From a virus: a stretch of 28,825 nucleotides of DNA. Positions 1 through 28,825 of the stretch are shown here, piece by piece. A program made the translations under genes and the position numbers. Where the stretch lies: the IMG/VR virus record IMGVR_UViG_3300025872_000232, positions 1 through 28,825 of that record; one strand, 5' to 3'. The notes under the pieces were generated by a model. The model was not told where the DNA came from. It ran no database searches and worked only from the letters and a program-made list of their open reading frames with translations. Every line of letters starts with the position of its first letter. Position 1 is the first letter of the stretch.

Positions 1-12
1 GGAAGATTTTTT

Positions 13-38
13 TCGACCTTTTTGGATTTAAAGGTCGA
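13..38 (+). terminator. hairpin, possible weak terminator
   Basis: A 9-bp perfect stem (TCGACCTTT pairing with AAAGGTCGA) closes an 8-nt loop. TTTTGG follows on the plus strand. A T-run also precedes the stem, so the minus-strand transcript of the gene ending at 47 would have A's, not U's, after this hairpin. It therefore fits a plus-strand terminator better, for a gene that would lie left of the window. The tail is short, so the call is weak. Confidence 0.35.
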
Positions 39-46
39 TTTTGGTT

Positions 47-229
47 TCAGAGAGGACTTGCATAAGAAAGTGTTTCTTCATCCAATGTAGCACGAACGAA
101 CTCTAGCACATTCATAAACTCCTCAACCGTTTCGCAGGTTACTTTTTCTTCTGACCCCTCACTGGAATAAATGTACACAGTTCGTTTGATTGGGTCCACT
201 ACGCAGTGTGAGAGGTACTCGTCTTGCAT
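47..229 (-). CDS. small acidic hypothetical protein
   Basis: Sixty residues, acidic, with no signal peptide, membrane segment or motif I recognise. The product reads as a plausible compact alpha/beta protein (hydrophobic VYIYSS strand, then a helix EEFMNVLEFVRATLDEE). The main support for a real gene is its own strong promoter: TTGACA, 17 bp, TATGAT lies just upstream at 255-283. That separates it from the late structural genes to its right and suggests early expression by unmodified host RNA polymerase. The Shine-Dalgarno match is weak (GGAC). Function unknown. Confidence 0.6.
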   Translation of the reverse strand: MQDEYLSHCVVDPIKRTVYIYSSEGSEEKVTCETVEEFMNVLEFVRATLDEETLSYASPL

Positions 230-246
230 TCGGTCGTCCGTTGATT

Positions 247-274
247 ACCCATGTATCATAGCACGGTCATGGGT
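247..274. promoter_or_regulatory. inverted repeat over promoter -10 region
   Basis: ACCCATG (247-253) and CATGGGT (268-274) form a perfect 7-bp dyad spaced by 14 bp. It spans the -10 hexamer and much of the spacer of the minus-strand promoter at 255-283. This is the geometry of a repressor operator, although a chance dyad or an RNA hairpin is possible. Confidence 0.4.
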
Positions 275-283
275 CCGTGTCAA
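255..283 (-). promoter_or_regulatory. sigma-70-type promoter (TTGACA-17-TATGAT)
   Basis: On the minus strand TTGACA (283-278) and TATGAT (260-255) are separated by exactly 17 bp. That is a full -35 consensus and a 5/6 match at -10. It overlaps the last codons of the structural gene ending at 280 and points at the 60-residue gene starting at 229. Early promoters of cyanomyoviruses are host sigma-70-like, so this fits an early transcript. Inferred from sequence only. Confidence 0.75.
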
Positions 284-987
284 GGGGTATATGGGACGAC
301 TTCTCCAGGATAATCTTTAGCACTCGTTCCCTCATACTCACTAATGTTCCTTGGCACATCTTTTCTCTGACCATAGACAACATATGAACACTTAATAGGA
401 CCTCCTAGATTATTTTTTATAACGATTTTTTGTCCCCATTCAATTTTTTCAACAAACAGTTCTTGATAAACACCAATCGGGGTTAGTGTAACACCAACGG
501 TTTCAATATCAACTAAGTTTTTCCAATAATCCGGAAGTTCAATTATGTTAGAACTTTCTAACTTCCCTCTCAAATATACTTCTGCTTCTGGACCTTCTAA
601 ACAAATATAACGAAGACGATAACCTTCTTTTGCTGGGTGCGGAATATCGAACGCCTTTACTGATCCAACACTATTTCCATACCAAGTACCAATAAAATTA
701 GTAGCAGTTACAGTTCCGCTAAAATTTGTGTTGTTTGCTTCTACATTAAATGTTGAAATGGGACCAGTATTTCTTTCCAAAGTAACTGTTGATGTACTAG
801 TACCATTCAAGTGCATATACACATAATCTGCGGGAGATGATGTGGTATTGACCAGACACATTGAAACATCACTTAGATTAAATGTTGGATCCTCATAGCT
901 TGATATGTCAAAGTCATTATTATCCCTATAATCAAAGGGAGTTCCAGGACCAGCAAAAGTTCCGTAATTTCTAAAATCAAAAGCCAT
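280..987 (-). CDS. fibre-like virion structural protein A
   Basis: A 235-residue protein. Residues 1-110 are low in charge and rich in T, S, N and G (TSTSTVTL, ANNTNFSGTVTATNF), typical of beta-rich phage fibre segments. Residues 111-212 form a module shared with the next gene upstream: FDIPHPAKEG, then CLEGPEAEVYLRGK, IELPDYW, VTLTPIG and RKDV. I recognise the HP-x-K-x-G / CLEGPE-x-x-VY-x-RG pattern from cyanophage tail fibre or baseplate-associated proteins; its biochemical role is unknown to me. The start codon overlaps the TAA of the upstream gene by one base (TAATG), so the two are co-translated. It is the last gene of the long late tail operon. Confidence 0.7.
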   Translation of the reverse strand: MAFDFRNYGTFAGPGTPFDYRDNNDFDISSYEDPTFNLSDVSMCLVNTTSSPADYVYMHLNGTSTSTVTLERNTGPISTFNVEANNTNFSGTVTATNFIGTWYGNSVGSVKAFDIPHPAKEGYRLRYICLEGPEAEVYLRGKLESSNIIELPDYWKNLVDIETVGVTLTPIGVYQELFVEKIEWGQKIVIKNNLGGPIKCSYVVYGQRKDVPRNISEYEGTSAKDYPGEVVPYTP

Positions 988-1646
988 TATTCATCAACCT
1001 CCGTAACTAATCTCTCCACATCTTTTCTTGTTGCAAAGATATGATAGAAACAATGTATTGGCATTCCACCTTTTGATTGTAGATGTATTTTATCAGCATC
1101 AATTCTTTTCACTATAATATCTTGATGAGATCCTATTGAAGTGAGAGAAACAGTGATCGTTGTTTCATCAACCAACCCACTCCAGTATTCGGGAAGTTCA
1201 ATATAGTTTCTGTTTAGAACTTTTCCACGAACATATACACCATTCTCTGGACCTTCTAGACAAGTATGAACTAACTTCTTTCCAGGTTTTGTTGGATGAT
1301 CTATCACAAAGTTTTTGATAGATGCTTGAAGAACTTGTGTACGAACGATCTTTGCTTCAATATACTTTGATTTTAACAAAGTATCAACACGAACAAACTC
1401 CTGAAATCTAGCGTATAACTTACACCACAGTGAATATAGTGGTGATTGAGCATCGGAGTTAAATGTCCTACCAACCATCAATGTTGCATCAACAGATCCA
1501 AACTCCTGAGCACCTCCTGTTTGCATTGGTCCTTCAACGAATGCAGAACCATTGATTTTTCCTGGACCAACACCCATCATAGATGGAAGTCCTGCTCCAA
1601 CCATTAACTGTCCACCTACAGCAATATCATCTTGAGTAAATGCCAT
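987..1646 (-). CDS. fibre-like virion structural protein B (paralogue of A)
   Basis: A 219-residue protein. Residues 111-211 align with the same positions of the downstream gene: FVIDHPTKPG, CLEGPENGVYVRGK, IELPEYW, VSLTSIG, RKDV. The N-terminal 110 residues are unrelated: a Gly/Met-rich start (VGAGLPSMMGVGPGK), then a helical stretch (YSLWCKLYARFQEFVRVDTLLK). A strong Shine-Dalgarno (TTAGGAGGTATAAATG) fixes the start. Together the two genes look like a duplication in which a shared C-terminal cap carries different N-terminal parts. Likely a minor virion protein at the tail tip or fibres; the exact location is inferred from context only. Confidence 0.7.
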   Translation of the reverse strand: MAFTQDDIAVGGQLMVGAGLPSMMGVGPGKINGSAFVEGPMQTGGAQEFGSVDATLMVGRTFNSDAQSPLYSLWCKLYARFQEFVRVDTLLKSKYIEAKIVRTQVLQASIKNFVIDHPTKPGKKLVHTCLEGPENGVYVRGKVLNRNYIELPEYWSGLVDETTITVSLTSIGSHQDIIVKRIDADKIHLQSKGGMPIHCFYHIFATRKDVERLVTEVDE

Positions 1647-1655
1647 TTATACCTC

Positions 1656-2315
1656 CTAAAATATGTTTTGATTGACTTGGAAGTTTCTACCTCCAGTTTT
1701 TCCATCTTTATTTGCTACTGCATCAGTAACTCCCTTTACAATAGAACTATAAATTTTCATGCAACTATTTGCAGAGATTTGCATAGTTCCTGGAGTTGCT
1801 AACCTTAAGTTAGTCTTTGCATTGACAGATACTTTTTTACTGTCAAGTTCTATATTTTCTGTTGCCTTCAATCGGATGTTTCCTTTAGATCCACCCTCAC
1901 CGACAGCAATCAGTTCAATGTCTGTTCCTTGAAGACGAAGTTTTCCATCTTGAGCAATAATACAAATATTACCATGCCAAGAATGAATAAACAAGGTATC
2001 TTCAGTTTCCGTGCGATCTTCTCCTGCTTCTATTGAAATCCTTCCTGGAGCAGTGAGTTGAGTACATCCTTTTCTTTGCCCATCTTTATCTAGAGCAATA
2101 GAGTGTCTTCCATCAGATGCCTGCAAAAGAATGTCTGCAGTACAATCTCCCATTTTATGAACATGTCCAAAGTTAATGGAACCATGATCATTACCATAAC
2201 GAAGACCTGTGTAGTTCTTCTTAGAAGTATTATTCTCCGGAAGAGATCCAGTAGCATAAGCAGAACTTCTAGGAGCTCCTACTCTTGTATTAATTCTATT
2301 TTGGGAAGTTGCCAT
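1656..2315 (-). CDS. beta-helical spike-like protein (VgrG/gp5 C-terminal type)
   Basis: A 219-residue protein. From residue 145 it shows an 8-residue periodicity with alternating hydrophobics: GNIRLKAT, ENIELDSK, KVSVNAKT, NLRLATPG, TMQISANS, CMKIYSS. This is the pattern of the triple-stranded beta-helix of T4 gp5 C-terminus and VgrG spikes. Before that come short strands with Gly turns (AQDGKLRLQGTDIELIA at about 121-137). There is no OB fold or lysozyme region. It sits two genes downstream of the gp5-like hub, so I infer that it is the membrane-piercing needle encoded as a separate chain. It could instead be another beta-helical baseplate ornament. Confidence 0.6.
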   Translation of the reverse strand: MATSQNRINTRVGAPRSSAYATGSLPENNTSKKNYTGLRYGNDHGSINFGHVHKMGDCTADILLQASDGRHSIALDKDGQRKGCTQLTAPGRISIEAGEDRTETEDTLFIHSWHGNICIIAQDGKLRLQGTDIELIAVGEGGSKGNIRLKATENIELDSKKVSVNAKTNLRLATPGTMQISANSCMKIYSSIVKGVTDAVANKDGKTGGRNFQVNQNIF

Positions 2316-2349
2316 TCCTATTAATCAATATAATCTATTTAATGAGGTT

Positions 2350-5300
2350 TTAGATAAGATTTTCTGGAGTACCTGGAATATTAAGTTTGGGATTATTTGA
2401 ACTGAGTTCAGTGTCCGTACCAGATCTCTCAATAGCACTTGCAGCAGTAGTGACTTGAGCATTAATGCTATCCTGGAGAGTGTCATAAACTTGAACAAGT
2501 TCACCTGGAGTCTCATAGAATCCAGCATATCTGACTCCATCTTTATAGAATACAGACCCATAGTATGCTCTACCATCAACATATCCATTTTGCTTAAGAC
2601 CAACAAGATCTGTAACTTGAATCAGTTTTTCTGGAACAGTTACTATCGGATCTCTCACAACCTCAAACTGAGGTCTGAATGAAGCATTAATGCCAGTAGG
2701 AACTGCCCCAGGTGGTGATACCATTTGTATCTGAGGATACTCAGTAAATCCAAGACCAGGATTTAAAACTTTTACTTCTTTAATCTTTCCGAAAGAATCG
2801 CAAACATAATCTAACACAGCACCGTTACTTGGGGTGATTTGTATTTGATCAACTCCACAGTTGTAATTAATGCCAGGATTTTCTACAATAACTTCTCTGA
2901 GTCTTAATCCTGCAGGATAAGAACCTTCTCCTGATGGTGGAAGATATCCATTTCCAGGATCTTGAATAACAACTTTTTTAACTACTCCTTTACCACTCAA
3001 CTTTTTGGGGCAAGGTGGAGGAATTAATATCGCAGAAATACCCATTGGATTTGACGACCAAGGAGTTTTATTTTGATCTCTTATTGTTACATCTTTACGA
3101 ATAACAACTCCAAATCCAGTTGGATTATTGTTGAAAACATCAGTTCTATCTTTTATATTTTCAACTTCAACTATAACATCATAGGTTCCTGCGCTGATAT
3201 TAACATTTTCAAAAGTTGGTGTATCTTTAAATGAAGTAGTGGTTAGTACTTTTGTTCCTCCAATATAAAGAGATCCTATATTATCTGCCTGAAATGCTAT
3301 TCTATATTGCCCACTTTCAGGAAACTTAACACCTTTCCAAGTATATTTTTTTGTTCCGTTGATTTTTGGATTAGCAACATCAAAAGGTGGTAGATAGGGA
3401 GATACCGAATGATTATTCATAAACTCTCCCCATCTACTATCAGAGTAGTGGAAAAGAGATGGGCCCTCATAAGTAATCCCATCCTTCACAGTTCCACTAC
3501 TCAAATATCCACCAGTGATTGATGTTGATGTTGATGTTGTACTCGTACTTTTAGTGTCGGTTATAATGAGTTTAATATTCTCATCAGTTCCATCAGCATC
3601 AAGTAGACCAAGTTTATTATTAGAAACTCTTGGAGTTCCTGCACCTAAATTTGCACCTATTATTTCAATAGGACCATAAGTTTTACCCGCAGTAAACTTA
3701 CCAGATTTTTTAATAGTCTCTTTTTGAGGAATAGCGGATTCTTGTATGCGTAATATATTTGGATCATTTGTGGTGCCGGCGGGAAAAGATGGAACAGATC
3801 TTTTAAAACTAATCTTATTACCATCACTAGGCAAAATAACTTCTTTTGCAGCAAGACCAGCAATATAAGGGGCATCATCAACTTCCATGACAAATTCAAT
3901 TTCACCAGACCCTGATCCAGTAACTTCAAGGTAATACTTACCATTTTTTTGAATGAATTTTGGTTTGATATTACCTTGATTGACACTAGTAGAAGTAGAA
4001 GATATACCAGCAACTTGCCAATCTTTTGTCCCGAATATTTTTTGATCTATTGTGTTTTCGGTAACGATAGGTGTATTATAAACTTCGGCAGTAATTGTGT
4101 GTCTTCCTTTTGTAATAAATGTTTTAACCAGTTTGGGATCATCTACATTAAAACCATCAAGTTTTGATACCTCATTATTGTCAATTAAAATTCTTCCAGT
4201 ATTATCTCTGGTCCCCTTAACACCATAGAATCCATCATAAGGTATATCAATATCCCATGATGTTGAATAAGTTGCACCAGCTTTATCGCTACCGGGAGTA
4301 TCCAATGGTTTAACTGGAGAAATTGCATAGCGATTCATAAATCTACTCCATCCAGGAGCATCAAAAGTCCTAGTCGAAGTCGTTGTACTATTCTTAGTTG
4401 TTGGTGCGGCATCAAATCTATAAACTAGATCATAGGTGCTTCTACCACTGTTCTTTGCTTTTCTCTTGTTGGAACTCGTAAACGTTCCTACAGCTGCTGC
4501 GATTTGAATATCATCATTATCATTTCCAGATTTAATATAATCCGCAAAGATTTTATTGGAAGTCCCAATACCATTTTCTTTTGCTTTAGTTCCTCCTTTT
4601 ATTAATCCCTGCTCAACTGAACTAAACTTAGTAGAATCTTCTTTTGCAACTACAATGTAGTTAATATTTGGTTTTATTTGTACCTTATCTTTTCTAGTTT
4701 TCTTATTTTTATCCACTCCATATAAAGTAAATGTATGAGATCCATCAACTGCAGTAAAAACAAATGAAAGATCTCTAAAAGCTCCCTGACCATAAACAGA
4801 AAACTCAACTTCTTTTTTCTCTAGCGTAGGAGTTGCAACATTTGTGGTGACGATTTCTGTTATTGTTCTTGGTCCAGGGAACTTTACTGGATACCATTTT
4901 TCTGTTTTTGTGGGGAATCTAGTTGTCCATATTGGATTGTTTGGACATCTACCTTCTTGTGCAGGTACTGGTTCTTGAGGAACAGTAGGTTCAGGGGCAT
5001 CTATCGTAACAGAGATTCCCATTGGATTTTCATTCCAAGACTTTGGAGATATAACCTCCTGAGTTGTTGTAGCAACAGACACCTCCACAGCAAGAGCCAT
5101 TGGATTGATATTTTTACCCTCAGCAAATCCAAATTTTCCCCCGGGTATTTGCTCTAGGTCTGCGATTATTTTATATTTTCCAGCCTTAAAAAATCTAGTC
5201 TCTGTCGTCTTTCCGGTGCCTTTACTAGGAGAACTAAATCCTTTCTTAGATATTATAATATCTCCTTTAGATCCGCTGAAAGTAAGTTTAACATTATCAT

Positions 5301-7053
5301 CAACTTCAATATCTATTGAATAACTTCCATCAAATGGAAAATCAATATTGTCCCAAACAATCCTATGAGTCCCTGCATATGGATTATCCTTCAGTTGAAC
5401 ACTAGTATCAAATGGACATACACCTTGTTCATTTATAAATCCACCTCTACCATAAACATTAGTTCTCCAAAGTTTTCTGTTTGCCTTATTAATATAATCT
5501 ACAGTATTAAAAATTTTCTTTGTTTGGATAGTGGAGTTTGATGCTGTAGAAGATGTAGTATCTACAGACCCTTCTATGAAAAAAGTTAAGTCATAAGTAC
5601 TTCTACCACTATTCTTTGCAGTCCTCTTATTCTTAGACTGGAATTTACCAGAACCTGCAGTAATCTGTATATCATCATTATCATTTGCAGAACCAATATG
5701 ATCTGCAAATATTTTATTTGAAGATCCTATTCCACCTTCCTTATTTTTCTTACCATTCTGTATGATACCCTGTTCAGTTTCTGCAAATGTGGAGACTGCA
5801 GCAACTTTATATTTTGTATTTGGTCTTACTTTAACCGTTTCATTTCTACTTTCTTTACTTTTTTTATTACCTAACAATACAAAGGAATGTGACCCATCCT
5901 CAGAGACAAAGGAAAACTTTAATTTCTCAGTTCTTTTACCTTCACCATAAACAGTAAAACTAACATCAACTAATCCGGATGGCAATTGAGAGGTAACTTT
6001 TTCTTTGATAGGAGCATTTAATAAATCAACACGAATATTATGGATACCCTCTTTGATTGTTTTTCTAATATCATTTACTGGACCTTTAAATCCACCAAGA
6101 TCAAAAAGTTTTTCATTGTCAATATACAATTGTGCTATGTTATCACACAATCCCCTAAAAATATATTCTCCTGTTGTTGGAAATTCTTCATTCCATTCCA
6201 TCGTAAATAATGTTGCTGCATAATCACTTCCCTTAACATTGGAAGGTGGAACTGGGGATACTGCATATGAGTTCATAAACTCGGACCAAGAATCACCAAA
6301 ACTTACTTTATAAGCTTGAGTGGTTGTTACTCGGGGATCACTTGCTGTTATTTTAGTTGGTCTGTTTCTTCTTGTACTCCAAAAAGGTTTCCTTTCAGCA
6401 GCTCTTACTCCCCTTTCATACTTTTCAATTTCAGTTCTTATAGGATCTATACCAATCTTTGTATATGCGTTCGGTTCCCATGGACCCAAATCTTCTCCAT
6501 TTGGGCCATACCTTCTTCCAAATCCAGCATCATTTGGATCGCAAATTTCATATTCCTCAAAATCCGTTTCATCAGTATAAGTTTCAAATCCATCAACAAC
6601 TTCACCAATAACTGCTGTTAAAACTGACCCACTTCCATAGTTGCAGTTATCATTAGCAGATACTTGTGGTGGATATTGATACCCATACCCCCCACTAACA
6701 AGATCAACTGCCAATAAAGACCCATCTATACCAATAACAGGATTGCCAACAGCACCAATGCCACCCCCACCATAAATCTGAATAGATGGTGGGCCACATT
6801 CCTTTTTCTGATTTAATCCATCACATTCTTGATTGGTTTCTAACTCTTGAGGAGTAAGTGAGTTAACTTCGTTTATATTAATATATCTTAAAACTTTATT
6901 CCCATCCTTAAATAAAAATGTAGTTCCAGGATTTTCCTTAGCATACTCATTTGCATCACAAATGGTTACATCATTGACATACCCAAGCTTTGGATCTATA
7001 TATCCAACTCTTATATCATTCTTTGAAGGTTGTCCGAATAGGTTACTTGCCAT
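2350..7053 (-). CDS. giant multidomain structural protein with PA14-like repeats
   Basis: A 1567-residue protein built from recurring modules. Three copies of a PA14/lectin-like beta-sandwich begin near residues 252, 900 and 1207. Each has (W)xxFMNxxxxSPxxP, a W-x-x-x-x-(F/I)P-x-x-(G)xY stretch and D-N-x-x-x-(L/I)-x-I-(D/G). A related, more diverged copy starts near 545. A second module occurs twice (about 383-488 and 768-874): DGSH(S/T)F, then a GIG-(S/T)-SNKIFAD block, NDNDDIQI, and the identical NSGRSTYDL. Two copies of a W-x-x-NPMGIS strand also occur. The C-terminus (about 1480-1567) has an aromatic VDGRAYYGSVFYKDGVRYAG patch. PA14-type modules bind glycans in other proteins, so host-surface recognition or baseplate decoration is likely, by inference. 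No clear Shine-Dalgarno. Confidence 0.7.
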   Translation of the reverse strand: MASNLFGQPSKNDIRVGYIDPKLGYVNDVTICDANEYAKENPGTTFLFKDGNKVLRYININEVNSLTPQELETNQECDGLNQKKECGPPSIQIYGGGGIGAVGNPVIGIDGSLLAVDLVSGGYGYQYPPQVSANDNCNYGSGSVLTAVIGEVVDGFETYTDETDFEEYEICDPNDAGFGRRYGPNGEDLGPWEPNAYTKIGIDPIRTEIEKYERGVRAAERKPFWSTRRNRPTKITASDPRVTTTQAYKVSFGDSWSEFMNSYAVSPVPPSNVKGSDYAATLFTMEWNEEFPTTGEYIFRGLCDNIAQLYIDNEKLFDLGGFKGPVNDIRKTIKEGIHNIRVDLLNAPIKEKVTSQLPSGLVDVSFTVYGEGKRTEKLKFSFVSEDGSHSFVLLGNKKSKESRNETVKVRPNTKYKVAAVSTFAETEQGIIQNGKKNKEGGIGSSNKIFADHIGSANDNDDIQITAGSGKFQSKNKRTAKNSGRSTYDLTFFIEGSVDTTSSTASNSTIQTKKIFNTVDYINKANRKLWRTNVYGRGGFINEQGVCPFDTSVQLKDNPYAGTHRIVWDNIDFPFDGSYSIDIEVDDNVKLTFSGSKGDIIISKKGFSSPSKGTGKTTETRFFKAGKYKIIADLEQIPGGKFGFAEGKNINPMALAVEVSVATTTQEVISPKSWNENPMGISVTIDAPEPTVPQEPVPAQEGRCPNNPIWTTRFPTKTEKWYPVKFPGPRTITEIVTTNVATPTLEKKEVEFSVYGQGAFRDLSFVFTAVDGSHTFTLYGVDKNKKTRKDKVQIKPNINYIVVAKEDSTKFSSVEQGLIKGGTKAKENGIGTSNKIFADYIKSGNDNDDIQIAAAVGTFTSSNKRKAKNSGRSTYDLVYRFDAAPTTKNSTTTSTRTFDAPGWSRFMNRYAISPVKPLDTPGSDKAGATYSTSWDIDIPYDGFYGVKGTRDNTGRILIDNNEVSKLDGFNVDDPKLVKTFITKGRHTITAEVYNTPIVTENTIDQKIFGTKDWQVAGISSTSTSVNQGNIKPKFIQKNGKYYLEVTGSGSGEIEFVMEVDDAPYIAGLAAKEVILPSDGNKISFKRSVPSFPAGTTNDPNILRIQESAIPQKETIKKSGKFTAGKTYGPIEIIGANLGAGTPRVSNNKLGLLDADGTDENIKLIITDTKSTSTTSTSTSITGGYLSSGTVKDGITYEGPSLFHYSDSRWGEFMNNHSVSPYLPPFDVANPKINGTKKYTWKGVKFPESGQYRIAFQADNIGSLYIGGTKVLTTTSFKDTPTFENVNISAGTYDVIVEVENIKDRTDVFNNNPTGFGVVIRKDVTIRDQNKTPWSSNPMGISAILIPPPCPKKLSGKGVVKKVVIQDPGNGYLPPSGEGSYPAGLRLREVIVENPGINYNCGVDQIQITPSNGAVLDYVCDSFGKIKEVKVLNPGLGFTEYPQIQMVSPPGAVPTGINASFRPQFEVVRDPIVTVPEKLIQVTDLVGLKQNGYVDGRAYYGSVFYKDGVRYAGFYETPGELVQVYDTLQDSINAQVTTAASAIERSGTDTELSSNNPKLNIPGTPENLI

Positions 7054-7094
7054 CAGAATATATTAAATAATCTCTCTACAAAGAAGCATATGTA

Positions 7095-7102
7095 TATTTA
7101 TT
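7095..7102 (-). promoter_or_regulatory. possible late promoter (AATAAATA)
   Basis: The minus strand reads AATAAATA, 7 of 8 matches to the T4 late consensus TATAAATA, about 42 bp upstream of the giant structural gene and in the short gap after the gp5-like stop. In so AT-rich a genome a 7/8 match can arise by chance. Confidence 0.3.
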
Positions 7103-7106
7103 GAGG

Positions 7107-8882
7107 TTATGCAATATTAGAATTTGCTCCGACTGTAAATCCGGAAACAGTACTGGTAGGATTATTAAAATTAAGATCCACTGTAGTCTTGGCTGGTTGT
7201 GCAAAATCAACTCCCGGAGAGAAAGCAATCTCGGTTGCAGATTGAACATTCTTAGCGACTGAACTATAATTTGGAGTCTGCGATTCTTCTCCAGCACCAC
7301 CACCCTTATGCAAGGTATAATAATCCGAAACAGGACAACTTGGTTTCAAATCACACCCAAAAACATTCAACTTAATATTTTCAAAACTCAATGCAGAAGT
7401 AATGCTGCTGGTTATAGAAGAAACACTTGCAGAAATGTCAGACAAGTTTGAACTAACTTGGGCGAGTTGAGATTGGATATCTGACAAGAATTTGTTGATG
7501 ATATCCAGTATATCATCAATACCTTGATTTATATCATTTTGATTTGTCGCAACAAGATCTCCGGTCAGTTTTTCAACAGAACACATATCAACCTTCGGTG
7601 CAGCATTATCTGGAGAAGGTGTTTTAGTATCCAAAATATTATTCAATGCGCTTTGTATTTGACCACACAGATTATTAGTTATCTTATTGAAAATGCAAGT
7701 GATCAACTCAGTGATCGTCTCTTTAACATCAAGAAACTGATATCTTTGATTTGGATACATTGAGTCCACTGTTGGTGCAATAGATTTATTAATCTGCTTC
7801 AATATAAACTCAAGTATCTTATCAAAAACAATTTTCATATACTTCGCAATCTGACACGCAAAGTCTGCAATCAATCTTTGAATATCAGATAAAATCTGAG
7901 ATGCTGCGTCAATATAACTTTGAGCTGCTTGTAAGATCTTATCTATTTCTTTAGTCAGATTATCTAATAATACCTGAATAGCTTTTAAAGCAGATGATGT
8001 AATATCACAAGGACTCAACATTATTCTCTTTTTCAGATACAAATCATTTCTTTTTGTATCTGCATTAGTTTGAATGTGATTATCATCAGGGTTTTCAACT
8101 GTTGCTCCAGGTTTTGATGGTGCAGATGGTGAGTTTGCTTCTTGGCATCTTGCTTTAATACCATCGGCAACCTTACTTTGAATGAAGCGACTTCTCTCAG
8201 TTCCTGTTAAACCTCTTGCCTGTGCTTCAGCAACTGCGCTTTGTTGATCGGCAAACTGTTGAGAATTTAATGATTTATCAGCACGAAGACCAAACTCATT
8301 AACAGCAACTCCTGGTGGAGGGGGAGCACACTCAGCAGACTGAACAGGATCTTTTGGTTTTGTTACGCCGATTCTATCATCAGGAACTGTTGGTTTTGCC
8401 GATCCAACTGGTGGATCTTTTCCTTCAGCAAAACCACTGGTCGCTAAACTTCCAGGAGTTTCATTTGTAACTTGTTGAGTCTTGGTCCAACTTGTTGCTA
8501 GTTGTGTCTGGGCATTATTACCAAGAACTCCCATAATAACGGGAACTTGTTGATCCTGCCCATCAAGAAAGAATCCAAATACAAAGTTTCCTTGACGGAG
8601 ATTTGGAGTCTGAGAAGAACCTGTTTGTCCACCACCTGCGGTGATAGGATACATCACCTGAGCCCATGGAAGTTGATCAGAAGGGATTACCTTCTCTCCT
8701 TGATCGTGTAATCCTACAATCCTTACCTTATATCTTCTTCCCCATCCAGGTATTTGCTCAGCAGACTCGTGCTTTCCTGGAAGAGAATTATCTCTCCAAG
8801 TGGAATCATCAGCGATCTGACCGACCCACCAGTTAAAATGTACCCCCAGAAACCCTGGATTAAAAAGAGATCCGCCTTCCAT
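7107..8882 (-). CDS. 5: baseplate hub, gp5-type OB-fold protein without lysozyme
   Basis: A 591-residue protein. Residues 1-125 resemble the N-terminal OB fold of T4 gp5: WWVGQI near the start, YKVRIVGLHD, LPWAQVMYPIT, then FVFGFFLDGQDQQVPVIMGVLG. After a Pro/Ala-rich linker (130-270), residues about 285-500 are long amphipathic helices with heptad-like spacing (SALKAIQVLLDNLTKEID; FLSDIQSQLAQVSSNLSDI). They probably make a trimeric coiled coil, and several Cys are present. T4 gp5 (575 aa) has an internal T4-type lysozyme and a beta-helix; I find neither here. The gene lies six bases after a small gene and downstream of the gp27-like hub gene, matching the gp27-gp5 partnership. No strong ribosome binding site. 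Confidence 0.72.
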   Translation of the reverse strand: MEGGSLFNPGFLGVHFNWWVGQIADDSTWRDNSLPGKHESAEQIPGWGRRYKVRIVGLHDQGEKVIPSDQLPWAQVMYPITAGGGQTGSSQTPNLRQGNFVFGFFLDGQDQQVPVIMGVLGNNAQTQLATSWTKTQQVTNETPGSLATSGFAEGKDPPVGSAKPTVPDDRIGVTKPKDPVQSAECAPPPPGVAVNEFGLRADKSLNSQQFADQQSAVAEAQARGLTGTERSRFIQSKVADGIKARCQEANSPSAPSKPGATVENPDDNHIQTNADTKRNDLYLKKRIMLSPCDITSSALKAIQVLLDNLTKEIDKILQAAQSYIDAASQILSDIQRLIADFACQIAKYMKIVFDKILEFILKQINKSIAPTVDSMYPNQRYQFLDVKETITELITCIFNKITNNLCGQIQSALNNILDTKTPSPDNAAPKVDMCSVEKLTGDLVATNQNDINQGIDDILDIINKFLSDIQSQLAQVSSNLSDISASVSSITSSITSALSFENIKLNVFGCDLKPSCPVSDYYTLHKGGGAGEESQTPNYSSVAKNVQSATEIAFSPGVDFAQPAKTTVDLNFNNPTSTVSGFTVGANSNIA

Positions 8883-8888
8883 TAATTA

Positions 8889-9107
8889 TCAATCATCATA
8901 AACTCTACATTCAAGTGCATCTGGATGTTCATCACAGTACATTTCAAATCCCGTAGGATCATGATCAGTATCTGGATGATTAATTTGATACTTTTCTAGA
9001 TGGTCTAACTCATCTTGAAGATGTCTGCGGCGCTGGCCATTAGTTGTGGGATTATCAATCTCATCTCTATCATCATTAATGTGCTGTTGAAGTGTTCTGT
9101 CGCTCAT
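8889..9107 (-). CDS. small acidic protein between gp27-like and gp5
   Basis: Seventy-two residues, very rich in Asp, His, Glu and Gln, with no hydrophobic segment. Residues 1-45 are likely helical (QQHINDDRDEIDNP ... RRHLQDELDHLEKY). The C-terminal part has two Cys (MYCDEHPDALECRVYDD). Its ATG overlaps the TGA of the upstream gp27-like gene (ATGA), so it is translationally coupled to it. The position between two hub genes suggests a small baseplate or assembly factor, but I do not recognise a family with known function. Confidence 0.6.
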   Translation of the reverse strand: MSDRTLQQHINDDRDEIDNPTTNGQRRRHLQDELDHLEKYQINHPDTDHDPTGFEMYCDEHPDALECRVYDD

Positions 9108-10444
9108 AATGGTATCTTGCCAGAAGTGTGATTTCCAGTTCTACCAAAAGAATCTCTTACTAAGTTAAGTTTAGTATAAGTTTCTTTAGTAGAAATATAG
9201 TGACATAAATCTGCTATAATATATATCCCACCATAATCCTTGTTTACTTCTTCATCAGCAGTTGAAAGTTCTTTAGCATCTATAAAAACAACATCCCCAG
9301 CGTGCAGTGAAAAGTCTCCTGGAATTGTAACAGTACTTTTTGCGGAGAAGAGTTGATTGTATCTCATTATTGATTGATTCAAAATATTCTTATACTCAAA
9401 GTTTTCCTCTTTAGATTTCCCTATCTGTTGCTTTGTATTCCCCGAAGGCAAAGTTCCCTTATCAAGAAAGTAATAAGTTGTTCTAGAAAACTCTTGATTC
9501 TTACCATCTCGGTTAAACTCAGGATTTAGAGTAGGTAACTCCTTTCCCGCCAACTTTAGATCTTTCTCTTTCTCTTTAGCATTTGGAGTAACAACTTCAT
9601 AGTAACAAGTGAATGGATCAAATAAAACTGTGCGTGTAGAAAAAGCACCCATCTTAAGTTTTTCTTGAACATCAACACGATTATCTTTTGAATATTCAAG
9701 TGCCTTTACATCATATCCGGATGGAATATTATCCCCCCTGGAGTCTGGTGTTTGGTTAAAAGTTATAGACTTCTTCTTTTCTTGACTCAATAAAGAATCA
9801 ATTGACTTAAACTTAAATCCTTCTGATGTTTCAAAGAAGAAAAACCCTGCGGTATTACCCTTTGCATTCTGAGTGTTTGGAACTGCTTTTTTAGACAACC
9901 AGTTCATTGCATAATATGGTTTTCTATTATTTCCTACAAAATTATAGTTGTTTGATGTTTCCTCCACATCAGTTTTCTTTTCAGTTCCAAGATATTTTTT
10001 ATCGGTTAATATCCTCTTAATATGATCAGATATCTTTCCATCAAATCTACTATTCAATCTAACTTTCTCATTTAAAATAAATTCTTTTGATACTAGATCA
10101 AGTTGAACCATTGATTTAGTAGTATCTTCAGAAAGTGGGGTAACTTTGTTAACATACAGAACCAAGTCTAATGTTGAGTTATTATTATCTTTAAACTTAA
10201 CATAAACTTTTTCCTGACCAACAATAGGCAATCCAGCAAGTGCTGTTTTATTATCAATAGCAGTTCCAGAATCAGCAAAAGTTACAGTTGCTTTGATAGT
10301 GTCTTGAAGAATGCTTTCATAATACATCAAACGAATAGTTCCCCCAGTAACACTTACCGTCTTACTTGGATCTTTATTAGAAACTATATCCAGTCTTTCT
10401 ATAAAAGATGTTTCGGCACTTTTTGAGATTATTGGATTTGCCAT
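9104..10444 (-). CDS. 27: baseplate hub protein, gp27-like
   Basis: A 446-residue protein. Its place beside the gp5-type OB protein and after the tape-measure genes is that expected of gp27. Sequence features agree with the gp27/gpD hub fold: an N-terminal beta domain (TVSVTGGTIRLMYYESILQDTIKATVTFADSG), a KVYVKFKDNNN strand, and a C-terminal barrel with TVTIPGDFSLHAGDVVFID, YGGIYIIADLCHYIS and YTKLNLVRDSFGR. The last strands match the usual end of gp27/VgrG/gpD hub proteins. T4 gp27 is 391 aa, so this is somewhat longer, with a charged loop near 300-340. The trimer would seat on gp5 and join the hub to the tube. Assignment rests on fold-type pattern and synteny. Confidence 0.62.
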   Translation of the reverse strand: MANPIISKSAETSFIERLDIVSNKDPSKTVSVTGGTIRLMYYESILQDTIKATVTFADSGTAIDNKTALAGLPIVGQEKVYVKFKDNNNSTLDLVLYVNKVTPLSEDTTKSMVQLDLVSKEFILNEKVRLNSRFDGKISDHIKRILTDKKYLGTEKKTDVEETSNNYNFVGNNRKPYYAMNWLSKKAVPNTQNAKGNTAGFFFFETSEGFKFKSIDSLLSQEKKKSITFNQTPDSRGDNIPSGYDVKALEYSKDNRVDVQEKLKMGAFSTRTVLFDPFTCYYEVVTPNAKEKEKDLKLAGKELPTLNPEFNRDGKNQEFSRTTYYFLDKGTLPSGNTKQQIGKSKEENFEYKNILNQSIMRYNQLFSAKSTVTIPGDFSLHAGDVVFIDAKELSTADEEVNKDYGGIYIIADLCHYISTKETYTKLNLVRDSFGRTGNHTSGKIPL

Positions 10445-10466
10445 TTTTTATTACCTGATACTTTAT

Positions 10467-13400
10467 TTAACTACCAATCACCAGAGACTCAAATGGATCT
10501 TCTCCACCACCCCTCATTACCAGGGAAGATCCTAATGAAGAATAACTAGTATTGCCAGTATCACTAACTTGCATTTGTGGCACAACTACAATTTGTTCCG
10601 ACCCAAATTCATAGTACGCAAAGTTTCTCAATACATTAATAGCCTGATCATATTTTGCATTATTCAATGCTCCTAAAAATCCAGGAAAAGTTTTTTCAAC
10701 AGCAGCAGTAGAATCTGCATCAATGACAAATTCCTTTCCTTTTTCACCAAGCATTGCCATATGAGGACGACCTAATGTTAGACCTCCCTTCTCAAACTTT
10801 ACCACACCACCACCAGTACCACCCATAAACTGCTTTAAAGTTGCTCTTACTTTTGCAGATCCTGCATAATCTCTAGCGCCAATGGCACCAGATCCACCCC
10901 ATTGAGCTCCAGGGACATCAAATGCAAGTCCAGAATAGTGAAGAGATCCGGTAGCATGTCCACCAACTGGACCATATCCTTTAAATTCAGTTACTTGTAT
11001 TCCTTTAGATCTGAAAAAATTAAATGCCCTTTCTGCAGTTCCTCTATCTTTAAACCCAATATGATCATGGTAGTTGCTAGTTGTTCCATGCCCTGCTCTA
11101 TCAAATGTTCCAAATGGCGTATTAGGATCTCCGGTAATATACTGAGCAATAGAACCACCCACACCACCTCTATTCATTCCCACATTACCAAGCTCTCCGG
11201 ATGTTGGAATTTTATATCCCCCACCAGTTCTAAACTTTTCAAGACTTGCAAGATACTCTCTATGTATTCTAGGTCCTTCTGTATTTTGAATATATTCTGC
11301 AGGTCTTTCCCACTTTCTCATCCACCAATCCGCTGCTTGTTGCGGTGAAGAAAAATTAGTAGTCAAATATAGTTGTCCAGGTTCACCAGATTCTCTTAAT
11401 GCATAATCAATTTGTGCTTTCCAATTTGATGCATAGTCAGGAACTGCTCTTAAGAAGTTGGATTTTCTGGGTTCACTTGAATATTGAAATAATCCAACAC
11501 CAGGACCACCAGATTGAGAAACACCTGGTCTAAATGAACTTTCTCTGGATATATTTGCCATGATACCAAGAGCATGAGTATCATCCATTTTTTTTGAAAG
11601 TAGATACTTGTAAATATCCCCTTGCAACCCTTCAGGCGAAAAATCTCCTGCTGTTCCTCCACCCGTACCAGATTCTGGTTGAGATTTTCCTTGGTCTTGT
11701 TCGCTTTTTTTCAACCTCAAATTTTCTTGTATCTCTCTTAAGGTCTTTTGTGCATTGGATTCTGTCGCATCTTTAAATGAAGCAGCAACCCAATCACTAA
11801 TATCTCCACCTTGAGAAATGGCATCTAATGTTTTTGGATCAACAAATCCACCTTCAGCAAATGCAGCAAGTCCACCTTTTAATTTTCCATCGTCTATTCC
11901 CTTTGCAACCAACATATTAATTCCCAAACCAACATTTTTATAATCCTGTTGAGTTGGTTTTTGCCCCAAAAGAATTTTAGAAGTGATAGCAAGTATGGGA
12001 CCAAAATAATCACTCTTACCAAGTTCTTTTCCAGCGTTTTCAATGACTCCAAATGGATTCATAAAACCAGGAAGTTTTGGTTTTGGAAATATTCCAAATA
12101 TTTTTTCTTCTCCACCAACATCAGCACCAGGTTCTATCTGAACATCTCCTGGTTTTTTTGGACTGAGTTTTCTTTTATATTTTCCTTTTTTACCAACAGA
12201 AATAGTTCTTTTTACTCCTCCCGTTGCTTTTCCACCTCTGGTAACACCACCCCCTCTCATACGTTTGGGTTTATCTTCAAGTCCAAGTTTCCTAAGAAGA
12301 GCATCGGAACCTACAGAAGTTGCCATAGATGCTCCAGTTGCTAATACACCACCACCAAGTAAAGTAGCGATAGCAGCTGGAGTTAAAGTTCCTCCACTAA
12401 ACACTGCTTCAGCAACAGCAGCTGCTCCAGTTGCACCAAAAACCCAATTAAAGACTGCCATACTTAATCCGGCAGTTACGATTGTTCTAGATGCGTCTTT
12501 ATATCTGCCTTCTTTTAATAAATTGATAACCTCAAAAGCTGCAGGAACTAATGCAATAAATCCAAAACTTTTTCCAAGGACACCCATAAATTTACTACTT
12601 CCAGACGGAAGTTTTGGAAGACTTGGAAGTTTTGGAAATCTAAAACCACCTCTTCCACCTTGACCTTGTGTTATTCTTGCTCCACCAAATGGCAATCTAA
12701 AACCACCTCTTCCACCTTGACCTTGTGTTATTGTTGGTCTCTCTCTAAAAGGATTTCGTATATCAATACCACCAGCACGACCACCTCCACTTGTTGTTAC
12801 TCTAGGTCTTCCTCCAGTTCCCGGTCTGGTACTTGCACCGCCACCACCTCTTCTTCCACCACCTCCTCCACCAGCAGAACTAGCAGCAATCATTCCTGCA
12901 ATGATTGCAAGATTTAGAAACTTATTTAATAAACTAGAAAGTTGATCAAACTGCTTTACTCCACTATCACCAAAAAGATTCTTTACAAATCCACGAGTGG
13001 CATCATATGCTTTGTATCCCCAATCAACAAATGTTACAAGACCATTTAAAAGTTTTCCGCCGAGATCTAATACAAAATCAGTTGCTTTCCCTAAAAACTT
13101 AACAATGGGAATTATTTTTGGCAAATGATCTACTAATCTTACAGCAAAATAACCAAGAATAATATTACCAATAAAGTTTTTTATCCAATCCAAAAATCCC
13201 ATTCTAGGAGCACTTGGTGTTTTTACTTTACCGGATTCTGCTTTTGGTTTTGTCTCTAACTTTTCTTCTATCTTTTCACGTCGTTTAGAACTTTCTTGTT
13301 TTTTTGCTTCATTTAACTTTTTCTTTTCAGAGGCTAGAGTTCCCTTCAATATACTATCAATCTCAATTACCTTAACCTTAATAACTCCAATATTTTTTAC

Positions 13401-13511
13401 AGAGTTTTCACTTAAAACAAGAGAAGAAGATCCTTTAACGGCAATCTTATTGGTCTTTACGATTGCTCCTCCTTTTGATGATGGTAAAAACTTTTGAGTG
13501 TTGATTGCCAT
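10467..13511 (-). CDS. tape-measure-like protein with tail lysozyme and M15-like peptidase
   Basis: A 1014-residue protein. Residues 60-90 are a charged helix; 105-165 and 195-212 are hydrophobic (GNIILGYFAVRLVDHLPKIIPIVKF); 213-300 are Gly/Arg-rich with a short tandem repeat; 330-410 hydrophobic Ala/Gly-rich. Residues about 628-760 resemble phage tail lysozyme: GIMANISRESSF with probable catalytic Glu657, GVGLFQYS, then ADWWMRKWE. Residues about 785-895 resemble an M15-type peptidase: NYHDHIGF and S-x-x-H-x-x-G-x-A-x-D realised as SLHYSGLAFD (His858, Asp865). The C-terminus carries MAMLGEKGKEFVIDADS, a tape-measure hallmark. I infer a tail protein released on infection to open peptidoglycan. 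Start fixed by AGGTGATATAAATG. Confidence 0.72.
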   Translation of the reverse strand: MAINTQKFLPSSKGGAIVKTNKIAVKGSSSLVLSENSVKNIGVIKVKVIEIDSILKGTLASEKKKLNEAKKQESSKRREKIEEKLETKPKAESGKVKTPSAPRMGFLDWIKNFIGNIILGYFAVRLVDHLPKIIPIVKFLGKATDFVLDLGGKLLNGLVTFVDWGYKAYDATRGFVKNLFGDSGVKQFDQLSSLLNKFLNLAIIAGMIAASSAGGGGGGRRGGGGASTRPGTGGRPRVTTSGGGRAGGIDIRNPFRERPTITQGQGGRGGFRLPFGGARITQGQGGRGGFRFPKLPSLPKLPSGSSKFMGVLGKSFGFIALVPAAFEVINLLKEGRYKDASRTIVTAGLSMAVFNWVFGATGAAAVAEAVFSGGTLTPAAIATLLGGGVLATGASMATSVGSDALLRKLGLEDKPKRMRGGGVTRGGKATGGVKRTISVGKKGKYKRKLSPKKPGDVQIEPGADVGGEEKIFGIFPKPKLPGFMNPFGVIENAGKELGKSDYFGPILAITSKILLGQKPTQQDYKNVGLGINMLVAKGIDDGKLKGGLAAFAEGGFVDPKTLDAISQGGDISDWVAASFKDATESNAQKTLREIQENLRLKKSEQDQGKSQPESGTGGGTAGDFSPEGLQGDIYKYLLSKKMDDTHALGIMANISRESSFRPGVSQSGGPGVGLFQYSSEPRKSNFLRAVPDYASNWKAQIDYALRESGEPGQLYLTTNFSSPQQAADWWMRKWERPAEYIQNTEGPRIHREYLASLEKFRTGGGYKIPTSGELGNVGMNRGGVGGSIAQYITGDPNTPFGTFDRAGHGTTSNYHDHIGFKDRGTAERAFNFFRSKGIQVTEFKGYGPVGGHATGSLHYSGLAFDVPGAQWGGSGAIGARDYAGSAKVRATLKQFMGGTGGGVVKFEKGGLTLGRPHMAMLGEKGKEFVIDADSTAAVEKTFPGFLGALNNAKYDQAINVLRNFAYYEFGSEQIVVVPQMQVSDTGNTSYSSLGSSLVMRGGGEDPFESLVIGS
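12637..12732 (-). repeat. 39-bp direct repeat, 57-bp period, in frame
   Basis: An identical 39-bp block occurs at 12637-12675 and 12694-12732. The 57-bp period is 19 codons and keeps the frame. The encoded unit is ITQGQGGRGGFR followed by LP or FP. It lies in the Gly-rich region of the lysozyme-bearing tape-measure-like protein. Confidence 0.9.
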
Positions 13512-13516
13512 TTATA

Positions 13517-16246
13517 TCACCTGTAAGAAGCCTGACTGTGACCATGAACACCCAAAATCCTTGTTTTATGATTAGATCCTGCAGTAGTGGCACTAAAATT
13601 TGGTGGTCTTGAAGATGATGTATTATTTCTTGGTTTTGTTGAAGTTACTGGAACTGGAGGTCCATAAACAACTCTAGGTCTTGATGCTGGAGGAGGGTTA
13701 ACGGGTCTCACTCCCGCATTTCTTGGACGAGCAAATCTTGATTGATATGGTCCAGATTGGTTTCTTCTTGGGTCATTAGGACCATATAGTGTAACTGAAG
13801 ACTTAGGTTTTGTTGGTGGTATTGGTTTTCCTTTATCATCAGTCGGAGTAAACCCACCACCCAAATCAATACCAGCACCACCAGGTCTTAAATTTCCCCA
13901 ACCAGTGTTTTGATTAATTCTCAAAACACCAGAAAGACCTTTAAACAGTGCTCCCCCAATATCTCCTTTTCTTAAATCAGATCTAGCACCTTTAAAATAA
14001 TCCGATGCAGGTCTATTTCCCTCATAAGTATCATTAGTTATTGCTCTTCCGTTTTTACCTACTCTAAAATTAAATTGACCAAGTGCAAGATTAGCAAGTT
14101 TATCTCCCATCAATCTATTATAATCAGCCTGCCCTAGTCCAACAGCACCTACTCCACCCTGCCCTCTCCTCTGAGCTTCAAGCATTGCGGGTCTGACATA
14201 TCTTCCCAAAGAACCTCTATCATCAATTCTAAATGCTTTTCCTAATGGTCCGGCAAGACCTTTAAGTGCATATTGAAGTCCTGTTATTTTTGCCCCAAAA
14301 TTTTTAACTCTTCCACCTGATATTCTTTCAACAAATTTTTCTGTTCCTTCCTCCTTTAATCCAAGAATAGCAAGTGGGTCAGCAAACAACCCCTTGTTTT
14401 GTATATCTTGAAATCTTTCTTTAACAGATCCAACAAAACCCTTATCTTTTTTTGGATCATAAAGACTCTTTATCCAGGCATCACTCTTTTCAAGATTTGA
14501 TTGTGTAGTTTTTGTTAAAGCTGCATCTGGTTTTAATTCACCAGATTTAATCAATGCATTTTCACGTTCTGTTCCATATTTTTCAAGAGATGCTAATGGA
14601 GAATCCAAAACACCAAATAAACCTTGCGGGAGTTTAACAAGATCTTGTGCCCGATTTGCTAATCCTTGGTAAGAGCGAGGATCTAAACCAGACCTGACTA
14701 CTCCTTGTGCCCGATTTGCTAATCCTTGGTAAGAGCGAGGATCTAAACCAGACCTGACTACTCCTTGTGCCCGATTTGCTAATCCACGCAGTTCCTCAAA
14801 TATACCACCACCTACACGACCAAAATTCATATTAGGTACAGAACCCCTAGATAAACCAGAAATTCCTCCAGAAAAAGATGTTCCCCAAGTTTCTGGTTTA
14901 TCTACATCATATCCAAGTTTATATTTTATAAACTGTTTAACATTATCTATTAATCCACCACCGGCAGCATAAATTTTACCACCCATAATTTTTGGTTGGT
15001 TTGTTCCACCACCAGCAGCATTCATTGCCTCCAGAGTATCAACTCCATACTTGGCAACAGCACCAGTAGACATAACAAACTCACCATCACTAAGCATCGC
15101 AGGGACTTTATCTACCCCCTTCTCACCGCTTACATATCCACTTGCAAGTCCGCCACTAAATCCCCCACCATTAAATCCATAAGATTTTGTTTGCCCTGTT
15201 TTTAATGCTGATATTTGTTCATCAATTTCAGATCCAACACCTTGCATTCTTTGAAAGATGTTTAGATTGGCTTTTTGTTGTTCTAATGCTCTTATCTTAT
15301 CTTCAGTTGATCCTGGTTTTGATTTGGTTTGCCGCTCCTGCTCATCAACAGTTCCCGGGAACATTGCAGGTATTGTAGCTCCAGCAGTAAACAATCCAAT
15401 AGCAGCAGCTGCTCTTGGATTCCTCGCAACAAATCTTAAAAGAGATGGTATTGCAACTTTACCAATGCGGAAAATAAATCCGCCTATCATTTTGGTCAAC
15501 CCTAAAGTCAATCTACCAAAAGAAGTTCCAAATAAAATATAAGAACCAATAAGTGCTGGCCACCAATCTTTTACAAAACGAATAATGGACTTAACTTTAC
15601 TTTCGTTTTTGGGATCACCTAACCACTCAACAAGTTTATAAACTATTCTTCCAAGTATAATATTTGTAAAGAATTCAATTACCCTATCAAGTAAAGATTT
15701 TACTGGCGCTATTATTTTTTCAGCAATTTTCTTTAAACCTTCAAATCTTTTTTCAAGTTTACTTTCAGCAAGTCCTCTTTTTTCCTGCTCCGCTTTTCTC
15801 CTATCATAAGCAGATGTATCGTCAGATATTTTCTTCTGCTGCCTTAAAGTTTCACTTATTGAGACTACAGCAGAAGTAATCGCAGAAATATTACTTTCTA
15901 AACTTTTAGATAATGGAGAAGCACTAATAGCAGTTCCGGGTAAAGATTTAGTTGCTGTTCCTAATATTTTTCCTTTTACACTGCCAATGGTAAATGACTT
16001 ACCAGATATCTTTTTTTTCTTTACTTCAAATCTACCTTGATCTTTTTTGCTTTTAACTCTCTTATATTCATTGGTTAGCAGTTCAACTTCTTCGGTAGGA
16101 ATGGTTGTTTTTGCCATCCTACCTTTAACCATTGCTTCTTTAAGAAGAGTCAGATAAGTTTCATAGTCTAGATCAAAAACATCATCAAGCCCAATAAGCC
16201 TTAAAATTCTAGAATCAATTTCTTCTTTTTGATTAGAAATGGGCAT
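13517..16246 (-). CDS. tape measure-like tail protein
   Basis: A 909-residue protein. Residues 115-190 are helical and charged (KKISDDTSAYDRRKAEQEKRGLAE). Residues 190-300 hold hydrophobic segments (FFTNIILGRIVYKLVEWLG; ALIGSYILFG), and 280-300 are Ala-rich. Residues about 365-415 carry the tape-measure signature GVDKVPAMLSDGEFVM followed by GVDTLEAMNAAGGG. Two exact copies of a 20-residue unit plus a partial third follow (about 485-535). The C-terminal 120 residues are Pro/Arg/Ser-rich and probably disordered. The first 15 codons overlap the end of the small ORF upstream, implying coupling. Position after gp26 matches T4 gene 29, which sets tail length; T4 gp29 is 590 aa, so homology is inferred from signature and synteny, not overall alignment. 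Confidence 0.68.
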   Translation of the reverse strand: MPISNQKEEIDSRILRLIGLDDVFDLDYETYLTLLKEAMVKGRMAKTTIPTEEVELLTNEYKRVKSKKDQGRFEVKKKKISGKSFTIGSVKGKILGTATKSLPGTAISASPLSKSLESNISAITSAVVSISETLRQQKKISDDTSAYDRRKAEQEKRGLAESKLEKRFEGLKKIAEKIIAPVKSLLDRVIEFFTNIILGRIVYKLVEWLGDPKNESKVKSIIRFVKDWWPALIGSYILFGTSFGRLTLGLTKMIGGFIFRIGKVAIPSLLRFVARNPRAAAAIGLFTAGATIPAMFPGTVDEQERQTKSKPGSTEDKIRALEQQKANLNIFQRMQGVGSEIDEQISALKTGQTKSYGFNGGGFSGGLASGYVSGEKGVDKVPAMLSDGEFVMSTGAVAKYGVDTLEAMNAAGGGTNQPKIMGGKIYAAGGGLIDNVKQFIKYKLGYDVDKPETWGTSFSGGISGLSRGSVPNMNFGRVGGGIFEELRGLANRAQGVVRSGLDPRSYQGLANRAQGVVRSGLDPRSYQGLANRAQDLVKLPQGLFGVLDSPLASLEKYGTERENALIKSGELKPDAALTKTTQSNLEKSDAWIKSLYDPKKDKGFVGSVKERFQDIQNKGLFADPLAILGLKEEGTEKFVERISGGRVKNFGAKITGLQYALKGLAGPLGKAFRIDDRGSLGRYVRPAMLEAQRRGQGGVGAVGLGQADYNRLMGDKLANLALGQFNFRVGKNGRAITNDTYEGNRPASDYFKGARSDLRKGDIGGALFKGLSGVLRINQNTGWGNLRPGGAGIDLGGGFTPTDDKGKPIPPTKPKSSVTLYGPNDPRRNQSGPYQSRFARPRNAGVRPVNPPPASRPRVVYGPPVPVTSTKPRNNTSSSRPPNFSATTAGSNHKTRILGVHGHSQASYR
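14641..14785 (-). repeat. 60-bp tandem repeat in tape-measure gene
   Basis: The blocks 14641-14700 and 14701-14760 are identical except for the first few bases. A third partial copy begins at 14761 and matches for about 25 bases. The unit is 20 codons, encoding GLANRAQGVVRSGLDPRSYQ, and keeps the frame. Exact identity at the DNA level, including synonymous positions, points to a recent duplication. Confidence 0.95.
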
Positions 16247-16421
16247 TGCTCATCTGTTGTTTTTGTTTTAACTCTTCATCTTCAAGATGCTGTTGTAATA
16301 AAGCAACATAGATGTCTCGTTCCCAAGGCATCATATTCTCAATCTCCGTTAATGAATATTTATGGTACTGCATCAAAGAAAAATTGAGACGAAAATAATT
16401 TTCAAGGTCCATATGGACCAT
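16233..16421 (-). CDS. tail-chaperone second ORF (lambda T / gp51-like), -1 frame to gp26
   Basis: Sixty-two residues if read from the ATG at 16421; a second ATG at 16412 has AGGA at better spacing. It contains YFRLNFSLMQYHKYSLTEIENMMPWERDIYVALL, then a Glu/Gln-rich helix. The PWERDIY-type motif is common in the short ORF that follows tail-assembly chaperone genes. The ORF lies in the -1 frame relative to gp26 and stays open upstream through the gp26 stop to a slippery TTTTTTC. It can therefore be made as a C-terminal extension of gp26 (about 303 residues, joined through Arg-Ile-Gly) as well as, or instead of, a free protein. Probable role: tape-measure chaperone during tail assembly. It overlaps the start of the tape-measure gene. 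Confidence 0.65.
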   Translation of the reverse strand: MVHMDLENYFRLNFSLMQYHKYSLTEIENMMPWERDIYVALLQQHLEDEELKQKQQMSNAHF

Positions 16422-16451
16422 TCCTATGCGAAAAAACTTGCTAAACCTTCC
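16406..16451 (-). promoter_or_regulatory. candidate programmed -1 ribosomal frameshift site
   Basis: Read on the minus strand: SD-like GGAAGG (16451-16446), 9 nt, then the heptamer T TTT TTC (16436-16430) in the correct phase relative to gp26. The gp26 stop TAG is two codons on (16426-16424). The dyad GGTCCATATGGACC (16419-16406) begins 10 nt after the heptamer. A -1 slip re-pairs both tRNAs perfectly or nearly so (TTT/TTT) and enters the downstream ORF without a stop. This is the arrangement of dnaX-type and tail-chaperone frameshift sites. The stem is short (5-7 bp). Confidence 0.68.
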
Positions 16452-17143
16452 AGCGTAACTTCACTTTCAATTTCAGTAACTGGGTTTCTAACTGTAATAG
16501 TGTGAGAAAGTTTAGGCATTGTTTCAAAGAACTTTTCAATATCTTTGAACTGTGAAGAGTTCATTGATTCTAGAAAATCACTAAGTTCCTTTTTAGAAAC
16601 ATCAGCAGCAGCCCAGACTTCATCTTCAGTAAAGATTTTATCAATACAGGATGCGATAAGATCAAACGATTGATCCATTGCATTCTTATCATTAAAATCA
16701 AAGTTACTCTTAATAAACTGATCTAGGGATGGATACTTCATTTCCATCATGATAGATTCATCTACCTTGATTCTCTTGCTATGTTCATCATTTTTTTGAA
16801 CTTGGATGTCATCAAGATTGATTTTTACAGGTACTTGAGTTTCACCATCATCTGGACAAATAATATTAACCTCAATCTCTTCCCCAACAGACTTACCACG
16901 AATATTTAAAAACAAATATTCAATATCAAAGGTGGGAAGTGCTTCTACTTTGATATTCTTGGTCAGAATACAGTTTTTAATAACTGTTTTAATTGCTGTT
17001 GTGATTTGCTTCGTATCTTCGCTTTCTAAAGCAATCACAAGAAGTTTTTCTTCCTTAACAAGAAAAGGTCTATATTGAATTGTTTCTCCTGTTGATGGCA
17101 ATTCAAGTTGATATGATGGTGTTGCAATCTTTGGTAAAGGCAT
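16424..17143 (-). CDS. 26: baseplate hub/tape-measure chaperone gp26
   Basis: A 239-residue protein of the T4 gp26 baseplate-hub family (208 aa in T4). Recognisable family segments are YQLELPSTGETIQYRPFLVK, EEKLLVIALESED, TFDIEYLFLNIRGKSVGEEIEV, FDLIASCIDKIF and, at the C-terminus, FFETMPKLSHTITVRNP with LEGLASFF. In T4, gp26 acts in hub assembly, and by analogy with lambda G/GT it is thought to chaperone the tape measure. The start has an AGGA five bases upstream, and a perfect TATAAATA late promoter lies at 17172-17179. It leads the long tail operon. Its last codons hold a slippery heptamer that could extend it into the next ORF. Confidence 0.85.
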   Translation of the reverse strand: MPLPKIATPSYQLELPSTGETIQYRPFLVKEEKLLVIALESEDTKQITTAIKTVIKNCILTKNIKVEALPTFDIEYLFLNIRGKSVGEEIEVNIICPDDGETQVPVKINLDDIQVQKNDEHSKRIKVDESIMMEMKYPSLDQFIKSNFDFNDKNAMDQSFDLIASCIDKIFTEDEVWAAADVSKKELSDFLESMNSSQFKDIEKFFETMPKLSHTITVRNPVTEIESEVTLEGLASFFA

Positions 17144-17171
17144 AATGTCCTATAGATTTTTCAGATGTGAT

Positions 17172-17179
17172 TATTTATA
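17172..17179 (-). promoter_or_regulatory. T4-type late promoter TATAAATA
   Basis: An exact 8/8 match to the T4 late consensus on the minus strand, 29 bp upstream of the gp26 start. It would launch the tail-hub operon that runs leftward. No -35 is expected for this promoter class, which is recognised by gp55 with gp33 and the sliding clamp. Confidence 0.75.
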
Positions 17180-17183
17180 GGGT

Positions 17184-17207
17184 GTGGACAGAAGAAAAAG
17201 TGTCCAC
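17184..17207. repeat. 7-bp inverted repeat next to late promoter
   Basis: GTGGACA (17184-17190) and TGTCCAC (17201-17207) are perfect inverted arms around a 10-nt A-rich loop. The dyad abuts the upstream side of the minus-strand late promoter and lies ahead of the plus-strand small-gene pair. No T-run follows on either strand, so it is not an intrinsic terminator. A second, smaller hairpin (GTCTT/AAGAC, 17212-17226) followed by TTTTT lies on its plus-strand side. Confidence 0.45.
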
Positions 17208-17264
17208 TCATGTCTTCAAACAAGACCTTTTTGCCCTATAATAAGGAGGTAAACAAGCAACGCA

Positions 17265-17495
17265 ATGAAAAAACTGTTCTTCACCCTAGTTTTTCTATAC
17301 GGTCTACTTGGGTCTTCATATGTAGCATATGAAACAACAAGGGATATGAATCTTCTAGAAAGTGCTGTGAGAAATGGAGAAAACCATGCGGAGATGCGTC
17401 ATCGCACTAATGTAGCAGCAGAAGGAACCTGGTTTCTTCTTGGTAACTTGATTACTATTGCAGGTGTCTTCGGTATGTGTCAAAAAAATGATTAA
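17265..17495 (+). CDS. small membrane protein, two predicted segments
   Basis: Seventy-six residues. The N-terminus MKKLFFTLVFLYGLLGSSYVAY is a signal peptide or anchor, and a second hydrophobic segment (WFLLGNLITIAGVFGM, about 56-71) precedes a short polar end. The central loop is charged and His/Asn-containing. A perfect AAGGAGGT lies upstream, but 14 bases from the ATG, longer than usual. It stands alone with the next tiny gene on the plus strand between two minus-strand tail genes, closed by a terminator. I do not recognise a family. A holin-like or other membrane-active role is conceivable; nothing in the sequence proves it. Confidence 0.6.
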   Translation: MKKLFFTLVFLYGLLGSSYVAYETTRDMNLLESAVRNGENHAEMRHRTNVAAEGTWFLLGNLITIAGVFGMCQKND

Positions 17496-17625
17496 AGATA
17501 TAATCAAAGTTGTTGGAATTATATTAGTTACATATGTAACTATCTCAAGTTGTACTGTCGCATCAGTATTTGTTTTGGATCAATCACTGAAAAATACGAA
17601 GTCATCTGAACTATTTCCAAATTGA
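17488..17625 (+). CDS. tiny predicted lipoprotein
   Basis: Forty-five residues, starting at an ATG inside the last codons of the upstream gene (8-bp overlap, shifted frame). The N-terminus MIKDIIK is basic, residues 8-19 (VVGIILVTYVTI) are hydrophobic, and residues 19-22 are ISSC. That fits the lipobox [LVI][ASTVI][GAS]C, with Cys22 as the acylation site. The mature part is only 24 residues. The ORF ends at a TGA whose last bases enter the terminator stem. The pair of a membrane protein followed by an overlapping small lipoprotein recalls spanin gene pairs, but the proteins are much shorter and not Pro-rich. Function unassigned. Confidence 0.45.
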   Translation: MIKDIIKVVGIILVTYVTISSCTVASVFVLDQSLKNTKSSELFPN

Positions 17626-17648
17626 GGGTCTTCGGACCCTCTTTTTTT
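17624..17648 (+). terminator. strong intrinsic terminator (UUCG tetraloop)
   Basis: GAGGGTC, a TTCG loop, GACCCTC, then seven T's. The 7-bp stem is perfect and capped by a stable UUCG tetraloop. It ends the plus-strand pair of tiny genes and protects the convergent tail gene, whose stop codon overlaps the T-run. Confidence 0.92.
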
Positions 17649-18540
17649 ATATGCCAGCAAACCTAGCAGTAGGTCCTCTGTTTCTTCCAACATATGGAAG
17701 TCCTGCCTCAACTCTTCTATCAATAACATTACCCGATGCAGCTGCTGCAGAAGTAGGAACCCCACCAGTTGATAAAGCACCCGCACCTTCAAGACCAGGT
17801 AAAGACATATCACTTGTATTGAACTGAGCATTATTAAATGCTGCTTGTTGTTCTGGAGTTGCTGGTTGTTGAGTTTGACTTTCCGTTGACTTTGTACCTT
17901 GAACCAAAACATATCTAAGATATGTCATTGATACAGTACACTTTAATAGTGAAGAAGAATCATAAGAAACTGGCATTGAAGAAATACTGATTGGAAAAGC
18001 TCCAACAAATCTATATTCCAAACTATTACTAGTCGTCTCAAAGTCCCTCTCAAATTTTCTAACAACTAGTCCCTGTTTAGCAACATACTCATCTGGATAT
18101 CGGATTCTATAAAAATATTCCATAGATTCAGATCCAATGCCTTTATTTTCACCTTTATCCTTCTGTGGACCCATACTTTCATCCACAGCATATTTAATCC
18201 AAGTTTCAAAATAACGAATAGGTAGATAGTTCTGAGCATCAACATAAAATGTCAGGTCTATTCTATCGTCATAAACTCTTCTATAAGCGTGTCTTTCCGT
18301 AACTCCATGAAAATCATTTGTGAGTTCTAAAGTAGCTAGATTAGATCCAGGTAGAGTTGCCTCACTACACAAAAAGTTTAGGTTTTCAGTCCCTAAAGGT
18401 CCAAAATTTGGAATATTATTGTTTAAAAAGTCCTTCCAATCACTACCAGTTGGTTGAGGAATCTGAACTTCAAAATGAGAAGTTAGGGCAGGTCTAAGTA
18501 GGTTTGCTTTGATTTCTGCTAAAGTTTTTGCCCTTGGCAT
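17647..18540 (-). CDS. 54: baseplate tail-tube initiator (gp54/gp19-like)
   Basis: A 297-residue protein. Residues 1-220 read like the T4 tube fold: LTSHFEVQIP, FLCSEATLPGSNLATLEL, RRVYDDRIDLTFYVD, YFETWIKYAVDE, YFYRIRYPDEYV, then LEYRFVGAFPISISSMPVSYDSS and CTVSMTYLRYVL. This architecture is shared by gp19 (tube) and the tube initiators gp48/gp54. Proximity to gp48 and gp53 and the size (T4 gp54 is 320 aa, gp19 is 163 aa) favour gp54. Residues 225-297 form a Gln/Ala/Gly-rich, probably disordered tail. Its start is 42 bp from the divergent gp4 gene. No Shine-Dalgarno is evident ahead of ATG. Confidence 0.6.
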   Translation of the reverse strand: MPRAKTLAEIKANLLRPALTSHFEVQIPQPTGSDWKDFLNNNIPNFGPLGTENLNFLCSEATLPGSNLATLELTNDFHGVTERHAYRRVYDDRIDLTFYVDAQNYLPIRYFETWIKYAVDESMGPQKDKGENKGIGSESMEYFYRIRYPDEYVAKQGLVVRKFERDFETTSNSLEYRFVGAFPISISSMPVSYDSSSLLKCTVSMTYLRYVLVQGTKSTESQTQQPATPEQQAAFNNAQFNTSDMSLPGLEGAGALSTGGVPTSAAAASGNVIDRRVEAGLPYVGRNRGPTARFAGI

Positions 18541-18541
18541 T

Positions 18542-18549
18542 TATAAATA
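18542..18549 (+). promoter_or_regulatory. T4-type late promoter TATAAATA
   Basis: An exact consensus on the plus strand, 33 bp upstream of the gp4 start, in the 42-bp divergent gap. It probably drives gp4, the small gene, gp48 and gp53. The minus strand in the same gap holds TATAAAGA (18564-18557, 7/8), a candidate for the divergent tube gene. Confidence 0.75.
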
Positions 18550-18582
18550 CAGATAGTCTTTATATATTATGTAGTAGGGATA

Positions 18583-19026
18583 ATGGCAGAAAGTATTAAG
18601 AGTAAATACAAACCATCATATCCTAACAAATATAAAGGAGACCCAAATAACATCATATGCAGAAGTAGTTGGGAACGAAGATTCTGTAGTTGGTGTGACT
18701 TAAATGAAAATATTGTTGAGTGGGGAAGTGAAGAGTTTTGGATACCATATGTCTCCCCCGTTGACAACAGAGTTCATAGATACTTCCCGGATTTTATTGT
18801 AAAGGTTAGAGAACAATCTGGGCAGATTAAAACCTATGTGGTAGAAGTAAAACCAAAGAAACAAACCGTACCACCAAAACAAAAATCAAGAGTGACTAAA
18901 TCATACCTATATGAGTGTAAAACTTATGCGGTAAATCAAGCAAAGTGGAGAGCGGCAAAGGAGTTTTGTGATGATAGACTCATAGATTTTAAAGTGATCA
19001 CAGAAGAAGAGTTAGGTCTAAAATAA
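18583..19026 (+). CDS. 4: head completion protein gp4
   Basis: A 147-residue protein, almost the length of T4 gp4 (150 aa), with the same run of motifs: YKPSYPNKYKGDPNNII, RSSWERRFCSWCD, WGSEEFWIPY, RYFPDFIVKV, VEVKPKKQTVPP, then NQAKWRAAKEFC and the final ITEEELGLK. The PDF-x(17)-VEVKPKK spacing is that of an endonuclease-like PD-(D/E)XK core. gp4 acts with gp2 and gp50 to finish DNA-filled heads before tail joining. A late promoter lies 33 bp upstream, with AGGGA close to the ATG. The stop overlaps the next start (TAATG). Confidence 0.93.
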   Translation: MAESIKSKYKPSYPNKYKGDPNNIICRSSWERRFCSWCDLNENIVEWGSEEFWIPYVSPVDNRVHRYFPDFIVKVREQSGQIKTYVVEVKPKKQTVPPKQKSRVTKSYLYECKTYAVNQAKWRAAKEFCDDRLIDFKVITEEELGLK

Positions 19027-19412
19027 TGGCAGAAGGTTTCGGAAAATATACAAACATTCCACCCAGAATGAAAGAGTTGAAAAAAAGAATATCAAGTTTA
19101 GGTTCAGCAGATCCAGAAGATTTGATGTTAGTGATTATGGATGTGTTGAAGAGAGAAGTCCTATATCCAGAACCAGGAAAGTTTTATACCTTTGTTTACA
19201 ATCCCAAAACTCCAGACATTGAATACGATCAACATCCATTGATTGCCTGCACAGAACTACAAAAATGGGGGTTCAAAGCGATCAACTTTCACTGGAGAGA
19301 ATCAAGAAACTATACTTGGGAAGAAGTTGCAGGAAAACTTCATATAGTTGAATATGACGAACTTGATGAGATGCTTTCTATACCTTATGCAAAATTCCGT
19401 CTAAATAAATAA
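19026..19412 (+). CDS. conserved small protein between gp4 and gp48
   Basis: A 128-residue soluble protein, coupled to gp4 by a one-base stop/start overlap. It has a helical N-terminus (MKELKKRISSLGSADPEDLMLVIMDVLKRE), then FYTFVYNPKTPDIEYDQHPL and WGFKAINFHWRES. The pattern of YNPKTP, a Tyr-Asp-x-x-PL stretch and GF-x-x-x-N-x-HW recurs in uncharacterised myovirus proteins. The neighbours are head completion and baseplate genes and it shares their late transcript, so a virion or assembly role is likely. I do not know its function. Confidence 0.65.
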   Translation: MAEGFGKYTNIPPRMKELKKRISSLGSADPEDLMLVIMDVLKREVLYPEPGKFYTFVYNPKTPDIEYDQHPLIACTELQKWGFKAINFHWRESRNYTWEEVAGKLHIVEYDELDEMLSIPYAKFRLNK

Positions 19413-19424
19413 AAAACTCTGTCA

Positions 19425-19484
19425 ATGTCTGAGCATTTAGGACAACAAATCTTCACTTGTCCCTCTGGTGGGGAGGTTGTCTGA
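19425..19484 (+). CDS. 19-codon leader-like ORF ahead of gp48
   Basis: The ORF MSEHLGQQIFTCPSGGEVV runs from an ATG at 19425 to a TGA (19482-19484) that overlaps the gp48 ATG by one base (TGATG). The gp48 Shine-Dalgarno GGAGG (19472-19476) lies inside its last codons and can pair with CCTC just upstream. It has no clear ribosome binding site of its own. It could be a coupling leader, a true micro-gene, or chance. Confidence 0.3.
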   Translation: MSEHLGQQIFTCPSGGEVV

Positions 19485-20806
19485 TGGCGACTAAAACAAT
19501 AAACAGCGATAAGTCAGAAACGAAAGTAGGAACTTCCGAAACAAAACTATTCACATCAACAAGAACAACATACAATGTTGATGCAAATGGAAAAATAGAT
19601 CCCAAATCAGTTAAGCATGAGTTAATATATTATGATGCTCCATTAAGTCCAGGCATTGTTGCTGCCACAAGCACTGGAACATCAAACGATTGGAAATTTG
19701 AAAAGAATATAGCAGGTCAACCAATATTAGGTGCAGACGCACAAAAGTCTCTTAAAGAAGGTGCCCTAAAATCCACGACACAACAACAAATTCAAACAGC
19801 AGCAACAAAAGAAAAGATTTCACCAGAACAACAGAAAGCATTATCAACAAAACAAGTTAATACAGCACCAGCACAAGAAGACGCTGAAAAACAATTAAAG
19901 GCAGAACTAGCAAAGGAAGTAGCAGGCACTAGAAATTCTTTTCCAGGAGCAAATGGAGGAACCCCTCTAAAGTATCCAAGGAATCTTGCAGATACAAAGC
20001 AAGATGTAATCAAGTTTAGAATGGTAAAGTATTCACCAAAACAACTTGATAAAAATAATGCAGATAAAGATTTGAGGCCATTTTCAGATAGAAGAAAGAT
20101 TGATGATAAAAATACAATAGGTGTAGTTGTTCTCCCCATTCCAGCAGGAATCGGTGATGCAAACTCAGTTAACTGGGGATCAAATGAGACTGGAGTTTTT
20201 GGATCTCAATTATATAATATTGCCAATCAGTTTATAACTGGCGGCGGAGATAGTGGCGCAGAAGCTGCAGGTGGAGCAGTTGAAGGAGTTCAAAATAATT
20301 CAACAGATGTTAAAACAGCATTATCCACTAAGTTTGCAGAAGCAGCATCTGGAACAACAAACATGCTCTCAAGAACTCAAGGAGCAGTTTACAATTCAAA
20401 TATGGAACTCCTTTTCAATGGTCCAACACTAAGACCATTTAGTTTTACCTTTAAGTTATCTGCAAGAAGCAAAGAAGAGGCACAAGATATTAGATCAATA
20501 ATCAGATTCTTTAAACAGGGAATGTCGCCAATCAGGACCCAATCACAACTATTCCTAAAAGCACCACATACATTTCAACTTGAATATCTCCACATAGGAA
20601 AGTCACATAGTTTCTTAAATAGATTTAAAGAGTGTGCTCTTCAATCATTCACCGTTGACTATACCCCAGAAGGTCAATACGCAACATTTAAAGATGGTGC
20701 GATGGTTTCCTACCAAATTACAATGCAGTTCCAAGAACTAGAACCAGTCTTTAACGATGATTATGCAACGATTGATCAAAATAAAGATACCGATATAGGT
20801 TACTAA
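19484..20806 (+). CDS. 48: baseplate tail tube cap gp48
   Basis: I place the start at the ATG at 19484, seven bases after GGAGG; a TTG 27 bases upstream has no such support. The 440-residue product is longer than T4 gp48 (364 aa). Its C-terminal third is a clear match to the family: ELLFNGPTLRPFSFTFKLSA, EEAQDIRSIIRFFKQGMSP, FLNRFKECALQSFTVDYTP, YATFKDGAMVSYQITMQF and ELEPVFNDDY. Residues about 85-160 are Gln/Lys/Ala-rich and probably a helical insertion. gp48 caps the baseplate hub and, with gp54, nucleates the tail tube. One base separates its stop from the gp53 start. Confidence 0.88.
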   Translation: MATKTINSDKSETKVGTSETKLFTSTRTTYNVDANGKIDPKSVKHELIYYDAPLSPGIVAATSTGTSNDWKFEKNIAGQPILGADAQKSLKEGALKSTTQQQIQTAATKEKISPEQQKALSTKQVNTAPAQEDAEKQLKAELAKEVAGTRNSFPGANGGTPLKYPRNLADTKQDVIKFRMVKYSPKQLDKNNADKDLRPFSDRRKIDDKNTIGVVVLPIPAGIGDANSVNWGSNETGVFGSQLYNIANQFITGGGDSGAEAAGGAVEGVQNNSTDVKTALSTKFAEAASGTTNMLSRTQGAVYNSNMELLFNGPTLRPFSFTFKLSARSKEEAQDIRSIIRFFKQGMSPIRTQSQLFLKAPHTFQLEYLHIGKSHSFLNRFKECALQSFTVDYTPEGQYATFKDGAMVSYQITMQFQELEPVFNDDYATIDQNKDTDIGY

Positions 20807-20807
20807 G

Positions 20808-21476
20808 ATGCCAAGTTACTTCCGCCAGGTTCCAGATTTTGAATATGTTAGTAGACTACCAGATGCTAAGATCGGTGATTACTTCCCTGTCAAAAATCTA
20901 TTTAAGAAGGGAAAGTTAAGAGAAGACATTTTTCAAGATCTAGCATTCTTTACCAAGTACAAAATAGAAGGTGATGATCGTCCAGATAACGTTGCATTTA
21001 AAGTCTATGGAGACTCAACACTTGATTGGTTAGTTTTGATTTGCAATAATGTCGTAAACATTCAAACTGAATGGCCATTAACTCAGCAAGAATTTGATAC
21101 ATTTCTTCTGGGAAAGTATGGTGATTATGAAACTCTTTATGGTGGTATTCATCACTACGAAACTCCTGAAATAAAAAATAGTCAAGGGGTAACAATAGTG
21201 CCCGCAGGACTTCAAGTTCAATCAGATTATTCTATAAGTTTTTATGATTACTTCATAGACTCAATAGAAACTTATAACAACATTGCAATTCCAGTTACAA
21301 ACTATGAGTATGAAGAAAAGATTGAAAATGACAAGAGAAATATATTCGTTCTGAAACCAAGATACCTAAATGTAGTTATTGATGATATGCAAGACATTAT
21401 GGAATATAAAAAAGGTTCCAGTCAATATCAGACTGAAACCCTTAAGAGAGGAGACAATATTAAACTCTACGAATAA
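20808..21476 (+). CDS. 53: baseplate wedge protein gp53
   Basis: A 222-residue protein (T4 gp53 is 196 aa). The family core is clear: DFEYVSRLPDAKIGDYFPVKNLF, FTKYKIEGDDRPDNVAFKVYGDSTLDWLVLICNN, then TEWPLTQQEFDTFLLGKYG. The C-terminal region YEYEEKIENDKRNIFVLKPRYL precedes LKRGDNIKLYE. gp53 completes each baseplate wedge before the wedges join the hub. It is the last gene of the plus-strand late unit, and its TAA abuts the stop of the convergent gp32 gene with no spacer. Its 3' end carries, antisense, the hairpin that appears to terminate gp32 transcription. Confidence 0.88.
   Translation: MPSYFRQVPDFEYVSRLPDAKIGDYFPVKNLFKKGKLREDIFQDLAFFTKYKIEGDDRPDNVAFKVYGDSTLDWLVLICNNVVNIQTEWPLTQQEFDTFLLGKYGDYETLYGGIHHYETPEIKNSQGVTIVPAGLQVQSDYSISFYDYFIDSIETYNNIAIPVTNYEYEEKIENDKRNIFVLKPRYLNVVIDDMQDIMEYKKGSSQYQTETLKRGDNIKLYE
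21408..21440 (-). terminator. gp32 terminator inside gp53 coding region
   Basis: On the minus strand GGTTtCAGTC, a 7-nt loop, then GACTGgAACC is followed by TTTTTT and AT. The stem is 9 bp with one internal mismatch. It lies 37-69 bases past the gp32 stop, entirely within the last codons of the opposing gp53 gene. Confidence 0.8.
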
Positions 21477-22424
21477 TCACTCCTCAGCAAGACGTTGAAA
21501 ATATGAAAGTGCATCATCTTCATCGTCATCAGTTTCCTGAGTAATGTTAGGAAGTGAAGGAGACTTGGTGCGAGCATAGGATTGCTCAAGTTCTTCCACT
21601 ACACGATTCTGAACTGAAGAAGTTTGATCATATGCTTCAAGTTCATCTTCTTGCTCCATAACAGCACGAGACTGAGTGGGGGAAGTTTTTTGACCCAGAA
21701 CATACTTCAGACGCTTCTCAAGATCTTCATAAGACTTGAACTGATCAGGAGCACTGATTGCAGTCAATGAATACTCTTTCTTCCAGAGGGTTTCAAGAGC
21801 ATCGTCATCATCCAGTAGTGGTTCAACTGAACCAAATTCTGACTTGTCGTAGTTCCAATACCCATCTTTCTTTACGATTTTGAGTTTGAAGTTAGCACCC
21901 TGCCAGAAGTCAAAGGGATTGATAGGAGTTTCATCCTCAAACTCAGGTTGCATTGCTTCCATGATCTTATCAAAGATCTTCTTACCATACTTAAACAGGA
22001 AGACTTTACCTTCATTTTGAGGGTTGGTGGGATCTTTTACAACGTAAATGTTGCTGTAATAAGACAGTTTACGCTTCTGTTTACGAACAGTTTCTTTGTT
22101 TGCTTCTGTTCCACTGTTCCACAGTTCACGATTATACTCAGAAACAGGATCTTTCTGACCAACGGTAGTCAGAGAGTTTTCAATGTACCAACCACCAGGA
22201 CCTTGGAATGCATGAGAATACATCTTTGCCCAAGGAAGTTCTTCACCTTCAGGGGCAGGGAGGAAACGAATCACTGCGAAACCATTACCTGTTTTATCCA
22301 TTTCTGGTTTCCAAAGACGCTCATCAGCACCTCCAGAAGTTGTACTCATCTTCTCAACTTCCTTTACCAGTTTGGAAGTGAGAGAACCCAGTTTGGATTG
22401 TTTTTTGAGATCTGAAAAAGACAT
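21477..22424 (-). CDS. 32: single-stranded DNA-binding protein gp32
   Basis: A 315-residue protein, close to T4 gp32 (301 aa). The N-terminal basic region has the SLTSKL cooperativity-type motif (14-19). Then come FAVIRFLPAP, MYSHAFQGPGGWYIENS, the strongly conserved NIYVVKDPTNPQNEGKVFLF with YGKKIFDKI, and FDFWQGANFKLKI. The C-terminus is an acidic tail (DDDEDDALSYFQRLAEE). It coats ssDNA in replication, recombination and repair and recruits gp59. The zinc ligands of T4 gp32 (one His, three Cys) are largely missing: His71 remains, but the cysteine positions read IENSLTTVGQKDPVSEYN and no Cys is present in the protein. GAGGT precedes the start, after a 71-bp leader gap. Confidence 0.93.
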   Translation of the reverse strand: MSFSDLKKQSKLGSLTSKLVKEVEKMSTTSGGADERLWKPEMDKTGNGFAVIRFLPAPEGEELPWAKMYSHAFQGPGGWYIENSLTTVGQKDPVSEYNRELWNSGTEANKETVRKQKRKLSYYSNIYVVKDPTNPQNEGKVFLFKYGKKIFDKIMEAMQPEFEDETPINPFDFWQGANFKLKIVKKDGYWNYDKSEFGSVEPLLDDDDALETLWKKEYSLTAISAPDQFKSYEDLEKRLKYVLGQKTSPTQSRAVMEQEDELEAYDQTSSVQNRVVEELEQSYARTKSPSLPNITQETDDDEDDALSYFQRLAEE

Positions 22425-22495
22425 ACGGATTACCTCGTATTAGTAGGATTTGGCTTTTGGACGTTGCTTAAGGGATTGTCTAGCCCACATCTATT
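22425..22495 (-). promoter_or_regulatory. gp32 leader region
   Basis: This 71-bp gap is long for this tightly packed block. I find no convincing -10/-35 pair. The leader could form GGG/CCC and GCT/AGC pairings around GGGCTAGACAATCCCTTAAGC, possibly overlapping. T4 gp32 represses its own translation through a leader pseudoknot, so an analogous element is possible but unproven. Confidence 0.25.
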
Positions 22496-22840
22496 CTACA
22501 GGTCAGACCCTGTTTTGTCAATCTGCTCCTTCATCACCTCAAGCATCTTAGACATGTTGTTAAGAATGATATTCATGTCAGTGCCAGGTGGCATACCCAT
22601 CATGATTGCAGATTGAGTAACTCGTTCTTTCATTTCAACTGCTTCGGGATCATCAGACAAACTCAGTCTTGTGTAAAGAACTTTTTGTTTATCCAAAAGG
22701 GTTTCTAGAACTTCAACATGCTCAAGTTTTTCTTGCTTCGTCATCGTAGGAAACTTAAAAATGTTTCCATAGATTTGCTCTTGAAGTTCTGCAATCTCAG
22801 TCATCTCTGCACGGACGACTTCGGAACTAAAGAAACTCAT
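22496..22840 (-). CDS. DUF1825-like small helical protein
   Basis: A 114-residue, mostly helical, Met-rich protein: MSFFSSEVVRAEMTEIAELQEQIY, KLEHVEVLETLLDKQKVLYTRLSLSDDPEA, then NIILNNMSKMLEVMKEQ. The FF-x-S-x-x-V-x-x-E start, the central ER-type helix and the LS-x-D-x-x-A stretch resemble DUF1825, a family known from cyanobacteria with no established function. It is encoded between gp59 and gp32; its start overlaps the gp59 stop by four bases. T4 places dsbA and rnh between 33 and 32, so this gene replaces them. It may affect DNA or transcription, by position only. Confidence 0.6.
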   Translation of the reverse strand: MSFFSSEVVRAEMTEIAELQEQIYGNIFKFPTMTKQEKLEHVEVLETLLDKQKVLYTRLSLSDDPEAVEMKERVTQSAIMMGMPPGTDMNIILNNMSKMLEVMKEQIDKTGSDL

Positions 22841-23442
22841 TTATCCTCCAAAACAATCTCTTTTAAAATTTTACGAAAACGAAATATATCAATATTTAGA
22901 AAAGGATTGTATTTTTTAATCCTACGACTGACGGTTTCCCACACTGGGTCTTTGAGTTTCTTATCAAAGGTATTCCCGTACAGGAATATTCTATCATATA
23001 TCACCATGGTTTCTAGGCTAATTTTCCCGCTCAGGAACTTTTTGAGTAGAGGAGGATGACCCTTTGAGCAACTAAAAACTTCTTCAAACTTATGTTGATC
23101 AAAGAGTTCCTGGGTTTCTTCTTTGAAAATATAAGACAATGACTGAATCTTCTTTTGCCATTGTTGATATCTACCCTCACCTTCTCTCATCATTTCACCA
23201 ATCCAAAGTGACTCTGGATCAGGACAAGAGACAAAGTTAGCAACGAAAAACTCTACAACTTCTTGATCTGATTTTTGTCGTGCCACTTTCTCAAACCACA
23301 TTCTATCTTTCCGTTTATAGAATGATTGAACAGTTGCACGACTTTTACCACAGTATTTGTGGTAGTCATAACTGTCTTTAGTGAAGTGATTCTTCAAAGA
23401 CAGATAGCACTTATAGGCGTCAAAAGGAACCACAGTAATCAT
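22837..23442 (-). CDS. 59: replicative helicase loader gp59
   Basis: A 201-residue protein (T4 gp59 is 217 aa) with the same layout: an N-terminal YKCYLSLKNHFTKDSYDYHKY segment, RATVQSFYKRKDRMWFEKVAR, VEFFVANFVSCPD with LWIGEM, and in the second half GHPPLLKKFLSGKISLETMVIYD, then DPVWETVSRRIKKYNPFLNID. gp59 binds forked DNA and gp32 and loads the gp41 helicase, linking recombination to replication restart. Gene order gp33-gp59-X-gp32 parallels T4. Small basic protein, no signal peptide. Confidence 0.88.
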   Translation of the reverse strand: MITVVPFDAYKCYLSLKNHFTKDSYDYHKYCGKSRATVQSFYKRKDRMWFEKVARQKSDQEVVEFFVANFVSCPDPESLWIGEMMREGEGRYQQWQKKIQSLSYIFKEETQELFDQHKFEEVFSCSKGHPPLLKKFLSGKISLETMVIYDRIFLYGNTFDKKLKDPVWETVSRRIKKYNPFLNIDIFRFRKILKEIVLEDK

Positions 23443-23464
23443 TCAAAAAAGTAATATAGTGAAA

Positions 23465-23719
23465 TTAAAAAACCAGTTTTGCCCGTGAAGTTTTCTTAAG
23501 GAAGTTGAGTTCCGTTGCTTCGTATTTAATCTTTTCCTTTAGAGGTTTTGAGATTAGTTTAGGAACCGATTCAACATCAATGTTATTCTGCTCACAAAAA
23601 TGAACTATCGCATCAATATAGTTCATATCTGAACTATGAACAATCCCCTCAATCTCTTGGGCAAAACGAGATGGGCAGAAGAATTTACTTTCTAATACTT
23701 TCTCTAATTCATTCTCCAT
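23465..23719 (-). CDS. 33: late transcription co-activator gp33
   Basis: I choose the ATG at 23719 (84 residues, MENELEKV...), four bases after AGGT. A TTG 24 bases upstream lacks a ribosome binding site. The core FAQEIEGIVHSSDMNYIDAIVHFCEQNNIDVESVPKLIS parallels T4 gp33 FIIEKMVEEFGMSYLEATTAFLEENSI, including the following LKEKIKYEA. T4 gp33 (112 aa) binds the RNA polymerase flap and the sliding clamp to activate gp55-dependent late promoters. This one is shorter at the N-terminus. Its C-terminus (SRAKLVF) keeps hydrophobics but lacks the acidic residue of the T4 clamp-binding end. It overlaps the upstream nuclease gene by 11 bases. Confidence 0.82.
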   Translation of the reverse strand: MENELEKVLESKFFCPSRFAQEIEGIVHSSDMNYIDAIVHFCEQNNIDVESVPKLISKPLKEKIKYEATELNFLKKTSRAKLVF

Positions 23720-24389
23720 CTGACCTAATATTGTGATGTACAAATTCTTTGATATAACGAACTAATAACTTAATATAATCCCCTTTGTTTCTTTTGTCAA
23801 ACACCTTGACTTCTCCACCAGGGGTAACCATTAAAGTAATAAGTTTCTTTACTACTTTACCAGTCAGTTCGTAATAAGCAGCAGCATAGAATGTCTCTTG
23901 AACAAAATAGTTTTCGATCCATTCTTCGGGTTTGATTTTTTCTGAGGTCTTAAAGTCAATGACCGCTAACTCTCCATCATATTCAGCAATACAATCAACT
24001 CGTCCTGCAAGTCCTAGGTATTGAGAATAAAGAGTTCTTTCAATTGCATGAATATTATTTATCTTATCAAGTTCTGGTTTTAGATGATAGAACATGAACT
24101 TTGTCATGGGTTGATAATCATCCCAGTTCAGTTCTTTGTTTTCCAGATAGTCTTGGCAGACTTGGTGAAAATCAGTTCCTCTTGCAGTTGCTTTTCGTGT
24201 AATACGATTTGCTTCTTCAAGTCCAACTCTCTCTCGCCATTTTACAAAGATCTGACGATTATAGAAAGAAGTTACAGATGTAATAGAAGGCACCCACTGT
24301 CCATCAGGAAGATTGTACAAGCGGATACCATTTGTTTCTTTCTTTTCTAGTTCAAGATCACCTAAAAAATTACAATGAATAAAACTCAT
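23709..24389 (-). CDS. PD-(D/E)XK (RecB/Cas4-type) exonuclease
   Basis: A 226-residue nuclease. Motifs in order: RGTDFHQ (70-76, the H-containing motif of RecB-type nucleases), Glu117 in a short helix, GRVD with Asp132, VIDFKTS with Asp145 and Lys147 as the metal-binding core, and QETFYAAAYYELTG (Gln164, Tyr168) as the QxxxY motif. An N-terminal WVPSITSVTSFY segment suits DNA contact. Likely a 5' to 3' or processive exonuclease in recombination or host-DNA breakdown; the substrate cannot be read from sequence. Overlaps phoH by four bases (ATGA) and gp33 downstream. Confidence 0.85.
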   Translation of the reverse strand: MSFIHCNFLGDLELEKKETNGIRLYNLPDGQWVPSITSVTSFYNRQIFVKWRERVGLEEANRITRKATARGTDFHQVCQDYLENKELNWDDYQPMTKFMFYHLKPELDKINNIHAIERTLYSQYLGLAGRVDCIAEYDGELAVIDFKTSEKIKPEEWIENYFVQETFYAAAYYELTGKVVKKLITLMVTPGGEVKVFDKRNKGDYIKLLVRYIKEFVHHNIRSDGE

Positions 24390-25141
24390 ACTCCGATTTC
24401 CATTTTAGCAAGAATATACTCTTTAACAAATCCAGACCTTACGATATCGTCTACACCAAATTCAACAATATCAATAGAAGGCATGATACGAAGAACTTTC
24501 ATGAAGTCAATGATTCCATTCTTTTCATTCGTCTTAATAAGATCAGATTGAGTAGCATCACCACAGAACATGATCTTACTGTTTTCACCAACCCTAGTGA
24601 TTATACTATCAAGTTCATGATAATTCAAGTTTTGAAACTCATCTACGATAATGATAGAATTGTCCAGGGTGGTTCCCCTAATAAAAGAAGTGCTCCAAAA
24701 ACTAATCGTTCCTTGAGTTTTGAGGTTTCCATAGAGCATCTCAAAGTCTGCATCAGTTGGCATCTGAAACATATACTTTACCATGTTCTTGTAAGGAATC
24801 TGATAAAGACTGGATTTGTCCTCATGATCGCCAGGAAGAAAACCAATTTCACGAGTAGCAACAAGAGACCTAACGATATAGATTTTTTCGTAAGGAGATC
24901 TTTCATCTAGAACATCTTGCAGTGCATTGTAGAGAGTAATGAATGTTTTACCAGTGCCGGCACATCCATAAGCAACGATGTGTTGACCCCTTTCATATGC
25001 ATCATATAGAAGCTTTTGATTTTCTGTGAGAGGTTCAATATCTCTCATTAAATCCACACCGATTGGTTTTTTGCGTTTCATTTGTTTCGCAGTCATTCCA
25101 ACTCCAATCGGCTGGTCATCTACCCTCTTTCTTCTTGCCAT
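24386..25141 (-). CDS. phoH: PhoH-family ATPase
   Basis: A 251-residue P-loop protein. The Walker A is GCAGTGKT (59-66), followed by EKIYIVRSLVATREIGFLPGD (the PhoH signature, 85-105), Walker B IIIVDEFQN (163-171), and the helicase-like GDATQSD (194-200). A basic N-terminus (MARRKRVDD; KQMKRKK) may bind nucleic acid. The C-terminal half of PhoH proteins in bacteria is kept, but no extra RNA-binding domain is present. phoH is one of the commonest auxiliary genes of marine phages. In E. coli it belongs to the phosphate regulon, but its job in phage is unsettled. It sits in a replication operon, which argues for a nucleic-acid role. Confidence 0.93.
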   Translation of the reverse strand: MARRKRVDDQPIGVGMTAKQMKRKKPIGVDLMRDIEPLTENQKLLYDAYERGQHIVAYGCAGTGKTFITLYNALQDVLDERSPYEKIYIVRSLVATREIGFLPGDHEDKSSLYQIPYKNMVKYMFQMPTDADFEMLYGNLKTQGTISFWSTSFIRGTTLDNSIIIVDEFQNLNYHELDSIITRVGENSKIMFCGDATQSDLIKTNEKNGIIDFMKVLRIMPSIDIVEFGVDDIVRSGFVKEYILAKMEIGV

Positions 25142-25148
25142 AGAATGA

Positions 25149-25391
25149 TTAAAATGGTTTTACTTTTGAACCTGGTGCTTTTGATGCTGTTTTGAGAACA
25201 TCATTCCATCCTGGATGTTTGGAGACAAGTTTGTTTTGCCAGTCTCCAACTTCTCCAGGAGTGGCACATCCTTCAGACCAATCTCTTTGCCATTCGGGAT
25301 TATCTTTATACCACTGCTGAATATCGTGAATACTCATTTCAACGACTTTCTTTTCACCAGTTTCTTTGTGGACGATCGGATAAATTGCCAT
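25149..25391 (-). CDS. conserved small hypothetical protein before phoH
   Basis: An 80-residue, Trp-rich protein (WYKDNPEWQRDW; VGDWQNKL; HPGWNDVL). Its form, MxxYPIxHKETGEKK followed by W-x-x-D-W-S-E-G-C-A and ending KAPGSKVKPF, resembles a family seen in marine T4-type phages and reminiscent of regulatory zinc-ribbon proteins. Only one Cys is present, so no zinc ribbon can form. Seven bases separate it from phoH. An AATAAATA late-promoter-like box lies about 23 bases upstream. Function unknown. Confidence 0.6.
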   Translation of the reverse strand: MAIYPIVHKETGEKKVVEMSIHDIQQWYKDNPEWQRDWSEGCATPGEVGDWQNKLVSKHPGWNDVLKTASKAPGSKVKPF

Positions 25392-25413
25392 AAGTTACAT
25401 AAAAATATAAGAA

Positions 25414-25421
25414 TATTTATT
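25414..25421 (-). promoter_or_regulatory. possible late promoter (AATAAATA)
   Basis: The minus strand reads AATAAATA (7/8 of the late consensus) across the thyX stop codon, 23 bases upstream of the 80-residue gene. The flanks make GAATAAATATTC, a small dyad. Low specificity in AT-rich DNA. Confidence 0.25.
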
Positions 25422-26133
25422 CAATAGTAATAGAAGGAGCATCTACACATTCGGTACATCCTTCACGGCTCCAACCAAGTGCTTCAGATACTGCAGGGAA
25501 CTGGCAAGTAAAAATACAACGAATCAGTTCTGCAATCTCCATATGTTCCTTTTGAGTACCGTGTGCAGAACGCAGATCAATGTAATGTATCCATGACCTT
25601 ACAGAACCGGTCATATAGAGGCGTGTGGGCGTTGCCAGGGGCAGTACAAACCTTGCACACTCCTTTGCCACTCCCTTCTCCAGAAGGCGGTTGTAGAGGC
25701 GTAGACCCTGCTCAAAATGCACTCTGATGTCTTCAAGCAAAGTCAGTTTGAGATAGTCGGGAAGATCATCAATACTGTTCTGACGATTCTTGATATCCTG
25801 ACGACGTAGTTCAGGAAGAGGAATAGTCTTATTCAGAAGATTGGCGTCTGCATACCGTTGTGAAAATTCTTGATATGTAAAAGACCTATGACGAAGGATT
25901 TGAGCTGCCAATCCACGGGTGGTATTAATCTCAACCGTCATAGTTGCTTGCTCAAAGATGCTCCAGTGCTGATGCTGAATGCAATATTTGAGGAGACCCG
26001 AAAACTTCTCATTGTCTTGATTAGCAGGATTACTCACCCGAGCACAGTATGCCATATGCTTTTCTGCGTCTGGAGTAACACTGATCAGTTTTACTTCTGG
26101 TTTCATAAACTCAAACTCAGTCGGGATATCCAT
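25417..26133 (-). CDS. thyX: flavin-dependent thymidylate synthase ThyX
   Basis: The best start is the ATG at 26133 (238 residues): AGGAG ends six bases upstream, and a second ATG lies directly before it at 26136. The ThyX signature RHRX7S is exact (Arg81, His82, Arg83, Ser91: RHRSFTYQEFSQRY). Other family segments are MAYCARVSNP, HWSIFEQATMTVEI, ARFVLPLATPTRLYMTGSVRSWIHYIDLR and AHGTQKEHMEIA. It makes dTMP from dUMP with methylene-tetrahydrofolate, FAD and NADPH, for phage DNA synthesis. Marine picocyanobacteria also use ThyX, so the gene may be of host origin. It overlaps the end of the small gene ahead of it by 17 bases. Confidence 0.95.
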   Translation of the reverse strand: MDIPTEFEFMKPEVKLISVTPDAEKHMAYCARVSNPANQDNEKFSGLLKYCIQHQHWSIFEQATMTVEINTTRGLAAQILRHRSFTYQEFSQRYADANLLNKTIPLPELRRQDIKNRQNSIDDLPDYLKLTLLEDIRVHFEQGLRLYNRLLEKGVAKECARFVLPLATPTRLYMTGSVRSWIHYIDLRSAHGTQKEHMEIAELIRCIFTCQFPAVSEALGWSREGCTECVDAPSITIE

Positions 26134-26296
26134 CATCGTCTCCTTCATAAAATACTTCGTCATAATCACTAATGTAAGGTGCTATTTCTTCGTAACTTGC
26201 TTTGTACGAATCAACATCAGAATAAACCTCTGACTTCAAACATTCTACCAGAGATTCAAGGTTTCTGACAATCAGCTTAAGCTTTTCTCTATCCAT
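26117..26296 (-). CDS. small acidic protein ahead of thyX
   Basis: Fifty-nine residues from the ATG at 26296; an in-frame TTG 18 bases upstream is less likely. MDREKLKLIVRNLESLVECLKSEVYSDV is a helix, followed by an acidic Asp/Tyr-rich end (ISDYDEVFYEGDDDGYPD). AGGG lies upstream of ATG. It is first in the unit driven by the promoter at 26320-26348, and its end overlaps thyX. I do not recognise a function; overlap suggests co-translation with thyX. Confidence 0.65.
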   Translation of the reverse strand: MDREKLKLIVRNLESLVECLKSEVYSDVDSYKASYEEIAPYISDYDEVFYEGDDDGYPD

Positions 26297-26319
26297 CTTT
26301 ATTAACCCTGACAAAGGTA

Positions 26320-26348
26320 ATTATACACAAAAAAAGAGGTGAAGTCAA
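26320..26348 (-). promoter_or_regulatory. sigma-70-type promoter (TTGACT-17-TATAAT)
   Basis: On the minus strand TTGACT (26348-26343), a 17-bp spacer and TATAAT (26325-26320). The -35 falls in the loop of the terminator at 26329-26359, and the T-run of that terminator lies in the spacer. It would drive the small acidic gene, thyX and the genes beyond. Confidence 0.8.
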
Positions 26349-26359
26349 GTCCACCTCTT
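26329..26359 (-). terminator. intrinsic terminator overlapping a promoter
   Basis: On the minus strand AAGAGGTG, a 10-nt loop, CACCTCTT, completing a run of seven T's. The 8-bp stem is perfect. It ends the transcript of the small secreted-protein gene 14 bases after its stop. Confidence 0.85.
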
Positions 26360-26372
26360 GTTCATTAGTTTT

Positions 26373-26576
26373 TTAACACTTCACTACAAAATCCTTTCGG
26401 AGTTCTAATAATAGTCGGTCCTCTATTTTTTGAATAACTACATCGTCGTTTTTAACGATGTCCATTAGTTCCATCGCGGTGTCACAAGAAACAGAAACCT
26501 GTTGGATACTGGATACTTGTGGCGCTGAAACAAAGAGGAAAGGAACCCATGCTAAAAGCAAAAGTGCTTTAGACAT
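26373..26576 (-). CDS. small secreted/periplasmic protein
   Basis: Sixty-seven residues. The N-terminus MSKALLLLAWVPFLFVSAP is a typical signal peptide (basic n-region, hydrophobic core, likely cleavage near SAP). The mature part is about 47 residues with two Cys (SCDTAMELMD and the terminal KC), which could form a disulfide, and is otherwise helical (DDVVIQKIEDRLLLELRKD). It follows speD, with a small hairpin (26588-26608) in the gap, and is ended by a terminator. No family recognised; the start has a poor ribosome binding site. Confidence 0.6.
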   Translation of the reverse strand: MSKALLLLAWVPFLFVSAPQVSSIQQVSVSCDTAMELMDIVKNDDVVIQKIEDRLLLELRKDFVVKC

Positions 26577-26587
26577 AGGATGAACTG

Positions 26588-26608
26588 TAGGAGATTACTA
26601 TACTCCTA
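26588..26608. promoter_or_regulatory. hairpin in leader of the secreted-protein gene
   Basis: TAGGAG (26588-26593) and CTCCTA (26603-26608) form a 6-bp stem with a 9-nt loop, 12 bases upstream of the 26576 start. No T-run follows. A TATAGT box (26619-26614) lies just upstream with only a poor -35. Confidence 0.35.
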
Positions 26609-26626
26609 ATCAAACTATATATGCGA

Positions 26627-26953
26627 CTATCGTTCTATGTAACTTAAAGTATGATCTTGAGCAAAAAGTTGTTGAATGATAATATCACACCCGATCTTTG
26701 GATTACAATCACCGCAAGTATAAACATCCACTGCTGCCTTACCTTCTTCTGGCCAAGTATGAATACTGATATGACTTTCAGATAACAAACAAATTACAGT
26801 GACTCCCTGTGGATCAAACTTTTTTGAAATAGTCTGAACCACAGTAGCACCACTAGCAACTGCGGCATTTTCTAATAGATCTATAAGACAACGCTCGTCG
26901 TCCAAAAGGACAAACGAGCATCCATATAGGTTAAGTAAATAATGCTTTCCCAT
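26627..26953 (-). CDS. speD: S-adenosylmethionine decarboxylase SpeD (class 1B)
   Basis: A 108-residue proenzyme of the short prokaryotic class. The self-cleavage segment LLSESHISIHTWPE is intact, with cleavage expected between Glu59 and Ser60; Ser60 becomes the pyruvoyl cofactor. The partner residues His65 and Cys80 (VDVYTCGDC) are present. It converts AdoMet to decarboxylated AdoMet, the aminopropyl donor for spermidine. Its first codon directly follows the stop of the upstream small gene (TAAATG). Cyanophages often carry speD, presumably to supply polyamines for DNA packing or to balance AdoMet during infection; that purpose is inference. Confidence 0.93.
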   Translation of the reverse strand: MGKHYLLNLYGCSFVLLDDERCLIDLLENAAVASGATVVQTISKKFDPQGVTVICLLSESHISIHTWPEEGKAAVDVYTCGDCNPKIGCDIIIQQLFAQDHTLSYIER

Positions 26954-27166
26954 TTACAGTGGATTATCCTCCGCTTCCTTAATCAGTGATGATATAATAT
27001 CTTCCTTTCCATATAGTGTTTTAATCTGATGAAGATTTGATTTTTGATATTTCTTTATTTTTTTATATTGTTTTAGAATAACATCAATATTATCTAAGTC
27101 AATTGTAATTTTGGCATCCTTACCAAGTCTCCCTTGGTTTGGATCACCTCCAAATCCTGCTGTCAT
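26954..27166 (-). CDS. small basic hypothetical protein before speD
   Basis: Seventy residues. A Gly-rich N-terminus (MTAGFGGDPNQGRLG) is followed by ITIDLDNIDVILKQYKKIKKYQKSNLHQIKTLYG, a basic helix, and an acidic end. It overlaps the upstream gene by four bases (ATGA), and its stop touches the speD start. No motif identifies a function. Confidence 0.55.
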   Translation of the reverse strand: MTAGFGGDPNQGRLGKDAKITIDLDNIDVILKQYKKIKKYQKSNLHQIKTLYGKEDIISSLIKEAEDNPL

Positions 27167-27468
27167 TTTTTCCTTTTCTTTTCTGGTTGTTTATATCCCC
27201 AAAGTTTAGGGTTAGTTCTTCCATATCCAAAGTCAATCCTTTTGATTGAACCTGGACCATACTTATCATAATACATGTCAAAGATACGAACTCTAGTTCC
27301 TCTTGTCAGATCAATATAATCTTTCCCACCAACAGTATACCATATTAGATATGCATCATTTGGAAAAGAAGAATCTTTTGCTCCATCCAAAGTTGTCTTT
27401 TCTAAGAGAATATCACAACCATAACTACTGGGCAGAATATTTTTTTCTTCTCTTCCGTACTCTGCCAT
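27163..27468 (-). CDS. conserved hypothetical protein
   Basis: I prefer the ATG at 27468 (101 residues, MAEYGREEKN...) because GGAG lies six bases upstream. An in-frame ATG at 27498, overlapping the upstream stop (ATGA), would add ten residues. The protein has ILPSSYGCDILLEKTTLDGAKDSSFPNDAYLIWY, then DLTRGTRVRIFDMYYDKYGPGSIKRIDFGYGRTNPKLWGY and a Lys/Arg-rich end. The dense aromatics and Gly suggest a small folded beta protein with a basic tail. I recall the MAEYGREEKNILPSS start from other cyanophages but know no function. Confidence 0.65.
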   Translation of the reverse strand: MAEYGREEKNILPSSYGCDILLEKTTLDGAKDSSFPNDAYLIWYTVGGKDYIDLTRGTRVRIFDMYYDKYGPGSIKRIDFGYGRTNPKLWGYKQPEKKRKK

Positions 27469-27494
27469 ATTTTTCTCCGAAGTAACAGTTGCTG

Positions 27495-28064
27495 TCATGA
27501 ACGACCACCCCAGGTAATGTCGGGGTATGCCTCTTTGACATTCTCAAAACTTACCTTGTATTTATCGGTAAGTTTTTTATCCTTTGTAAGAATCAATACT
27601 TCTGCTTCACGAGGATGTAGTCCTTGCAGAAGATTAATAAACATCATCTCCCTACGAATTGTAGTGAGACTATTATTACCACCCTTTACATAGTGATAAA
27701 GATTCTGATATTCTCTGCGAAGAGATGTTTTTCCTCTACCATCAAGATCTTGTCCTGTAGCAGACTCTCCACCATACGCTTCTTTTCTTAGATTATCCGA
27801 AAGAGTTCCAGAATAAACGGATTGCTCATCTGCATTAGCATAAGGAACATCACCCTCCGGAAGAAGGCTGATAACAGACTCATCAAAGTTCCAAATAAAA
27901 ACCGACTTCAGAGAATCATGCACATATGTTTTCAGAACTTCAACTTTTTTTGCATTACTTTTTTGTTTTGAAGCAAGTTCTAAAACTTCAAATACAAAAG
28001 GATTTGTGGGAAGAATTTCAATCGGTTTTTCAGTCGTTGTCTTCCTCGTCTTCGTCGTAGTCAT
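27495..28064 (-). CDS. conserved T4-type phage protein (DUF6433-like)
   Basis: I start at the ATG at 28064 (189 residues); a TTG 12 bases upstream is less likely. The first 14 residues are Thr/Lys-rich. Then come PTNPFVFEVLELASKQKSNAKKVEVLKTY, FIWNFDESVISLLPEGDVPY, and a helical second half (RREYQNLYHYVKGG; REMMFINLLQGLHPREAEVLILTKDKKL). The order of LLPEG(D/E)VPY and LHP-x-EA-x-x-(L/I)-L matches a family widespread in T4-type phages with no assigned function. Its 5' 35 bases overlap the Asp/Glu-rich end of the upstream membrane-protein gene. Confidence 0.65.
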   Translation of the reverse strand: MTTTKTRKTTTEKPIEILPTNPFVFEVLELASKQKSNAKKVEVLKTYVHDSLKSVFIWNFDESVISLLPEGDVPYANADEQSVYSGTLSDNLRKEAYGGESATGQDLDGRGKTSLRREYQNLYHYVKGGNNSLTTIRREMMFINLLQGLHPREAEVLILTKDKKLTDKYKVSFENVKEAYPDITWGGRS

Positions 28065-28257
28065 AATCGTTTTCAAATCTTACAGAAACTATTTCGTCAG
28101 GTATCACCTGGCCATTTTCATCAAAAAACTCTGGATGCAAATATGGAGGTCTCGATTCCAATAAATGCCTATACACTAACCATCCTATTATACCCCCAGT
28201 CATAAAAAAGAGCAAAGTGAACATTACCGTGAATGTTATTACATATGCCGTTTCCAT
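28030..28257 (-). CDS. single-pass membrane protein with acidic tail
   Basis: Seventy-five residues. Residues 3-30 (AYVITFTVMFTLLFFMTGGIIGWLVY) form one transmembrane helix. The rest is soluble and ends in an extreme acidic stretch (DYDYDEDEEDND). GGAG lies eight bases before ATG. A promoter-like TTTACA-16-TATAAA lies 29-56 bases upstream, right behind a terminator. It heads the unit leading to speD. A membrane-associated role early in infection is plausible; no family recognised. Confidence 0.65.
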   Translation of the reverse strand: METAYVITFTVMFTLLFFMTGGIIGWLVYRHLLESRPPYLHPEFFDENGQVIPDEIVSVRFENDYDYDEDEEDND

Positions 28258-28285
28258 TTGTTTTCTCCAGAGAGCTTATTTTTTC

Positions 28286-28313
28286 TTTATATCAAAATGG
28301 AATTCTATGTAAA
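28286..28313 (-). promoter_or_regulatory. promoter-like TTTACA-16-TATAAA
   Basis: On the minus strand TTTACA (28313-28308), 16 bp, TATAAA (28291-28286): 5/6 and 5/6 matches to sigma-70 boxes. It overlaps the U-tract of the terminator at 28311-28337 and precedes the membrane-protein gene. Confidence 0.5.
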
Positions 28314-28337
28314 AATGAAACTCTCTACGGAAGAGAG
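28311..28337 (-). terminator. intrinsic terminator after the 119-residue gene
   Basis: On the minus strand CTCTCT, a 5-nt loop, AGAGAG, then TTTCATTTTT. The 6-bp stem is perfect but has few strong pairs, and the U-tract is interrupted. It lies in the 184-bp gap 28258-28441, the longest non-coding stretch in this block; that gap also holds CCCC/GGGG arms (28417-28433). Confidence 0.6.
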
Positions 28338-28441
28338 AAATCATTTTACCAAATCTCATTTGAAATGTTTTTGGTTCTAATGACTTCCTCCTCCTATTGC
28401 GTAGTAATAACTCAATTCCCCGATTAATCTGGGGTTCTGAC

Positions 28442-28801
28442 TTATTTAGTTTGCTTTTTCCTTCTTCCTGGTCGTTTATCATGACTATATTTCCAGGCAT
28501 CCTCTAAGATGCCATACAAGTAGTTACGAATCTTTCTTGCTTCTGGTTTGGGAATGTGCCCATAACCTTCACGAAGTTGTTTATGAATTTCGTCAGCACC
28601 ACCCTCAAGATAGTCATCTAAATCCATTACAAGACTACTGATTTCGCTAGCAGTAGCACTTTCAATAAACTGCTCAACTTCTATTCTCTTTGTTCCACGA
28701 ACCTTTAGATAGTCATAAAACTTTAAAACAAACTGCCCATTAAAAGCATAATCAATTGCTTTTTCAACATCATTATAAACTTCGTGAAAGTTGCTATCCA
28801 T
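28442..28801 (-). CDS. hypothetical helical protein
   Basis: A 119-residue protein, mainly helical: FHEVYNDVEKAIDYAFNGQFVLKFYDYLKVRG, then VEQFIESATASEISSLVMDLDDYL and KPEARKIRNYLYGILEDAW, with a strongly basic end (KRPGRRKKQTK) that could bind nucleic acid. The start overlaps a TAA by one base (TAATG), so another gene probably precedes it past the window edge. Followed by a terminator at 28311-28337. I do not recognise a family. Confidence 0.65.
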   Translation of the reverse strand: MDSNFHEVYNDVEKAIDYAFNGQFVLKFYDYLKVRGTKRIEVEQFIESATASEISSLVMDLDDYLEGGADEIHKQLREGYGHIPKPEARKIRNYLYGILEDAWKYSHDKRPGRRKKQTK

Positions 28802-28825
28802 TAAACCAAATTCTGCTCCTTCAGA
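28801..28825 (-). CDS. 3' end of a gene entering the window (partial)
   Basis: One minus-strand frame is open from the window edge and ends in TAA (28803-28801), overlapping the next ATG as TAATG. Only LKEQNLV is visible. The overlap is the style of this genome, but seven residues cannot prove a gene. Confidence 0.3.

Follow-up and report, generated by a model that had tools for sequence, protein, structure and literature searches.

Probable division of the tasks of T4 gp5 among separate genes in the tail hub and spike of a T4-like cyanomyovirus

Gene content of the hub module

The window analysed here, a 28.8-kb stretch of DNA taken as a whole, is a fragment of a T4-like cyanomyovirus whose nearest relatives are S-SM2, Bellamy and SynMITS9220M01. 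All the open reading frames named in the first-pass annotation (219, 591, 446 and 1014 aa; all on the minus strand) were confirmed in position and length. The hub module reads as follows.

16424..17143, minus strand: gp26-like baseplate hub protein (PF12322, E 6.6e-76)
16233..16421, minus strand: gp51-like hub assembly catalyst (87% over 53 aa against S-SM2 gp51)
13517..16246, minus strand: T1, a 909-aa T2 paralogue with a tape-measure-type VPAMLSDGEFVMS motif (blastp; PHROG tape-measure matches)
10467..13511, minus strand: T2, a 1014-aa tail-core protein with wall-hydrolase cassettes
9104..10444, minus strand: 446-aa gp27-like hub protein (position and phrog_350, E 1.1e-99)
7107..8882, minus strand: gp5-N, 591 aa, OB fold and helical bundle (phrog_33098, E 4.8e-211; Gp5_OB; model)
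2350..7053, minus strand: gp5-C, 1567 aa, with a PA14-containing insert (ends collinear with fused gp5; PA14)
1656..2315, minus strand: 219-aa protein with a spike-type beta-helix (spike matches over residues 32-200; DUF2345; lag-8 period)

The gene order gp26-gp51-T1-T2-gp27-gp5 is kept in most phages examined, and the divided-module layout is a family-wide feature, not peculiar to the window phage. The 446-aa protein is called gp27-like from its position in the gene order and from phrog_350; a PDB profile search with it gave no match. For the collection scan, a 5-member alignment of gp27-like proteins was used, as a 14-member one was too divergent.

The OB fold, lysozyme and beta-helix of T4 gp5 had been assigned to three separate genes. 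They do lie on different genes, but the set comprises four, because gp5 itself is split and its C-terminal half lies in the 1567-aa PA14 protein. The beta-helix gene is indeed two genes downstream of the OB gene, and only because this gp5-C gene intervenes.

A split gp5 and a separate beta-helix protein

8508..8837, minus strand: OB fold of gp5-N, residues 16-125 (Gp5_OB at 63-125; PDB profile; structure comparison of the model)
7383..8015, minus strand: helical bundle of gp5-N, residues about 290-500 (model helices 294-498)

Several lines of evidence place an OB fold at the head of the 591-aa protein, as had been proposed. In the window protein alone, Gp5_OB matched residues 63-125 with 22.7 bits, below the cutoff of 25; across its family the match was found in 46/46 members (best E 3e-8). 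Furthermore, the family profile run against the PDB picked up T4 gp5 residues 26-88, and model residues 15-120 resembled the OB domains of IF5A (VIA Z 5.4-5.6) in a part of the model that has low confidence (pLDDT about 50). The helical bundle occupies the place that the lysozyme and beta-helix hold in T4 gp5. Structure matches to this region were helical bundles only, and most Foldseek matches to the model were helical bundles too.

The earlier reading also depended on the 591-aa protein carrying neither a lysozyme nor a beta-helix, and neither was found by profile, model or family survey. Pfam, PDB profile, model and ORF census all failed to reveal a cryptic lysozyme; for the beta-helix, Pfam gave no Gp5_C or Gp5_trimer_C and the model is helical. 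No hydrolase appears among the Pfam families listed for 62 gp5 proteins.

6604..6813, minus strand: first conserved piece of gp5-C, residues 81-150 (S-SCSM1 and S-CAM9 gp5 matches)
3184..6363, minus strand: PA14 repeat insert, residues 231-1290 (Pfam PA14; SynMITS9220M01 lacks the insert)
2425..2991, minus strand: last conserved piece of gp5-C, residues 1355-1543 (P-TIM68 and S-SCSM1 gp5 matches)

The two ends of the 1567-aa protein are collinear with the C-terminal halves of gp5 from other cyanophages in which that protein is fused (phmmer E mostly 3e-10 to 1e-16). Residues 81-150 match S-SCSM1 gp5 445-512 (E 5.5e-13) and S-CAM9 gp5 497-567 (E 2.8e-13), and residues 1355-1543 match P-TIM68 gp5 693-850 (E 2.7e-16) and S-SCSM1 gp5 706-839 (E 8.3e-16). 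PA14 was recognised between them by Pfam (E 5.3e-9). Judged by its sequence, this protein derives from the C-terminal half of an ancestral gp5 and has grown through PA14 repeats. It is filed in PHROG as 'major head protein' (virion structural/major head), a label that we reject because both of its ends are gp5-C.

A gp27 tree built from 77 rows places the phages with a split gp5 in a single clade (support 99/96), which indicates that the split happened once in the clade of the window. PA14 repeats are present in most split forms, and one locus (L004) has a bare gp5-C of 405 aa without the insert. Here gp5 can be seen dismantled in steps, from fused to split, with PA14 repeats in most of the latter. 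Apart from Syn30, the loci first taken to have a long, unsplit gp5 turned out to have a split one whose helical region is longer.

In its single-chain model the 219-aa protein resembles the beta-helix of spikes, and the helical fold claimed earlier was not contradicted. The best matches of the model were spikes of contractile systems, namely VgrG (VIA Z 8.0 over 147 residues at 2.5 A, and 7.8) and a CIS spike (Z 6.3), followed by T4 gp5 itself (Z 4.7, rmsd 14.2). The protein also matched DUF2345, the beta-helix family of VgrG (E 5e-5). It had been described as octapeptide-periodic; the spike-type fold stands, but the period is confined to residues 144-191 (lag 8, p about 0.001-0.005). Across the whole 219 residues it is not significant, and full-length periodicity was dropped.

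Could the needle be another protein, gp5-C or one past the left edge of the window, with the 219-aa product serving as some other beta-structured baseplate or fibre part? Two fibre-like genes follow the 219-aa gene, Foldseek E-values for the model were weak, and a protein modelled as a monomer cannot display a trimeric helix. However, the top VIA matches and DUF2345 both point to a spike, and in phages with a fused gp5 the homologous gene directly follows gp5. We regard this alternative as distinctly unlikely and keep the 219-aa protein as the candidate needle.

Wall enzymes on T1 and T2

11283..11618, minus strand: Phage_lysozyme2 (PF18013), T2 residues 632-743, with the conserved Glu in NISRESS (E 5.4e-18)
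10827..11156, minus strand: M15-like second domain of T2, residues 786-895 (SxHxxGxAxD at 856-865)

The lysozyme-like region reported in the 1014-residue protein was recovered at residues 632-743 with 66 bits against a curated cutoff of 28.2. It belongs to PF18013, not to PF00959, the family of the T4 gp5 lysozyme. A comparison of 55 relatives shows the Glu of ES[S/G] kept in at least 85%. The lysozyme call rests on PF18013, because comparison with PDB sequences gave no significant match. The M15-like region is conserved in 32 ORFs, with SxHxxGxAxD present and HDH upstream; the C-terminal ExxWH motif of zinc ligands was not seen in it, and it gave a weak PDB match to hedgehog and no confident match in Pfam or the PDB.

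T1 and T2 match each other by blastp with E 4e-5 in the window and 1e-44 in S-H9-1, and on these alignments they are paralogues. Tape-measure signals are better in T1 than in T2, with PHROG tape-measure matches at T1 residues 288-438. Transmembrane segments, tried as a common tape-measure sign, were inconsistent among T1 and T2.

Local enzyme profiles run over the sampled relatives found hydrolase domains on 108 T1/T2 ORFs, and on 0/230 OB, 0/149 beta-helix, 0/225 gp27-like and 0/199 gp5-C ORFs. The T1/T2 domains belong to at least ten Pfam families (lysozyme2, GH24, GH19, GH73, Amidase_2, SLT, Hydrolase_2, M15/VanY, M23 and C39), and the lysozyme family of T4 gp5 itself, PF00959, occurs on T1/T2 of other cyanophages. 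There was no match to these profiles in 33 of the 81 complete T1/T2 pairs; therefore, the enzyme there is either unrecognised or absent.

The window OB protein matches 431 phage records, and the records of relatives annotate its homologue as 'baseplate hub and tail lysozyme'. Since the hydrolases sit on T1/T2 and none on OB ORFs, the 'tail lysozyme' labels on cyanophage gp5 look wrong. Many cyanophage records use this label, and the sampled ones have no such domain on the OB protein and carry the enzymes on its neighbours. The search for determinants of host range and wall specificity in these abundant marine phages accordingly shifts to those neighbours.

It may be argued that the arrangement is already known and that this label alone needs correcting, an ordinary case of annotation drift. 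The S-SCSM1 and Sf-CH11 records already name T1/T2 as lysozyme, carboxypeptidase or tail lysozyme, and enzyme-bearing tape measures are known. Our literature search, on the other hand, found no paper describing a split gp5, a gp5-C with PA14 or wall enzymes confined to T1/T2. We consider annotation drift possible but rather unlikely as the full explanation, and hold to a division of the jobs of gp5.

Published virion proteomes support the presence of T1/T2 in the virions of related phages. The S-SCSM1 proteome includes T1 (GH73) and T2 (D-Ala-D-Ala carboxypeptidase) (PMC9602691), and T1/T2 were detected in S-CREM2 with 73 and 71 peptides (PMC10665884); the authors regarded them as non-structural (PMC9602691, PMC10665884). 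The 'endolysins' of these two proteomes are explained as T1/T2.

The wall enzymes are likely carried inside the tail tube, as the first-pass annotation had suggested. An unlikely alternative is that T2, and T1 with it, are hub-bound at the baseplate and do not lie along the tube. The T2 gene does adjoin the gp27-like gene, and in Anabaena phage A-1(L) the hub protein gp15 combines lysozyme, endoglucanase and peptidase domains, in architecture and in activity (PMC10966104). However, T2 and the gp27-like protein are products of different genes, and T2 is a paralogue of T1, which has tape-measure-type motifs and PHROG tape-measure matches. Packaging of T1/T2 in the head, with ejection along with the DNA, seems very improbable to us. 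T4 carries ADP-ribosyltransferase-like cargo in its head, and S-PM2 T1 has an N-terminal domain of this cargo type; the S-CREM2 authors, too, propose head packaging for two virion 'endolysins' (PMC10665884). Against this, the T1/T2 genes lie within a conserved hub operon in most phages examined. Location in the tube remains our preferred reading.

One paper was unable to identify the tape measure of this phage group (PMC7029224), and T1/T2 are candidates for it. In four phages, one of them a leverage point, tail length correlated with T1 length (r 0.99), and nm per residue is not constant. ORF124 of S-CREM2 (2668 aa), considered as the true tape measure, was rejected for its beta-rich composition, unlike a helical tape.

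A probably divided tail spike and its known counterparts

In our view the window quite probably encodes a cyanomyoviral, T4-like tail hub and spike module whose proteins share out the tasks of T4 gp5, with the enzymes on T2. The 591-aa OB protein would sit on the gp27-like hub ring as an enzyme-free scaffold. gp5-C probably shares this site and probably binds cell-surface sugars. A trimer of the 219-aa beta-helix may form the piercing needle. T2, bearing the lysozyme2 and the M15-like peptidase as wall-cutting enzymes, would be stored with T1 above the hub, and both would be released once the needle breaches the outer membrane. Since T1/T2 carry the enzymes and the spike trimer carries none, unrelated hydrolases could be swapped to suit each host wall.

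More tentatively, and with somewhat less than even confidence, we suggest that cyanomyoviruses in general have an enzyme-free spike and that their paralogous tape measures T1 and T2 form an exchangeable magazine of wall enzymes delivered from the tube, in which often one of the two bears a glycosidase and its partner a peptidase; in the clade of the window, the split-off gp5-C would be a sugar-binding PA14 collar at the tail tip. Adhesion and wall opening would in that case be free to evolve apart from the needle, because gp5 is split and gp5-C became such a collar.

The module resembles T4 gp5 with gp27 in its Gp5_OB N-terminus, its place after the gp27-like gene and its spike beta-helix. In T4, by contrast, a single polypeptide carries the OB fold (1-129), the lysozyme (174-339) and the beta-helix (389-575), whereas the window has separate genes, a PF18013 lysozyme on T2 and a gp5 further split with PA14 insertions. 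A-1(L) likewise has a spike with an OB and a beta domain and no lysozyme, and its glycosidase and peptidase are on another tail protein; there, however, the hub barrel protein itself contains the enzyme domains, while in the window they are on T1/T2, apart from the gp27-like protein.

Wall enzymes on tail-core proteins are already known elsewhere. The tape measures of mycobacteriophage TM4 and staphylococcal phiIPLA35 similarly hold a wall hydrolase within a long tail-core protein, but these are siphophages of other hosts with one tape protein, whereas the T4-like myophage described here has a paralogous pair and a Gram-negative host. In the gp5 proteins of Menderavirus (Stenotrophomonas) and Sinorhizobium phiM9, which are T4-like OB proteins, the T4-type lysozyme has likewise been lost or replaced; yet the former keeps OB, helices and beta-helix on a single chain, and the latter OB and CHAP. 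Klebsiella phage RaK2 gp078 also shows gp5-type modules rearranged, although its beta-helix and lysozyme share one chain, with the lysozyme shifted to the C-terminus.

The gp5 genes of the window

The 28,825-base IMG/VR fragment is affiliated by nucleotide and protein matches with the T4-like cyanomyoviruses (Kyanoviridae), and its nearest relatives are S-SM2, Bellamy and SynMITS9220M01. On the minus strand, the order from 5' to 3' is gp26, gp51 and then the following genes, an order identical to that of S-SM2 and Bellamy:

13517-16246 (-): T1, 909 aa
10467-13511 (-): T2, 1014 aa
9104-10444 (-): gp27-like protein, 446 aa
8889-9107 (-): CP12-like protein, 72 aa
7107-8882 (-): OB protein (gp5-N), 591 aa
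2350-7053 (-): PA14 protein (gp5-C), 1567 aa
1656-2315 (-): beta-helix protein (candidate needle), 219 aa
987-1646 (-) and 280-987 (-): two fibre-like proteins

The first-pass annotation had placed the OB, lysozyme and beta-helix modules of T4 gp5 on three separate genes. The separation stands, but a fourth gene, the split-off gp5-C with PA14, is also involved. As that annotation proposed, a Gp5 OB domain heads the 591-aa protein; residues 15-120 of the model match solved OB domains with Z 5.4-5.6, where model confidence is low. The region after the OB is predicted to be a helical bundle, with neither lysozyme nor beta-helix. Furthermore, no hydrolase family was among the Pfam families listed on 62 gp5 proteins (one of the listings gives 25 of its 28 families). 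The Syn30 gp5 (L009, the Syn30 locus: 8941-11478) retains a Gp5_trimer_C match (E 9e-5) beyond its OB fold and helices and reads as a fused beta-helix without lysozyme.

PHROGs label the product of the 1567-aa gene, which sits between the OB and beta-helix genes, as a virion structural protein or major head protein. Both ends of this gene match, collinearly, the C-terminal half of gp5 in S-SCSM1, P-TIM68, B23, S-B43 and S-CAM9, where gp5 is long and unsplit (E 6e-6 to 9e-17), and its SynMITS9220M01 counterpart is just 405 aa, without PA14. Thus gp5 has been cut into gp5-N and a gp5-C bearing PA14 repeats. Longer gp5-N variants are likewise split. In a gp27-like tree of 77 rows, one branch (99/96) parts all split from unsplit forms, and PA14-bearing and bare forms switched three or four times.

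The 219-aa protein, as first annotated, resembles a spike-like beta-helix, the top structural matches of its model being VgrG, CIS and T4 gp5 spikes; the octapeptide repeat ascribed to it is present in one part and absent from the rest. Model pLDDT is ~80-94 across residues 61-190. Intra-chain hydrogen bonding is absent from most of residues 90-190, which would fit a triple-stranded helix modelled alone.

Hydrolases on the T1/T2 pair

T2 bears the expected lysozyme (Phage_lysozyme2, E 5.4e-18, Glu conserved). T1 and T2 are paralogues (E 4e-5 in the window, E 1e-44 in S-H9-1), and among named phages and IMG/VR relatives the pair carries lysozyme2, T4-type Phage_lysozyme, GH19, GH73, Hydrolase_2, SLT, Amidase_2, M15/VanY, M23 and C39 domains. 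PF00959, to which the lysozyme domain of T4 gp5 belongs, lies on a T protein of S-CREM2, S-N03 and S-CRM01.

In a census with locally built profiles, where T1/T2 were defined by position or N-terminal domain and not via the enzyme, 108 hydrolase-bearing ORFs were T1/T2, as against 0/230 OB, 0/149 beta-helix, 0/225 gp27-like and 0/199 gp5-C ORFs; two 'other' matches were contig-edge fragments upstream of gp27. Since 33 of the 81 complete T1/T2 pairs are without a local-profile enzyme match, an enzyme on T1/T2 is not established in every phage.

T2 has a second domain (residues 786-895, window 10827-11156 (-)), kept in 32 ORFs, with the M15 motif SxHxxGxAxD and an HDH motif upstream in place of the C-terminal ligand; it is possibly a circularly permuted M15 peptidase. 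The S-PM2 T1 (L246, the S-PM2 locus: 3156-6659) has an N-terminal ADP-ribosyltransferase-like domain ahead of lysozyme2 (PF01129, E 1.3e-5, residues 66-218), which suggests that T1 may also carry a protein into the host. In T1 of the window, residues 488-551 (14594-14785 (-)) hold an exact tandem repeat of 20 residues, GLANRAQGVVRSGLDPRSYQ, with two complete copies and part of a third.

T1/T2 in virions and a model of wall entry

The S-SCSM1 virion proteome includes its T1/T2 pair (PMC9602691), and S-CREM2 virions contain two 'endolysins' (73 and 71 unique peptides), for which the authors suggest a capsid location (PMC10665884). Both pairs are encoded between gp51 and gp27, a position that makes them tail-core proteins. 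T1 and T2 are longest in S-CREM2, whose tail measures 418 nm, although four data points with one outlier are insufficient as tape-measure proof.

Most likely, the OB trimer would be an enzyme-free adaptor on the hub and the 219-aa trimer the needle, with gp5-C/PA14 decorating the tip; T1/T2 would be stationed above the hub and, once the outer membrane is punctured, would deliver the hydrolases to the wall. Of this, the arrangement of the genes and the presence of T1/T2 in virions of relatives are supported, and we infer the lumen position of T1/T2, the release order and the function of PA14.

Precedents exist for an enzyme-free spike with enzymes on other tail proteins in A-1(L), and for wall enzymes on other tail proteins in TM4 and in the hub-hydrolase of diffocin. 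T4-like gp5 is also modular in Menderavirus (OB, helices and beta-helix) and phiM9 (OB and CHAP), and RaK2 combines beta-helix and lysozyme. As far as the literature found shows, the split gp5 with PA14, the confinement of many hydrolase families to a paralogous pair within the sampled cyanomyoviruses, and the present rereading of the S-SCSM1 and S-CREM2 proteomes are new.

Neighbouring genes

The CP12-like gene separates the gp27-like gene from gp5-N, and its product matches S-SM2 CP12 at 43% over 72 aa; CP12 is a carbon-metabolism regulator. The two adjacent fibre-like proteins have in common a C-terminal domain (phrog_17490), which contains a CLEGPE motif, and are probably paralogous fibre or tip proteins; in S-SM2 and Bellamy, too, the pair follows the beta-helix gene. 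The protein at 25417-26169 (-) has a ThyX-like motif, RHRSFTYQEFSQRY, and by eye would be a flavin-dependent thymidylate synthase.

Follow-up and report, generated by a model that had tools for sequence, protein, structure and literature searches.

Tail proteins that join a glycan cutter and a peptide cutter are already known. The gp13 protein of phage phi29 consists of a tail-tip lysozyme and an M23 D,D-endopeptidase, and the H(x)nD and HxH motifs of M23 peptidases have been described as well (PMC9662197). In the Anabaena myophage A-1(L), the endoglucanase and peptidase domains of the hub protein gp15 have been assayed and attack Anabaena cells (PMC10966104). Two proteins of Synechococcus phage S-SCSM1, ORF213 (glucosaminidase) and ORF214 (VanY), were found by mass spectrometry to be virion proteins, although the authors point out that they could simply have been left over in the preparation of virions, and consider a role in either entry or release (PMC9602691). 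Both are also annotated as 'virion protein'.

Here we describe a tail protein, P0001, in which a lysozyme domain is followed by a peptidase-like domain with its putative metal-ligand motifs in reversed order. It is encoded in a stretch of viral DNA of 28,825 nucleotides (IMG/VR record IMGVR_UViG_3300025872_000232, positions 1 to 28,825), which is referred to below as the window.

Genomic setting

Based on PHROG matches, the window is a tail and replication block of a T4-like cyanophage. The matched genes include those for the tail tube, head closure, tube cap, wedge and ssDNA-binding protein, and in addition those for the helicase loader, exonuclease, PhoH and thymidylate synthase. P0001 belongs to a minus-strand block comprising a gp26-like hub, a 909-aa protein, P0001, a phrog_350 tail protein, a gp5-like hub and a PA14 protein (Table 1). 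The tail block of Synechococcus phage S-SM2 has the same gene order plus extra small genes, among them CP12, which is placed before gp5. When 50,697 phage records were searched, P0001 matched 23 of them (17 Synechococcus phages, four cyanophages and two marine viruses). Since all these matches are in cyanophage or marine-virus records and the tail block is syntenic with that of S-SM2, the host is probably a marine cyanobacterium.

No enzyme domain was detected in the neighbouring 909-aa protein with Pfam and PHROG profiles, and its residues 288-437 match several tape-measure PHROGs. In the middle of the same protein, a unit of about 20 residues (GLANRAQGVVRSGLDPRSYQ) occurs about three times in tandem.

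Table 1. Coordinates of P0001, its domains and motifs, and two neighbouring genes in the window.
Feature	Position	Strand	Remarks
P0001 tail protein, 1014 aa, with exchangeable wall-enzyme slot	10467..13511	-	ATG-start ORF; relatives at 41 viral-contig loci
N-terminal scaffold, residues 2-214, phrog_35997	12870..13508	-	E 2.6e-56; common to 909-aa neighbour (E 1e-7)
Phage_lysozyme2 (PF18013), residues 632-743	11283..11618	-	E 5.4e-18; 66 bits, cut-off 28.2
Glu657, predicted catalytic acid in NISRESSF	11541..11543	-	conserved
Reversed-order LAS/hedgehog-like domain, residues 785-903	10803..11159	-	
His815-Asp816-His817 (HxH motif) on predicted strand	11061..11069	-	H815 and H817 invariant in 73/73
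SLHYSGLAFD, residues 856-865, H858-x6-D865 putative ligand pair	10917..10946	-	H and D invariant in 73/73
Conserved C-terminal ~110 residues (901-1013) including GEKGKEFVIDADS	10473..10811	-	kept in 7 loci, middle unaligned
Gp5-like hub/spike protein, 591 aa	7107..8882	-	phrog_33098; Gp5_OB 22.7 bits, below cut-off 25
Neighbouring 909-aa tail protein	13517..16246	-	N-terminal part paralogous to P0001

A scaffold with an exchangeable enzyme slot

The N-terminal scaffold of P0001 has a second copy within the window (31% identity, E 4.4e-5). At 7 of the 41 related loci (L009, L011, L015, L025, L027, L029 and L032) the C-terminal and other scaffold parts align to P0001 and the middle does not. For example, the protein of L027 shares 77% identity with P0001 over residues 1-204 and 66% over residues 906-1013, and nothing aligns in the stretch between them. 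Residues ~600-900 are an exchangeable slot filled with wall enzymes, because sister proteins carry M23, Phage_lysozyme, Phage_lysozyme2 and Hydrolase_2 domains there. According to Pfam, Phage_lysozyme2 fills the slot in L009, L012, L015 and L025 and Phage_lysozyme in L032, and in L006 Phage_lysozyme2 is accompanied by the reversed-order domain. Matches below the cut-off were obtained to M23 in L027 and to Hydrolase_2 in L013, L031 and L039. The Pfam scan of the L011 middle gave no enzyme match, and that of L045 gave no match beside its reversed-order domain. In S-SCSM1 the P0001 counterpart has VanY, and the glucosaminidase is found in the neighbour protein.

From the sequence-only reading, P0001 was expected to have a tape-measure type end motif next to its enzymes. 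The C-terminal part is indeed conserved (GEKGKEF begins at residue 922) and the 909-aa neighbour does match tape-measure PHROGs, but the two tape-measure PHROG matches of P0001 itself lie on the lysozyme domain only.

The glycan-cutting module

The enzymes of P0001 lie at positions 10830-11640, that is, residues ~624-894. Two peptidoglycan-active modules in tandem within one tail protein had been proposed for this region, and both were recovered as separate domains, Phage_lysozyme2 and the domain with SLHYSGLAFD. The coordinates and the residue numbering given with that proposal were right, Glu657 being exact and SLHYSGLAFD starting at residue 856.

The first module had been read as a tail-lysozyme-like glycan cutter, and the Pfam match well above the cut-off agrees with this (Table 1). 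The position of Glu657 is occupied by glutamate in 18 of 18 unique relatives; a more distant relative outside the 18 checked by name, L107, reads EG at this motif. The structure search suggested for this module was also informative: among the VIA matches of the lysozyme-domain model, the phi29 gp13 lysozyme (3csr/3csq) scored Z 11.6 (rmsd 3.1, 132-133 residues), and lytic transglycosylases ranked next with Z 8.7 and lower. In addition, the relative at L006 aligns to phi29 gp13 by sequence (E 1.4e-7) with the ES motifs matched. Profile, conservation and model comparison thus support residues 632-743 as a glycan cutter, predicted to be of the muramidase type.

A second domain with reversed motif order

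The second domain was found in 187 viral-contig stretches, and in 230 with a second profile, the two sets overlapping. The best 80 of the 187 and the best 80 of the 230 were fetched. Together with the sequences from the earlier loci, 166 proteins gave 80 unique segments, and the alignment used here (A5) has 73 rows, 72 unique segments and the window's own. Nine residues are invariant over the 73 rows (H815, H817, F820, E842, H858, A863, D865, P867 and Q870), and residue 816 is D or E in all 47 rows of an earlier set. One subfamily is devoid of the GGHxxGS loop and retains H-x6-D, which points to these residues being the working ones.

HxH stands before H-x6-D in 80 of 80 unique sequences of the domain, in contrast to the normal-order phage relatives, where it comes after H..D in 29 of 29. 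Several of these 29 unique normal-order domains sit at the same place in sister proteins. The order H..D and then HxH is that of M23 as well as that of the normal-order phage set. In hedgehog, too, HxH follows H..D, and the third ligand motif of M15 is ExxH. Within 90 residues downstream of the reversed-order domain, HxH followed by V/I/L/F/A was found in none of the 80 unique sequences. One of the 80 was flagged by a cruder regular expression as having HxH after the aspartate, but the two-residue spacing in that row suggests an artefact of that expression. No intermediate between the two orders, with HxH on both sides, was seen.

At the level of known families the domain is nearly silent. With the second domain alone, Pfam gave nothing below E 0.14 and no M15 model at E<=10. 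Over the 73 members, HH_signal was matched by 10 (best 0.0043), Peptidase_M15_4 by one (0.01) and Peptidase_M15_3 by one (0.1), with no gathering-level match to the reversed-order domain. The PHROG matches are unnamed or weak. Two pattern scans of 84,980 species genomes, the reach of which is limited by the patterns, detected no cellular relatives. Among the structures in BFVD, three matches were obtained at E<=0.001 (S-SKS1, S-CBP3 and one MedDCM phage).

Kinship of the second domain and the origin of its motif order

The half of the domain that contains H858 and D865 is homologous to known proteins. Compared with hedgehog N-terminal domains (PDB profiles), its best E is 2.1e-4, with the helix, the strand and H-x6-D aligned, and hhalign against the normal-order phage domains, several of which share the slot, gives E 1.3e-8, or 1.9e-10 for the half alone. 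These profile alignments support the view that the second domain is, through its H/D half, a relative of the hedgehog/M15 (LAS) group and not an ordinary M15. The LAS assignment rests on sequence, since the structure searches list no LAS enzyme: with the second domain alone, Foldseek against PDB gave no LAS among the matches listed (best E 0.19), and no LAS chain was among those listed by VIA (best Z 6.5, Pcc1). Both comparisons are taken to follow chain order and could miss a permuted chain, so that the absent LAS match is expected for such a chain, and equally for an unrelated fold.

The AlphaFold2 model of the second domain alone (pLDDT 87, pTM 0.80; for the two-domain model pLDDT 86, pTM 0.65) has the predicted element order strand, HxH strand (residues 31-36 of the model), helix, strand with AFD, helix. 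Because moving the last two LAS strands to the front yields this very order, circular permutation would be the simplest account of the reversed motifs. Profile comparisons of the HxH half gave it no support: the score against the normal-order C-terminal half was 9.8, and 130 of 500 column-shuffled controls scored at least as high, the wrong half of the normal-order set scored slightly higher (11.2), and a doubled template made the alignment no longer than before. We put it forward tentatively, with somewhat less than even confidence, that the domain is a permuted LAS metallopeptidase with its last two strands, which carry HxH, moved to the front, so far confined to phages and having no Pfam or named PHROGs family of its own; with the second reversed-order family described below, the slot would then have favoured the HxH-first arrangement at least twice. 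In titles and passages of the open-licence literature on phage hedgehog/M15 domains, LAS permutation, cyanophage tail hydrolases, cyanophage gp5 lysozyme, tape-measure M15 and phi29 gp13, no description of a permuted LAS peptidase was found; the passages on permutation deal with relatives of NlpC/P60, with methylases and with the lipocone fold (PMC6403190, PMC7824862, PMC12419801).

Alternatively, the domain could be a metal enzyme that combines the LAS H/D half with a fold that is different or has been rebuilt; the HxH strand would then be a new or a neighbouring one, and no permutation would have taken place. The HxH half without a match to the normal-order profiles would fit such an enzyme, as would the sequential structure comparison, which leads to two-layer alpha/beta folds, e.g., Pcc1 (Z 6.5, rmsd 2.0, 67 residues). 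In hedgehog, too, a strand precedes the same helix, and with this topology a ligand could have moved to that strand. Yet a Z of 6.5 is within the range that the tool calls common, and the predicted elements are arranged as in LAS with the last two strands moved to the front, for which reasons we hold a rebuilt fold to be rather unlikely.

It is also conceivable that the second domain binds peptidoglycan or metal without cutting, as a pseudoenzyme or anchor, and that the lysozyme domain is the sole cutter. Hedgehog, the closest relative with a solved structure, is itself considered to belong to the LAS group without being a peptidase. Nevertheless, nine residues including all of the putative ligands are invariant in 73 diverse sequences, and the domain keeps company with other wall hydrolases, which makes a purely binding role improbable.

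The sequence-only reading had called the domain an M15-like peptidase. What stands of this is the relatedness of the H/D half to hedgehog and M15; the third-histidine motif is missing downstream, and HDH (815-817) lies before that half instead. An ordinary M15 D-Ala-D-Ala peptidase would account for the SxHxxGxAxD motif, for the homology of this half to hedgehog and to the normal-order phage domains, and for the isolated weak HH_signal, Peptidase_M15_4 and Peptidase_M15_3 matches. With the downstream HxH-hydrophobic motif absent throughout and the order of HxH and H/D opposite to that of all normal-order relatives, it is very unlikely. This identity was rejected as no third-His motif (ExxH or HxH) follows SxHxxGxAxD and no M15 profile matched above the cut-off.

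Distribution of reversed-order domains

The reversed-order domain is found in several kinds of tail proteins. In the podovirus S-CBP3, a Synechococcus phage (L236:3325-6300), SLT_3 is followed by the reversed-order domain near the C-terminal end of a 991-aa protein. This protein, annotated as hypothetical, is encoded between tail tubular protein B and an internal core protein. At L063 the domain is accompanied by M23 and by an amidase match below the cut-off. Long proteins (1,125-1,808 residues) contain it as well, and some of these resemble siphophage tape measures. At L041 the reversed-order and lysozyme-type domains are on two adjacent proteins (4990-7308 and 7299-9806) and not on one. The reversed-order family thus occurs in tail proteins of myo-, podo- and probably siphophages, and if the permutation is a true one, it would be a peptidase family overlooked by ordinary profile and fold searches.

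A second reversed-order family was observed in the same slot, with an M23-type GNSGxSxGxHFH motif, then H..D and then FVAHG (31 unique sequences; e.g., L015:8287-8727, L011:8257-8727 and L018:8179-8652). GNSGxSxGxHFH matches the M23 C-terminal motif with a score reached by 0 of 300 shuffles, and the score of the rest against the M23 N-terminal part was reached by 179 of 300. This family had no solved relative at E<=10 and, in the four of eight members scanned, no Pfam match at E<=10. The similarity of the two reversed families to each other was not above that of shuffles (40/300).

Proposed role in wall entry

We consider it fairly probable that P0001 belongs to the virion tail of a T4-like cyanophage and that its slot pairs a muramidase-type domain with a LAS zinc peptidase-like domain for local wall cutting at entry. 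The P0001 gene lies between that of the gp26-like hub on one side and those of the phrog_350 tail protein and the gp5-like hub on the other, and the conserved N- and C-terminal parts of the protein would anchor it in the tail. The presumed metal site would be formed by H858, D865 and one histidine of H815-D816-H817. After attachment, the two domains would make local cuts in the glycan and the cross-link peptide, letting the tube and the DNA pass. The sequence-only reading had proposed a complete wall-penetration device that would be ejected at infection; presence in the virion is supported through the syntenic homologue in S-SCSM1. That P0001 acts instead in lysis as the infection ends is highly improbable: the S-SCSM1 authors do leave release open, but the gene is inside the tail block between hub genes, structural genes are found at the syntenic place in S-SM2, and the virion proteome of S-SCSM1 includes the homologue (PMC9602691).

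The gp5-like protein of the window belongs to a PHROG named 'baseplate hub and tail lysozyme', and no PF00959 (Phage_lysozyme) was found in it at E<=1. Its Gp5_OB score, as well as those of its counterparts in S-SM2 (27.2 bits) and S-SKS1 (20.3 bits), is close to the cut-off of 25, and the Pfam scan returned Phage_lysozyme in none of these three proteins. In T4, gp5 has OB and lysozyme domains, and local wall cutting is done by the latter. As the gp5-like proteins match Gp5_OB and show no match to Phage_lysozyme, unlike T4 gp5, wall cutting may have moved from the spike to P0001. To infect Synechococcus and its kin, these abundant marine viruses have to get through the host wall, and P0001 is a probable new site of wall cutting. 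The swappable wall-enzyme modules may track differences in the host wall.

Comparison with known systems

Similarly to phi29 gp13 (3CSQ/3CSR), P0001 has in one tail protein the same type of lysozyme followed by a putative zinc peptidase. In gp13 the peptidase is an M23 enzyme, whereas the domain in P0001 is hedgehog/M15-related and in reversed order, and the enzymes of P0001, unlike those of gp13, are placed inside a large scaffold with swapped modules. A-1(L) gp15 is likewise a cyanophage baseplate-region protein with glycan-cutting and peptidase domains, but in that phage the enzymes are in the hub itself, whereas P0001 is a separate protein encoded beside the hub genes.

S-SCSM1 ORF213 and ORF214 form a pair syntenic with the 909-aa neighbour and P0001, and ORF214 shares the N-terminal scaffold (36% over P0001 residues 94-204, E 4e-15). 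Unlike in P0001, the two enzymes, glucosaminidase and VanY, are on separate proteins, and as read from the translation, the motifs of the ORF214 VanY domain are in normal order. SWZG_00255 of Synechococcus phage S-SKS1 combines Phage_lysozyme2 with the same reversed-order domain (44.5% over residues 633-892), but it is short (371 aa) and without the large scaffold. Compared with the hedgehog/M15 (LAS) group, the order of HxH and H-x6-D in P0001 is reversed. The enzyme pairing is thus a known kind of device, and it is the reversed-order peptidase-like domain that is new.
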